NCBI GenBank assembly: GCA_028101545.1
Contig: JAOHKZ010000013.1
Coordinates: forward strand, 1-55,915
Reading direction: 5' to 3'
DNA: 55,915 nucleotides
Origin: Opitutales bacterium
GTDB lineage: Bacteria; Verrucomicrobiota; Verrucomicrobiia; Opitutales; Seribacteraceae
Shown one piece after another: positions 1-55,915 of this stretch. The position numbers and the translations under genes were made by a program. Below the pieces are notes generated by a model that was not told the origin of the DNA, searched no databases, and was given only the letters and a program-made list of their open reading frames with translations. Within the stretch, counting starts at the first letter, position 1, and every line of letters begins with the position of its first letter.

Positions 1-1
1 C

Positions 2-1228
2 ACAAACCAAGAAATAAAAAATTCTAAGTTTAGCAGTTGGAATGATTACATCTCACAACCCCAACAGTCCAAATATATTTCACAAGTCCTCCATTCTTAC
101 CAAAATGAGGATAGGGAGGATAAAAAATTACGTGTGATTTATTTTTTCCCCAAGGATCGAAATCCAATCAAAGATTATCGCAAAAGATGGAATGGTATTC
201 TCACCGATATTCAAAGCTTCTTTCGTGATGAAATGAATCAACTTGGATATAAAGGAGTTACGATCTCATTAGAGAGAGAAAACGGAATACTTAAACTACA
301 CGAAATCCAAGGTGCCCATAATGATGGGAATTATACTTATAAATCGGGAAGCAAGATTCGGGGTGAAGTATTTAAAGCTCTCCGAACAAAAGGTATTAAT
401 CCAGAGGAAGAAACTTTGTTGATTGTATGCGGACTATCCAAAACAGAAGATAAGAGGGTAACCATTTATTCACCCTACTATGGAATGGGTGCTAACCATA
501 ATCGAGGAATTTGTTTTACTGCCGACATGGAATGGCTATCGATTGACGGACTCAAACCCGATCCCCAAAAGATAACTCTACAGGTGAAGGAGCACCGGGG
601 ATATGAACCGTTCACTTTAAGTCGCTTCAATACCGTCTACATTGGAGGCACGATTCATGAACTCGGTCATGGACTATCGCTGCCTCATAACCTTGCTACC
701 AAAGAAGAGTCAAAGAGAGGCACCGCACTAATGGGAGCTGGTAATTACACTTACCGCAAAGAATGGCGAAATCAGGGTAAAGGATCATTCCTTACTCACT
801 CAAGTGCACTTCGGTTGCTGGTTCATCCACTTTTTAATGGCACGAGCGAAAAATCAAAAAAACTTCCCGGGCTCAAATACAGGCAGTTGAAAATTGAACA
901 TACCAAAGATAAAATTCAAATCAAAGGGAAGTTTGAATCTATTGTACCTATCCTCGCCATGATCGCTTATAACGATAAGGAAAATAAGGGGCAGCGAGGA
1001 TATATGGTCAATAACAACTATGACGCCACGAGTTGGACATCCGTTATAAGTCCAAATAATGAATTCCAAATTAACATAAATGATTTAGGTGAAGGGAATC
1101 ACCAAATCCGTCTCGTCACCGTTCATATCAATGGATCGACAACCACCAAACGAATGCATTATTCAATCAAGGATGCTTCTTTCGACTTTTCGCAAGCCCG
1201 GAAAGAAATCAAAAACATTCTAAACTAA
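2..1228 (+). CDS. Putative zinc metallopeptidase (5' end outside window)
   Basis: The reading frame is open to the left edge; a GTG at 134 is an internal codon, because the upstream in-frame residues run smoothly into the protein, so the true start lies outside the window. A metzincin-like zinc site HELGHGLSLPH is encoded at 656-688 (HExxH followed by a third His; the usual Gly at position 8 is Ser). The last ~110 residues look like a beta-rich accessory domain, rich in Asn, Ile and Lys. The signal peptide, if any, is not visible. Family assignment beyond a zinc-dependent peptidase is not possible by eye. An 86-bp gap containing an AT-rich inverted repeat separates it from the next gene. Confidence 0.7.
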   Translation, partial: TNQEIKNSKFSSWNDYISQPQQSKYISQVLHSYQNEDREDKKLRVIYFFPKDRNPIKDYRKRWNGILTDIQSFFRDEMNQLGYKGVTISLERENGILKLHEIQGAHNDGNYTYKSGSKIRGEVFKALRTKGINPEEETLLIVCGLSKTEDKRVTIYSPYYGMGANHNRGICFTADMEWLSIDGLKPDPQKITLQVKEHRGYEPFTLSRFNTVYIGGTIHELGHGLSLPHNLATKEESKRGTALMGAGNYTYRKEWRNQGKGSFLTHSSALRLLVHPLFNGTSEKSKKLPGLKYRQLKIEHTKDKIQIKGKFESIVPILAMIAYNDKENKGQRGYMVNNNYDATSWTSVISPNNEFQININDLGEGNHQIRLVTVHINGSTTTKRMHYSIKDASFDFSQARKEIKNILN

Positions 1229-1246
1229 TAAAAGTTATTCGTAATA

Positions 1247-1269
1247 AAATATGTCATTGTAACATATTT
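1247..1269. repeat. AT-rich inverted repeat between genes
   Basis: Perfect 8-bp arms AAATATGT and ACATATTT with a 7-nt loop, followed by TATTTTATT. It could be a weak terminator for the upstream peptidase gene or an operator for the oxidoreductase gene starting at 1315. The stem is pure AT except for one pair, so termination would be weak. Confidence 0.35.
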
Positions 1270-1314
1270 ATTTTATTGCCCATAATTCATGCAGATTCTT
1301 AATCAATAATAACT

Positions 1315-2628
1315 ATGAAAAACAATACACGAAGAGACTTCATCAAATCCTCCGCTGCAATCGGCAGTTTTTTTATTCTTCCCTCTGGTTTGCGGGCTAA
1401 AGCCCCAAACAGTAAAATTTGCACCGCTCATATTGGTACGGGTGGAAAAGGACGAGTTGATACAGTATACCTTGCCAAGCACAGCAATGTGGAAGTAATC
1501 GGACTCTGCGATGTCGATTACGCACATGGTAAAATTGACACATGGTCCAAACAATTTAAAAGTGCCTCCGCGTTTCAGGACTATCGCGAAATGCTGGCTA
1601 AACTTGATGACAAGATCGACGCGGTTTCCATTTCCACGCCCGACCATACCCACTATCCGGCTACCATGGATGCGATGGAAAGAGGAAAGCATATCTACCT
1701 GCAAAAACCCCTCACCCACAAACTTAAAGAGGCCCGTCAACTGGCTGAATTTGCTGAGAAAAAAGGACTCACTACTCAGATGGGAATTCAAAACCAGTCG
1801 CGTGAAGCCTATCGTTTAGCGCGTCATTACATTCAGGAAGGCTTAATTGGAAAGATCAGTAAGGTCTATGTTTGGTCGTTCAAAACCTGGGGCTATGACG
1901 GAAAACCTTTTAAAGAAAAATCTGAGGTGCCCGGCACCCTTGATTGGAACCTTTGGCTGGGCACTGCTCCGGTGCATGATTATGTAAGCAAGGTTTATCA
2001 TCCCGGTCAGTGGCGTAAGCTCCTCGATTTTGGATGCGGTACCCTCGGGGATATGGGCATCCATATTTTTGACACGCCCTTTAAGGCCTTGGATCTTAAA
2101 GATCCCAAATGGGTGGAAGCCGAATGCCGTGAACCCAACGGATTTGGGCACGCCGAAAAGAACATGGTCAGGTATGGATTTAAACCATCCAAATACACCA
2201 CTGATGATTTCACCTTCACCTGGTGGGACGGCACCGATGCCCCTAGGCACAAGAATAACCCGGACTTAATCCTTCCAAACGGAGACGAATTACCCACGCA
2301 GGGTGCCGTGTTTGTTGGGGAAAACGGTCGTATGGTTTTACCTCACTGCTCAATGCCAACTTTTTATCCTGATAGTATTGTAAAAAGTCTACCCAAAACT
2401 GACATTGTAGGAGTCGATCATTACACCCAATTCCTTGATGCCATCGAAGGAAAGGATAAGACTTTAGCTGGCTTTGACTACTCCGGGCCCTTGGCTGAAT
2501 CACTCTGCCTCGGAGTGGTCGCCTGTCAGTTCCCTGGTAAGCGACTTAATTGGAATGCCAAAAAAATGAAGGTGACCAACCTTCCCGAGGCTAACCCTCA
2601 CCTTAAAGGCAGATACAGGAAGTTCTAA
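1315..2628 (+). CDS. Tat-exported Gfo/Idh/MocA family oxidoreductase
   Basis: 437 residues. The N terminus carries a twin-arginine signal (TRRDFIKSSAAIG, residues 4-16) and a hydrophobic stretch ending near RAKA. A Rossmann motif follows (GTGGKGR, about residues 42-48), then the family's lysine motif in the form QKP (usually EKP) near residue 131. Gfo/Idh/MocA enzymes use NAD(P) to oxidise or epimerise sugars and related polyols; Tat-exported members are common in Verrucomicrobiota, Planctomycetota and Bacteroidota, where they keep a tightly bound cofactor outside the cytoplasm. It precedes a sulfatase gene by 40 bp, consistent with a role in processing a released sugar, although the substrate cannot be read from sequence. 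Confidence 0.88.
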   Translation: MKNNTRRDFIKSSAAIGSFFILPSGLRAKAPNSKICTAHIGTGGKGRVDTVYLAKHSNVEVIGLCDVDYAHGKIDTWSKQFKSASAFQDYREMLAKLDDKIDAVSISTPDHTHYPATMDAMERGKHIYLQKPLTHKLKEARQLAEFAEKKGLTTQMGIQNQSREAYRLARHYIQEGLIGKISKVYVWSFKTWGYDGKPFKEKSEVPGTLDWNLWLGTAPVHDYVSKVYHPGQWRKLLDFGCGTLGDMGIHIFDTPFKALDLKDPKWVEAECREPNGFGHAEKNMVRYGFKPSKYTTDDFTFTWWDGTDAPRHKNNPDLILPNGDELPTQGAVFVGENGRMVLPHCSMPTFYPDSIVKSLPKTDIVGVDHYTQFLDAIEGKDKTLAGFDYSGPLAESLCLGVVACQFPGKRLNWNAKKMKVTNLPEANPHLKGRYRKF

Positions 2629-2668
2629 CTTCGCGTCAACCTTCACTGGGTTTTCCAAAATTCAATCT

Positions 2669-4015
2669 ATGAAAATCTTAACCCGTTTAATCGGGTGGCT
2701 TATCTTTGCCATCCCTCTTTGCTTCCATAATTCGAATGATCTGAATGCCGCGAACAAGCCAAATGTGGTGCTTATCTATATTGACGACTTGGGTTATGGG
2801 GACATCGGATGCTATGACTGCGAAGATATACCCACACCACACATCGACAGACTGGCCGAACAGGGAGTACGCTTTACTGCTTCTTACATTACCAACCCGC
2901 CCTGTTGCCCGAGTCGCTGTGCACTAATGATGGGGCAATACGGGCAGAGATTCGGAAAGTACGGCATGTCCCGTGGACTCCCCATTCCCGAAGACCGCCC
3001 CACCCTTGCAAAATTCATGGGTAAGAATGGTTATGTCACCGGACAGATCGGCAAGTGGGACATCGGCTCAAAAGTTCAAGGCCCGCTTCAGGTAGGCTTC
3101 AACGAGGTTGCCCAGAAGCCACCCAAGAAAAAGGGGTCCAAATACCTCTGTACTAATAAAGAAGGAAAGACCCAGTGGCTCACAGATTATGACGGGGACA
3201 ACATCGTCACCTTCATCGAACGACATAAATCAGAGCCCTTCTTTCTTTATTGGTCTCCGGAAGCAGTCCATTCCAAAAACGACGAGGCTCCTACAAGCCT
3301 TACTGAACGCACAACTGCCAAAGGGAAGCGGAGCAAACTTGCCGGGGCAATCGTATCGGTTGACGACCAAGTTGGTAAACTATTGAAAGCCTTGAACAAA
3401 CACGGCCTGAGAGAGAACACGCTGGTCATTTTCTCCAGTGACAACGGTGCCAATGTTGGAGAAGAAGGATCATCCGCTCCTTACCGGGGAGGAAAAGGGA
3501 GCGGCACACAACAGGAGGGTTGGGTACGTGTGCCTACGATTTTTTCAATGCCCGGCATAGTTCCAAAAGGAAAGGACTACCATAAGCAAATCGCCAACTT
3601 CGATTTCTATTCCACCATTGCATCGGTAGCCGGCTTGCCCATCCCGAAACATTGCGACGGGGTGGACTTGATTCCGTACATCAACGGCAAGAAAAAGGAA
3701 GAACCTCACGAGTATCTTTTCTGGCTCAACAACGAACCGGGAGATGCTGAAAGAAGACACCTTATTGCCGTACGCTGGAAGAAATGGAGACTCTATAAAA
3801 AGTATGCCAAGGATGATTGGCAATTGTTCGACCTGGCGGCCGACCCCGAGGAAGAAAAGAATTTAGCTCAGAAGCACCCGCAAATCGTTGAAAGACTCTC
3901 TGCAAAGCATGCTGCATGGGCGAAAACTCTCGCTCCACTAGGTAAGATTCCAAAAGTCGCCAAGTCAGATGACCGAATTGGGACGGGTCATGGTTGGACT
4001 TTCGCACAAAAATAA
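2669..4015 (+). CDS. Secreted sulfatase (family S1), GKWD variant
   Basis: 448 residues with a signal peptide (about residues 1-28). Metal-binding Asp pair in IYIDDLGYGD (residues 37-45), formylglycine motif CCPSR with predicted FGly at Cys79, and SSDNGA at the second metal site. The usual GKWHLG motif reads GKWDIG (residues 128-133), replacing the sulfate-contacting His by Asp, which suggests an altered active site. The C-terminal part (RWKKWRLYKK, then DLAADPEEEKNLA) is the usual sulfatase subdomain. Family S1 enzymes hydrolyse sulfate esters on glycans; the substrate cannot be assigned. It lies 40 bp after the oxidoreductase and converges with the next sulfatase gene, leaving 14 bp between stops. 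Confidence 0.92.
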   Translation: MKILTRLIGWLIFAIPLCFHNSNDLNAANKPNVVLIYIDDLGYGDIGCYDCEDIPTPHIDRLAEQGVRFTASYITNPPCCPSRCALMMGQYGQRFGKYGMSRGLPIPEDRPTLAKFMGKNGYVTGQIGKWDIGSKVQGPLQVGFNEVAQKPPKKKGSKYLCTNKEGKTQWLTDYDGDNIVTFIERHKSEPFFLYWSPEAVHSKNDEAPTSLTERTTAKGKRSKLAGAIVSVDDQVGKLLKALNKHGLRENTLVIFSSDNGANVGEEGSSAPYRGGKGSGTQQEGWVRVPTIFSMPGIVPKGKDYHKQIANFDFYSTIASVAGLPIPKHCDGVDLIPYINGKKKEEPHEYLFWLNNEPGDAERRHLIAVRWKKWRLYKKYAKDDWQLFDLAADPEEEKNLAQKHPQIVERLSAKHAAWAKTLAPLGKIPKVAKSDDRIGTGHGWTFAQK

Positions 4016-4029
4016 CCCAGTGTCCGGTA

Positions 4030-5553
4030 TTATTTTAAAAGTCTGGGAGCGGTAAAGCCACACTCTCTGGCATTCTTAAGTTCTTTCTGTAACTCAGCCA
4101 CCTTTTCGGGGAATTTCTTCGCCAGATTATTTCGCTGACTAATATCCTTGGCGTAATTGTAAAGCTCGACCGAGTCATCATCATCCGCTGGATAATTTCG
4201 TTTTTCCTCCCACGGCTTTCTCCGTCCGGAATGATATCCTGACTTCCCTGCGATCAAATTCCATTCGCCAACACGGATCGCCCAGGCATCCTCTCTTGTA
4301 TTGTGGACATGGACTGTACGGGGAGTCTTACTTCTTCCATGAAGCAAGGGAAGTATGTCATGAGAATCTTCCGCGGCATTATCTGGTAGTTCGTACCCAA
4401 GTGAAGAGGCAATTGTACTCATGAAATCAATTTGGGAAACCAACTTGTTACAGGTACTTCCCGCCTTGGTGACCCCTGGCCACTTAATTATAAAAGGCAC
4501 ATGATGACCCCCTTCGTAAATATCCCTTTTTAATCCACGAAACGGCTCAGCTGACCAGTGGTCAAAAGTTTCATCACGCTTATATGCATAACCCTCAGGA
4601 CCATTATCCGCGGTAAAAATGACGATTGTATTATCTGCCTGCCCACTCTGTTTAAGTGCCTTGAGAATTCGGCCACAAGCATCATCTGTCTCATAAACAA
4701 AATCCCCATAAGGCCCCGCACCTGACTTACCATCAAATTCGTCATTTGGAATGATTGGTGCATGGGGGGAAGGAAAAGCAAAATAAAGAAAAAATGGGTT
4801 ATCATCTTTTGCCTGCTTCTTCACATACTCCACCGCTTTTTGAGTGGTGGTGGGAATGTTTTCATAAGGATCCCAACCCGAAAACATTGGGCCCGGTCGG
4901 CATTCCCATCCGCCCTCTTTGATTTTTTTCCATTTGGAGGTGTCCATCATTGTATCCGGGATATCGACCACCTTGTCGTTTTCTATCCAGCAATAGGGAG
5001 GGAAATTTATCACAGTATCACCAAAGTAATAATCAAAGCCATGCGCCAAGGGGCCATCGGGTATCGACTTGGACCAATCGAACGCATCAGGACCATAACC
5101 AGATTTCCTTCCTTGCTTAATGGGTTTGGCATTGGGTTTCTTAATCGCATCCCAGTCCCATCCGAGATGCCACTTGCCTATGGCTGCGGTGTTGTATCCA
5201 CATTCCTTTAACATCTCTGGCAGGGTAAGCCTATCTGCATCAAAAGCGGACTCCCCAAATGCGTTTACGATACCATGAAATTTCCTCCAATGATAGCGGC
5301 CGGTCAGTAAGGCATACCTACTGGGAGTACAAATCCCGGAAGAGGAATGACCATCGGTGAAAATCATGCCCTCCTTGCCCAATTTTTCAAGATGCGGGGT
5401 GGGAATCTTGGATTTGGGATTCAGTATTTTGAGATCGCCATAGCCGAGATCATCCGCATACAAAATTAAAATATTAGGTTTCTTTTCCGCTGAAAATAAA
5501 GAAGGCCACAGCCCCACAAGCAAACCTATTGCAGTTAAAAAGTTTTTGTACAT
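4030..5553 (-). CDS. Secreted arylsulfatase-like sulfatase (family S1)
   Basis: 507 residues, the only minus-strand gene in the window. Signal peptide about residues 1-21, metal site [10 protein letters not shown], formylglycine motif CTPSR with FGly at Cys75, and [14 protein letters not shown] is preceded by AAAGGAG just upstream, supporting this start. It is a clear paralogue of the sulfatase at 52620-54110: both share the [11 protein letters not shown] stretch, [13 protein letters not shown] and [10 protein letters not shown], in the same order. It is transcribed divergently from the sulfatase at 5642, with 88 bp between the starts. Confidence 0.94.
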
Positions 5554-5626
5554 GCTCCTTTATTAACTCGATGTATAAATGGATAAAGCCAAATATTCAT
5601 CTCAAAAGTAATAAATACTCAAACTG

Positions 5627-5637
5627 TTACATATAAT
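5627..5637 (+). promoter_or_regulatory. Possible near-leaderless promoter element (TTACAT/TATAAT)
   Basis: TTACAT ends 9 nt before the ATG at 5642, the same spacing as at 16072 and 22056. Overlapping it is a perfect TATAAT (5632-5637). The upstream TAAGGAAA half of the motif seen at those genes is degenerate here (TAATAAAT). No Shine-Dalgarno sequence is visible between the element and the start codon. Confidence 0.4.
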
Positions 5638-5641
5638 TTGT

Positions 5642-7117
5642 ATGAAAAAAATTTCTTTTTGCCTCTTGTTTATTTGCCTATGGCTTAATTCCCTTTGGGG
5701 GAAACAGCCTAACATCCTATTCATCTTCACGGACGATCATGCATTAAATGCCATCTCTGCCTACGGTGGACCCTTAGCCAAGATTGCCCCGACTCCTCAT
5801 CTCGATCGAATTGCAAAAGAAGGCATGATGTTTAATCACTGTCTCGTCACCAATTCAATATGTGCTCCTTCCCGTGCGGTCGTCCTTACCGGAAAGTACT
5901 CACACTTGAATGGTCAGTTGACCAATAAAAATGTATTCGATGGCAGCCAGCAAACCGTGCCCAAGCTCTTAAAAAAGCAAGGGTATCAAACCGCAATCGT
6001 GGGAAAATGGCATCTTAAATCAACACCGACCGGATTCGATCATTTCGAGGTTTTGAAAGGACAGGGGCAGTACTATAACCCCATGCTTTTTACCAATGGA
6101 AAAAATACCAACCATACCGGATACACAACGGATGTAATCACAGATCAGGCACTTAACTGGTTGGAAAACCGGGATCCTGACAAACCTTTCTTTCTCATGT
6201 GCCAACACAAAGCCCCGCACGGAAAATGGGAGCCTGCCCTTCGACACTTAAACGAATTCGACGACATGGAAATTCCCGAACCGCCCACCCTGTTTGATGA
6301 TTATTCGGGTCGTAGCCCCGCTTCCGCCCGACACAAAATGGGCATTGCCGATCATATTGGTGAGAAACGCCTGATGCTCAGCTATGCAAGCAAGTTTACC
6401 CCTGAACAATTTAAACAGTTCGACAATGCCTTCCGCCCAAAAAACGAAGCCTTTATAAATGCAAAACTAACAGGTAAAGAACGTACCCGCTGGCATTATC
6501 AACGATACATCAAAAACTATCTGCGCTGCGTAAAAGCGGTGGATGAGAATATTGGCCGGATGCTCGAGTTCCTGGACAAATCAAAGCTGAGCGAAAACAC
6601 CATCGTAATCTACAGTTCAGATCAGGGCTTTTGGCTCGGTGAACATGGATGGTTCGACAAACGGTGGATGTATGAGGAAAGTTTACACACTCCCCTGCTT
6701 GTCCGCTGGCCAAAAAAAATCAAGCCTTCAAGTAAAAATGAATTATTGGTTTCCAATTTGGATTTTGCTCCCACTTTTCTGGATCTGGCTGGAGCGAAAC
6801 CTACCAAGGATATGCAGGGAGAATCCCTACTTCCTATTTTCAAGGGTAATACCCCAAAACACTGGAGAATGACACATTACTACCATTACTACGAAGCAGG
6901 TGGACACGGGGTCCCCATTCACTATGGCGTAACGGATGGCAAACAAAAGCTGATTCGCTTTCCAGACAATACTCTTAACACCTGGGAATTCTTTGATCTT
7001 CAAAAAGATCCCATGGAAATGAAAAACCTTTATGCAGAGAAATCCCAAACCGCCGATATTGAAGCGATGAAAAAAGAACTTCATCGACTTCGGAAGCTTT
7101 ATAAAATTGAAGATTAA
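5642..7117 (+). CDS. Secreted sulfatase (family S1, GlcNAc-6-sulfatase-like)
   Basis: 491 residues, signal peptide about 1-20 (cleaved near LWG). Metal site IFTDDHALNA, formylglycine motif CAPSR with FGly at Cys74, GKWHL at about residue 120, and YSSDQGFWLGEHGWFDKRW at the second metal site. The DQGF-LGEHG-WFDKRWMYEES arrangement and C-terminal DUF4976-like segment resemble N-acetylglucosamine-6-sulfatases and related heparan-type enzymes; this subfamily call is from memory and tentative. Its stop is 3 bp before the ATG of the double sulfatase at 7121, so the two are very likely co-transcribed. Confidence 0.92.
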   Translation: MKKISFCLLFICLWLNSLWGKQPNILFIFTDDHALNAISAYGGPLAKIAPTPHLDRIAKEGMMFNHCLVTNSICAPSRAVVLTGKYSHLNGQLTNKNVFDGSQQTVPKLLKKQGYQTAIVGKWHLKSTPTGFDHFEVLKGQGQYYNPMLFTNGKNTNHTGYTTDVITDQALNWLENRDPDKPFFLMCQHKAPHGKWEPALRHLNEFDDMEIPEPPTLFDDYSGRSPASARHKMGIADHIGEKRLMLSYASKFTPEQFKQFDNAFRPKNEAFINAKLTGKERTRWHYQRYIKNYLRCVKAVDENIGRMLEFLDKSKLSENTIVIYSSDQGFWLGEHGWFDKRWMYEESLHTPLLVRWPKKIKPSSKNELLVSNLDFAPTFLDLAGAKPTKDMQGESLLPIFKGNTPKHWRMTHYYHYYEAGGHGVPIHYGVTDGKQKLIRFPDNTLNTWEFFDLQKDPMEMKNLYAEKSQTADIEAMKKELHRLRKLYKIED

Positions 7118-7120
7118 ACC

Positions 7121-10100
7121 ATGACCGTACTTATTCATCTTATTCGTTCAATAGCTTTTAGTTTTCTGTTTCTCTACATACTGCTGCAGGCAAAAAATAA
7201 GCCCAATGTCCTCTTTCTTGCCGTGGACGACATGAACGACTGGATCGGATGTCTAGGCAAAACTCCCCGGGCTATCACCCCGAACATCGACAAGCTTGCC
7301 AACAGCGGGGTCAATTTTACAAATGCCCACACCGCGGGAGTCTTTTGTGCTCCAAGTCGGGCTGCCATCTTTTCCGGTCAATTTGCCTCGACCACCGGTT
7401 GCTATCAGAGTGCCAATTACTTTGTGGATCATCCGGAGATCGAGTCCCTGCAAACCAGCTTTGCCAAGGCAGGCTATTCAACCTATGGAGCAGGTAAACT
7501 TTTCCATCATCCGGCCGGTGCGATTGATGTGCGTGACTGGACACACTTCTTTCTGCGCAACCCCGAGCAAAGGGAAACAGGATGGCCCATGAATTCATGG
7601 AGCGAAGAGACTCCCTTTCCAAAAACCTTTCCTGCGAGTATTTACAACCGGGGACAGGAAATCACTGGAGGAATGTTTCTCGAATGGGCAGGGATACCCA
7701 ATCAGAAAGAGGAGGAAATGGCAGACACGAAGAGGGTCAACTGGGCAGTCGAACAATTAAAAAAGAAACATGAAAAGCAATTCTTCCTCGCAGTTGGCCT
7801 TTACGCTCCCCACTACCCGAACTACTGCCCCCAGAAGTACTTTGATCTTTACGATCCAAAAGACATCAAACTCCCTCCAATCAAAGAAGATGACCTGTCT
7901 GATCTTCCCGAAAAAATCCGAAAAATGAAGACCGGCCGTTCCCGAATCGTGCAGAAGCTAAAGTCGCTCGGTGCCTGGGATGATGCGATTCATGGCTACC
8001 TCGCATGTATCAGTTATGCCGATGCAATGCTTGGCCGGATACTTGATGCACTGGAGGCTAGTCCATACGCAAACAATACCATTGTAGTTCTATGGAGCGA
8101 TCATGGATACCACCTAGGTGAAAAAGGAGACTGGGGAAAGCACACCCTATGGGAAAGATCCTCCAATGTTCCCTTCATTTGGTCAGGTCCCGGTGTGGCA
8201 AAAAATAAAGTAACCGATGTCACGGTAAGTCTGATTGATATGTATCCCACCTTTGTCGAGATGTGCGGACTTCCTCAAACCAAGCAAAAGCTCGAAGGAA
8301 CTTCTATTGCCTCTGTTCTTGCTGAACCTGATAAAGCCAAAGATCGTTCCGTCTTTCTTCCCCACATGCACCCTGGAGAATACGCGATCATCAACCGGGA
8401 CTGGAGATACATACATTACGGGGAGGACGGTGAAGAACTTTATGACCTCGGTAAAGATCCTAACGAATGGACCAACCTGGCCGGACAGGAAAAATACACA
8501 GACCTTAAAACCGAAATGGCATCTCTCGCCGCCAAAGACTTCGCACCACCTGCCAAAAAACTGCATGCTAAGCGTGACCTATTCGTAAAGGATGGTTCCT
8601 ACAAATGGATTTCAGGCAAGGGGAACATGCAGAAAGCCAAACCCTATCGGCCAGGTATCACGCCTTCCGTTTCTCTGAAAACGGTAAAGAGGAATGATAG
8701 CCTACCGCAATCTACATTTAATATAGGGGTTCTTCCCAAACGAAAGAACATCCTATTTGTGGTCTGCGATGATCTCAACACCCATGTTTCCACCTCCGGG
8801 TACGAACCCATCACCACTCCCAACCTTGCCAAACTCGCCAAGGAATCGATCACTTTCAACCGGGCCTTTTGCCAGTATCCTGTCTGTGGACCGTCCCGAG
8901 CATCCTTCCTCAGCGGTTTGTACCCACAAAGTACCGGGGTTCTCAACAATACCTTCGATATCCGAAAAACCCGACCAGGCACGACTTCCATGCCCCAGTT
9001 CTTCAAGGAGAATGGATACTGGACGGCAGGCGTAGGCAAGGTCTTCCATAACACCAAAAGTGATCATGGAGAAATTGCCTGGCATGAAAATTTGCGCTTT
9101 GAAAATGACGAACTCGCGGTCGTCCGCGAAGCACGCGTAAAGTTCGAGTCAAAGTACGGCTCGATCGACAAACAGCCAAACAAGAAAAAATGGAAGGAAA
9201 TCCAAAAGCAAGTATCCGCAAAACTGAATGCGCAAACTCCACCAGGCAAAGGAAGGAGCGGACTTCGCGATGACCAGCACAAGGATGGCAAAAATGCCCG
9301 CCAAGTCGTCCAGTGGTTAGAGGATAAAAGTTATGGAGACAAACCCTTTTTCATTTCACTGGGATTACAAAAGCCCCATGTACCCTTTCTCGCCCCGGAC
9401 AAATATTTTGATCTCTATCCATTCGATAAAATAACTTACCAAAATGACCGGCCAAACCTGTGGAATTTCCTACCCTCCTCTGCCCTTTCCAAGCGCTACG
9501 AAGCCTTCGGTTTTGAATTCGCCAAGGAAAATCATCCACTTAGAAAGGAATACATGCAGGCCTATCATGCCTGTGTAAGCTTCATCGATGCTCAGCTCGG
9601 CCTGGTGATGGAAAGTCTTAAGAAAGAGGGCATTTGGGACGACACCATTATCATTTTTACTTCCGATCATGGCTACCACCTGGGCGATCATTTCATATGG
9701 GGCAAGGTCACCATTTTTGACATCGGAGCGAAGGTGCCCTTCATCGTCCGGGCACCCGGACTTTCCAAAAGTGGAACCGCTTCGGAAGCGATGGTTGAAT
9801 TAATTGATATTTATCCCACCCTTGCCGACCTGGCGGGGTTGCAAGCTCCTGGTCATTTACAGGGTATATCACTCCGCCCCCTTCTCGGGCATCCCGAGAG
9901 GTTAGGCAAAAGGAAATATGCATACAGTGTGGTAACCCGGGGATCAAAAGACTTGGGATATGCCTTACGGAACCAAAACTGGCGATATGGCAAATGGCCC
10001 AATGGCGAAGAGTTGTATAATTTGCGCACCGACCCGCAGGAAAAGAATAACCTCGCTCAAAAGGACCATCTTAAAGAAAGACTCGAACAATTCAGGGAGA

Positions 10101-10147
10101 TTCTATCAGTTAAGCAAGAAAATGTTCGGAAATTAACTAAAAATTAA
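7121..10147 (+). CDS. Double-domain secreted sulfatase (two S1_7-like catalytic domains)
   Basis: 1008 residues in one uninterrupted frame, about twice the usual sulfatase length. Signal/anchor segment about residues 1-23. Domain 1 (about 27-490): [14 protein letters not shown] with FGly at Cys76, GKLFHH, and [18 protein letters not shown] linker follows (about 490-540). Domain 2 (about 545-1000): [14 protein letters not shown] with FGly at Cys589, GKVFHN, KPHVPF and [15 protein letters not shown]. Both look like iduronate-2-sulfatase-type enzymes (S1_7). The second domain lacks its own signal peptide. Both keep a formylglycine motif, a metal site and a GK(L/V)FH motif, so both may be active. 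A head-to-tail gene fusion is the likely origin; the halves are clearly diverged. Confidence 0.92.
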
Positions 10148-10277
10148 TCACATTATGCCTTCCCAGTTTTAACTCGTTGAAGAAATCTTTAGTTCGACTT
10201 TAGAATCATGTCATATGAAATAATGATTTTTGCCTTAAATTGTCCAATTTTATGACCCAACGGCAGATGTTTTTATA

Positions 10278-10826
10278 ATGACGGTTGTACCCCCAGAATC
10301 CAACCAGCGATGCTGTACGCACAAGGATTTCATCAGGCTTTTCCTCGAAGCCGAAAAAGACTTGCTACGTTATGTTATGGTGTTGATCCCCAATGTGGCT
10401 GACGCACGCGATGTGGTTCAGGAAGCAGCAGTTGCCCTTTGGGATAAAATTGACCGCTACGACCCTGAAAAACCCTTCGCACCCTGGGCATGTCGATTCG
10501 CACTCAACGAAGCAAAAATGTTTCTTCGTAAAAAATCCCGGCAAAAACGGTTGGCCGACGAGGTGGTTGATCTTCTTGAGATCGAAAGGATGGAAAATTC
10601 GGAAAGATTGGATGCCCGGAAACATTTCCTTAAGGAATGCCTAAAAGTCCTGCCGCAAAAAAATGCCAAATTGGTCAACGATTACTACTTCAATGAATTA
10701 ACCGTCGAGGAATTAGGAAAACATTTTGAACGAAGTGTGGAAGCAGTCTATAAAACCCTGCAAAGAGTCCGCCATGCTCTCCACTCCTGCATCGAAAACA
10801 AACTTCAACTGGAAGCTAAATTATGA
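10278..10826 (+). CDS. ECF sigma factor (partner of FecR-like anti-sigma)
   Basis: 182 residues. Region 2 is visible as LLRYVMVLIPNVADARDVVQEA (in part) with the DARDVVQEA core, and region 4 as LTVEELGKHFERSVEAVYKTLQRVR near the C terminus, a helix-turn-helix for -35 recognition. Length and organisation match the ECF factors found next to FecR-like proteins in Planctomycetota and Verrucomicrobiota. Its stop overlaps the ATG of the anti-sigma gene (ATGA), indicating translational coupling. Likely role: transcription of surface or degradative genes upon an external signal relayed by the neighbouring protein. Confidence 0.88.
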   Translation: MTVVPPESNQRCCTHKDFIRLFLEAEKDLLRYVMVLIPNVADARDVVQEAAVALWDKIDRYDPEKPFAPWACRFALNEAKMFLRKKSRQKRLADEVVDLLEIERMENSERLDARKHFLKECLKVLPQKNAKLVNDYYFNELTVEELGKHFERSVEAVYKTLQRVRHALHSCIENKLQLEAKL

Positions 10827-12250
10827 AAGAAGCGGAACTGCGTAATTTGATCGACGGCCATTTGTGCGAAAACTTGGACGCGGATGATATGAAAAGACTT
10901 TCAGATCATCTCAAACAAAGCATTGACGCTCGAAAACTGTATTTGGAAATGACAGATCTGCATGCAAATCTTGCCGTGGATGAAGCCTTTTGGGTGAAAC
11001 AACCAGATTGGTCTGAAAACGAACAGATCGAACCAATTTCCACTTTTAAGTCTTTTATTCCTTGGGCTCTCGCTGCTTCAGTCGTATTCCTGCTTAGCCT
11101 CTTCTTATTCCCAAAACCTAATGAGGCACAGACCTTCGCTCTGATTAAAGATTCCTTTTCCGCTACCTGGGAAGGTGGCGATTTAAGCACCGCTGCCGGA
11201 AGTCGCTTAGGAGATGGAACCCTTCGCCTAGCCGAGGGATTAGCAACATTAAAGTTTGATTCTGGAGCCGAAGTTACTCTGGAAGCACCCGTATCCATAA
11301 GACTTATTGACTCAATGAAATGCGAATTAACCAATGGTACAGCAGTTACTTATGTCCCTGACTCCGCCCTTGGCTTTCGTGTGATAACCCCCGAAGCAGA
11401 TATTGTCGATTTCGGCACCCGCTTTTCAGTTACTGTATTTGAAGAATCAGGTGAAACGCATACTCGTGTAATGGAAGGAATGGTAAAGGTTGAATACAGG
11501 CAGTCGGATCAAATTATCGAACTAGTTGCTGGGCAACACCATACAATACAGCCCAAGGGTAAGATTCATACGGATGAAGGAAACCATCAGGAACTTGATA
11601 CCATACTGAACAAACCTTTGGAGCATGGAGTTGGTTGGACTTTTTTTGAACCATCCAAAGGTGCCTTTGTCGGTCGAATCCCAAATCATCTTTTTCTAAG
11701 CGATGACAAAGAAGTCGTTAACTTATTTAGTGATACTTATTTCGGAGGAGTCCACAACCAGAACTCGGATATTTTACTGCTAGTTAAGAATGCCACAAGC
11801 GAGGGCCCGATGAACAGAAAAGCATACATGGAGTTTGATTTGAGCCAAATAGACCGGACAAGTATTAAAGAAGCTGATTTAATGCTGCATTTTGCTCCCA
11901 CAGGGTGGGGTTTAGCTTCGCATTTACCAGATTGCACTTTCAAGGTTTTTGGCCTTACCGGAGAAGTTCCAAATTGGGATGAAGCAAACCTCGGTGACAA
12001 ATTTCCCGGAAACCCGGAAACCGTCTACCTTGGATCCTTTGTTTTGCCAAAAGGTGTTCAAAAAGGCCGTTTTGGTGTGCGAACTGAAAGCCTTACCAAC
12101 TTTCTCAAGTCTCACCCAAGTTCAGAGATTAGCTTAATGGTCATGCGTGAAACAAAAGAGACGGAAGAGGGCGGACTCGTACATGGTTTCGCCAGCCGCA
12201 GGCACCCATCGCTACCGGCTCCAACTCTGGCTATCCGTTCGACTCCCTGA
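10823..12250 (+). CDS. FecR-like anti-sigma protein with C-terminal DNRLRE-type domain
   Basis: 475 residues. A cytoplasmic N-terminal part (about 1-70) is followed by one membrane segment (about 74-93, PWALAASVVFLLSLFLF). A FecR domain spans about residues 105-250, with VITPEADIVDFGTRFSV and the turn preceding VEYRQSDQIIEL typical of the family. The C-terminal part (about 290-470) resembles DNRLRE-type beta-sandwich domains (KAYMEFDLSQI, ADLMLHF, FKVFGLTGEVPNWDEANL), seen in extracellular carbohydrate-active proteins. Predicted job: hold the ECF factor at the inner face of the membrane and release it when the periplasmic part meets a signal, possibly glycan. The ligand is an inference. Confidence 0.82.
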   Translation: MKEAELRNLIDGHLCENLDADDMKRLSDHLKQSIDARKLYLEMTDLHANLAVDEAFWVKQPDWSENEQIEPISTFKSFIPWALAASVVFLLSLFLFPKPNEAQTFALIKDSFSATWEGGDLSTAAGSRLGDGTLRLAEGLATLKFDSGAEVTLEAPVSIRLIDSMKCELTNGTAVTYVPDSALGFRVITPEADIVDFGTRFSVTVFEESGETHTRVMEGMVKVEYRQSDQIIELVAGQHHTIQPKGKIHTDEGNHQELDTILNKPLEHGVGWTFFEPSKGAFVGRIPNHLFLSDDKEVVNLFSDTYFGGVHNQNSDILLLVKNATSEGPMNRKAYMEFDLSQIDRTSIKEADLMLHFAPTGWGLASHLPDCTFKVFGLTGEVPNWDEANLGDKFPGNPETVYLGSFVLPKGVQKGRFGVRTESLTNFLKSHPSSEISLMVMRETKETEEGGLVHGFASRRHPSLPAPTLAIRSTP

Positions 12251-12304
12251 GGGTTTTACAGTCAGTAATATTTTCACACCTGCTGCATTCAAGTGATGAA
12301 ATTC

Positions 12305-12339
12305 GAATAAGAACATCCTAGTTTGCAAAAGTCTTATTC
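12305..12339. repeat. Inverted repeat in the spacer after the FecR-like gene
   Basis: Perfect 8-bp arms GAATAAGA (12305-12312) and TCTTATTC (12332-12339) separated by 19 nt. It lies in the 224-bp spacer between the anti-sigma gene and the next sulfatase. No T-run follows, so it is not a convincing terminator; it could be an operator. The spacer also holds a TATAAT near 12405 and no gene. Confidence 0.25.
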
Positions 12340-12474
12340 AAGAATGGCTCGTGGATTTCGGTAATATTCTCGTATAAAACAAAGCTTATTTGTGTAGATT
12401 TAATTATAATGAAACTTATCCCCGTTTCTTTCAGTTAGTAAAACCATGGTATTAATCCCTTGAATTTTATCCTC

Positions 12475-14091
12475 ATGAAAATAACTCTTTATTCACTTTG
12501 CGCCTGTCTTTTTCTCTTCGTTTTTCTATACCCATCTCACGGCAAGAAGAATGAGAGACCGAACATCATAGTCTTTCTAGTCGACGATTACGACAAGCCT
12601 GAGACCAGCCCATACGGAGGGAAAGTTCTAACCCCCAACCTCGACCGTTTGGCCAAGGAAGGAATGATCTGCCACAATGCCCATGTGACAAGTACGGTCT
12701 GCACACCTTCGCGATACACCTTCCTTACCGGTCGGTACGCCAGTTCCTCTCACTCCAACACCTTTCTCGATGAATGCCCCAAAGGCACCCAGGCACTACC
12801 AGCTTTTAATGTTGGATTGGAATCTGACAGAATGAATGTCGGGAGAGTCCTCGCTGATGCCGGATACGCCACCGGCTTTGTTGGCAAGTATCATGTGCAC
12901 GATACGGATCATTCAAAAGAAGGATCCCTGTTTGGTGATCTCGATGTTCCTAAAAATGCTAAATACTCCGACCAGGTAAACAATAGGAAATTCAAGCTTG
13001 AGAAATTTCAGCGGAAATTAGTCAAAAAGAACGGTTTCACCTGGGCCAAGAACATTTACTGGGGAAACCTCAAGCAACCCTTCAAAGGCCACAATCCGGA
13101 CTGGACAGCACAGGCGGCCCTGGAGTTTATTGAGGAGCACAAGGATCAGCCCTTCTATTTACACTGCTGCTCCACCCTGCTTCACGGGCCAAATGGAGAA
13201 TGGTTTAAATCGATGATGGAAAAAGAGCTGGCAAGCGGAGAAGGCTTTCTTAAAAAACCAATCAACCTGATCGACCGCAAGTCAGTCTGGGAACGCATTC
13301 AAAAAGCGGGATTAACCGAAGCGGAAGTCGGCTACCTGTGGATGGATGAGAGCATGGGACTCATTCTCGATAAACTCGATGAGCTCGGCATTGCCGACAA
13401 CACCATCGTAGTCTTCGTTTCGGATCATGGGTCGGAGAGAAAAGGATCATTGATCAAGACACGGGGAACCGAAATTCCCTGCCTTATCCGCTGGCCAAGA
13501 GTGATCAAGCCCGGCTCGGTCAGCTGTGGACTTTTGCAAAACACCGATTTTGTCCCCACTTGGTTCGAATTGGCCAAGGCCAAAATTCCCAAGAACTATC
13601 ATATCGACGGCAAAAGCCTGGCTGCCATGTTTAAGGATCCTACAGTTTCCATCCGAAAATATATCTATGGAGAACAGGGAGCAGCCCGGGCGATCAAGAC
13701 GGAAGACTTTGAATACATAAGTATTCGCTACACAGATGAACAGATTACTGGTGCATTAAGTAAACGGGCCGATCGTGCCTATAAAACTTTGCTTGGCTTA
13801 AGCAGTGGAATTTCCAGAGCCAGGTATTTCCATCCCGATATTTTTTCTGCTGATCAACTGTATGACTTATCCAAAGATCCGAACTCGCAAAAAAATGTGG
13901 CTCACGATTCGGGTTATGCCGAACAACTCAAAAAAATGAAAGCGATACTTACCAAAACGGTAAAGGAACTGGGACCTCGACCATATGGTGATTTCGTGCC
14001 GGGAGAAGGAACCAGCGATGCAGAAGCCAGTCAGAAAGTATTGGACCAGCTAGCGGCTTATCACGCTAAAGAAGGTAAAAAGAAGAAATAA
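12475..14091 (+). CDS. Secreted sulfatase (family S1)
   Basis: 538 residues from the ATG at 12475; a TTG five codons upstream is also in frame but the ATG gives a cleaner signal peptide (MKITLYSLCA, cleaved after about residue 23). Metal site FLVDDYDKPE, formylglycine motif CTPSR with FGly at Cys76, GKYHVHD replacing GKWHLG, and VSDHGSERKG at the second metal site. The C terminus ends in a Lys-rich tail (KEGKKKK). It stands alone, 224 bp after the first ECF/FecR pair and 61 bp before a small membrane protein gene. Substrate unknown. Confidence 0.92.
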   Translation: MKITLYSLCACLFLFVFLYPSHGKKNERPNIIVFLVDDYDKPETSPYGGKVLTPNLDRLAKEGMICHNAHVTSTVCTPSRYTFLTGRYASSSHSNTFLDECPKGTQALPAFNVGLESDRMNVGRVLADAGYATGFVGKYHVHDTDHSKEGSLFGDLDVPKNAKYSDQVNNRKFKLEKFQRKLVKKNGFTWAKNIYWGNLKQPFKGHNPDWTAQAALEFIEEHKDQPFYLHCCSTLLHGPNGEWFKSMMEKELASGEGFLKKPINLIDRKSVWERIQKAGLTEAEVGYLWMDESMGLILDKLDELGIADNTIVVFVSDHGSERKGSLIKTRGTEIPCLIRWPRVIKPGSVSCGLLQNTDFVPTWFELAKAKIPKNYHIDGKSLAAMFKDPTVSIRKYIYGEQGAARAIKTEDFEYISIRYTDEQITGALSKRADRAYKTLLGLSSGISRARYFHPDIFSADQLYDLSKDPNSQKNVAHDSGYAEQLKKMKAILTKTVKELGPRPYGDFVPGEGTSDAEASQKVLDQLAAYHAKEGKKKK

Positions 14092-14114
14092 GCTGATTTT
14101 GCTCGAAAAATCCG

Positions 14115-14138
14115 TAAGGAAATAAAGATCGCTTACAT
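14115..14138 (+). promoter_or_regulatory. TAAGGAAA-N10-TTACAT motif, copy 1
   Basis: TAAGGAAA at 14115-14122 and TTACAT at 14133-14138, 10 nt apart, ending 14 nt before the ATG at 14153. The same two-part motif with the same spacing occurs at 16039 and 22023. It probably is a promoter or an activator/sigma-factor site of this organism. Confidence 0.5.
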
Positions 14139-14152
14139 CTTTTTTGTGTGAA

Positions 14153-14491
14153 ATGAAAAACGAAGAAGCCATGGCCAATTTCATCCTCAAAGAGGCTGAA
14201 ACCAAAGAGTCCCTCAGAAAAAGAATGAGCGAATCTGCATCGGAATATTATACGGGGCGTTACTTATTTGGTCTGATTACATCCCTGCTTCTTCTCGGCA
14301 TGCTTATTTATATCTGTATAAATGGCGATCTACCATTTTGGGGCGTTCTTTCAATCGCAATCGCTCTGGAAGCACTCATGGAATCTAAAAGAAATTCAGG
14401 GCGTGTAGATGCAATGATTAAACTTTCTGAATTGGATTCTAATGGAACAAACGCAGCTATCAAAGCGAGTCCAAACCAACAAGACACTTAA
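14153..14491 (+). CDS. Small membrane protein of unknown function
   Basis: 112 residues from the ATG at 14153 (a TTG three codons earlier is in frame but less likely). N-terminal 35 residues are charged and helical; two membrane segments follow (about 41-60, LFGLITSLLLLGMLIYICI, and about 65-80, PFWGVLSIAIALEAL). A cytoplasmic tail ends the protein. I do not recognise a family. It is preceded by the TAAGGAAA-N10-TTACAT motif and followed by a sulfatase gene 54 bp downstream, so it may be co-transcribed with it or stand alone. Confidence 0.7.
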   Translation: MKNEEAMANFILKEAETKESLRKRMSESASEYYTGRYLFGLITSLLLLGMLIYICINGDLPFWGVLSIAIALEALMESKRNSGRVDAMIKLSELDSNGTNAAIKASPNQQDT

Positions 14492-14545
14492 CTCAAGACC
14501 ACGATTGAATTCGTGGGTTCGTAATCACGACCCTTTACAATATTT

Positions 14546-15946
14546 ATGAATATCCGCCCTCCAAAGCTTCTGCTCCCATCCGTATTTATTCTATGTGCCC
14601 TTGGCACTGCCTTTTCTGCAAAACCAAATGTGATCCTGATGATGGCTGACGATCTGGCCAACGAGGATTTATCCTGTTATGGCAGTACACGCATTAAGAC
14701 GCCGTGCCTCGATCAACTCGCAAAGGAAGGAATTAAGCTTACAAATTACTATGCGGGCAACCCTGTCTGCTCACCATCTCGCATGGCATTACTGTCGGGA
14801 TCCTACCCGGCACGAATCGGGTGGCGTCGTGGGGTGCTGGGTTACGGTTTCCCTGGCAAGTCTGGAATGTCGCCTAGGGTACACACCATTGCCGAAGCCT
14901 TTCGCGATGCTGGTTACCGCACTGCAATGTCAGGTAAGTGGCATTTAGGAAATGTGAATATGCGTCCAGAAGATCAGGGTTTCGATTCGGTCTACTGCAT
15001 ATATATGTCCAACAACCAAAATCGAGACATGTATCGCAACGGCAAGCTTGTTCAGAAAAAGTGGGATAACCGCCTGCTCACTGAAACTTTCTCGCAAGAG
15101 GTCATTCGAGTAATTAAGGAGAAAAGTAACAAACCCTTCTTCCTCTATGTGCCTTGGAGTGCACCACACTTCCCCGCCGACCCGCATCCCGACTGGCATG
15201 GGAACTCAGGCGAAAATAAGTCCGGAAAATATACTGATGTGGTGAACGAACTTGACACACGCGTTGGGCAAATCCTCAGCACACTTAAGGATACTGGCAA
15301 AGAAAAGAACACCATCGTGATCTTCACTTCCGACAACGGTCGTCAACCAGGTCAGCAGGGTCCTAACGACAACCCCTCATTTACGGGTCATAAGTGGCAG
15401 TCTTTGGAGGGTGGCACTCGGGTTCCATTGATAATTCGTTACCCCTCAAAGATTCAAGCAAACAAAACGAACAACTCCCTCGTTAGTGCAATCGATCTCT
15501 ATCCAACTCTAGCCTCGGTTTGCGATGTAAAAATCGAACTTCCAAAAGACGCCCAGAGGATTGACGGCGTCGATGTTTGGAAAAATTTATCCGAACCAGA
15601 TACAAAGTCTGCACGAACCGAGTTAATCTACTGGCACGGAATGGGGCAGGCAACCGCCATCCGGAAGGGCAATTGGAAACTCTTCTTCAACTATGGCGTT
15701 AACAAGCATGACAGTGACCCTGTGCTATCCGATGGCTATTCTCTTCACAACCTTAAAGACGATCCACTGGAAGCCAATAACCTAGCAAAGAACCACCCAG
15801 AAAAGGTCGAGGATTTACTTAAAAGAGCCAAGATACTGTTAACTGATATCTATGCCGACCAACTTCCACTAGGCACTTACCCGGGCGTAATCCTTTCTGC
15901 TCCACCGTTTAAGGCTTCAGATGTCTGGGGGAAATGGATCAAATAG
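14546..15946 (+). CDS. Secreted sulfatase (family S1)
   Basis: 466 residues, signal peptide about 1-24 (cleaved near AFSA). Metal site MMADDLANED, formylglycine motif CSPSR with FGly at Cys75, GKWHLG at about residue 131, and FTSDNGRQPG at the second metal site. The order of motifs and the short length fit classical arylsulfatase-like enzymes. The stretch before ATG reads TTTACAATATTTATG, with no Shine-Dalgarno sequence, similar to the other putative near-leaderless starts. It ends 125 bp before the next sulfatase gene. Confidence 0.92.
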   Translation: MNIRPPKLLLPSVFILCALGTAFSAKPNVILMMADDLANEDLSCYGSTRIKTPCLDQLAKEGIKLTNYYAGNPVCSPSRMALLSGSYPARIGWRRGVLGYGFPGKSGMSPRVHTIAEAFRDAGYRTAMSGKWHLGNVNMRPEDQGFDSVYCIYMSNNQNRDMYRNGKLVQKKWDNRLLTETFSQEVIRVIKEKSNKPFFLYVPWSAPHFPADPHPDWHGNSGENKSGKYTDVVNELDTRVGQILSTLKDTGKEKNTIVIFTSDNGRQPGQQGPNDNPSFTGHKWQSLEGGTRVPLIIRYPSKIQANKTNNSLVSAIDLYPTLASVCDVKIELPKDAQRIDGVDVWKNLSEPDTKSARTELIYWHGMGQATAIRKGNWKLFFNYGVNKHDSDPVLSDGYSLHNLKDDPLEANNLAKNHPEKVEDLLKRAKILLTDIYADQLPLGTYPGVILSAPPFKASDVWGKWIK

Positions 15947-16038
15947 CCACCCAACTTTATGTAAAACGAGAAGATGATATTCATCAAGACATAGAATTAG
16001 AAAATAAAAAATAAAACAGAATTCCTTCGGTAATTCCA

Positions 16039-16062
16039 TAAGGAAATAATTTTCGATTACAT
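16039..16062 (+). promoter_or_regulatory. TAAGGAAA-N10-TTACAT motif, copy 2
   Basis: TAAGGAAA at 16039-16046 and TTACAT at 16057-16062, ending 9 nt before the ATG at 16072. Both halves and the 10-nt spacing match the copies at 14115 and 22023. The motif is followed by TACAAC, which resembles a -10 box but lies only 3 nt from ATG. Confidence 0.5.
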
Positions 16063-16071
16063 TACAACTTT

Positions 16072-17724
16072 ATGAATTTTTGCTCTCAAAAAATTATCTA
16101 TCATTTCATTTTTTCCCTTGGTTTGCTTAACGCTGCCTTTTCTGCAAAACCCAATGTCGTTTTTATCATGGCCGACGATCTGGGCTGGGCAGATACCACT
16201 CTTTATGGCCACACGGCTCTTTATGAAACCCCGAATCTGGAACGTCTAGCTAAACGGGGAATGCTTTTTGAACGGGCTTACACCGCCAGCCCTCTCTGCT
16301 CCCCTACCCGTTCGGCCGTGCTTACCGGACTTCACCCGGCACGAACCGGACTGACCGCACCCACCTGCCACCTTGCAGGCGAACCAATCCTACGACCCAG
16401 TCTCAAGCTTAATACACCCGCCCACCACAAATTACTCTCGCTCACAAAAGTGAACCGGCTCGATACAAACTACCCGAACATGGCGAAAACTCTTAAGCAA
16501 GCCGGCTATCATACGGCTCACTTTGGAAAATGGCACCTGGGTAGGAGCCCCTTCACCGCACTTGATCATGGCTTTGATGTCGACATCCCCAATTGGTTTG
16601 GACCCGGACCGGCGGGTAGTTATGTGGCACCATGGAAATTCCCTGATTTCAAGGAGGCTTACCCGGGCGAACATATTGAAGACCGAATGGCAGATGAGAT
16701 TGATACCTACCTGGAAAAACGGGCCAAAGATAAAAAACCTTTCTATTTAAATTACTGGCAATTCTCCGTACACGGTCCATTCAATGCAAAAGCCGACTAT
16801 ATTGAATCCTACAAAGACAAAGTGAACCCTAACGATGCCCAAAAATCTCCGACCTATGCGGCCATGGTCAAGTCACTGGATGACAATGTTGGTCGGGTAC
16901 TCGATAAATTAGACGAGCTTAAACTCAGTAAAAACACCCTGATCTTTTTCTATTCAGACAATGGTGGGAATATGTACAACCAGGTGGACGGCACCACCCC
17001 GACCTCCAACCGGCCATTACGCGGGGGAAAAGGAAATAACTGGGATGGGGGCGTACGGGTTCCGTGTATTGCGGTTTGGCCGGAACATATTGAGGAAGAG
17101 TCCAAATCGAGAGAACTGGTAACTTCCACTGATTTTTACCCAACCATCCTGGATCTGCTGGGAATCCCAAAAAAAGAAAGCCAGACCTTTGACGGAATTT
17201 CAATCCGTCTCGCCCTGGAAGGTAAGCCCATGGACAATCGATGCATCTTCACCTATTTTCCCCATGCCACCAAGGTGCCCGATACCCTTCCGAACAGTGC
17301 CGCCATTTATGATGATGAATGGAAACTCATACGTTTGCTTCACAATGCACCCAACGGTGATCACGAACATTGGTTATTCCACCTAAAAAAAGACATCGGT
17401 GAAAGAAATGAGGTCTCAAAGAAGTATCCAAAAAAGGTTGCGGAGCTTGGCAGGGAACTGGACCAATTTCTCGCGAGTACTGGGGCCATCTATCCGACCC
17501 CAAACCCCTATTACAATCCGAATCATGCATCCACTCCCAAACCAAAAAAGACCTACTCCACCGCCCAGTTCAAAAAGATGGATAAAAATCAGGACGGTTT
17601 CATCACCCTCAAGGAATACATCGGCAATCCGGATGGCCGGAATGTACCCGCACTGAAAAAGCAATTCAGTCGACGCGATGGCAACGGCGATGTTAAGCTC
17701 ACTCTCGCAGAATTAAACAAGTAA
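16072..17724 (+). CDS. Secreted sulfatase with C-terminal EF-hands
   Basis: 550 residues, signal peptide about 1-25. Metal site IMADDLGWAD, formylglycine motif CSPTR with FGly at Cys76, GKWHLG, and YSDNGGNMYN. After the catalytic part (to about residue 490) comes a linker and a pair of EF-hand calcium loops, DKNQDGFITLKE and DGNGDVKLTLAE, ending the protein. The EF-hand pair may stabilise the enzyme or mediate attachment to a surface or partner in a calcium-dependent way, as dockerin-like modules do; that role is inferred. First gene of an apparent four-gene operon reaching 21233, with 19 bp to the next gene. Confidence 0.93.
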   Translation: MNFCSQKIIYHFIFSLGLLNAAFSAKPNVVFIMADDLGWADTTLYGHTALYETPNLERLAKRGMLFERAYTASPLCSPTRSAVLTGLHPARTGLTAPTCHLAGEPILRPSLKLNTPAHHKLLSLTKVNRLDTNYPNMAKTLKQAGYHTAHFGKWHLGRSPFTALDHGFDVDIPNWFGPGPAGSYVAPWKFPDFKEAYPGEHIEDRMADEIDTYLEKRAKDKKPFYLNYWQFSVHGPFNAKADYIESYKDKVNPNDAQKSPTYAAMVKSLDDNVGRVLDKLDELKLSKNTLIFFYSDNGGNMYNQVDGTTPTSNRPLRGGKGNNWDGGVRVPCIAVWPEHIEEESKSRELVTSTDFYPTILDLLGIPKKESQTFDGISIRLALEGKPMDNRCIFTYFPHATKVPDTLPNSAAIYDDEWKLIRLLHNAPNGDHEHWLFHLKKDIGERNEVSKKYPKKVAELGRELDQFLASTGAIYPTPNPYYNPNHASTPKPKKTYSTAQFKKMDKNQDGFITLKEYIGNPDGRNVPALKKQFSRRDGNGDVKLTLAELNK

Positions 17725-17743
17725 ACAACCCTCAGCCCTGAAC

Positions 17744-19540
17744 ATGAAACTTTACAGCCTTCTTTTATTCTTAATCACCGTTCTTGTCTCGCACGCGAAA
17801 AAGCCCAACTTTGTAATCATCTTCAATGACGATATGGGCTATGCCGATCTTGGCTGCTTCGGTGCGGATAAGATTAAAACCCCACGCGTTGATCAAATGG
17901 CGAAGGAAGGCCGAAAGTTCACAAGTTTCTATGTTGCCTCTGCAGTCTGCTCTGCGTCACGTGCCGCCCTGCTCACCGGATGCTACCCAATGAGGGTCGG
18001 AGTGCGGGGAGTGTTTTTCCCAAACCGCGGATCTCATGGATTGGAACCCAGGCACTTCACCATTGCCGAACTACTCAAAAGTGCGGGATACAAAACCCTT
18101 GCAGCCGGCAAGTGGCATCTCGGGGACGAACCCAAATTTCTCCCCACCAATCAGGGATTCGATACTTTTTACGGGGTTCCCTACAGCAACGATATGTATC
18201 CGGCCGAGAATATGAAATATGCCAAGGACTGCCTCTATCTCGAAGGCATGTCACAGGAGACAATCAAAAAAGCCTTTGCCGATGCCAAACCCGGACATCA
18301 ACCCAAGCTTAAGGACAAGGTTCCCCTAATGCGTGATGAGGAATGCATTGAATTTCCGCTCGATCAACGGACCATTACCCGGCGAATCGCTGACGAAAGC
18401 ATCCTGTTCATCAAGGAAAGCGTGAAGGACAAGAAGCCCTTTTTCGTCTACCTCGCCAACCCCATGCCCCACACGCCCCTTTTCGTTTCCAAGGACTTCG
18501 AAGGAAAGAGTGCCGGCGGGATCTATGGCGATGTGATCGAGGAAATCGACTACAACACTGGCCGTGTCCTTGACGCACTCAAGGAACATGGCGTTGATGA
18601 TAATACCCTGGTTATCTTCACCTCCGATAACGGCCCCTGGCTGATCAAGGGGGATCACGGAGGATCCGCCAAACCCCTTCGCGACGGCAAAGGTTCGAGT
18701 TACGAAGGAGGCCAACGCGTACCCTGCGTCATGCGCTGGCCGGGTAAAATTCCTGCGGGGACTGAGTGCAATGAAGTGGCTACGGCCATGGATATGCTCC
18801 CAACCTTTTCCGCCATCTCGGGAATTAGACTCCCTGCCGATCTGAAGCTTCAACCGGATGGCCATAATATTGAAAACCTGATCATGGGTGGTCCTGAAGA
18901 AAAAACTCCCTACACAACCTTTTATTACTCCAATAATTCCGGAGTCCGTAGCGGACCCTGGAAATATCGTGCCGGACGCAAATACGGAAACTGGGCATTC
19001 CCCCGTGGAGAAATGCCAAAAGACAACCCACAGGAAAAACAGCTCTTCCATCTGATTAAGGATATTGGAGAAACCAGGAATGTAATAGATCAGCACCCGG
19101 AGATCGCGGAGCGTCTGGTTGCCTTGATTGATCAAAGCCCCAACCATACCATGAAACTCTTTAAGACAGGTAAGCCCAAGGGGAAACGGTATGAATTTGA
19201 GAAGGGCAAAGTCTCCGGTGGTGCCACTGCCGGCGGCAAGCATGTCGGAGGCATGCAAAACATGGGTGCATCCATCACCATCGAAGTGGATGGTGGTAAA
19301 AAAGGGGGTGAGTTTCTCATGACACTGGGCTATGCCTGCGGAGGAAATGCCAGCGTCGCCCTGCTCGTAAACGGCGAGAAGCAAACCGACCTGCTCCTTC
19401 CAACAACCGGCGGATGGAGCACCCATAAGGCGGCCAAGGTATATCTGGACTTAAAACCCGGAAAAAATCAACTCCTGTTCAGGAGCCAGAAAAAAGGCGG
19501 CGTTAACCTCGACTATTTTGATCTGAAGCACAATAAATAA
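17744..19540 (+). CDS. Secreted sulfatase with C-terminal carbohydrate-binding-like domain
   Basis: 598 residues, signal peptide about 1-18. Metal site IFNDDMGYAD, formylglycine motif CSASR (the CxAxR form) with FGly at Cys69, GKWHLGDEPK, and FTSDNGPWLI. The last ~120 residues form a separate beta-sandwich with a glycine-rich start (VSGGATAGGKHVGGM), a VALLVNGEK strand and a closing VNLDYFDL motif, the pattern of CBM6/35-like galactose-binding folds. This module probably tethers the enzyme to its polysaccharide. Second gene of the 16072-21233 operon. Confidence 0.92.
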   Translation: MKLYSLLLFLITVLVSHAKKPNFVIIFNDDMGYADLGCFGADKIKTPRVDQMAKEGRKFTSFYVASAVCSASRAALLTGCYPMRVGVRGVFFPNRGSHGLEPRHFTIAELLKSAGYKTLAAGKWHLGDEPKFLPTNQGFDTFYGVPYSNDMYPAENMKYAKDCLYLEGMSQETIKKAFADAKPGHQPKLKDKVPLMRDEECIEFPLDQRTITRRIADESILFIKESVKDKKPFFVYLANPMPHTPLFVSKDFEGKSAGGIYGDVIEEIDYNTGRVLDALKEHGVDDNTLVIFTSDNGPWLIKGDHGGSAKPLRDGKGSSYEGGQRVPCVMRWPGKIPAGTECNEVATAMDMLPTFSAISGIRLPADLKLQPDGHNIENLIMGGPEEKTPYTTFYYSNNSGVRSGPWKYRAGRKYGNWAFPRGEMPKDNPQEKQLFHLIKDIGETRNVIDQHPEIAERLVALIDQSPNHTMKLFKTGKPKGKRYEFEKGKVSGGATAGGKHVGGMQNMGASITIEVDGGKKGGEFLMTLGYACGGNASVALLVNGEKQTDLLLPTTGGWSTHKAAKVYLDLKPGKNQLLFRSQKKGGVNLDYFDLKHNK

Positions 19541-19548
19541 TTCATAAG

Positions 19549-20445
19549 GTGGAAAAAAAGGTAAGTTTCATTGTTTCCATCGCCTTCATTTCTCTTTGGA
19601 CACAAACCATATTCCAACAACTTTCTGCACAGGAATTGTTGGCTGGGGACCTTCGGGTTATGTCATTCAATATCCGGAATAGTCATGCCCGGGATGAAGA
19701 CCAAAACAAATGGCCGAACAGAAAAGAGCTTGTTTATGAGGTAATTCGGAAGTACGCCCCTGATATACTGGGCCTACAAGAGGTTAACCGCTTCCAACTT
19801 GACGAAATCAAGCGGGTTTTCCCGAAATATGAAACCGTAGGAATGGGATCAAAAGGGGAATCAAATGGTCAGTTTTCTTCAATTCATTATTCCAAGAAAA
19901 GATTTACACAGATAGAATCCGGAGATTTTTGGCTTTCAGAAACACCCTCGAAATTGTCAAAGGACTGGGGAAGTGCACACCATCGTATATGTACCTGGGC
20001 GGCTCTTTTTGATAAGGAAACTCAAAAGATCATTTACAGCTATAATACCCACTTAGATGATGGTTCGAGGAAGGCACGGGAAAACAGTGCACAATTGATC
20101 ATGAAGCACATTCACAAACATGCCCGGACGAACCCGTTTATAGTAATGGGAGATTTCAATTCACCGGAAGACAGCACTGTACTTAATTACATTTCGGGAA
20201 GGTCAAAGCTTACCTCGCTGCCCCACTTGCATGCAGTTGATTCTTATCGAATCCTCCACCCCAAAACTAAGGATATGGGAACATACAATGGATTTATCGG
20301 AAAATCCAACGGACCTAAGATCGACTACATTATGGTGAAACCAGATATACAAGTAATCGAAGCTTCCATTCTTAAATCAAATAGAAAGGGCCGTTACCCA
20401 TCTGATCATTTTCCGGTGACCGCCCACCTTAGGATAAAAAAATGA
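19549..20445 (+). CDS. Secreted endonuclease/exonuclease/phosphatase (EEP) family protein
   Basis: 298 residues from a GTG start 8 bp after the sulfatase stop. Signal peptide about 1-27 (cleaved near LSAQ). The EEP fold is evident from RVMSFNIRN, ILGLQEV (metal-binding Glu), YNTHLDD, VMGDFNSPEDS and the terminal SDHFPVTAHL, in correct order. Family members cleave phosphodiesters or phosphomonoesters with Mg2+. As a secreted member in a sulfatase operon it may release phosphate from organic material, but the substrate cannot be specified. Its stop overlaps the next start (ATGA). Confidence 0.88.
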   Translation: MEKKVSFIVSIAFISLWTQTIFQQLSAQELLAGDLRVMSFNIRNSHARDEDQNKWPNRKELVYEVIRKYAPDILGLQEVNRFQLDEIKRVFPKYETVGMGSKGESNGQFSSIHYSKKRFTQIESGDFWLSETPSKLSKDWGSAHHRICTWAALFDKETQKIIYSYNTHLDDGSRKARENSAQLIMKHIHKHARTNPFIVMGDFNSPEDSTVLNYISGRSKLTSLPHLHAVDSYRILHPKTKDMGTYNGFIGKSNGPKIDYIMVKPDIQVIEASILKSNRKGRYPSDHFPVTAHLRIKK

Positions 20446-21233
20446 TTATCAATCCCTACTTACAAAAAACTCTCTCGATTCTCGGGATCAAAAGAAAAAA
20501 ACCCATAACAAAAATAGGTAAAATAGTACGTCGCTGCGAACATGTTCTCAATGTAAGCCTGCTTCTTTATCTAGGAGTTCATTTCTACCCACAACCATTA
20601 TTTGGTCATCAATTGGATCATAAAGGAATTACTCTTTATTCAACACAACCGATTCCGGTTGATCAAGGAGAAGAGTTACTCTCTCAAATTCGATCCGAAA
20701 TTAGTGTCAGTGAAATCCATGACTCAAAAAAGAAATTCGAGATCTTTATCTGTAACAGCAAAGCACTTTATACATTTTTGGGACCTCTAAGTCGAGATGC
20801 CTTTGGTTTCTTCTACCTGAATATAATAATTGCCCATGCTGACCTTGAAACCAATTTGGCTAAGGCTTACCGAGCTAACCATAACACAAGATCGTTTACC
20901 TCTGTTGCTACTCATGAAATTTGTCATGAAATGATAAGAGATAAGTTCGGTTTTCTTTCCGGCCACACAAAGCCCAAGTGGTTGCAGGAGGGGTATTGTG
21001 AATACATTGCCAATGAAAGTAGTTTCCCTGAAAATCTGGGTTATGAGATGATCGCAAAGGGAAAAGCAGACAAGAGTAATTCTTTTAAGTATTTCGAATA
21101 TCGAAAAATGGTTGAGTTTTACTTGGATAAAAAGGGGTATACAATCGATGAGCTTTTTTCTTCGCCGCCTTCAGAAAGTGACGCCAGAAATCAAATGCGA
21201 AATTGGTTGTCTAATCAAAATACACCTAGTTGA
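20442..21233 (+). CDS. Membrane-anchored HExxH putative metallopeptidase
   Basis: 263 residues. One hydrophobic segment (about residues 36-50) near the N terminus follows a Lys/Arg-rich start, suggesting an anchor with the rest outside. The zinc motif is HEICH (residues 158-162), and 20 residues later WLQEGYCEYIA supplies a candidate third ligand, Glu183; the pattern is that of gluzincin-type peptidases. No further family recognised. It overlaps the EEP gene by 4 bp (ATGA), which implies co-translation, and ends the operon. Confidence 0.72.
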   Translation: MIINPYLQKTLSILGIKRKKPITKIGKIVRRCEHVLNVSLLLYLGVHFYPQPLFGHQLDHKGITLYSTQPIPVDQGEELLSQIRSEISVSEIHDSKKKFEIFICNSKALYTFLGPLSRDAFGFFYLNIIIAHADLETNLAKAYRANHNTRSFTSVATHEICHEMIRDKFGFLSGHTKPKWLQEGYCEYIANESSFPENLGYEMIAKGKADKSNSFKYFEYRKMVEFYLDKKGYTIDELFSSPPSESDARNQMRNWLSNQNTPS

Positions 21234-21305
21234 AAAACAGAGTTTGTAATTACGATTCATGTTCGTCGAACTAGCTTTTTCCTTCATAGAAACTCAGAAA
21301 ACGAA

Positions 21306-21968
21306 ATGAATCCATCTTCGATCAAAAATATCTTTTGGGATGTGGACGGGGTCTTGGCGGATCTGAATCATGCTTACTATCATTTCCTGACCGGGCATCC
21401 CAACTATCGGGATCAATTCAAAGACTTAAAGTGGGAGCAACTTCCTGAGGTTCTACCAATCCTTCCCGAGTATGGTGCCCTCGAATTGAAAACCCATCCG
21501 GAACTGGGAACCGAGATGGATCGCGATTTTTGTGCGGATCAGACCTTTTTCAGAGATCGCCCACTCTACCCCAAAGTGATCGAAGTCCTCAATGAACTCA
21601 ATCAATTAGGCTATCGTCAGTTTACCATGTCGGCAACCTTTGATGTCGAGGCAAAGACTGCCTACCTTCGGGATATCCTTTCACCCGTCATCGATTTCCT
21701 GACCATTGAATGTGTGCAGCATGGGGAGTTCATGCACGACACTGCCAAAATTGACCGGCTCCGGGACTGTTATCAAAAATACAATCTCAGCCCCAAGGAG
21801 ACCATTCTAGTCGATGACCGGATCTATAATCAATACGCGGCCATCGAATCCGGTGCCCATCCTGTCCGCATGCGTTGTGAATTCACGACCGACTCACCAA
21901 CTGAATTGTCCTGGATACCTGAATTTGCGAATATTGAAGAGGTCAAAGACTGGTTACTTGGGAGATAA
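21306..21968 (+). CDS. HAD-superfamily hydrolase
   Basis: 220 residues, no signal peptide, so cytoplasmic. Motif I is DVDGVLADLN (nucleophile Asp12 and acid/base Asp14), motif II the Ser/Thr of TMSATFD, and motif IV is LVDDRIYN with the metal-binding Asp pair. Likely a phosphatase for a small phosphorylated metabolite; the substrate is unknown. A decayed copy of its 3' end lies 580 bp downstream (22549-22632). Confidence 0.85.
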   Translation: MNPSSIKNIFWDVDGVLADLNHAYYHFLTGHPNYRDQFKDLKWEQLPEVLPILPEYGALELKTHPELGTEMDRDFCADQTFFRDRPLYPKVIEVLNELNQLGYRQFTMSATFDVEAKTAYLRDILSPVIDFLTIECVQHGEFMHDTAKIDRLRDCYQKYNLSPKETILVDDRIYNQYAAIESGAHPVRMRCEFTTDSPTELSWIPEFANIEEVKDWLLGR

Positions 21969-22022
21969 TCGGAATGTCTAGTATTGAAGCTTTCACATCA
22001 AAGATTTATTTTCTCGATTACA

Positions 22023-22046
22023 TAAGGAAAGAAACTTCAGTTACAT
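22023..22046 (+). promoter_or_regulatory. TAAGGAAA-N10-TTACAT motif, copy 3
   Basis: TAAGGAAA at 22023-22030 and TTACAT at 22041-22046, ending 9 nt before the ATG at 22056, the same geometry as at 16039. TAAAAT follows directly. Confidence 0.5.
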
Positions 22047-22055
22047 TAAAATAGT

Positions 22056-22490
22056 ATGAAAATTCCTCTGTTACTGATTATTCTGGCTCTTGCGTCTTAC
22101 GGATGTGCTAGCAATCGCCTGTCTGAGCTAGAAAAACCCAACGAAAAATACAGCTCAGAAATTCTTGCCTCAGCCCGGCTCTGGCCGGAAGACAGATCCA
22201 AAGCCCTACAAATGATTGCTTCAAAGGAGGATCTATCGGAAACTGATCAATTATTCCTTATCGATGTCATACTCGCACAAGGAAAATTTGCCGTAGGATT
22301 CAGCATCAAGATAAATAACAATGGCGTACAAGCCGGAGATTCTCCTGAAAATAATAAAACTATTTTACTCACATTGATCAAAAACGAAGCGACCACAGAC
22401 AAAGCCTTGAATAAAATAGCAGATTCTCTTCATAAGTTCAGGTTGTTCCCTGACGACAAAAAGGAAATCCTCGACGCATTAATCTCTTGA
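22056..22490 (+). CDS. Small putative lipoprotein
   Basis: 144 residues. The N terminus is a short lipoprotein signal: Lys2, a hydrophobic core (IPLLLIILALASYG) and Cys17 as the candidate lipidated residue, although the lipobox (SYGC) is imperfect. The mature part is helical and charged, without recognised domain; its sequence contains repeated short helices (DRSKALQMIASKED, SETDQLFLIDVILA). Preceded by the TAAGGAAA-N10-TTACAT motif. It stands alone between the HAD gene and the second ECF/FecR pair. Confidence 0.7.
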   Translation: MKIPLLLIILALASYGCASNRLSELEKPNEKYSSEILASARLWPEDRSKALQMIASKEDLSETDQLFLIDVILAQGKFAVGFSIKINNNGVQAGDSPENNKTILLTLIKNEATTDKALNKIADSLHKFRLFPDDKKEILDALIS

Positions 22491-22548
22491 TTGTGACGGC
22501 ACCTAATTAATTCAGCTTTTTTCAAAATTTACTCAATCCTGCCCGATA

Positions 22549-22632
22549 ACCGACTCACCACCCGAACCTTCCTGGAGAACTGAATTGGAAATATTGAAGA
22601 ACTCAAAGACTGGTTGGTTAAAAAAGGAATAA
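22549..22632 (+). pseudogene. Decayed 3' remnant of a HAD hydrolase gene
   Basis: This stretch matches the 3' end of the HAD gene at 21306-21968 (compare ACCGACTCACCA, TCCTGG and AATATTGAAGA followed by CAAAGACTGGTT in the same order). It reads TDSPPEPSW, then IEELKDWL after a one-base deletion, against TDSPTELSW and IEEVKDWL in the intact gene. It is therefore the tail of a lost second copy. Nothing else is seen in the 193-bp spacer between 22490 and 22684. Confidence 0.7.
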
Positions 22633-22683
22633 TTTATTCCCGGAAAGTCAGTTTTTGAAATTCACAGGTGTTAAAATAATAGA

Positions 22684-23208
22684 ATGCCTCTTTCAGAAAA
22701 AGAAATACTTCGCTTTCTCATGCAATCTCGTGAGCGGATATCAGCAGCTGCCTGGTTGGTGGTTAAGGATGCTCATGTGGCAGAAGATATCTTTCAAAAT
22801 ACGGTGCTCAAGGCAGTGACCAAGGATGTGAGTTTCGAAGCTGAAGCCGCTTTATTTTCCTGGGCCTTCATTACTTCTCGGAGGGACAGCTTGAACTGGT
22901 TCCGAAAGCATCGAAGAGAATCGGTTGGTGTAGACGAAGATATTCTGACCTTAATTCATCACGATTGGCAAAATGATCATTTGAATCCCAAAGGAAATCG
23001 ATTCGAAATGCTTCGCGATTGCATGGAAGAACTGCCACAAAAATCAGAAAAAATACTCCGTTTACGTTATTTCGAAGGCTTGAGCTGTGGAGAGATTGCT
23101 GACTCCATTAGTATAACGCTCGATGCGGTGTATAAGCGGATCTCACGAATTCAGAATTCCTTAAGAAAATGCGTTGAATTAAAAATGCAGCCTGGAGGTA
23201 ACCAATGA
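22684..23208 (+). CDS. ECF sigma factor (second FecR-linked)
   Basis: 174 residues. Region 2 has AAWLVVKDAHVAEDIFQNTVLKA (in part; core HVAEDIFQ) and WAFITSRRDSLNWFRKHRR, region 4 has LRLRYFEGLSCGEIADSISI and LDAVYKRISRIQNSLRKCV. The organisation is that of planctomycete/verrucomicrobial ECF factors placed before FecR-like genes. Its stop overlaps the start of the anti-sigma gene (ATGA), and the Shine-Dalgarno GGAGG for that gene lies within its last codons (23194-23198). Confidence 0.88.
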   Translation: MPLSEKEILRFLMQSRERISAAAWLVVKDAHVAEDIFQNTVLKAVTKDVSFEAEAALFSWAFITSRRDSLNWFRKHRRESVGVDEDILTLIHHDWQNDHLNPKGNRFEMLRDCMEELPQKSEKILRLRYFEGLSCGEIADSISITLDAVYKRISRIQNSLRKCVELKMQPGGNQ

Positions 23209-24776
23209 AACAAGATCAAAAGAAGGATGAATTGTGCGAAAGACTGCTGAAATATCTAGATGGAAATCTGGAAAAGCAGGAAAGGTTAGAGATCGAAAAA
23301 CTGCTGAAGAGTGACCGAAATGCTCGCGACCTATTAAGTTCAATCGCTGAACAAGCTGTTTTAGTGGCCGATGCAGGTCGTGTAGTTGAAGCCCGAAATA
23401 CAATATCCAAGAAAGAAGTCCTATCTTTCCCCAATGTATATTTTTGGAAGTGGGCCTTTGGGGGAAGTGCAGCCATTATATTGTTAATGATTACCCTGCT
23501 CTTCACCATTGGATCTGAAGAGGAAAAATCCCCCCAATTTCTAGCAAAAGTAATCCATACAGAAGGGAAAGCTAAGATAAACGGAGCAAGGGATATAACT
23601 TCGGGTGATAAATTGTTTCCTGGCGATCAGCTTACCATTAGCTCCGGCCTTATTGAAATAGCCTATAATGAATCAGGAGTCCATGTGCTGGGGACCGCTC
23701 CGTTAAACCTAAAGATGAATAGTTCAAAGCGAGTCAATCTTCTCGAGGGACAGATCAAGTTGGTGGTACCGCCACAGGGGATCGGATTCGTAGTTAAAAC
23801 TCCTGAACGAGAAATCACTGATCTGGGCACGAGCTTTGTGGTAAAAGCAAGTAAGGTTGGCTCGAGGGTTCTTGTATTGGATGGACAGGTTGCAGTTAAG
23901 TCGGAAGATGATTCGGAAGATCAATTGATGATCGAAGGGGATCTCGCAAAGTTTGGACGGGACGGGCAGGTTGACTGGAAAATTCATTCGGGTCATGCCG
24001 AGATTTCCGAACTTCCCACCCCGCCCTTCCCTCCGAATGAGGCATCTCTGCATGGTAGGATTCTTGGGTTTAAAAGTTCGACAAGCACAACGCGACTTAA
24101 AAGCAAGAGTGATGTGATCGCCAAACAGTTTCTTCCCCTTGTGCAATCCGGTTTTCATGACCGTTCCTGTCTTGAAGAATTAACTCAGGGTAATCCCCTG
24201 CGTTATTCAGGAATTTTGGGTAGCTATAAAACCTTCCCAACCCGTGCCGGTCTTGTTCCTTATGCAGAGGAATTTGGGTGGATGGTCTGGTATCATGGAC
24301 AGATTATACCACCGAATTCCGGGCGTTATCGTTTTTGGGGTTATGCGGACAACCACCTACTTGTCTCCATTAACGGAAAACCTGTATTTGAAGGCTCAAG
24401 ACGAGATTCGCCTTTCAAAGAACTGGACATTGCACGCTCAGATCACCCGTCTTATCCCTGCCTGAATGCGATGGCTGGATTTGCTTCCGGTGCTTGGTTT
24501 GAAACAGGGCAAAACGATGTACAAATCGATATTGTTTTTGGAGAAATCATGAACCATGAAACGTCCGGAATTCTCTTGATTGAAAAAGAAGGAACCAACT
24601 ACAAGGAAACACATTGGGGCCAACCCAAATGGTCTCTATTTCTAACTGAGCCACCTACCGAGGATGAATTTGCCGAATTAGTTATTTTGCGAAAACAGAT
24701 GGAAGATAAACTACTTGGATCATTTTCAATTCGGGAAAATGCATATTGGAAAATGGTAACTCCAAAAGATCTATAA
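23205..24776 (+). CDS. FecR-like anti-sigma protein with C-terminal PA14-like domain
   Basis: 523 residues. Cytoplasmic N-terminal part of about 80 residues (CERLLKYLDGNLEKQERLEIE), one membrane segment (about 87-107, GGSAAIILLMITLLF), FecR domain (about 120-250; core VVKTPEREITDLGTSFVV), then about 200 residues ending with a PA14-like fold: WYHGQIIPPNSGRYRFWGYAD, LLVSINGKPVFEG, and a closing GILLIEKEG. PA14 domains bind glycans in several families. Start supported by GGAGG 6 nt upstream of ATG. Together with the sigma factor it forms a cell-surface signalling pair; the sugar-sensing role is inferred. Confidence 0.85.
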   Translation: MKQDQKKDELCERLLKYLDGNLEKQERLEIEKLLKSDRNARDLLSSIAEQAVLVADAGRVVEARNTISKKEVLSFPNVYFWKWAFGGSAAIILLMITLLFTIGSEEEKSPQFLAKVIHTEGKAKINGARDITSGDKLFPGDQLTISSGLIEIAYNESGVHVLGTAPLNLKMNSSKRVNLLEGQIKLVVPPQGIGFVVKTPEREITDLGTSFVVKASKVGSRVLVLDGQVAVKSEDDSEDQLMIEGDLAKFGRDGQVDWKIHSGHAEISELPTPPFPPNEASLHGRILGFKSSTSTTRLKSKSDVIAKQFLPLVQSGFHDRSCLEELTQGNPLRYSGILGSYKTFPTRAGLVPYAEEFGWMVWYHGQIIPPNSGRYRFWGYADNHLLVSINGKPVFEGSRRDSPFKELDIARSDHPSYPCLNAMAGFASGAWFETGQNDVQIDIVFGEIMNHETSGILLIEKEGTNYKETHWGQPKWSLFLTEPPTEDEFAELVILRKQMEDKLLGSFSIRENAYWKMVTPKDL

Positions 24777-24914
24777 GTTTAAAATTTGAACCATGCCTAA
24801 ACAAAATGTTCGCTGTATGAAGAATAGCACAATTATTTTTAACATGCAGAAACTGCCTCTTTGGGCATCAGTTCAGCACCAACAAGTAAATCACATTAAA
24901 AATCGACAACTTTT

Positions 24915-25196
24915 ATGACAACAGAAAATCATAGTGACGCTGAAACCTCACGAGGGACTCAAAAAAAGTCTGGAACAATGGGGTTCATCAAGGAAATTGG
25001 ACGAGATGTCGGAACAGACCTAGTTCGCGAAACCGGAACAACGATCAAGTGGGCAGTTGGTGGCGCGCTTATTGGAGCCGTCGTTCTCGGCGGCCTCGGA
25101 TTGTGGAAGTTCGGAGTAACAGGCCTTGCCATCGGCGCTATTGCCGGCGGAGTCGTTGGCGGAGTCGTTGGAGGCTGGTTCTACTTTTCAGAGTAG
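24915..25196 (+). CDS. Small glycine-zipper membrane protein
   Basis: 93 residues. After about 45 hydrophilic residues the rest is a Gly/Ala/Val-rich hydrophobic region with repeated GxxxG-type spacing (GGALIGAVVLGGLG, GAIAGGVVGGVVGG), as in glycine-zipper proteins that pack in membranes. No function is recognised. It stands alone, 138 bp after the PA14-type FecR gene and 174 bp before the DUF1592 gene; the latter spacer holds only AT-rich sequence with a possible weak hairpin and T-run near 25306-25328. Confidence 0.65.
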   Translation: MTTENHSDAETSRGTQKKSGTMGFIKEIGRDVGTDLVRETGTTIKWAVGGALIGAVVLGGLGLWKFGVTGLAIGAIAGGVVGGVVGGWFYFSE

Positions 25197-25370
25197 AAGC
25201 AAAACTAGAAGGTTTAGCATTAAAACCAATTCAAATACGGAGTTATTAAGATACTGATGACAAGCTGGATAAAATTGAAAAATTATCGCGATACACTTAA
25301 AATAAATGTGTTATAAAACATATATTTTTTAGATGTTCTTCATTAACCTCCTTTTCGTAACTATTACCCT

Positions 25371-28001
25371 ATGATTTTCACTTCCAATAGGCTTGCGTTC
25401 TTTATCACACCCGTGGTTTCCTTTTTTGGCTGGTTTCAAGCAGATGCAAAGCCAGTGGTAGCTATCCCCAAAAGCATTGAACCTTTTTTCGAAAACTACT
25501 GTTTCGACTGTCACGATACCGATACCGCCAAGGCTGACCTTGATCTGGAGGGACTTACCCAGTCCATCGTTGATGTTGCGGATGCCCAAAACTGGCAGGA
25601 TATTCTAGACCAGCTCAACTCGGGTGAGATGCCCCCAAAAAAGAAAGCGCAACCAGGCAAGGAGGAATTGGCAAAAGTTGTCGGCGATCTCACGGAATCC
25701 TTACAATCCGCCCAGAAAATGCTCCGAGACAGCGGGGGGGAAATCGCCCTGCGTCGAATCAATAGACGGGAATATGAGTCGACCATCAAAGATTTATTGG
25801 GAATTCGAATCCTTGCCCTAAAACTACCAGATGATGCAAGTGGCCGTTTCGATACCATTGGTCAGGACCAGACACTCAGTTCCTTGGATTTGGAGAACTA
25901 TTTCGAGCAGGGGCAGGAGGTCGTTCGAACGGCGATACACTGGGCAATGCTCCCCCGGGAGGAGGCCAAAGTGAAACGGAGGGATCCCACGGAAGTGTCG
26001 AGAGGAACAAGGAAGTTCTACGGGATCCTGGATAAGGTGCAGGAGGTGCACGACACCGATCGCACCTGGGCAGAAGTGGGTCTGACCGAAGACGAATGGA
26101 ATAGCTACAATCGCGGTTCGAAAAAGTATCCGCGGCATGCCAAGTATCAGGAGCGGAAAAGTGTCCTCGGCTGGTACTTCGACAATGTGAAGTATCACAG
26201 CCTGGGGCTCATGTTACCGATCCGGAACAGGTTCAGCAAAAGCGTCAAGATCGGGTTTAAGCGCGACGCCCGGGCCTACTACCGGCTGCGAGCCTCCGCA
26301 GGTGTCGTGGATGGGGTGGAAATTCGACGATCTATCCGCATGACGGTCACAAGTGGAAACCTGGAAGCATCGGACGGAAAACCGATCGGTAGTCTCTACA
26401 TAACCGGGTCGATTGAGGAGCCCTCGACTCACGAGATGGTGTGGTATCCGGAATTCGAAGACGACTTCAGGCCGGCAACAGATGAGGAGGCGCGTGGGGA
26501 AGGAGTCGTCTTCCTCGAAGATCGGCGCGGTGGCCCGGGGAGGGCACAGCTTTTTCAGTACTACTGGCCCATCGAACCCGATGCTCCGACGGAAACCATC
26601 CTGTTGAGGTGGATGGAGGCGGAGGGGCCTTTTTACGACCAGAAAACACCATTCGAAAAAATGGTAGACGCCTACAAAGACGCCTCAACGCGTCTTACTC
26701 CAGAGAAACTAGATGCATTTGCAGGATCGTTTCTAAAGATGTTTGCCGCAAGTGCGTTTCGAGGTCAGAAAGTATCAGATGAGTTCGTGTCGAAACTAAA
26801 CACTTACTACATGGCTGAGCGGAAAGCGGGTAAAAACTTTCTCAAGGCCATGGTGGACCCACTGGCGATGATCTTATCTTCTCCCCGTTTTCTTTACTTG
26901 GTAAACCCATCGAACGACGACAAACAAAACAATCGGGCACTGGATGGGCTCAGCCTTGCGAATCGCCTCTCTTCTTTTTTATGGAGCGGGCCACCTGATC
27001 AGGAGCTACTCGAACTGGCCAGGAATGGATCGCTCCTTGATAAGTCTGTTCTCTTGAAACAAACCGAGCGGCTCATATCGCACGCCCGGGCGGAAAATTT
27101 CCATAAGGGGTTTATCAGCCAATGGATGCATTTGGATCGTCTGGATGGCACTGCTCTGAGCTCACGGTTCCACCTTCACTTCACGGATGCATACATCCAC
27201 TCCGCAAAACAGGAACCGGTTGAGTTTTTCAAGACATTGCTCAAGGAAAATCTCCCCGCTAATAATCTGATAGATTCTGACTTTGTTACTGTCGATGGTG
27301 TGCTTGCCGCAAAGTATGGACTCCATGACCAATACTCGGGCAACGGCTTTCAAAAAGTGAGCCTGAGTGCAGATTCTCCCCGTGGCGGACTGATGACCCA
27401 GGCCTCCTTCCTTACCATCGGCACGATGGGCAACCGCACATCACCCGTCATTCGCGGCGCCCTTGTAAAAGAGATCCTGCTCAATGATCCGCCTCCTCCC
27501 CCGCCTCCGAATGTTCCCGAGCTTATTGCATCCTCTGCGGAACCCTTCCCCAGTGTTCGGGATCTTGTCGATCTGCACCAGCAAAAGGCCCAGTGTGCTT
27601 CCTGCCATGCCCGCTTTGATTTCATCGGACTGGGATTGGAAAACTTCGACGCTATTGGTATGTGGCGAGAAAAGGAACTGGTCACCCATGTTGAGCATTT
27701 CTACCAGCTGAAAAATCCCAGGGCGAAAAGAAAGCTTTATCCTGTGGATGCCAGTGGGGAACTTCCCAATGGAGAAAAGTTCAAGGATATCAATGGATTG
27801 AAAGCCGCCCTGATGAAACAGCAAAGACAGGTAGCCGCGTCCCTTTTTGAGGGGCTTTTATGTTATGCCCTCGGTCGGGATGTCAGTTTTACCGATCGTC
27901 CGATCATCGAAAAAGCCCTGAACGAACTGGAAAAAGAAAAATATCCAGTTCGCGACATAGTCCTCAAAGTGGTCCTCAGTGATCTCTTTAGCCGAAGCTA
28001 A
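25371..28001 (+). CDS. DUF1592-family secreted cytochrome c-like protein, copy 1
   Basis: 876 residues, signal peptide about 1-26. A haem motif CFDCH (Cys44, Cys47, His48) opens a planctomycete-type cytochrome c domain, followed by DUF1587 (EIALRRINRREYESTIKDLLGI), a central section, DUF1595/DUF1592 (LSLANRLSSFLWSGPPDQEL), DUF1588 with a second CxxCH (CASCH, Cys742-His746) and a DUF1585-like tail. The role of these proteins is not established; a redox role in periplasmic sugar or polymer oxidation is often supposed. The run of seven Pro before NVPELI is typical of the family. The gene is 8 bp from a close paralogue, and both precede a DUF1552 gene. The central part has higher GC than its flanks (see findings). 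Confidence 0.88.
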   Translation: MIFTSNRLAFFITPVVSFFGWFQADAKPVVAIPKSIEPFFENYCFDCHDTDTAKADLDLEGLTQSIVDVADAQNWQDILDQLNSGEMPPKKKAQPGKEELAKVVGDLTESLQSAQKMLRDSGGEIALRRINRREYESTIKDLLGIRILALKLPDDASGRFDTIGQDQTLSSLDLENYFEQGQEVVRTAIHWAMLPREEAKVKRRDPTEVSRGTRKFYGILDKVQEVHDTDRTWAEVGLTEDEWNSYNRGSKKYPRHAKYQERKSVLGWYFDNVKYHSLGLMLPIRNRFSKSVKIGFKRDARAYYRLRASAGVVDGVEIRRSIRMTVTSGNLEASDGKPIGSLYITGSIEEPSTHEMVWYPEFEDDFRPATDEEARGEGVVFLEDRRGGPGRAQLFQYYWPIEPDAPTETILLRWMEAEGPFYDQKTPFEKMVDAYKDASTRLTPEKLDAFAGSFLKMFAASAFRGQKVSDEFVSKLNTYYMAERKAGKNFLKAMVDPLAMILSSPRFLYLVNPSNDDKQNNRALDGLSLANRLSSFLWSGPPDQELLELARNGSLLDKSVLLKQTERLISHARAENFHKGFISQWMHLDRLDGTALSSRFHLHFTDAYIHSAKQEPVEFFKTLLKENLPANNLIDSDFVTVDGVLAAKYGLHDQYSGNGFQKVSLSADSPRGGLMTQASFLTIGTMGNRTSPVIRGALVKEILLNDPPPPPPPNVPELIASSAEPFPSVRDLVDLHQQKAQCASCHARFDFIGLGLENFDAIGMWREKELVTHVEHFYQLKNPRAKRKLYPVDASGELPNGEKFKDINGLKAALMKQQRQVAASLFEGLLCYALGRDVSFTDRPIIEKALNELEKEKYPVRDIVLKVVLSDLFSRS

Positions 28002-28009
28002 GTTCATTG

Positions 28010-30679
28010 ATGAAACTAAGATTAGAATATCTCCTCTGGTTCGGATTTCTCCAAGCCAGTCTTTGGGTTGCAAATGCCAAAGTATCGATCCCTGATTCAA
28101 TCGAACCCTTTTTTGAAACCTATTGCTTTGACTGCCACGACACAGATACAGCCAAAGCAGATCTCGACCTCGAAAGCCTGACCCGCTCCATAGCCAACGG
28201 GACGGACGCCCTGCACTGGCAGGATATTCTCGACCAGCTCAATTCGGGAGAGATGCCCCCTAAGAAGAAAGCTCAACCCGGCAAGGAAGAATTGGCCAAG
28301 GTTGTCGGTGATCTTACTGAATCCTTACAATCCGCCCAAAAGATGTTAAAAGACAGTGGCGGTGAGATTGCTCTGCGCCGATTGAACAAGCGTGAATACA
28401 TTACGACCATCAAGGATTTAATGGGAATCCGGATTAATGGAGAGAAACTCCCGGATGATCCGAGCGGTCGTTTTGACACCATTGGACAAAACCAGTCACT
28501 CACCGCGATGCAACTGGAAACCTATTTCAAATTTGCTCAGGAAGTCGCCAAAACGGCTCTGCATTGGGCTTATGAACCACGGCAGGAATCCAAAGTTCTT
28601 GAACGACGGGAGTTTGCCAATACCGAAACCCGAAGCAAGCGGATCTATGAGTTCATGGAAAAAGTCAGGTTGGTCAAGAAAGAGGGAAAGACGCCCGCTG
28701 AAGCCGGACTAACCCAAGAAGAATGGAAAAAGTACGACACCGATGGACCAAATGCGCAAAATGGCGTATGGCAAGGTCAGGAACAGTACTACCAACGGAA
28801 TATGCACATCCATGACAAAGGTCGCATGTTGTCGCATGACCTGCTTGTGGAACATGTGGGGGTCTTCTTCCGCCACGATGCGAGAGCTCATTATCGCGTT
28901 CGTTTTTGCGGCGGAATCGTCGACGGCGTAAAAGTACGCCGGGGCGTTCGTCTGATGGAGCACAATGGAAGATTCAGTGGCAAGCACGGTAGAGCTATCG
29001 GTAGTTTTTGGATTCAAGGAACGATAGATCAACCTTCGGTACATGAGGCGGAGTATCATCCGATTTTCGCACCAGACTTTCGTCCGAAACACTGGCACCA
29101 ATCCCGCAAACATGTCTTCGCACTCGAAGACAAACGGGGCGGACCCGGGTTTGAACAGTTCTACCACCACTATGAACCCATCGAACCAAGTGCACCGAAG
29201 GATACAATCTTTGCCAAATGGATGGAAGTTGAAGGCCCGTTCTACGGTCCCAAATCACCGTTTGAAAATCTGATTGAGAAATATCAAGTAAAGTCGGCAT
29301 CCGAAGAAGAGCTCGATTTGTCCGCAAAGGATTTCTTAGCTGAGTTTGGCAAAGTTGCTTATCGTAACCGAACCATCTCCAATGAGTACCTGCAAAAGCT
29401 ATTGGTATACTACCAACAACAGCGAAAGTCCGGACTCGGGTTTCGTGAAGCAATCATTGATCCCCTGACGATGATCCTGACGTCCACTCGCTTTCTTTAT
29501 CTATGCGAACCGGATGACATTCAAAAACAACCAACCGAGCCAAGTTACACAGAAAGCGAAGGGACTCTTCCAAAACAGGTAGTCAGCAAAGAACAAGTAA
29601 AGAGAAAATCAAAAGTACTCGACGCCTACAGCCTGGCCAATCGTCTTTCATACTTCCTCTGGAGCAGCCCCCCAGACCAAGAACTTAAACGGCTTGTCGA
29701 AATCGGTGACCTACAGAAACCACAAGTGATAGAAAAACAGGTCGAGCGAATGCTGAAGAGCCCGAAAGCGAATAATTTCTTTCAGGGCTTTATGGCACAG
29801 TGGACACATTTGAAACGTTTTGATTCGGTTGGTCTTGATTCGAAATTATTTTTGCATCGCACGGATGGAATGATTCATTCCTCAAAACAGGAGCCCGTTA
29901 AGTTTTTTAAAGTCCTTGTGCATGAGAACCTGAGCACATCCAACCTTATCGATTCCGATTTCGTAGTGGTGAACGGGGTGCTCGCTAGTAAATATGGTTT
30001 GTCAGAACACTACGATGGAGATGGCTTTAAGAAAGTATCCATCCCCCCAGTTTCCCCACGGGGGGGATTGATCACTCAGGCGGCCTTTCTTTCGTCGGGA
30101 ACAATGGGCAGTCGCACCTCACCCGTCATTCGGGGATCCCTAGTGAAGGAGATTCTGCTTAATGATCCGCCTCCCCCTCCCCCTCCCAATGTTCCTGAAT
30201 TGATCGCATCCACCACAGAGCCCTTACCCAGTGTCCGGGATCTTGTCGAACTCCACCAACAAAAGGCTCAATGTGCCTCATGTCATGCCCGCTTTGACTT
30301 CATCGGACTGGGATTGGAAAACTTCGATGCAGTCGGTATGTGGCGGGATCAAGAATTGGTTACCGATGTTGAGCATTTTCGTCAGCTAGCTAACCCGAAG
30401 GCGAAAAGAAAGCTTTATCCTGTGGATGCCAGTGGGGAACTTCCCAATGGAGAAAAATTCAACGATGTACATGGACTGAAAGCAGCCCTGATGAAACAGG
30501 AAAGACAGGTGGCCGCTTCCCTTTTTGAGGGACTCTTATGTTATGCCCTCGGTCGGGACATCAGTTTTACCGATCGTCCGATCATCGAAAAAGCCATCCA
30601 TGAACTGGAAAAAGAAAAATATCCAGTCCGTGACATGATCAAAAAAATCGTCCTCAGCGAACCTTTCTCAAAGTCATAA
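28010..30679 (+). CDS. DUF1592-family secreted cytochrome c-like protein, copy 2
   Basis: 889 residues from the ATG at 28010, signal peptide about 1-23. Same domain order as the preceding gene: CFDCH (Cys39, Cys42, His43), DUF1587, a divergent central part, DUF1595/DUF1592, DUF1588 with CASCH, and DUF1585-like end. Large parts of the first 120 and last 230 residues are nearly identical to copy 1, including 57 identical bases (27722-27778 and 30400-30456). It has a hydrophilic insertion of about 25 residues (near residues 505-530) missing from copy 1. The pair arose by tandem duplication. Confidence 0.88.
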   Translation: MKLRLEYLLWFGFLQASLWVANAKVSIPDSIEPFFETYCFDCHDTDTAKADLDLESLTRSIANGTDALHWQDILDQLNSGEMPPKKKAQPGKEELAKVVGDLTESLQSAQKMLKDSGGEIALRRLNKREYITTIKDLMGIRINGEKLPDDPSGRFDTIGQNQSLTAMQLETYFKFAQEVAKTALHWAYEPRQESKVLERREFANTETRSKRIYEFMEKVRLVKKEGKTPAEAGLTQEEWKKYDTDGPNAQNGVWQGQEQYYQRNMHIHDKGRMLSHDLLVEHVGVFFRHDARAHYRVRFCGGIVDGVKVRRGVRLMEHNGRFSGKHGRAIGSFWIQGTIDQPSVHEAEYHPIFAPDFRPKHWHQSRKHVFALEDKRGGPGFEQFYHHYEPIEPSAPKDTIFAKWMEVEGPFYGPKSPFENLIEKYQVKSASEEELDLSAKDFLAEFGKVAYRNRTISNEYLQKLLVYYQQQRKSGLGFREAIIDPLTMILTSTRFLYLCEPDDIQKQPTEPSYTESEGTLPKQVVSKEQVKRKSKVLDAYSLANRLSYFLWSSPPDQELKRLVEIGDLQKPQVIEKQVERMLKSPKANNFFQGFMAQWTHLKRFDSVGLDSKLFLHRTDGMIHSSKQEPVKFFKVLVHENLSTSNLIDSDFVVVNGVLASKYGLSEHYDGDGFKKVSIPPVSPRGGLITQAAFLSSGTMGSRTSPVIRGSLVKEILLNDPPPPPPPNVPELIASTTEPLPSVRDLVELHQQKAQCASCHARFDFIGLGLENFDAVGMWRDQELVTDVEHFRQLANPKAKRKLYPVDASGELPNGEKFNDVHGLKAALMKQERQVAASLFEGLLCYALGRDISFTDRPIIEKAIHELEKEKYPVRDMIKKIVLSEPFSKS

Positions 30680-30745
30680 CCAATTACAATTGATAAGAAT
30701 TTTATTTCAGAGACATATTATAATCATTAACATTCAAGTATCACT

Positions 30746-32080
30746 ATGAACCTCTCCACCAGTCCCAGCCGCAGATCCTTTCTCCGTAACGGAGCCAAGG
30801 CGATCACCCTCCCCTTTCTTGGCAGTCTTTTACCGACTGCACTCCAAGCCTCCGCGAATAGCACCCTGGCCGGTGGCACACCGAAAAGACTGCTGTGGAT
30901 GTCAATGGGCCATGGTCATATGGAAAGACACTTTTATCCGGAAGATTCCGGCTCGCTGGCTGACATTTCTCTGCCACCCGGCTGGGACCCGATTAAGAAA
31001 AACCTCCGTCATACCACCTTGGTATCGAACTTCTCCAACATGCAAAACAAACAGCCGCATGAAGGAAGTGAAGCGGTTCTTACCTGTGCCAATGTGATCG
31101 GTTTCCCGGGAAAAGCCCGGCACAATAGTATATCCTGCGATCAGGTAGCGGCTGCTCATTTGGGAAAGGATACTCGCTATCAGAGTCTGCAGCTTAATTG
31201 TCCCAAAAGTGACACCGGAAATGGGCATGGTGGTGTGGCGATATCCTATCGTGAAGATGGCAGTCCATTGACTGGCTTCGATTCTCCACTCGAGGTTTAC
31301 CAACGCTTATTCGGAGGTAATGTTTCCAAGGAAGAAGTCCTCAATACCCTCAAACAACGAAAGAGCATATTTGACATCCTCGAATTCGAGAGCAGTTCCA
31401 CCAAACGAATACTCGATCGGGATGACAGGGAGAAACTAGAAGAATACACCACCAGTATTCGAGATATCGAGCTAACCATTAGCCGTGAGGAAGAATGGCT
31501 GGATGTTCCCTACCCAAAGACCACAATGAAAGCTCCCAATGATAGTCAGGTTCTGGCCAGCGGTTCCCATGGTGAAAAAGCAATCCGTACCATGCAGCAA
31601 CTCATTCTCGCGGCCTGGAAAACCGATACCACCCGTGTGGTGACCTACCGCATGCCCGATGCCGGCCTTCTCAAAAGCATGGATATTTCCTCCACGCCTC
31701 ACACACTTTCTCATTACGGAAGCAATTCCTCCCTTCATGAACTGAATCTTCGACGCACCCGGAAATGGATGGAATTGTACTCCGATTTTATTGACCAGTT
31801 GCGATCCGCCAAAGACCCCATGGATCCCAACGGAGGCACCCTCTTCGACAACAGCCTGGTTTATTGCGGTGGAGGCTTACGTACGGCTCACCGCAACACC
31901 AATGTCCCCTGCCTGCTCACGGGAGGCGGGTTTAAAGGACTTACCCACGGTCAGCACCGGTTCGCCCCAAATAAAGACACTCCACTGGCCAACCTCTGGA
32001 CCACCATGCTCCAGGATGCCGGAACCGGGGTCGACCGCTTCGCCGACGCCAACGCCACGGCCCAGTCCATCTGGGGATAG
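30746..32080 (+). CDS. DUF1552 family protein with Tat signal
   Basis: 444 residues. A twin-arginine signal (RRSFLRNGAKAI, residues 9-20) with hydrophobic core ends near TALQASA. The rest follows the DUF1552 pattern: MSMGHGHMERHFYP near the mature N terminus, long region without catalytic motif I can name, and the terminal RFADANATAQSIWG. These genes regularly follow DUF1592-type genes in Planctomycetota and Verrucomicrobiota; the function is not established. The last 93 bp of the gene and its downstream flank are duplicated at 33863-33955. Confidence 0.85.
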   Translation: MNLSTSPSRRSFLRNGAKAITLPFLGSLLPTALQASANSTLAGGTPKRLLWMSMGHGHMERHFYPEDSGSLADISLPPGWDPIKKNLRHTTLVSNFSNMQNKQPHEGSEAVLTCANVIGFPGKARHNSISCDQVAAAHLGKDTRYQSLQLNCPKSDTGNGHGGVAISYREDGSPLTGFDSPLEVYQRLFGGNVSKEEVLNTLKQRKSIFDILEFESSSTKRILDRDDREKLEEYTTSIRDIELTISREEEWLDVPYPKTTMKAPNDSQVLASGSHGEKAIRTMQQLILAAWKTDTTRVVTYRMPDAGLLKSMDISSTPHTLSHYGSNSSLHELNLRRTRKWMELYSDFIDQLRSAKDPMDPNGGTLFDNSLVYCGGGLRTAHRNTNVPCLLTGGGFKGLTHGQHRFAPNKDTPLANLWTTMLQDAGTGVDRFADANATAQSIWG

Positions 32081-32094
32081 AGAGTATCTCCTAA
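32002..32094 (+). repeat. 93-bp direct repeat, copy A (end of DUF1552 gene)
   Basis: This stretch covers the 3' end of the DUF1552 gene and 14 bp beyond its stop. It recurs at 33863-33955 with only 3 mismatches in 93 bases (90 identical), 1861 bp away, so a sulfatase gene is framed by the two copies. Confidence 0.9.
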
Positions 32095-32244
32095 GCGTTC
32101 GATCTGTCCGAAGATGTCCAATACTTCTTTAAGCGTCCCCCGGGTAACCCACGATCAACACGGAACCGGCCCTTATTTACTAGCTGCTTCAGAAATTATG
32201 AAGCTTGAAAAATGTTTAAAGCGAAAGGTTTTAAAAAAGTACTC

Positions 32245-33651
32245 ATGAAAAAAATATTAGCCATCTTGTTATTGCTGACATGCAGTATTTTCGCGGCAGA
32301 AAAAGATAAGCTCAATGTCATTGTCATCATGGCCGATGATTTGGGTTATGCGGATTTATCCTGCACAGGTTTGGCTGATGATGTGCAGACCCCCAATATT
32401 GATCGCATTGCCAAAAAGGGGATTCGCTTTACTAATGGCTATGCAACATCTCCTATATGCAATGCTTCGAGAATTGGCTTAGCAACAGGTGCTTATCAGC
32501 AACGTCAGGGGATTTACTGGTACCAAGGCAAGGGACTTGATGTCCCCAAGTTTAACACCATAGGTGAATCTCTGAAAGCCAATGCTTATAAGACGGGCTA
32601 TGTGGGAAAATTTCATCATGGCCGAAATGATCAACCCAAGCATAGAGGGTTTCCACTCAATCATGGTTACGATAGCTTTTATGGTTTTTCGGGTGGCACT
32701 AAGCACTATTTAATACACAACAAGGCTAGTGAAAAAAAGATTTACCGTGCCGGTCCAATGTATGTTCAGGACAAGCATGTAGATGTGGAAGGTTTTACGA
32801 CTGAGCTCTTCGGTGAACAAGGCCGGGGTTTTGTGCGTAAGCATAAGGATGAGCCCTTCCACCTTTTTCTCTCATTTAATGCGGTTCATCATTACATCAA
32901 CCAACTGCCCAAGTCCTACCTAAAGGAAAAAAATCTAAAGCCTATCCCTGATTTTAAAAATACTAGTGAAGATAAACTTAAATGGCGTGAAGAATTTGAT
33001 TTCCCGAATCATCCACAAGGCCGTCAATATTATCTTGGTCAACTCTATTATTTGGATCGTGAAATCGGCTTGCTTTTAGATGAATTGGAGACTCTTAAAA
33101 TTGCCGACAAAACCATTATTGTTTTTATTGGAGATAATGGGGGTTGTCTCACCATATATGCCAATAATGGGGTATTGAAAGGTGGCAAGCGTACTAGTTT
33201 TGAAGGTGGCCTGCGTGTTCCAATGATTATTTCACATCCTGATATCAAAACGGCGAATATGGTATCCAATGCAATGGTTAGCGCCTTAGACCTGCATCCA
33301 ACGATTTGTGCCATGACTGGTAGTGAAATTCCAAAGAATGTCGATGGCATCAACTTAAGCCCCATGTTTAACGGAGAACAGTTAGATACTGAGCGTCGTG
33401 CCCTCTATTGGGATACACCTTACCAAAAGGCAATCCGCAAAGGGAAATGGAAGCTCTTAATCAATGAGAGAGATCCAAGCGCCGGCAAGCCTGAAAAAAG
33501 AGTTGAAGTTCTGAAAGGTACCTTCTTATACGACTTGGAAGAAGATCCGGGAGAAAGTAAAGATCTGAGTTCTGGGTACCCTGAAATAAAACAAGACTTA
33601 TTAAAAGACCTGCAAAAATGGCAGACTGAAGTCAAGAAATCTCAAAAATAA
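32245..33651 (+). CDS. Secreted sulfatase (family S1) inside direct repeats
   Basis: 468 residues from ATG at 32245; an in-frame ATG at 32212 is possible but the internal one gives a clean signal peptide (MKKILAILLL, cleaved near IFA). Metal site IMADDLGYAD, formylglycine motif CNASR (CxAxR form) with FGly at Cys72, GKFHHGRND, and FIGDNGGCLT at the second metal site. The gene is poorer in GC than the neighbouring DUF1552 gene and is flanked by 93-bp direct repeats; the first 101 bp of its coding region recur at 35907-36007. This suggests recent insertion or rearrangement. Substrate unknown. Confidence 0.9.
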   Translation: MKKILAILLLLTCSIFAAEKDKLNVIVIMADDLGYADLSCTGLADDVQTPNIDRIAKKGIRFTNGYATSPICNASRIGLATGAYQQRQGIYWYQGKGLDVPKFNTIGESLKANAYKTGYVGKFHHGRNDQPKHRGFPLNHGYDSFYGFSGGTKHYLIHNKASEKKIYRAGPMYVQDKHVDVEGFTTELFGEQGRGFVRKHKDEPFHLFLSFNAVHHYINQLPKSYLKEKNLKPIPDFKNTSEDKLKWREEFDFPNHPQGRQYYLGQLYYLDREIGLLLDELETLKIADKTIIVFIGDNGGCLTIYANNGVLKGGKRTSFEGGLRVPMIISHPDIKTANMVSNAMVSALDLHPTICAMTGSEIPKNVDGINLSPMFNGEQLDTERRALYWDTPYQKAIRKGKWKLLINERDPSAGKPEKRVEVLKGTFLYDLEEDPGESKDLSSGYPEIKQDLLKDLQKWQTEVKKSQK

Positions 33652-33683
33652 TTGAACTCTTTAAAGGTCCAAAAAATTCAAAA

Positions 33684-33941
33684 GTGAAATTGTTAATTCA
33701 GCCATTTAAAAATCCCTCTACTCCTAAAGAGGTTAGTATGAAAAGAAAACCCTTTCACATCTACCATCAAACTCACGAAAATAAAGTTACAGGAAAGGCT
33801 GATCCGATTCCTACAGAGACTCCATCAGAGAAGGAACTCATTGTTCACATCGTAGAAAGAGGCACCATGCTCCAGGATGCCGGAGCCGGAGTCGACCGCT
33901 TCGCCGACGCCAACGCCACGGCCCATTCCATCTGGGGATAG
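33684..33941 (+). pseudogene. Chimeric frame ending in a copy of the DUF1552 tail
   Basis: An open frame of 85 codons whose last 25 residues (MLQDAGAGVDRFADANATAHSIWG and neighbours, shown here only in part) match the C terminus of the DUF1552 protein at 30746-32080. The first 60 residues are hydrophilic and unlike anything I recognise. It is most likely a by-product of the rearrangement that made the 93-bp repeat, not a gene. This covers most of the 430-bp gap between 33651 and 34082; the remainder holds the padR promoter. Confidence 0.55.
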
Positions 33942-33955
33942 AGAGTATCTCCTAA
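33863..33955 (+). repeat. 93-bp direct repeat, copy B
   Basis: Second copy of the 93-bp repeat whose copy A is at 32002-32094. Three mismatches: two in the region after GGATGCCGG and one in the codon before the ATCTGGGG stretch. Downstream sequences differ completely after CTCCTAA. Confidence 0.9.
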
Positions 33956-34046
33956 CCGTGCGGTGTGCGGGTGCACATCCTCGATTTAGGATTTGAAGAA
34001 CCGCACCAATATCTGAGGACTCACCTCATACCTCGTGCCTCGATGC

Positions 34047-34075
34047 TTGACATACCTTTTAGTTCAAGGTATTAA
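34047..34075 (+). promoter_or_regulatory. padR promoter with palindromic operator
   Basis: TTGACA (34047-34052), exactly 17 nt, then TATTAA (34070-34075): a near-consensus housekeeping promoter. A perfect 7-bp palindrome, ATACCTT and AAGGTAT with a 7-nt centre (34052-34072), overlaps both boxes. It probably binds the PadR product for autorepression. The ATG at 34082 is 6 nt after the -10 box, which would make the transcript leaderless. Confidence 0.75.
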
Positions 34076-34081
34076 AGTGAA

Positions 34082-34420
34082 ATGAAAAAAGAACTCTTTA
34101 TTGATGGTGTGCCGGAACTACTTCTACTCCGCCTGCTCGCACAAAATGAAATGTACGGCTACGAGCTGGTGGCAAAGATTCACTCGATATCGGACGGCGC
34201 CTTTAGCTTTGGTGAGGGTTGCATTTATCCCATCCTGCACCGCCTCGTGGGAGACCGTTGCCTGAGTATTCGCAAAGAAACGGTTTCCGGGCGCCCACGC
34301 CGGTACTATCGGGTTACGGCCAAGGGAAATAAAAGATTATCTCAACTTGAAGATTCATGGAGCAAAGTCTCCGCAGGAATCAGTAAATTTGGAAAGGACA
34401 GTATCCATGCAACAGCGTGA
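34082..34420 (+). CDS. PadR-family transcriptional repressor
   Basis: 112 residues. Winged-helix core with LLLLRLLAQNEMYGYELVAKI, the loop GEGCIYPILHRL and the wing RRYYRVTAKG, then a short dimerisation helix. These match the PadR family closely (small PadR type). Such repressors sense small molecules or stress and usually control an adjacent membrane protein. It overlaps the next gene by 14 bp, so the two form an operon under the promoter at 34047-34075, likely autorepressed. Confidence 0.9.
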   Translation: MKKELFIDGVPELLLLRLLAQNEMYGYELVAKIHSISDGAFSFGEGCIYPILHRLVGDRCLSIRKETVSGRPRRYYRVTAKGNKRLSQLEDSWSKVSAGISKFGKDSIHATA

Positions 34421-35102
34421 ATTTCTTGCAAGGGCCCGAAAGGCTCTGATTAAACATGGTATAATTGGATCGCGGGCCAAAGCTCTGCTCGAAGAATGGA
34501 ACGATCATCTCCAAAGCGAGGTCGAAAAACTCGTTGCCGGAGGCCAGGACCGTGAATCCTCTTACCATGATGCATGCAAGGCTTTGGGAGAACCTGAATC
34601 ATTGGTTGATTCCGCGGCCAAACAATTGGCGATGGAATCATGGCAAGGACGCAACCCCGTCCTATCTTCAGGAATCCTTAGCGTGGTTGTTTTTCTACTC
34701 GGCATATTGGTAATGGTAGGGGGTGGCTTTCTGCTTATTGCAGGCTGGAAAAATTTATCTACTGAAATTATGCAAAGCCTCATAACCTTCATCAATACTT
34801 TGCCATGGATAGTAGGTTTATGTTGGCTGGCATATCATGCCCGTAAGATGCCACTTGGTTGGAAAGGTTTATGGTTTGTTACCGCCTTTACCGCAATAGT
34901 TCCTGGCTTTATGGGTTTTTTCTTCGAGCCTCCTACAAATGGTCCTGGCACAGGAAGCATGGGCTTCTTCCTTACTTGGATTAGTTATAAACCATTTGAT
35001 TTCATTTTGAAATTTATCATCACATTGGGCCTAACCTCGTTCTTCTGGTGGTTCCAGACAAGAGGCAAAAAACTGGAAGATGAAGGGCAGACACTCTCTT
35101 GA
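34407..35102 (+). CDS. Membrane protein co-operonic with PadR (HAAS-like N terminus)
   Basis: 231 residues from the ATG at 34407. The first 75 residues are helical and charged (LLEEWNDHLQSEVEKL), like the HAAS/DUF1700-type domains often found next to PadR genes. Four membrane segments follow (about 84-105, 118-140, 150-170 and 190-212). Likely a membrane component whose amount is set by PadR; specific function unknown. It overlaps the padR stop by 14 bp. Confidence 0.75.
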   Translation: MQQREFLARARKALIKHGIIGSRAKALLEEWNDHLQSEVEKLVAGGQDRESSYHDACKALGEPESLVDSAAKQLAMESWQGRNPVLSSGILSVVVFLLGILVMVGGGFLLIAGWKNLSTEIMQSLITFINTLPWIVGLCWLAYHARKMPLGWKGLWFVTAFTAIVPGFMGFFFEPPTNGPGTGSMGFFLTWISYKPFDFILKFIITLGLTSFFWWFQTRGKKLEDEGQTLS

Positions 35103-35162
35103 AAGAATACGCACTTAGTAAAAGAGACTGGTAGTACATTTGAATTCTATCCTGCCAATACA

Positions 35163-35183
35163 TAAGAAAGCGGACCTTTCTTA
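35163..35183. repeat. 8-bp inverted repeat after the PadR operon
   Basis: Perfect arms TAAGAAAG and CTTTCTTA with a 5-nt loop (CGGAC), 60 bp after the stop of the PadR-linked gene. It may be a terminator although no T-run follows. The rest of this 232-bp gap (35103-35334) holds no recognisable gene. Confidence 0.35.
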
Positions 35184-35334
35184 CCTTCCCCTCTCAAAAG
35201 TAAAACGAAAAGTTCTCTGAAGGAATTGTGTCAGGAAATTTAGCTAAGAAGTGTTTTACCTTTTTGAAGCCACAAACAGCCCCAAGCTTTCCTTGTGCAC
35301 AAAAACAGCCACCAATCTCCTAATCTCCTGCAAA

Positions 35335-35835
35335 ATGAAATTAATTAAATCATTCCTATCTCTCGCATTAATAGCTCTCATTCCTTGTTTGAGCATCAGT
35401 CTGTTTCCAGTAGTTTCAGCAAACCCCGCTTCGGATAAGCAACGCTTTGAGAAAGTTGCCGAGCAACTTGATTTGGGTGGCGTTCTTTATGGGTATGTCA
35501 GCGTGGATGGTGACCTCTCCGGATTAGCCAAGCTCGCAAACTCCTTCATGTCGGATTTGAAGGAAATTGATAAGGGTATAAGTGCCCATATACCAGATGT
35601 TGATATTGAAGCCCTGATGAAAATTTCCGGCTTGGATTCAATTTCCGCATTAGGGCTAAGCTCCATTCAGACCGATCAAGGCTTCCGCAATAAGGTTTAT
35701 CTCCATGCTCCAAATGGGGCAAGGGGTCTTCTTTCCATATTTGGCAATGAGGCAAAGGAACTTGAAGTTCTCCAGCTTGCTCCTTCGGGTACTGATTTTG
35801 TTGTTCAGCAGAAGGTAAAACTGCAGAATTTTTAA
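35335..35835 (+). CDS. Secreted protein of unknown function, probably truncated
   Basis: 166 residues from ATG at 35335 (an upstream in-frame ATG at 35251 lacks a signal-like N terminus). Signal peptide about 1-31 (cleaved near VVSA). The sequence reads as the N-terminal part of a longer secreted verrucomicrobial protein I recall only loosely: LDSISALGLSS, then KVYLHAPNGARGLLSIFG and LEVLQLAPSGTDFVV, ending abruptly after KLQNF. The start is convincing, the truncation an inference. It lies in the rearranged zone beside a truncated sulfatase. Confidence 0.5.
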   Translation: MKLIKSFLSLALIALIPCLSISLFPVVSANPASDKQRFEKVAEQLDLGGVLYGYVSVDGDLSGLAKLANSFMSDLKEIDKGISAHIPDVDIEALMKISGLDSISALGLSSIQTDQGFRNKVYLHAPNGARGLLSIFGNEAKELEVLQLAPSGTDFVVQQKVKLQNF

Positions 35836-35906
35836 GAAATTCTTTAAAATAACATGAATACCATCTCTTTGATTCTCAACATTAGCTTATTATGAACTTC
35901 TCACAT

Positions 35907-36007
35907 AAAAAAATATTAGCCATCTTGTTATTGCTGACATGCAGTATTCTCGCTGCAGAAAAAGATAAGCTCAATGTCATTGTCATCATGGCCGATGCTT
36001 TGGGTTA
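35907..36007 (+). repeat. 101-bp direct repeat of the sulfatase start
   Basis: Second copy of 32248-32348 (98 of 101 bases identical), 3659 bp apart. It carries the signal-peptide region of the sulfatase and gives the truncated gene at 35892 its N terminus. Confidence 0.9.
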
Positions 36008-36052
36008 CTACGGCGGAGAAATCAAAACACCTAACCTCGATGCTATTGCCGC

Positions 36053-36065
36053 TGATTATTGGCGT
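36053..36065 (+). repeat. 13-bp direct repeat, left copy (flanks esterase gene)
   Basis: TGATTATTGGCGT, repeated exactly at 37029-37041. The copies frame the esterase gene; both sit in a frame reading DYWR. Confidence 0.5.
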
Positions 36066-36096
36066 TCGACAAGAAGAAGGAGCTAGAAATAAACAT

Positions 36097-36978
36097 ATGA
36101 AAACATCAAACACAAACCGACTCATGGTCTCTATTTTATGCGGCATTGCTTTTGGGGGCACTGCAATCATTGCGAACGCTGAGGAAAGGTATAAAGGCGA
36201 GATCATAAAGCTTTGGCCTAAAGATGTCGCGAGTCAGGATACCAAAGGCATGGGAACGATGAAGCCGGGTCGAAGCGAAGGCTCCCTCCGTCTTACTGAT
36301 ATCACTCAGCCTTACTTGAGTTACTTCCCGGCTCCCGATCAGGAGGCACCTGTCCCCGTGGTCATTGTAAGCCCGGGAGGAGGCTACATTCATATTGGTG
36401 GCACCACGGGGAGGTACCAGATCGCCGAGTGGCTCAATGATCACGGAATCTCCGCCTTTGTCCTGCATTACCGACTTCCCAAGAATCGTAGAGGTGCCTA
36501 TGAGGATATTCAGCGAGCGGTCCGGATGGTCCGCTCGCGAGCTGCTGAGTGGAACATCGACCCAGAGCGGATAGGAGTCATGGGTAGCTCTGCGGGAGGG
36601 CATCTCTCGGCCCGGGTCAGTACCGGTTATGATACTCCAAGCTATAAGGCAGTCGATGAGCTGGACGGTGCCAGCTGTAAACCGAACTTCACGGTGTTGC
36701 TTTGCCCCGCCTACATGAACAAGGGGAAGGCACTAGCTAAGGAGTTTACGGTTACCGATAAACTCAGCCCCACTCTGATTGTAACATGCAAAGACGACGG
36801 CTTTTTTATAGGTAGTGAAGTTTACGCCAAGGCTCTGGAAGAAGCCGGCGCCCCCGTTCGCACCCACTTTTTTGAGAAAGGCGGTCACGGCATCAAAATT
36901 CGGGGGGAAAAGTACCCGCTTTCCACCTGGCCTGAACTTTATCTGCAATGGTTGAGAGACATCACGATCATTGAATAA
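36097..36978 (+). CDS. Secreted alpha/beta-hydrolase, carbohydrate-esterase-like
   Basis: 293 residues from the ATG at 36097. Signal peptide about 1-28 (cleaved near ANA). The oxyanion loop is SPGGGYIHIGG, the nucleophile Ser165 sits in GSSAGGH, the acid is in TCKDDGFF and the His in EKGGHGIKI, giving a complete catalytic triad in the order of BD-FAE/acetyl-xylan-esterase-like enzymes. Likely to remove acyl groups from polysaccharides or oligosaccharides. An upstream in-frame extension to 35974 is only a shadow of the neighbouring sulfatase fragment. It is flanked by a 13-bp direct repeat. Confidence 0.85.
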   Translation: MKTSNTNRLMVSILCGIAFGGTAIIANAEERYKGEIIKLWPKDVASQDTKGMGTMKPGRSEGSLRLTDITQPYLSYFPAPDQEAPVPVVIVSPGGGYIHIGGTTGRYQIAEWLNDHGISAFVLHYRLPKNRRGAYEDIQRAVRMVRSRAAEWNIDPERIGVMGSSAGGHLSARVSTGYDTPSYKAVDELDGASCKPNFTVLLCPAYMNKGKALAKEFTVTDKLSPTLIVTCKDDGFFIGSEVYAKALEEAGAPVRTHFFEKGGHGIKIRGEKYPLSTWPELYLQWLRDITIIE

Positions 36979-37006
36979 CAAAACCGAAGCAGAGAATGCA
37001 CCTAAG

Positions 37007-37023
37007 AAGAAATAGCATTTCTT
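37007..37023. terminator. Weak hairpin after the esterase gene
   Basis: Arms AAGAAAT and ATTTCTT around a 3-nt loop, 28 bp after the stop. No strong T-run follows. The remaining bases to 37181 are AT-rich and show no gene. Confidence 0.3.
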
Positions 37024-37028
37024 GTCGG

Positions 37029-37041
37029 TGATTATTGGCGT
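37029..37041 (+). repeat. 13-bp direct repeat, right copy
   Basis: TGATTATTGGCGT, identical to 36053-36065. The frame continues as DYWRTHEN and stops. Confidence 0.5.
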
Positions 37042-37180
37042 ACTCATGAAAATTAACTTCGTTCCTTGAGTAAAATCAATCACTCTAAAACATCTCTAAG
37101 GTTGTTTATCCCTTAAATTTTCTAAAATAAACTCAAATCAAAATTCAAAATATCGAAAAAATCCTCAATTATATCACTAA

Positions 37181-38761
37181 ATGAAAATAAACTTCCTTCC
37201 TTTACTGCTAATTTTGTTTCTCTGTGTCTCGGCTGTGCAAGCAGTGCAACCAACAAAGAAGCCCGGGCAACCACTTTCACCTGAGACCGAAATGGCGATC
37301 ATGCGGGTCATGAACCTTGAGAACCGCATTCAGACGCTTCAGACGGTTCCGGTAAAGATGAGTGATAATGACTTGGGTAATCATTTTTCCGGAACCTGGC
37401 TTTGCTTCACGACGATGCGGCTTAATGGTCAGTTGGGCCGGGGCATCATGCAACTGAATCTGAAGCAGGAAGGTGATCAAATTGCAGGTGACGGTGGTCA
37501 AATCAAGAAACCATTCGATCCAACCTCGACTATTCGTCCGATCGGTACGTGGTCTAGTATGACACCATTCATTGGCCAATTCAAGAAGGCGATAAAGAAT
37601 GGAACCCACCACATGGCAGTGATAGAAAGACAGGGGACTAACGTGGGCACGTGGGCGACCTTTACTGCAGTCTTGGCCGGTGATGGCCGAACCGCACGGG
37701 GAACCCTCGTCAACCGTGGTGGGTACTACGGCTTGATGTTCATGGTTAGAAGAGAATTCCTCGGAGATTTCAAGCATCTACTTACGGAAGAAGGTCGTCG
37801 CTTAGAAGCACAACGCAGATTGATTGGTATTGAGAAACTTGAGCTCGCTCTGGATACCGCGAGTATGGACACGGTTCGCATAGATTGGTGGAATAGAGAC
37901 AAGAATAAAGACGGCAAATTACAATATAGCGAATTCTCACACCCTGACTGGAAGCGTGCTAATCGCAATAAAGACGAGGTTGTCGATTGGGCTGAGGAAC
38001 TATCGGATCGCGTTCTTAAGAAATTAGTTCAGGACGGGGACTTTTTAGCAAAGCATGGTAAGGATTCACAAAATCAATGGCCGTCGATTTATGCCTGGGG
38101 TGTTGCTCATCCTGGTTTTGAGCAGATCTTCTATTTCATCGATTGGAATCAAGATGGCAAGATCAGCGAAGCGGAATACACAGCCTTTGAGAATCAGCTA
38201 AACGCATACAACGAGGCGGACTCGCAAAGTGAGAAAGTGAATTCAGAGAAGAAAGAGGCGGGCCCAAATCATCCACAAGCAAACGCCCATATTAAGCAAA
38301 TGGAGGCCACCTTCAGCAAGGATAAGCTGAAAAAAGCACGGATGATGTGGGCCGCTCTCGATAAAAATCGCGATAACATCTGGCAATACGATGAGTTCCC
38401 GCACCCGGATTGGACGCGGGCCAATCGTGATGGTGACGATGGCTTGAGCTGGAAGGAAGAATTGGCGGATCAAACTTTCAGAAGACAGTCAAAAACCTAT
38501 CCCAAAAAATATCCTTCCAACTCAAAAAAGGAATGGCCCAATAAGCAAGCCTGGGATCAAGATCGACCCGAATACAAAGACCTTTTCGTTTTCATTGACT
38601 GGGATAATGACGGAAAGATCACGGCTGCCGAATACGAGGTCTTCGATGTGCAGATCAAGTCCTACACCGACGGGTCCTACCCCAAGACAAACGATCAGGG
38701 AGAGACCGGAATGGAGGTGTTCAAGCGACTGTCCGCCCAGCCACCGAATACAGGTCTTTAA
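37181..38761 (+). CDS. Secreted EF-hand protein, six calcium loops
   Basis: 526 residues, signal peptide about 1-21 (cleaved near VQA). The N-terminal half (about 60-215) is a beta-rich domain of unknown type. The C-terminal half has six EF-hand-like loops in two groups of three: DKNKDGKLQYSEF, NRNKDEVVDWAEE and DWNQDGKISEAEY, then after a ~60-residue charged linker DKNRDNIWQYDEF, NRDGDDGLSWKEE and DWDNDGKITAAEY. Each group has the spacing HPDW-xxx-NR between its first two loops, so the groups are internal duplicates. It may bind calcium outside the cell. The EF-hand C terminus of the sulfatase at 16072 is a related feature. Confidence 0.8.
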   Translation: MKINFLPLLLILFLCVSAVQAVQPTKKPGQPLSPETEMAIMRVMNLENRIQTLQTVPVKMSDNDLGNHFSGTWLCFTTMRLNGQLGRGIMQLNLKQEGDQIAGDGGQIKKPFDPTSTIRPIGTWSSMTPFIGQFKKAIKNGTHHMAVIERQGTNVGTWATFTAVLAGDGRTARGTLVNRGGYYGLMFMVRREFLGDFKHLLTEEGRRLEAQRRLIGIEKLELALDTASMDTVRIDWWNRDKNKDGKLQYSEFSHPDWKRANRNKDEVVDWAEELSDRVLKKLVQDGDFLAKHGKDSQNQWPSIYAWGVAHPGFEQIFYFIDWNQDGKISEAEYTAFENQLNAYNEADSQSEKVNSEKKEAGPNHPQANAHIKQMEATFSKDKLKKARMMWAALDKNRDNIWQYDEFPHPDWTRANRDGDDGLSWKEELADQTFRRQSKTYPKKYPSNSKKEWPNKQAWDQDRPEYKDLFVFIDWDNDGKITAAEYEVFDVQIKSYTDGSYPKTNDQGETGMEVFKRLSAQPPNTGL

Positions 38762-38857
38762 TTTAGAGCTAGCATTGGACTTAGGCGAAATATATGCCCC
38801 ATCAAGAAGTGCCACATAAGCAATTTAAAAAGAAAGCATGGGAAAACAGGAGTTAAG

Positions 38858-40336
38858 ATGAGTCTGAAAACAATAATGATAGGAGCATTGCTCCTTTTTT
38901 GCGCAGGGTTTGCTGGTGCTGAAAACCGACCGAATCAACATCCGAACAATGTGGTCGTTATTTTCTGCGACGACTTGGGCTACGGTGAACTGCCTGTCTA
39001 CCGTAAGCTTTACAAAGGAGCCAATGATATTCAGACGGCGATAGGTTCTTTCACCCCAAATATCGACCAGTTGGCGGAAGAAGGTGTTGTCTGTACCCGG
39101 GCTTATGGTAATAACACATGCTCGCCATCAAGAATGTCTCTCTTAAGTGGAAAGTGGTCGACACGTAAGATCAGTTTGGGCGAGCACAAGTTGATCGGGA
39201 GATATATGCGTCAGCGTGGCCTTAAGACAGCTCACTTTGGGAAATATCACCATCCCGTTGAGAAGGAGATCACTAAACCCTACCACAAGGAATTCCTCGA
39301 GTTTGATGAATTCCTTGGCTTCGAAGCAGTAACTAATTATTTCCGCAAAGCTGGCGAAAAAGTAGCTCCGAGGAAAAATTCCCCGATCACTTACCGGGTT
39401 GGGAGTAAAACGATCGACTTTCAGTTCAAGAAAGAGGGAGAGTATCTTACAGACACTCTAACCGATCTCTCCGTCGACTTCATTGAGCGATGCGCTGAGG
39501 ATAAGAAGCCTTTTTTTGTATACATCCCGTTTAACGCACCACACGCTCCCATACAAGCAAAGCCCGAAGATCTAAAAACTCTGTTCCCGAAAGGTAAGAT
39601 TGGAAAAACTGGGAAGATCAATAATCGCGAACGTATTATGGCGATGGTCTATGCAGTGGACCGCGGAGTTGGTAGGATTATCAAAACACTGGAGAAAACT
39701 GGACAGCTAGATAACACCCTCATCATCTTTACCGGCGATAATGGTGGCGAACAAAACCTGTCTCTAACCTATCCTATGCACGGTTTCAAGCACGAGCCCT
39801 TTGACGGTGGAATCCGAGTACCCCATATAGTGTGGTCAAAACCCCTGCAGAAATCCGAATCGAAACCCGACTACTATGATGGTCTCGTCTCGCTCTGTGA
39901 CATTCTGCCTACATCCTTGAAGTATGTGGATCCGTCAACAGAACTTGAGCCCCTGAAAAGCGACGGTGCCGATATCATGCCTTACCTTATGGGCAAGGAG
40001 CCACCGTTAATGGGTCGTGCCTATATCAACTTGCGCACCCTCAGCCAAAAGTCCAACACTTGGAAAGGGGGGCGGGACACCAAGGGTAAAACCATAGGCT
40101 CCTGTATAGCTCTTCTCGTTGATGATTGTAAGGTTATGAGGCTGGCTCAGGACGAGAAGAAACAGGAAGAGTATTCGTATGCATTCCATCATCTACCGAA
40201 TATGATTGGTAAGGATCGGCCCAAAGCGGAACTGAAAGAATCCTACTACGAGAGCACCGACAATAATCACCCGGAGAAGAAGAAAGCGATGATCGAACAA
40301 CTTGAAAAGCTTCTTGAAGGAACAAATCTCGACTGA
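38858..40336 (+). CDS. Secreted sulfatase (family S1)
   Basis: 492 residues, signal peptide about 1-21. Metal site IFCDDLGYGE, formylglycine motif CSPSR with FGly at Cys88, GKYHH replacing GKWHL, and FTGDNGGEQN. The start is supported by CAGGAG placed 6 nt before the ATG. The C-terminal part is shorter in recognisable motifs than in the other sulfatases. Its neighbours are the EF-hand protein and a scramblase-like protein. Substrate unknown. Confidence 0.9.
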   Translation: MSLKTIMIGALLLFCAGFAGAENRPNQHPNNVVVIFCDDLGYGELPVYRKLYKGANDIQTAIGSFTPNIDQLAEEGVVCTRAYGNNTCSPSRMSLLSGKWSTRKISLGEHKLIGRYMRQRGLKTAHFGKYHHPVEKEITKPYHKEFLEFDEFLGFEAVTNYFRKAGEKVAPRKNSPITYRVGSKTIDFQFKKEGEYLTDTLTDLSVDFIERCAEDKKPFFVYIPFNAPHAPIQAKPEDLKTLFPKGKIGKTGKINNRERIMAMVYAVDRGVGRIIKTLEKTGQLDNTLIIFTGDNGGEQNLSLTYPMHGFKHEPFDGGIRVPHIVWSKPLQKSESKPDYYDGLVSLCDILPTSLKYVDPSTELEPLKSDGADIMPYLMGKEPPLMGRAYINLRTLSQKSNTWKGGRDTKGKTIGSCIALLVDDCKVMRLAQDEKKQEEYSYAFHHLPNMIGKDRPKAELKESYYESTDNNHPEKKKAMIEQLEKLLEGTNLD

Positions 40337-40374
40337 TTGCGAAAGGAACAATACCGTATACCACGCCAAGAAAA

Positions 40375-40971
40375 ATGGAAAAACTAAAGCCTCTGAATAG
40401 CTTATTGATAAGCCAAAAAAAAGAATGGGGAGAAATTCTCACAGGTTTTGACACCAAAAACAAATATGTGATTTCAGATAAATCTGGCGAAACCATCTAT
40501 TACGCGGCAGAAGAAGGTGGTTCTCTACTTTCGCGGTTCTTTCTTAAGTCACTTCGCCCCTTCACGATTGTTGTATTAACAGACAGCGATCAAGTTTTAC
40601 TTCGTGTCAAAAGAGTGTTTCGATTTTGGTTCCATGAAGCTAAGATTGTTGATTCCCAGGATGAGTCATTGGGCGTCTTGAAGAAATGTTTCTCCATATT
40701 TCGAAGGAAGTACTCGGTATTTGATGGTAACGGTGAAGAAATCTATCAATTGTTCGGACCTATTCTGAAACCATGGACATTTTTTATCAAAAACAATGGT
40801 ATTGAATATGGTAAAATTACCAAGAAATGGAGTGGTCTGCTTAAGGAAAGCTTCACCGAGGCAGATAATTTTGGAGTGGTCTTCCCAGAGGAGTGGGATG
40901 TTAAAGTAAAGGCACTTTTCCTCGGAGCCGTATTTCTAATCGATTTTGTACACTTTGAGAAAGATGTTTAG
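40375..40971 (+). CDS. Scramblase/LURP-like protein
   Basis: 198 residues without a signal peptide. The sequence looks like the bacterial tubby-like/scramblase superfamily: repeated short beta strands (YVISDKSGETIYYAAEE, KYSVFDGNGEEIYQLFG), an aromatic-rich middle (RFWFHEAK) and a C-terminal hydrophobic helix (KALFLGAVFLIDFVHF). The function in bacteria is unknown; membrane-linked behaviour is likely. The assignment rests on recall of the family pattern and is moderate. Confidence 0.6.
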   Translation: MEKLKPLNSLLISQKKEWGEILTGFDTKNKYVISDKSGETIYYAAEEGGSLLSRFFLKSLRPFTIVVLTDSDQVLLRVKRVFRFWFHEAKIVDSQDESLGVLKKCFSIFRRKYSVFDGNGEEIYQLFGPILKPWTFFIKNNGIEYGKITKKWSGLLKESFTEADNFGVVFPEEWDVKVKALFLGAVFLIDFVHFEKDV

Positions 40972-40994
40972 AAATTAAAAAGGCTTACTCTCCT

Positions 40995-41078
40995 ATGAAT
41001 AGAAGAAACTTTTTAACCCACGCGGGACTGTTATCTTACGATGCCCATTTTTCTCATCATAATATCTGTCTAATATGA
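40995..41078 (+). pseudogene. Possible stub of a Tat-exported protein
   Basis: A 27-codon frame beginning MNRRNFLTHAGLLS, the twin-arginine start typical of Tat-exported (for example DUF1501-type) proteins, then a hydrophilic tail and a stop that overlaps the next ATG (ATGA at 41075-41078). Probably the remains of a deleted gene; it could instead be a short leader peptide translationally coupled to the metallophosphoesterase. Confidence 0.35.
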
Positions 41079-42085
41079 AAGTCTTTTTTGGCCTTTTATC
41101 TCTTTTGGCTCTTGCCAGCCAGCTTTCCGTAGCAATTGAAAAAGAATATACTTCGAAAAAACAAAATTCCTTCACTCTGGCAGTCTTGCCGGACACCCAA
41201 TTCTACTGCGACACCCGTCTGAAGCTATCCAAGAAGTGGGGCAACGGAGATTTGCGCCATTACTTTTTCGAGCAAACCCGTTGGGTGCGAGATAATCAAA
41301 AGCGACTTAATATCGCTTTTCTTGTGCATGAGGGAGATATCGTGCAGGCAGACGCACCCGAGGAATGGGCTATCGCAAAAGAGGCAATGTCCATACTGGA
41401 CGGCCATGTGCCCTACTGTCTTTGCCTGGGAAACCACGACATGGGTTTCCAAAAGTCGAACAACAAGTATGGGGGGGATATCGCCGTGAACCGGACCACT
41501 CACTTCAATAAATATTTTCCCCGTGAAAAATTTGCCAAGACCAAGGAATTCGGCGGAACCTTCGATCCCAAACGCCATGACAATTCATGGTATCACTTCG
41601 AAGCTTCCGGCATGAAGTTCCTGATCGTTTCACTTGAATGCAAACCACGCGACGAAGTCTTGGATTGGGCGAACAAAGTGGTTGCCGAACATCCCGAACA
41701 TCGCGTCATCGTTCTGACTCATGCCTACATGGGATCCAATGGAAAGAGATTTCTTCGATTGGGATACAAGATCACGGGAAATGCGGGTGAAGCTATCTGG
41801 CAAAAATTGGTCAGCAAACACAAAAATATCTTCATGGTTCTGTGCGGGCATGCAAGTGGAGAGGCAGTCCTGACCGACAAGGGTGATCATGGTAATCAGG
41901 TTCACCAAGTCCTGAGCGACTACCAAAGCATGCATAACGGAGGAGAATCCTGGCTGCGCTATATGGTCTTCGAACCAACCGAGAACAAGATTAAGGTCTA
42001 CACCTACAACCCGGCCCTCAAGAAATTTCGGAACCAATCATCCAGTCGTTTCGACCTGGAGTATTCAATGGATTTATCTAAATAG
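41075..42085 (+). CDS. Secreted calcineurin-like metallophosphoesterase
   Basis: 336 residues, signal peptide about 1-20 (cleaved near SVA). Metal-binding motifs of the family are in order: AVLPDTQF, EGDIVQ, LGNHDMG, LTHAYMG and CGHASG. These enzymes hydrolyse phosphomono- or diesters with two metal ions; a secreted one probably acts on environmental organic phosphate. The start is overlapped by the 27-codon Tat stub (ATGA). It stands alone in function here, followed 70 bp later by the YdjM-like gene. Confidence 0.87.
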   Translation: MKVFFGLLSLLALASQLSVAIEKEYTSKKQNSFTLAVLPDTQFYCDTRLKLSKKWGNGDLRHYFFEQTRWVRDNQKRLNIAFLVHEGDIVQADAPEEWAIAKEAMSILDGHVPYCLCLGNHDMGFQKSNNKYGGDIAVNRTTHFNKYFPREKFAKTKEFGGTFDPKRHDNSWYHFEASGMKFLIVSLECKPRDEVLDWANKVVAEHPEHRVIVLTHAYMGSNGKRFLRLGYKITGNAGEAIWQKLVSKHKNIFMVLCGHASGEAVLTDKGDHGNQVHQVLSDYQSMHNGGESWLRYMVFEPTENKIKVYTYNPALKKFRNQSSSRFDLEYSMDLSK

Positions 42086-42155
42086 AAGTATCCTTTCACA
42101 TTTCGAATGGTTCTTATTTTTAACTCACACCCAACTTACCTGCTTTGCTGAAATC

Positions 42156-43145
42156 ATGGATTCACTGACTCAGTTGGCCTTTGGGGCCGCTTGCGGGGAA
42201 GCCATACTCGGTAAAAAGGTCGGAAGGAAAGCTCTAATCTGGGGGGCAATTCTTGGAACCTTGCCGGATCTTGATGTGTTAATACCGCTTGGCAGTCCGG
42301 TGGATGACTTTGTCTATCACCGGGGATTTAGTCATTCTCTTTTTCTCCTCACTGCCCTGTCGCCTGTTTTTGCCTGGCTAATCACAAAAGTTCATGGAAA
42401 CACCAAGCCCTTATTTAATAAGTGGATGCTCCTTACCTTCGTTGTTCTCAATGGAAGTGTTCTTTTGGATCTGTTCACTATTTATGGGACTCAGATTTTC
42501 TGGCCGATCGATACAACCCCGCATGCCATCCCCGCACTTTTCATAATTGATCCCCTCTTTACCCTCCCGATCTTGATTGGTGTATCAGCTGCACTGTTTC
42601 TAAAAAAACACAGGCTTAATTTTATTGGATTATGCCTAAGCCTTGCTTACCTGATTTGGGCACTGGGGGTAAGTGTATTCATTAATGGAAAAATGGAAGA
42701 GAAATTGAATGAACAGGGTGTGCCCTACTCTCAATTCATATCCTCGCCCGCTCCTTTTACCACTCTGCTTTGGCGAACGGTGGGAATTCATAATGACCAG
42801 TATTTTGAAACCTACTATTCTCTATTCGACGGAGATACACCGCTGTCAGTGAATTTCTATCCCAGAAACCTGTCACTAATGAAAGGAATCGAGGAGCATT
42901 CACCCGTTGTTAAATTAAAAAGCTTCACCAAAGGGTACTTTGCTATGGCTGACATCAATGGCTCTGTAACCATGACGGATCTGCGCATGGGTTCCGAACC
43001 GGATTATGTTTTCCAATTCAAAGTCGCAGAATATAACAACACACTAGTCAGACCGATTACGGCACAAAGGTTTCAGACTACCCGGGATTGGGGACGTTTA
43101 CCATGGCTATGGAAAAGAATATGGGATTCGGAAGCCCAGTTATAA
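42156..43145 (+). CDS. YdjM/DUF457-like membrane-bound metal-dependent hydrolase
   Basis: 329 residues. The N terminus MDSLTQLAFGAACGEAILG and the motifs LPDLDVL and YHRGFSHSLFLL identify the YdjM/DUF457 family (inner-membrane predicted metal-dependent hydrolases). About five membrane segments between residues 50 and 180, then a soluble C-terminal domain of about 140 residues. Physiological role unknown. The 187 bp before the next gene are AT-rich with a T/A-run palindrome near 43230-43255 and hold no gene. Confidence 0.82.
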   Translation: MDSLTQLAFGAACGEAILGKKVGRKALIWGAILGTLPDLDVLIPLGSPVDDFVYHRGFSHSLFLLTALSPVFAWLITKVHGNTKPLFNKWMLLTFVVLNGSVLLDLFTIYGTQIFWPIDTTPHAIPALFIIDPLFTLPILIGVSAALFLKKHRLNFIGLCLSLAYLIWALGVSVFINGKMEEKLNEQGVPYSQFISSPAPFTTLLWRTVGIHNDQYFETYYSLFDGDTPLSVNFYPRNLSLMKGIEEHSPVVKLKSFTKGYFAMADINGSVTMTDLRMGSEPDYVFQFKVAEYNNTLVRPITAQRFQTTRDWGRLPWLWKRIWDSEAQL

Positions 43146-43332
43146 GCATTTTCATCAGTAATCTGCCCCGAAATTAAAAATATTTGTTCAATTAGGGCTA
43201 CCAATATCCATCAGTACTTAATATAAGCTTTTTTAAAAAAAGTTTTATTTTTTTGAATCCAAAATCAAAAAAAGAACGAATACTCATGTGTTGTCAAAAT
43301 TAGACACTTAAATTTAAACCTAAGTTAAACAT

Positions 43333-44079
43333 ATGAAAAAAATAATACTATCCGTAACTTCTCTTCTAATGACGGGCACCTTATTAATTGGTGCTCCCAA
43401 AAAAGACATCGTCGACACTGCCGTGGAAGCAGGCAGTTTCAAAACGCTGGTTACTGCCGTTAAAGCAGCCGGATTGGTCGATACCCTAAAAGGTAAAGGC
43501 CCTTTCACGGTTTTCGCCCCAACCGACGAGGCTTTTGCCAAATTGCCCAAAGGAACCGTGGCGTCTCTTCTCAAACCTGAGAACAAACAAAAACTTGTCG
43601 ATATCCTCACTTACCACGTCGTATCTGGCAAGGTGAAGGCCAAGAAAGCCGCCAAGCTCGATTCTGCCAAAACGGTCAACGGTGCAAAAATTACCATCAA
43701 GCCATCCGGTAAAACTTTAATGATTAACAAAGCCAAGGTTGTGAAAGCAGATATCAAAACATCAAATGGAATCATTCATGTCATTGATGCCGTTTTGCTC
43801 CCTACCCCAAAAAAGGTTTCCGGAAACACCAACCACATCCTCAAGCAGGCTATCCACAAGGGTGTGCATATGTTTAACTCCGGACATCATTCACAAACTG
43901 CAGCCCTTTACATGAAAGCTGGAAACGATGTCCTCGGACAATGCTCTTCGTCCGTATGCTCAAGCGCTGCAAATACAATCAAAACTGCCATGCACAGGGC
44001 TATGGCCGAGCACTGCCCGACCTCACAGGCGTGGATCATGCGTCATGCATTCGACAGAGTTCTTGCATCAGCACATTAA
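43333..44079 (+). CDS. Secreted single-FAS1 (fasciclin) protein
   Basis: 248 residues, signal peptide about 1-17. One FAS1 domain (about 20-158) with the usual motifs [23 protein letters not shown] and [13 protein letters not shown]. The remaining ~85 residues form a helical, His/Cys-containing domain ([27 protein letters not shown]) that resembles the C terminus of the next fasciclin protein. FAS1 proteins mediate adhesion or are antigens at the cell surface. The gene opens a locus ending with a SigK/RskA-type pair. Confidence 0.9.
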
Positions 44080-44096
44080 TTTAACTCCCAATTCTT

Positions 44097-44130
44097 AGGC
44101 TGGCCTTCTTCTATGAAGGTCCGCCTGTTT
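44097..44130 (+). terminator. Hairpin terminator after first fasciclin gene
   Basis: A stem of 11 pairs with one mismatch and one G-U pair (AGGCTGGCCTTC against GAAGGTCCGCCT, 6-nt loop TTCTAT) starting 17 bp after the stop, followed by GTTT. Suggests that the two fasciclin genes are at least partly separately expressed. Confidence 0.55.
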
Positions 44131-44188
44131 AAAAGTTCGTATAATCCGTCTCTGCCTTTCTTTACCCCGGTAATCCCAAAATCTTTCT

Positions 44189-45883
44189 ATGAAAACTTTC
44201 CGAACTCTTCTTTTGGCAACCTCTACTTTTTTATGCTTTCTTTCTCCTGCCTTGAATGGCGCAAATCCAGCCGAGGCCAAAACCATAGGTCGTACAGTGC
44301 GTGAAATGCCCGATTTGTCTAACTTTCTACAGTTACTCGAAAAGACAGGAATTGGTTCAACATTATCTGAAAACACTTCTACGAGCTTCACTGTATTTGC
44401 CCCCACTGATGCTGCATTCAAAAAGTTAGCCAAGGGAACCGTGCAAACATTATTAGATCCCCGTAATGATGATCGTTTGGAAGAAGTTTTTGGATTCCAT
44501 GTGAAGGAAATTTCAGAGGCGCCGATCTTTATAGAGAAATACTCTATCCTCCGAATGACCACCCGTCAGTTTATTTCGGTAAATTACAAAAAAGGAACAA
44601 TTGGAGATGCTCGCTTCACCGGTGATGTCATTCCATGCTCGAATGGAGTCATTTATTTAATCGATACGGTTCTCACCCCTACTACTGACGACCTCTTTCA
44701 GCGCCTACAAAAAGATGGAAGATTTACGATTTTCACCAAGGCGATCACTGCCAGTCGTCAGGGAAAGTTATTCCAAAACATGCATAGTTTGTACACTACC
44801 TTTGCCCCCACAGACGAGGCCTTTAAAAAACTTCCAGCCAAAACCGTGGAATCTTTATTCCTTCCCGAGAACGATGAGCGTCTCGAAGACATCATCAAAC
44901 ACCACATTACCGAACAAGTATTTGCATATGGCAAATCATCGGGTGGTCGCCGCAGTCTTGGGGTTTCCGATGTGACGCCCTTCAGTGCTTTCGGCCAACA
45001 ACTAAACTACAAATCTCACGCTAAGCATGCCACCATAGACGGCGCTAAAATTATCGAGACGGATATACCCTGTGCCAATGGGATCATCCATGTTATTGAC
45101 GATGTAATTTTACCTGCCGAAAAAAGCCTTCTCGAATTGATTAAGAATCAAAAAAGGTTCAGTACTTTAACCCGATTACTCAAAGAAACCGGATTGGATC
45201 TTCCTTTGGCCTCATCCAGAACCACCTTCACTATCTTTGCACCAGTTAACGAAGCATGGGAAAAAGAACCTTATAAATCTCTGATTGAAAACCATGGTGA
45301 CTCCGGAGCTGAAGGACTCTACGGTGTTTTGTCACGGCATGTCATTGTAGGTAAGCATGTGAGCGAAAACCCAAAGCCTTACAATAAGCTTAGGACTATT
45401 CATGGTGCTCCGATTTATCTCACACAGGATGAGGGTAAATCCAAAATCAGTGGAATTCGGATAATTGAATCCGATGAAGAGGCATTTAACGGATTAGTGA
45501 ATGCAATCGGTTCTGTTATTAAAGATCCAATGGAGCTACCTGAAAAAGATATTACCACAGTCGATGCTATCCTTTTCGTACAAAATAGCCTGAAAGAAAG
45601 TTCTGATCTGTATAACAAAGGAAAGTATGAAGCCAGTTGGCGAAATTACATCAAAAGAGGTAATGAATTTCTCACGAAATATTCACGGCTCATCAGTTCT
45701 TCCCAGAGCAATAAACTTAGAAATGTAATCCTAGATGATCAGCCGGTTGCGCAACTTGCACGGGAGGCATGGACATCTCGAAATGTCTTCCGCGACATAT
45801 TGCGCGAATTGGAACAAAGGGAAGACCGTATAATCGATTCCTATCTGATGAAACTTCCCCAGAAAGCTAGGTTTGGACGCTAA
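44189..45883 (+). CDS. Secreted three-FAS1 (fasciclin) protein
   Basis: 564 residues, signal peptide about 1-25 (cleaved near NGA). Three FAS1 repeats: about 32-170 ([15 protein letters not shown] ... NGVIYLIDTVLTP), 170-310 ([14 protein letters not shown] ... [13 protein letters not shown]) and 312-448 (FTIFAPVNEAW ... NAIGSVI). The last ~105 residues are helical (DLYNKGKYEASWRNYIKRGNEFL), a domain shared with the single-FAS1 protein upstream. It lies 72 bp before the sigma-factor gene, and may be a target of that factor. Confidence 0.9.
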   Translation: MKTFRTLLLATSTFLCFLSPALNGANPAEAKTIGRTVREMPDLSNFLQLLEKTGIGSTLSENTSTSFTVFAPTDAAFKKLAKGTVQTLLDPRNDDRLEEVFGFHVKEISEAPIFIEKYSILRMTTRQFISVNYKKGTIGDARFTGDVIPCSNGVIYLIDTVLTPTTDDLFQRLQKDGRFTIFTKAITASRQGKLFQNMHSLYTTFAPTDEAFKKLPAKTVESLFLPENDERLEDIIKHHITEQVFAYGKSSGGRRSLGVSDVTPFSAFGQQLNYKSHAKHATIDGAKIIETDIPCANGIIHVIDDVILPAEKSLLELIKNQKRFSTLTRLLKETGLDLPLASSRTTFTIFAPVNEAWEKEPYKSLIENHGDSGAEGLYGVLSRHVIVGKHVSENPKPYNKLRTIHGAPIYLTQDEGKSKISGIRIIESDEEAFNGLVNAIGSVIKDPMELPEKDITTVDAILFVQNSLKESSDLYNKGKYEASWRNYIKRGNEFLTKYSRLISSSQSNKLRNVILDDQPVAQLAREAWTSRNVFRDILRELEQREDRIIDSYLMKLPQKARFGR

Positions 45884-45955
45884 TATGGAAATCCTTACCG
45901 ATGATTTTCGTTGATGCATATAAAAAGAAGAGTCATCTTCAAGTAATTCATCCTC

Positions 45956-46594
45956 ATGCCTTTTCGAAACTTTATACTTTTTTCAAACATTCAATCTTTC
46001 GAGATTGCACTCGGAATCGTTCCACCTTCCGAAAACCAAGGGTTAGCGGAAAAGCTTATTCTGCCCTTGGTTGCAAAAGGAGATGAGACCGCAATGAAAA
46101 GGTGCATTGATTCATATGGTCCGCTTGTTTGGAGTATCGTCTGCCGCCGAATTAGCGAAAGAGTGGATGCAGAGGAAACATGCCAGGAAATCTTCACAGA
46201 AGTCTGGCGTGTTGCGGGTAGGTTTGATTCCAAAGTATCCAAAGAATCAACTTTCATTGGAATGATCGCCCGGAGACGCTCGATTGACTGGCAACGCAAA
46301 CAGAATCGACTTCCCGCATTGGCCAACTTAGACAGCCTACCCGAACTTTCTACTCCATCTACAAACAATCTTCATTCGATTGATCGTTCTGAGCTTTGGA
46401 ATATCCTCAAAGATCTCCCCTCGGATACATTAAACTTGTTCTCTTTACACTTTGAAAAAGGATTAACCCACGATGAGATTGCTCGGCAAACAAAGTTGCC
46501 TATTGGTACTGTTAAAACGAAATTACGCCGTGGACTGATTGAAGCTCGCAAACTACTCAAAGAATTCAACCACGCGAGAGGAGTTGCCAAATGA
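45956..46594 (+). CDS. ECF sigma factor, SigK-like
   Basis: 212 residues. Region 2 has SERVDAEETCQEIFTEVWRVAGRFD, and region 4 has FSLHFEKGLTHDEIARQTKLP followed by GTVKTKLRRGL. The DAEE-QEIF-WR-GRFD pattern and the presence of an RskA-type partner match the SigK group (ECF19). N-terminal ~35 residues before region 2 are longer than usual, so the true start may be further in. Its stop overlaps the anti-sigma start (ATGA), and GAGGAG lies 7 nt before that start. Confidence 0.87.
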   Translation: MPFRNFILFSNIQSFEIALGIVPPSENQGLAEKLILPLVAKGDETAMKRCIDSYGPLVWSIVCRRISERVDAEETCQEIFTEVWRVAGRFDSKVSKESTFIGMIARRRSIDWQRKQNRLPALANLDSLPELSTPSTNNLHSIDRSELWNILKDLPSDTLNLFSLHFEKGLTHDEIARQTKLPIGTVKTKLRRGLIEARKLLKEFNHARGVAK

Positions 46595-47517
46595 GCATGG
46601 AAAAAACATTAGCTCGATTCGAAGAATTAGATGCCGGTAGAGTGCTCGGTGATCTTACTTCCGAAGAAACTTCGGAGTGGCAAATTCTGGTAACTGACAT
46701 AGAGGATATTCATTCCATCGAGCTTGAACTTCTTGCCACTGAATTGGAACTTAAACATGTACAACCCTGCGATCTTTCCAGCTCCCTCTCAAATAAACTT
46801 GCTGACACGATTCCTGCTTTTTCAAATAAAAATATGAATCAACCTGCTGCCCAAATTATTTCTATTCTGCCTTGGTTGGGCTGGGCAGCGGCGGCATGCC
46901 TAATTATTTTCTTCAATCTCCCAACTGGAGATGATATCCAGAAAATTTCTGCTGAATTGTCTCAGGCGAATGCGGAACTTTCAGATAATGAAAAAACCAT
47001 TACTGATCTGCAATCCGTCAAACAAGAGTTGGCTGAACTTAATGAAAAATTGAGTGGTGAATTAACAACTGAGTTAGGAAAAATCGAAGCATTGAATACC
47101 CAAATCGCAAAGTTAACTGAGAAACTTCCTCTATTACAAAAATTTGAATCTCTCATTCAAGATGAACCGGCCACAAAGAGACTTGAATTTGCATCAGCAA
47201 GCGATCCTTACATAGGTCTTTCCGGTGAAGTGATTTGGAATGATGAAAAGCAGGAAGGCTATATGTCCCTGAAGAATCTTGCGGTAAATGATCCGACCAA
47301 AAACCAATACCAGCTATGGATTGTGGATCCTGAGCGCGATGAACTACCCGTGGATGGAGGGGTGTTTGACATTACCGAAAAGGATGGTAAGTCGATCATT
47401 CCTATTCGCAATGCATTAGCCATTAATAAACCTGTCGCATTTGTGATCACCCTTGAGCAACCCGGTGGTGTGGTTAAGTCCAAACAGGAAGTAGTGGTTG
47501 CTTTGGCGAAGTCCTGA
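46591..47517 (+). CDS. RskA-type anti-sigma factor
   Basis: 308 residues. Cytoplasmic N-terminal ~85 residues including the RVLGDLTSEE stretch of anti-sigma domains, one membrane segment (about 92-112, PWLGWAAAACLIIFF), then a coiled coil of about 75 residues (SAELSQANAELSDNEKTI in part), and a C-terminal RskA domain (KNQYQLWIVDPERDELPVDGGVFD, AFVITLEQPGGV). The topology allows sigma release by membrane proteolysis, as known for RskA/SigK. Adjacent fasciclin genes mirror the mycobacterial SigK regulon. Confidence 0.87.
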   Translation: MSMEKTLARFEELDAGRVLGDLTSEETSEWQILVTDIEDIHSIELELLATELELKHVQPCDLSSSLSNKLADTIPAFSNKNMNQPAAQIISILPWLGWAAAACLIIFFNLPTGDDIQKISAELSQANAELSDNEKTITDLQSVKQELAELNEKLSGELTTELGKIEALNTQIAKLTEKLPLLQKFESLIQDEPATKRLEFASASDPYIGLSGEVIWNDEKQEGYMSLKNLAVNDPTKNQYQLWIVDPERDELPVDGGVFDITEKDGKSIIPIRNALAINKPVAFVITLEQPGGVVKSKQEVVVALAKS

Positions 47518-47601
47518 TCAATTCATCACTAAGCGGTCAATTTTTGCCGATCACTCGAGTTTTTATTAGACATCACGGGTTAGATTTAATGATTTAATTC
47601 A

Positions 47602-48471
47602 ATGAAAAGGATCTCACAGATTCTGGTCAAGTTACTGATCTTAGGAATCCTCAATATTTATTTATTGGCAAATCAGGTGCCATTGAAAGACTTGATAACC
47701 CCCGTCATGACGGAAGAAAAACCCGCACCGGGCAAAAGGGTGCGTCAGGTCGGGCATGAGTACAAGGGCACGCAGGTCTATCATACCCTCTACCTGCCGA
47801 CCGATTGGCAAAAAGGAAAGACATATCCCGTGCTCGTCGAGTATACTGGGAACAAGTTTCCCGCTTGTGGGTCAACCGGAGAAGTAATGGGAGCCAACTT
47901 GGGCTATGGACTCTCGGGAGGCAAAGGTTTCATCTGGGTATCTATGCCGTACATTCAGAAGGGTAAAAAAGAAAACACCGTCACTTGGTGGGGTGACCGT
48001 CAGGCCACCATCGATTACTGTAAGGTAAACTTGCCTCGAATCTGCAAGGAATTTGGAGGTGATATGGAAAACCTTTTCATCTGTGGCTTTTCACGTGGTG
48101 CGATTGCCTGCAGTTATATTGGGTTGGCGGATGACGAAATCGCTTCCTTCTGGAAAGGAATGATCGCCCATGATCATTTCGATGGTCAAAATAAATGGGG
48201 ATATCCTGAAAGTGACCGAACCTCGGCACTCAAACGCTTGGCTCGATTGCAAGGACGCCCGGTTCTTGTATGCGGAAACAAAAATGATTATCTCAAGGAT
48301 CATCCCAAGCTCGGGACTTTCACCTTTCTTCCCATCCCCGTGAGCGAAATCTTCGATATTCCCGAAGGTCTTGTCATCCATCGGCACACGGACCTTTGGG
48401 CTCATCGGCACAGCCCGACCCGCCAGATTGCTAGAGGCTGGCTGTTAGATCAAGTATCAGTTAAAAAATAA
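47602..48471 (+). CDS. Secreted alpha/beta-hydrolase-like protein
   Basis: 289 residues, signal peptide about 1-24. An alpha/beta fold is suggested by YHTLYLPTDWQKGKTYPVLV, the nucleophile-like GFSRGA near residue 175, and a late His in HTDLWAHRHS. The family resembles secreted esterase/peptidase-like proteins that accompany sulfatases; the acid residue is not certain (candidate in VCGNKNDY). Substrate unknown. It ends 61 bp before the next sulfatase gene, with a short hairpin between. Confidence 0.75.
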   Translation: MKRISQILVKLLILGILNIYLLANQVPLKDLITPVMTEEKPAPGKRVRQVGHEYKGTQVYHTLYLPTDWQKGKTYPVLVEYTGNKFPACGSTGEVMGANLGYGLSGGKGFIWVSMPYIQKGKKENTVTWWGDRQATIDYCKVNLPRICKEFGGDMENLFICGFSRGAIACSYIGLADDEIASFWKGMIAHDHFDGQNKWGYPESDRTSALKRLARLQGRPVLVCGNKNDYLKDHPKLGTFTFLPIPVSEIFDIPEGLVIHRHTDLWAHRHSPTRQIARGWLLDQVSVKK

Positions 48472-48483
48472 GTGTAAGGTAAA

Positions 48484-48499
48484 GAATGCTTTTGCATTC
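48484..48499. terminator. Short hairpin after the hydrolase gene
   Basis: GAATGC and GCATTC around TTTT, 12 bp after the stop. The T-run is absent on the 3' side, so termination is uncertain. Confidence 0.3.
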
Positions 48500-48532
48500 C
48501 GGTTCGTTATCTTTGAACATTGAGACTTACTT

Positions 48533-49906
48533 ATGAATTACCGATTTAATCTATTCTTCGCTACTTTCTTATTTCTTCACGCCACGGTTTTTGCCAAAGA
48601 AAATCGCCCCAATATCATACTCATCATGGCAGATGACATGGGCTACGAAGCCATCTCTTCCAACGGAAGTGAATCGTGCAAATCACCCAACCTGGATAAA
48701 TTAGCCGAACAGGGTGTGCGCTTCACCAATTGTTTTTCCAATCCAATCTGTACGCCTTCAAGGGCAAAGATAATGACAGGGCAGTACAATGTAAGAAACT
48801 ATGTGAAGTTTGGCATGCTTGACCGCGGACAAACAACCTTTGCCCATCAACTCAAAGATGCTGGTTATGCCACCTGTATCGCCGGTAAATGGCAACTGGG
48901 CAATCAGCCCGACTCACCCCAGCATTTCGGTTTTGAAAAATCCTGTCTTTGGCAACACACGCGCTCGGGTCGCTCCAATGAAAACGGGAAACGAATCGAT
49001 CGCCGCTTCGTCAATCCAATGCTTGAGTTCAACGGCAAACAAAAGGACTACACGAACGGTGAATACGGTCCCAAGGTATGCACAGACTTTATCTGTGACT
49101 TTATCGAGGAGAACAAAAAGAATCCTTTCCTCGTCTATTTCCCAATGATTCTCACCCATTGTCCCTTCGATCCAACGCCCGACTCCAGTGACTGGGATCC
49201 CAAAAGATTGGGTTCAACAACCTACAAAGGTGATAAAGATGATCCGCAACGGCACTTCCGTGATATGGTTGCCTATGCGGACAAAATGGTTGGCCAGATC
49301 GTAAAGCAGCTTGAAAAGTCAGGAGTTCGTGAAAACACCGTCCTAATCTTCACGGGCGACAACGGAACCGACAAGCCCATCGTAACACCATGGAACGGCA
49401 CCGAAGTAGTCGGAGGTAAAGGATCCATGAGTGATACCGGCACCCGCGTTCCCTTAATTGTCAACTGGCCTGCTGGCATCAAAAAGCCCGGTCGGATAAC
49501 TGACGAACTAGTTGAGTTCACAGACATGATGCCCACCCTGTGTGAAATCTCCGGTGCCAGCCTGCCGAAGAATCACCCTGCCGATGGAGCAAGTATCGTC
49601 CCCGTCCTCAGCAACAAGAAGAATGTTCGAAAAAAAGATTGGATCTACATCTGGTACCGGGATCAGGTCATGGTCCGTAATAAAAAATATTCTCTTCTCG
49701 CCAAACATAACGGAAGTAATGCCAGGCTCACCCGCTACAAAGGCCAGTTCGATGGCAAGGAATTGGATAACCAAAAGCTGACCAAAGCAGAAAATACGAT
49801 TAAAAAAGAATTTGAAGGAATCCTTTCTGAGATGGCTAAGACCCGTCTTTCCACTGCCAGCAAGGAAGGCAGAGAAATGGGGCTAAAGAATAAATCCAAC
49901 CGGTAA
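48533..49906 (+). CDS. Secreted sulfatase (family S1), GKWQ variant
   Basis: 457 residues, signal peptide about 1-21. Metal site IMADDMGYEA, formylglycine motif CTPSR with FGly at Cys73, GKWQLG (residues 118-123) with Gln in place of the sulfate-contacting His, and FTGDNGTDKP. The CLWQHT stretch after GKWQLG recurs in a subfamily I recall from planctomycetes, so the change is likely a subfamily trait. It is 18 bp upstream of the CHTTR sulfatase, so the two are probably co-transcribed. Confidence 0.9.
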   Translation: MNYRFNLFFATFLFLHATVFAKENRPNIILIMADDMGYEAISSNGSESCKSPNLDKLAEQGVRFTNCFSNPICTPSRAKIMTGQYNVRNYVKFGMLDRGQTTFAHQLKDAGYATCIAGKWQLGNQPDSPQHFGFEKSCLWQHTRSGRSNENGKRIDRRFVNPMLEFNGKQKDYTNGEYGPKVCTDFICDFIEENKKNPFLVYFPMILTHCPFDPTPDSSDWDPKRLGSTTYKGDKDDPQRHFRDMVAYADKMVGQIVKQLEKSGVRENTVLIFTGDNGTDKPIVTPWNGTEVVGGKGSMSDTGTRVPLIVNWPAGIKKPGRITDELVEFTDMMPTLCEISGASLPKNHPADGASIVPVLSNKKNVRKKDWIYIWYRDQVMVRNKKYSLLAKHNGSNARLTRYKGQFDGKELDNQKLTKAENTIKKEFEGILSEMAKTRLSTASKEGREMGLKNKSNR

Positions 49907-49924
49907 GACTTACCATTTCGTGCA

Positions 49925-51439
49925 ATGAAACTACTTTCCTTTTTTCTCTCTCTTTTCTTTGCGACATCTGCGGCCTGGTCAAAACCTAACCGCACACGTC
50001 CCAACTTTATCCTCATTATGGTGGATGATATGGGCTACTCAGACCTTGGCTGCTATGGTGGTGAAGTCAAAACCCCAAACATTGATAAACTGGCAAAAAA
50101 TGGCCTGAGGTTTACTCAGTTTTATAACACGGCCAAGTGCCATACCACACGAGCCGAACTTCTCACCGGCAACTACGCATACTCGATTGGGGACAACCAC
50201 ATGGAACATGGTGCCACTTTTGGTGAGGTGCTGCGACCCATCGGTTATCGAACCCTGATCTCAGGCAAGTGGCATCAGGTACCTCTTCCCACCACCCGTG
50301 GTTTTGACCGCTACTACGGACTGGCCGATGGATGCAGTAACTTCTTTAATCCCGGCGTTGAAGCACGTCCGGGTGAAGGCCTACCAGGAAGAAAACGATC
50401 ATCCCTAAGACGTTGGGCCATCGAGGACAAGGTGATCATGGGCTACACCAGCCCTGACAAGAAGTTCTATCACACCGACGCTTTTACTGATTACGCAATC
50501 GATCGTCTCGATGAATACAAGGACGAAGACAGACCCTTCGTCCTTTACCTTCCCTATACTGCTCCCCACTACCCTCTTCATGCCTGGCCTGAAGATATCG
50601 CCAAGTACCGGGGTAAATACAAAATCGGGTGGGATAAGATTCGTGAGCAGCGTTTCAAACGGATGAATGAAATGGGAATCATCGGCCCAAATCATAAGCT
50701 CACTCCAAGGGCTTCCAAAGCATGGGATGACTTAACCGACGAGCAAAAGGATGCAGAGGATCTTAAAATGGCAGTCTACGCAGCCATGATCGACCGGGTA
50801 GACCAAAACCTTGGTCGTCTTTTTGCCAAGGTCAAGAAACTGGGAGAGTGGGAAAACACCCTTATTATGTTTCTGACTGACAACGGTGCCTGTCCCGAAC
50901 AACCGAACACCACTCCGGATATTCCACCTGGACCCGTAGAGAGTTACCGAACGGTCTCCGTAGGCTGGGCCAACGCCAGCAACACTCCCTACCGCAAATT
51001 TAAGTCAACTGATTACGAAGGTGGCATTCGTACTCCTTTCATCGCTCATTGGCCGGGTGTTATCAAACCTGGCATGACCAATCAGGTCGGTCATATCATC
51101 GATGTCTCCGCAACCTTTAGAGACATTACCGGAGCGAAGTATCCCAAGAAAATTCTGGGCAACAAGACCAAGCCCCCGCTCGGCAAGTCTCTACTTCCCA
51201 TCTTCCATGGGAAAGAGCGTGAGCCTCACCAGGAAATATACTGGCATTTCAGCCGGGCTAATGCTGTCAGGCAGGGTGACCTGAAAGTGGTGAGAGCCGG
51301 TAAGGCATGGGAACTCTACGACCTGAATGCCGACCCTACGGAGATAGACAACCTGGCCGAAGTAAAACCGGATAAAACCGCCGAACTCGCTAAGATGTGG
51401 GAAGACTGGAAACTGGATTACCAAAAGAAACCAAAGTAA
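49925..51439 (+). CDS. Secreted sulfatase-like protein with CHTTR motif
   Basis: 504 residues, signal peptide about 1-19. Metal site IMVDDMGYSD, GKWHQ, and LTDNGACPEQ are as expected, but the formylglycine motif reads CHTTR (Cys72-Arg76): Thr stands at the position where Pro or Ala is usual (CxPxR or CxAxR). Whether Cys72 is converted is open; I recall related CHSSR forms in this group, so the protein may still be active or use unmodified Cys. It sits between a GKWQ sulfatase and a sialidase gene with short gaps, so it belongs to the same operon. Confidence 0.88.
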   Translation: MKLLSFFLSLFFATSAAWSKPNRTRPNFILIMVDDMGYSDLGCYGGEVKTPNIDKLAKNGLRFTQFYNTAKCHTTRAELLTGNYAYSIGDNHMEHGATFGEVLRPIGYRTLISGKWHQVPLPTTRGFDRYYGLADGCSNFFNPGVEARPGEGLPGRKRSSLRRWAIEDKVIMGYTSPDKKFYHTDAFTDYAIDRLDEYKDEDRPFVLYLPYTAPHYPLHAWPEDIAKYRGKYKIGWDKIREQRFKRMNEMGIIGPNHKLTPRASKAWDDLTDEQKDAEDLKMAVYAAMIDRVDQNLGRLFAKVKKLGEWENTLIMFLTDNGACPEQPNTTPDIPPGPVESYRTVSVGWANASNTPYRKFKSTDYEGGIRTPFIAHWPGVIKPGMTNQVGHIIDVSATFRDITGAKYPKKILGNKTKPPLGKSLLPIFHGKEREPHQEIYWHFSRANAVRQGDLKVVRAGKAWELYDLNADPTEIDNLAEVKPDKTAELAKMWEDWKLDYQKKPK

Positions 51440-51453
51440 AGGCACTGAGTTAC

Positions 51454-52620
51454 TTGAGAAAATTCCTTCCTTTTTTCATGGGGGCATTCCTCCTGTTTGG
51501 TTCGGTTCATGGTACAGAAAAACAGGGGCTCAAAATCCCAACTGTCTCAAAAGTACACCGTAAGGTAATTTTCCCACAGGGGGACGGAGGATCCAAATAC
51601 TTTCGGATCCCCGCAATCATCACCGCAAAAAACGGCGACTTGATTGCCGTTATCGATGCCCGTCGTAATACCACCCGTGATCTTCAGCACACTCGTAATA
51701 TCGACATCGCCTACAAAATCAGCACGGACAATGGTGATAATTGGAGTGAGATTAAATTCATGACAGACTTTCCTGATGGGGAGGTTGGTTCAGACGCATC
51801 ACTTATATTAGACAGGACAACTGGTAAAATCTTCTGCTTCTACAACTATCTCGACCACGACACAGAGTTCAATAAATTAAGACCTTCAAGAGTTGCGGTA
51901 AATTATCGATTTTATTTACAGACAAGCGAGGACCATGGGAAGACCTGGTCCAAACCCATCGATATTCGTGATCAAGTACTCCCTGCATCTGTAACCAAGA
52001 GAGACTTTGTGTTCGTCACCTCAGGAAGGGGAATTCAGACACGCTCAGGAACCCTTGTGCACACAATTGTACATGTCGGCAAAGGGGGTTACCTATTCGG
52101 CAGTGATGATCAAGGTAAAACCTGGGCAGCGTTACGACATGCATCTCTTTTCTCTCCGGCCAACGAGTCCAAAATCCTCGAACTTTCTGATGGAATATGG
52201 ATGATTAATGCGAGATTAAATGGATCGGGCCACCGTTATATTCTCCGATCGAATGATAACGGAAAGAATTGGTCAGGAAGGAAAGATAGCAGTCTGCCAG
52301 ATCCCGGATGTAATGCAGAACCTATTCTCTACACGAGCAAGTTGGACGGTTATAAGAAAGATCGTCTTCTTTTTGTTAATGCACACAGTTCAAAAGGGCG
52401 AAAGAATCTGGTTCTTTCCCTCAGCTATGACAGTGGACAAACCTGGGCACATAAAAAATGTATTGAAAAAGGGCCTTCTGGTTATTCATCGATTACGATC
52501 TGTAAAAATGGAGATATTGGTATTTTCTTCGAAAACGGAACCAAAATGACCTTCGTACGGGTAACCCTGAAAGATTTAACCGATGGAAAAGACAAACTAA
52601 GCAAACCCTACCAAATGTAA
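51454..52620 (+). CDS. Secreted GH33-type exo-sialidase
   Basis: 388 residues if started at the TTG at 51454, which gives the signal peptide ([16 protein letters not shown]); an ATG at 51397 would overlap the previous gene by 43 bp. FRIP motif at about residue 50, five Asp boxes ([40 protein letters not shown]), the Glu in NESKILEL, and the nucleophile-type Tyr in SGYSSIT. This is the sialidase beta-propeller. It releases sialic acid or a related nonulosonic acid from glycans. Its stop (TAA) overlaps the next ATG by one base (TAATG), so it is coupled to the following sulfatase. Confidence 0.88.
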
Positions 52621-54110
52621 TGAAAATACTTTTACCCGCCCTAATAATTATCTGCTCAACCCTTTATGGGAAACTCCCCAATGTGGTCATTCTCTACGCC
52701 GACGATATGGGTGTTGCCGATGTTTCATACGGCGATCCTGCAGCCAAGATTCAGACACCACATCTGGACAAATTGGCATCACTGGGTATGACCTTCACCG
52801 ATGGGCACAGTTCTTCAGGCATTTGTACGCCAAGTAGGTTCGCATTGTTGACCGGACAACACCACTGGCGCCGATTTCACGGTATCGTGGGAGCCTTTGG
52901 CGGAACTGTCTTCGAGCCTGAGGACTTCACTATCGCCAAGATGTTTAAGAAAAAGGGCTATCGTACGGGTTGTTTTGGAAAGTGGCACCTGGGTTGGGAC
53001 TTTGATGCCATTCGTAAACCGGGTGCAAAAAAAGGAGATTCCCGTGCCGAGTCCTATGATTGGACAAAACGCTTTCCTGATGGTCCGCTAGATCAGGGCT
53101 TCGACTACTATTTTGGAGACGGAACTATCAACTTCCCTCCGTATTGCTGGATCGAAGGAGATCGCTTCGTTACCATTCCCACTAAGCCTGTCATCAAATC
53201 TACGCCACTTGCGGGTGGGGGCTCTTTTCGTCCTGGACCGATGGCCGAAAGTTGGAACCCATACGACATCCTGCCTACCATCACCCAAAAGACCGTCGAG
53301 TGGATTTCGAAGCAGGAAAAAGATCAACCCTTCTTCGCTTACCTCGCTTTTAATTCCCCTCACTATCCGATCGTCCCGAACAAGCCTTATCATGGAAAAT
53401 CGCAAGCTGGTTACTACGGCGACTTCGTCATCGAAACCGATGCCATGGTGGGCAAGGTGCTGAACGCCTTGAAAAAACACGGCTTTGCCGACAACACCCT
53501 AGTTATCTTCTCAGCTGACAATGGTGCTGAAACGCATGCTTTTGAAAGACTACAGGATTTTAAGCAATGGAGTTCCGGTAAATACCGTGGAGTAAAACGG
53601 GATATCTACGAAGGGGGGCACCGTGTTCCCTTCATTGTTAAATGGCCTGGTAAGATTAAAAAAGGAGTAGTTTCCGATGAGGTGGTAAGTCAGGTCGACT
53701 TTGCCGCTACCTTCGCCAAGATCATAAATTATCCTCTTGGCACAAAAGAGGCTATCGACAGTTACAACCTGCTCCCAGTCCTCGAAGGAAAGAAATATTC
53801 TAAACCTCTAAGAGTTGCCACGGTGCAGAACACCTCTGCGAAAAAGTTCGCACTTCGACAAGGAGACTGGGTACTTATTGATGGACCAACAGGTTCGGCC
53901 AAGAAAGAGAGCTCTGCCTACCTTAACCATTTTAATTTGGATCCTTACGGACAAGGTTTGTTATTTAACCTGAAGGAAGATCCGCGTCAGTCTAACAATC
54001 TCTATGACAAGTTTCCTGATCGGGTTACAAAAAATGAGGTCTTTACTCAAGGAATATCTATCTGGCAAACCCTGTGCTCCGCAGTAAGGACGCACCAATC
54101 TACTAAATGA
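52620..54110 (+). CDS. Secreted arylsulfatase-like sulfatase (family S1)
   Basis: 496 residues, signal peptide about 1-18. Metal site [10 protein letters not shown], formylglycine motif CTPSR with FGly at Cys69, [11 protein letters not shown], and [10 protein letters not shown]. Paralogue of the minus-strand gene at 4030-5553 (shared [29 protein letters not shown]). Translation is coupled to the sialidase gene by TAATG, and the next gene follows after 7 bp, so sialidase, sulfatase and the glycoside hydrolase form one operon. Confidence 0.93.
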
Positions 54111-54117
54111 ATATAAA

Positions 54118-55915
54118 ATGAAATATATTCTTAAGATAATCCCTCTATTTTTTTTTCATTTGCTGTCTGAATTTGTGGTCAATGGGAATGACTTCATAAC
54201 TCTCAAAGAAATTGATGGTAGGTCATGGCTTGTAAGGCCAAACGGGCAGCCTTTTTTCGCACATGGAATAACCCATGTAAGTAACAAAGACGCCAAACTA
54301 AACTACCAGAAGTTTTCACAAGCCTGTAAGAGTCTTGGTTTTAATGCTTATGGATATGGGTGCCCTGAAACACTCCGGAAGGATATGCCCTTTATCGAAA
54401 GTTGGAATCATCTGGTTCCAATTTCATATTATCGTGGGAAAAACGGGGTACAATTCCTTGATGTTTTCGATCCTAAGGTTCAGAAAAAACTTGAATACGG
54501 GGTTAAGGCGAAATGCTTAAGCAGCCGGAAAAACCCAAACACCATCGGCTATTGCTGGACGGACCTAGGATCATGGGCTTTGGAGAATCCATCCGGAAAA
54601 AACTGGGTGGAGTTCATTCGTCAACTACCTCAGAATACTCCTGGTCTAAAAGCATATCAAAATTTCATTACAAACTGGGAAGGAAGCTCAGAAAAGCAGC
54701 GTGATCTGGCCTTCCTTCGAATTATTGCCAAGGAATATTTCAAAGTAGTCGGCAATGCCCAACGCAAATATGCCCCTAGTCACTTAGTCTTTGGAGAACG
54801 TTTTGGAATAAATTCACTAAATATTTACAGAACAATTGTTCCTGAGGTTCTTGAGGAAATGCTTCCATATGTGGATGCCATTGCGATTCAACCACCATTT
54901 CAATCGAAATTTCCAAAAGAAGATTTCGATAATATTTTTCAACTAACCCAAAAACCTATTCTAATCTGCGATTTTGCAATTCGATTTAAAGAAGAAGGCA
55001 AAGACATTCGTAGTTGGAAACCTGAAAATGATTCAATTGCTGCAGGCAAAGCATATGTCCAATACATCAAAGATGCTTTCGAAACCGATTATATAATCGG
55101 TTCTTTTTGGTGTAACCCCGTCGACACGCCCAAAGGTTTCTCCAAGCAAGGGGTCAAACAAGGGTTCTTTGGGGAAGGGCTCACCGAACGGCCGGGTCTT
55201 CATCAGCAGGTTCGAGAATTAAATCATCATATCGTAGCAAGGACTCCGAAAACACTCCTAGCCAACAACGCGAAACTGGAAAAGCTTGCCTCGGGATACG
55301 AAACTGTGGAAGGACCGCTCTATGACGGGAAGGGCCATCTTCTCTTCACTGACATTACCAACCAACATATTTGGAAACTAAACCTGAAGACCCTTGATAC
55401 CACTCTCTTTCGAGACGAGACAGGCGGTGCCAATGGGCTCGCCTTTGACTCACAGGGACGATTGCTGATGTGCAAGCAAAAGGAGAAGAGCCTTACCCGC
55501 CTCGAGAAGGATGGGACGGAAACCGTCCTATTAAAGCCGACGAGGATTGGGGCAAAAAAGATGATTTACCCTGTGGGAGTAAACGATGTGGTAGTCGATC
55601 GCAAGGGACGGATCTATGTTACTGTGCCAGCTGCGGGATCCATATACCTTCTCGACTCCGATGGTAAAAATCCGCGGCAAGTCATCAGCGGACTGAAGGG
55701 GCCGAACGGCTTGATGCTATCACCGGATGAACAAACACTCTATGTATCCGAATACAAGGAGCAGAAGCTATATGCATTTGATGTCGATCCCAAAACCGGA
55801 AACCCCTCCGATCAAAGACTTTTCACCCAAGTCGAAATACCCAGCGAGTACGGATGTGACGGCATGACAGTAGACCATCTCGGCAACCTCTATTGTTCCG
55901 GTCCATACGCCGTGC
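54118..55915 (+). CDS. Agarase-like glycoside hydrolase fused to SMP-30/gluconolactonase (3' end outside window)
   Basis: At least 599 residues, open to the right edge. Signal peptide about 1-22. Residues about 25-375 look like an agarase-like glycoside hydrolase: WLVRPNGQPFFAHGITHVS, NPNTIGYCWTDLGSW, HLVFGERFG, VDAIAIQPPF and ILICDFAIRF, in the order of a (beta/alpha)8 enzyme. From about residue 380 an SMP-30/gluconolactonase propeller follows: VEGPLYDG (metal-binding Glu), GGANGLAFD, VGVNDVVVD, GPNGLMLSPDE. One polypeptide with a glycan-cleaving and a lactone-hydrolysing module is unusual. It starts 7 bp after the sulfatase stop. I checked the frame from the start to the edge and met no stop. 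Confidence 0.8.
   Translation, partial: MKYILKIIPLFFFHLLSEFVVNGNDFITLKEIDGRSWLVRPNGQPFFAHGITHVSNKDAKLNYQKFSQACKSLGFNAYGYGCPETLRKDMPFIESWNHLVPISYYRGKNGVQFLDVFDPKVQKKLEYGVKAKCLSSRKNPNTIGYCWTDLGSWALENPSGKNWVEFIRQLPQNTPGLKAYQNFITNWEGSSEKQRDLAFLRIIAKEYFKVVGNAQRKYAPSHLVFGERFGINSLNIYRTIVPEVLEEMLPYVDAIAIQPPFQSKFPKEDFDNIFQLTQKPILICDFAIRFKEEGKDIRSWKPENDSIAAGKAYVQYIKDAFETDYIIGSFWCNPVDTPKGFSKQGVKQGFFGEGLTERPGLHQQVRELNHHIVARTPKTLLANNAKLEKLASGYETVEGPLYDGKGHLLFTDITNQHIWKLNLKTLDTTLFRDETGGANGLAFDSQGRLLMCKQKEKSLTRLEKDGTETVLLKPTRIGAKKMIYPVGVNDVVVDRKGRIYVTVPAAGSIYLLDSDGKNPRQVISGLKGPNGLMLSPDEQTLYVSEYKEQKLYAFDVDPKTGNPSDQRLFTQVEIPSEYGCDGMTVDHLGNLYCSGPYAV

Follow-up and report, generated by a model that had tools for sequence, protein, structure and literature searches.

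A GH50-like barrel and an SMP-30 propeller in one open frame at the end of an Opitutales contig

The open frame and its gene cluster

The window, the whole stretch of 55,915 nucleotides that was analysed, spans the entire contig C5 of a draft genome that is 57% complete, so the window edge is also an assembly end. At this edge a single ATG-started frame runs on the forward strand from 54118 to 55914 with no stop in 599 codons (Table 1). The original prediction of one frame with two domains, a catalytic-type barrel followed by an SMP-30 propeller, was confirmed, and the stop or frameshift between residues 370 and 385 that it had named as contrary evidence was absent from the assembled sequence. 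The chance that 220 codons stay open at the base composition of the SMP-30 part is about 3e-5, and protein homologues exist for both halves. The propeller is seen to residue 599; judged from the corresponding genes of the relatives G016, G011 and G023, it should continue for about 50 more residues past the contig end. This missing C-terminus was not found elsewhere in the same assembly (57% complete), and a search of the same genome for the continuing contig, using an 865-residue DUF-type neighbour of the cluster, gave a best match of only 47% identity.

As had been claimed for the neighbourhood, the fusion gene directly follows three sulfatases and a BNR-type sialidase on one strand, with which it may form an operon. 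A sigma-70-family gene and an RskA-like anti-sigma factor gene stand just ahead of the cluster and may regulate it. With the pattern that we take to mark the formylglycine-type sulfatase motif, the motif scan found nine such genes in 56 kb (at 4030-5553, 12475-19540, 38858-40336, 48533-51439 and 52620-54110), three of which were also run against Pfam.

Comparison with relatives showed that the slot behind the third sulfatase is occupied in different ways. In the clusters of G022, G001 and G021, which have no sialidase between the second and third sulfatase, the slot holds a separate glycoside hydrolase (GH) gene, while in the sialidase-bearing clusters of G011 and G016 it holds an SMP-30 gene, in G016 behind one extra sulfatase. 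The cluster of the fusion gene, with its sialidase, has both GH and SMP-30 in the slot. Since one or the other occupies the same slot in relatives, both halves appear to belong to the locus.

Table 1. Features of the fusion gene and of the cluster upstream of it.
Feature	Position	Strand	Basis or remark
Sigma-70-family and RskA-like anti-sigma factor genes	45956..47517	+	just upstream of the cluster
289-residue protein	47602..48471	+	no Pfam or NCBIfam match; also adjoins the cluster in G011 (84% over 236 residues)
Sulfatase, CTPSR motif	48533..49906	+	domain match, motif scan
Sulfatase, CHTTR motif	49925..51439	+	domain match, motif scan
BNR-type sialidase	51397..52620	+	listed with a GTG start; the first ATG is at 51478
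Sulfatase, CTPSR motif	52620..54110	+	ends 7 bases ahead of the fusion ATG
GH50-like::SMP-30 fusion gene	54118..55915	+	599 codons visible, 3' end cut off by contig end
Probable signal peptide, residues 1-24	54118..54189	+	by eye from sequence comparison
GH50-type (beta/alpha)8 barrel, residues 26-378	54193..55251	+	profile search, alignment, predicted fold
D149 codon, end of barrel strand 4, at or beside GH50 acid/base site	54562..54564	+	Asn533/Glu534 of Aga50D, numbering of PMC11079163
D285 codon, end of barrel strand 7, at GH50 nucleophile site	54970..54972	+	Glu695 of Aga50D, same numbering
Mosaic breakpoint range	55113..55161	+	nine of ten parent pairs
Linker, residues 379-397	55252..55308	+	low model confidence; joint alignment
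SMP-30/gluconolactonase (SGL) propeller, residues 398-593	55309..55896	+	Pfam SGL; predicted metal ligands E398, N489, N530, D581

The GH50-like barrel and the SMP-30 propeller

The N-terminal half matched no Pfam family up to E 1. A profile built from the 29 rows of the GH alignment A3 retrieved five PDB sequences, all of GH50 type (best E 2e-29), and the predicted fold of the barrel was also nearest to GH50, at 17-20% identity. The nearest known proteins are Aga50D (4BQ2-4BQ5), AgWH50C (5Z6P), PfGH50B (6XJ9) and BpGH50 (5T3B). In the structure model of the fusion protein the barrel was confident, the propeller less so, and the linker was loose. Alignment A3 left out the broken G006 copy (L015) and three weaker matches without a locus, those of G067 and G360 and the second of G298; the structure alignment A4 left out L055 and 12 of the 29 rows of A3.

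The active site of Aga50D, as given in PMC11079163, includes the nucleophile Glu695, the proton donor Glu534, and Asn533, Phe742, Arg752 and Glu757. Placed on the fusion protein by a hand count with a chain offset of 43, Glu695 corresponded to D285, Glu534 to L150, Asn533 to D149 and Phe742 to C332, while Arg752 and Glu757 fell on K339 and Q344, both in a variable stretch. Compared with Aga50D, the barrel therefore has L150 and D285 in place of Glu534 and Glu695, and it lacks the long N-terminal part. The nucleophile position was Asp in all 29 rows and the acid/base position was L, M, T, I or Y; against BpGH50 the aligner placed the strand-4 Asp differently, but whatever the register, the strand-4 motif WTDLGSW offers no Glu. 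Only four acidic residues, D115, D149, D253 and D285, were invariant across the 29 rows, together with the non-acidic C332, K347, Q348 and G349. A true agarase identity for the N-terminal half was rejected because both GH50 catalytic glutamates are absent. Of the term "agarase-like" in the original prediction, the fold thus held and the agarase was not supported: by its sequence, the barrel is GH50-like in fold and departs from GH50 in its catalytic residues.

The same residues recurred more widely. In a sample of 387 genomes of the phylum, drawn from a larger group, 29 genomes matched the barrel profile at E 1e-20, among which weaker matches may be ordinary GH50. The Asp pair was examined in seven further loci among these matched genomes (L067-L073), and all nine of their matches had Asp at 149 and 285, Cys at 332 and no acid/base Glu; KQG was absent from one of the nine. 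A second GH50-like member with the Asp/Asp pair lies in the same genome as the fusion gene (L036, G000:C47:5005-5988; 33% identity).

The C-terminal half was assigned to SMP-30 by Pfam SGL, which matched residues 398-593 over profile positions 3-199 of 246 (E 2e-31) with a score of 109.9 bits, above the curated cut-off of 26.3; Arylesterase, SBBP and Str_synth gave weaker matches inside the same half. Alignment to the exported gluconolactonase 3DR2 showed E398, N489, N530 and D581 at the four expected ligand positions, which we take to be those of the metal ligands of the SMP-30 family. The propeller shares the SGL match and these four positions with the SMP-30/gluconolactonase/LRE family, and it differs from that family in standing behind a GH50-like barrel, in having no signal peptide of its own and in losing its C-terminus at the contig end. 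Of the six loci in named records that matched this half, five were Opitutia, Opitutales or other Verrucomicrobiota (79-85% identity), and the sixth was an acidobacterial record at 33%. Among viral contigs, 307 pattern matches to the SMP-30 half were obtained and none was confirmed.

Relatives, GH leftovers and the mosaic breakpoint

Searches were made in 42 genomes of the family at E 1e-40, in 372 genomes of the order, drawn from a larger group, at E 1e-30 with at most three candidates per genome scored, and in the phylum sample described above. The complete fusion was found once among the 42 family genomes and once among the 372 order genomes, each time as the frame of the window itself; no other complete fusion was found in the 41 other family or 371 other order genomes. 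Twelve other family genomes had the GH half as a gene by itself, at 63% identity or more, and G006 had a broken copy, the pieces of which lie in separate frames, one with an internal stop (L015, G006:C131). The SMP-30 half occurred at 79% identity or more in five genomes, G016, G011, G024, G023 and G036. The G036 gene is cut at its 5' end by a contig end inside the propeller, so that its fused or unfused state cannot be judged, and the contig of G024 ends just ahead of the leftover described below. The assembly of the fusion gene (57% complete) yielded no other GH above 33% identity and no other SMP-30 copy above 39%. Homologues that always encode the halves as separate genes had been named as evidence against a fusion; this is nearly what the searches gave, but three separate SMP-30 genes (G016, G011 and G024) retain short GH leftovers.

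The G016 gene, which lies inside a 118-kb contig, consists of a signal peptide, PGLHQQVPKLN, a 15-residue stretch, AKLEKL and the propeller. Its leftover aligned to the joint of the fusion gene without gaps, with 12 of 27 residues and 51 of 81 bases identical, a match that none of 200,000 shuffles equalled; the joint is in frame, and the linker length at the joint is equal in the two genes. In the G011 and G024 genes, LITIKEID stands directly before AKLEKL and resembles FITLKEID, the first barrel strand of the fusion protein (0 of 2000 shuffles matched the GH first strand as well, either way). The corresponding stretch of G023 alone did not exceed chance (992 and 1165 of 2000 shuffles), and the GHs of G001 and G008 scored above the fusion GH against it (21 and 19 versus 18). 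When the leftovers were scored against 25 of the 29 A3 proteins (L040-L043 left out), the fusion GH was the top match for G011 (score 31, next 23) and tied with G053 for the top score of 48 for G016; for the leftover DNA it led narrowly (17 of 24 bases versus 16, and 27 of 33 versus 26). The G016 joint sits in CCGGG, a weak signal of five bases that the two presumed parents share, on the 5' side in G024 and on the 3' side in the fusion gene, and which would be compatible with deletion through short repeats. The leftovers in relatives indicate that a GH-SMP-30 joint existed earlier. The simplest reading of these sequences is that the GH was removed from an ancestral gene of signal peptide, GH and SMP-30 on two or more occasions, with differing end points.

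The fusion gene itself is not uniform. Compared with the GH DNA of G059, it was 79-91% identical in blocks over gene positions 75-990 and then fell to 71% and 46%, while its GC content along the same blocks rose from 0.36 to 0.56 and 0.48. In these last blocks other pairs fell less (G059-G022 to 77% and 72%, G059-G001 to 73% and 65%); a last-block drop was also seen in other pairs (as in G034-G053, from 83% to 61%), and some stand-alone GHs show a GC rise toward the end as well (G024, from 0.46 to 0.59). A breakpoint scan with ten chosen parent pairs (2 x 5), in which the permutations treat sites as independent, was equalled by none of 2000 permutations for seven pairs and by 1, 2 and 5 of 2000 for the other three. 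The break fell within gene positions 995-1043 for nine of the ten pairs and at 821 for the remaining one, which combined G022 with G024. On the 5' side of the break the gene is like the stand-alone low-GC GH genes, and on the 3' side it has higher GC and another ancestry. By eye, its signal peptide is like that of the stand-alone GH of G001 and unlike those of the stand-alone SMP-30 genes. From this ancestry switch and the signal peptide, the gene most likely arose by recombination between a stand-alone GH body and a piece made up of GH tail, linker and SMP-30, or else it is a technical chimera. Because of the different signal peptide, it would not simply be the ancestor of the leftover-bearing SMP-30 genes, and plain vertical inheritance of an intact ancestral fusion was rejected as the sole account on the breakpoint and the differing signal peptide.

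Origin and possible role of the fusion

Since short remnants of this join occur in relatives, the fusion gene is quite likely to be real. The reading that we prefer, with a probability of about 0.6, is a genuine secreted two-domain protein in a cluster for the degradation of sulfated glycans, with an ancestral joint, later losses of the barrel and a recombinant present copy. In an ancestor within the verrucomicrobial family, an in-frame join would have placed an SMP-30 propeller after a complete GH50-like barrel, and several relatives would then have lost the barrel through internal deletion, keeping the short leftovers. The fusion copy would have taken its barrel body from a low-GC stand-alone GH lineage and its barrel tail, linker and propeller from the older joint.

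A rival to this reading is a chimeric contig end. The slot would then truly hold a GH by itself, with or without a separate SMP-30 gene after it, and a faulty amplification or assembly step within the conserved GH tail would have linked this GH to a leftover-bearing SMP-30 gene. The switch in ancestry and GC about 0.8 kb from the contig end fits such an error, as does the lack of a second complete fusion in the 42 family and 372 order genomes. In G024 and G036, too, the contig breaks off within the SMP-30 gene, which suggests that the region is hard to assemble, and two relatives bear AH-numbers, presumably single-cell genome names, a type of material in which amplification chimeras occur. We nevertheless consider a chimera unlikely, since synteny predicts an SMP-30 half for a sialidase-bearing cluster, the assembly, though 57% complete, offers no second close GH or SMP-30 as a source, and the leftover strand of G011 and G024 is closer to the fusion GH than to the 24 other GHs. 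The in-frame joint with the linker length of G016 also argues against it, as does the tail at and past the breakpoint, which keeps the invariant C332, K347, Q348 and G349. If the contig end were chimeric after all, it would caution that, in conserved enzyme families, what looks like a fusion can arise at the end of a contig. The fusion could also be real but decaying or transient, the outcome of a recent local deletion or recombination whose product has no combined function. The single occurrence among the examined genomes, and the relatives that lost the barrel and kept the propeller, would suit this account; it is made improbable by the 599 open codons, by the intact set of four expected propeller ligands and invariant barrel residues, and by the identical joint length in G016.

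The open frame, the identity of the domains, the leftovers, the mosaic structure and the invariant Asp residues are observed; for the genuine two-domain protein, we infer secretion, catalysis, substrate and coupling as follows. The sulfatases and the sialidase would first trim a sulfated glycan, and the barrel would then bind a sugar and probably act on it, with Asp149 and Asp285 in the role that two Glu residues usually play; the protein may be an enzyme throughout or a binding domain paired with an enzyme. The metal-dependent propeller would open a lactone or an ester, in the same product or in the one that follows, and the flexible linker would hold both domains near the substrate. A bolder version is that the barrel represents an undescribed GH50-fold family with the Asp/Asp pair, Cys332 and KQG, acting on a sulfated glycan and coupled to lactone opening in one secreted chain, in a slot where the barrel comes and goes through recombination and deletion, so that a GH, a GH-lactonase or a lactonase is present depending on the lineage; we regard this combined proposal as doubtful.

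Other multidomain proteins with this propeller were found in the same family. An SMP-30 propeller is joined to a BD-FAE esterase in L021 (735-2462, +; 575 aa) and to a cupredoxin in L018 (1372-2733, +); both differ from the present gene in having the propeller N-terminal and another partner. The esterase fusion sits in the same cluster of relatives, with probable counterparts, by SMP-30 match, at L022, L023, L026 and L030. These proteins suggest that the propeller is a mobile partner and that the fusion with a GH50-like barrel is a new form of this habit. Judged by titles, no description of a GH50-type and SMP-30 combination was found in the open-access literature, and the available part of PMC8857213 mentions neither lactonase nor GH50.

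Taken as a whole, the original interpretation was partly supported: the domain order and the neighbours were right, while the coupling of glycan cleavage to the opening of an aldonolactone stands as a hypothesis. If real, the gene would represent a domain combination for which the open-access search found no description, and the leftovers in relatives would show the making and breaking of a fusion within one gene slot. Moreover, the barrel suggests that Verrucomicrobiota have a GH50-related family in which the standard catalytic glutamates are missing and whose chemistry is testable.
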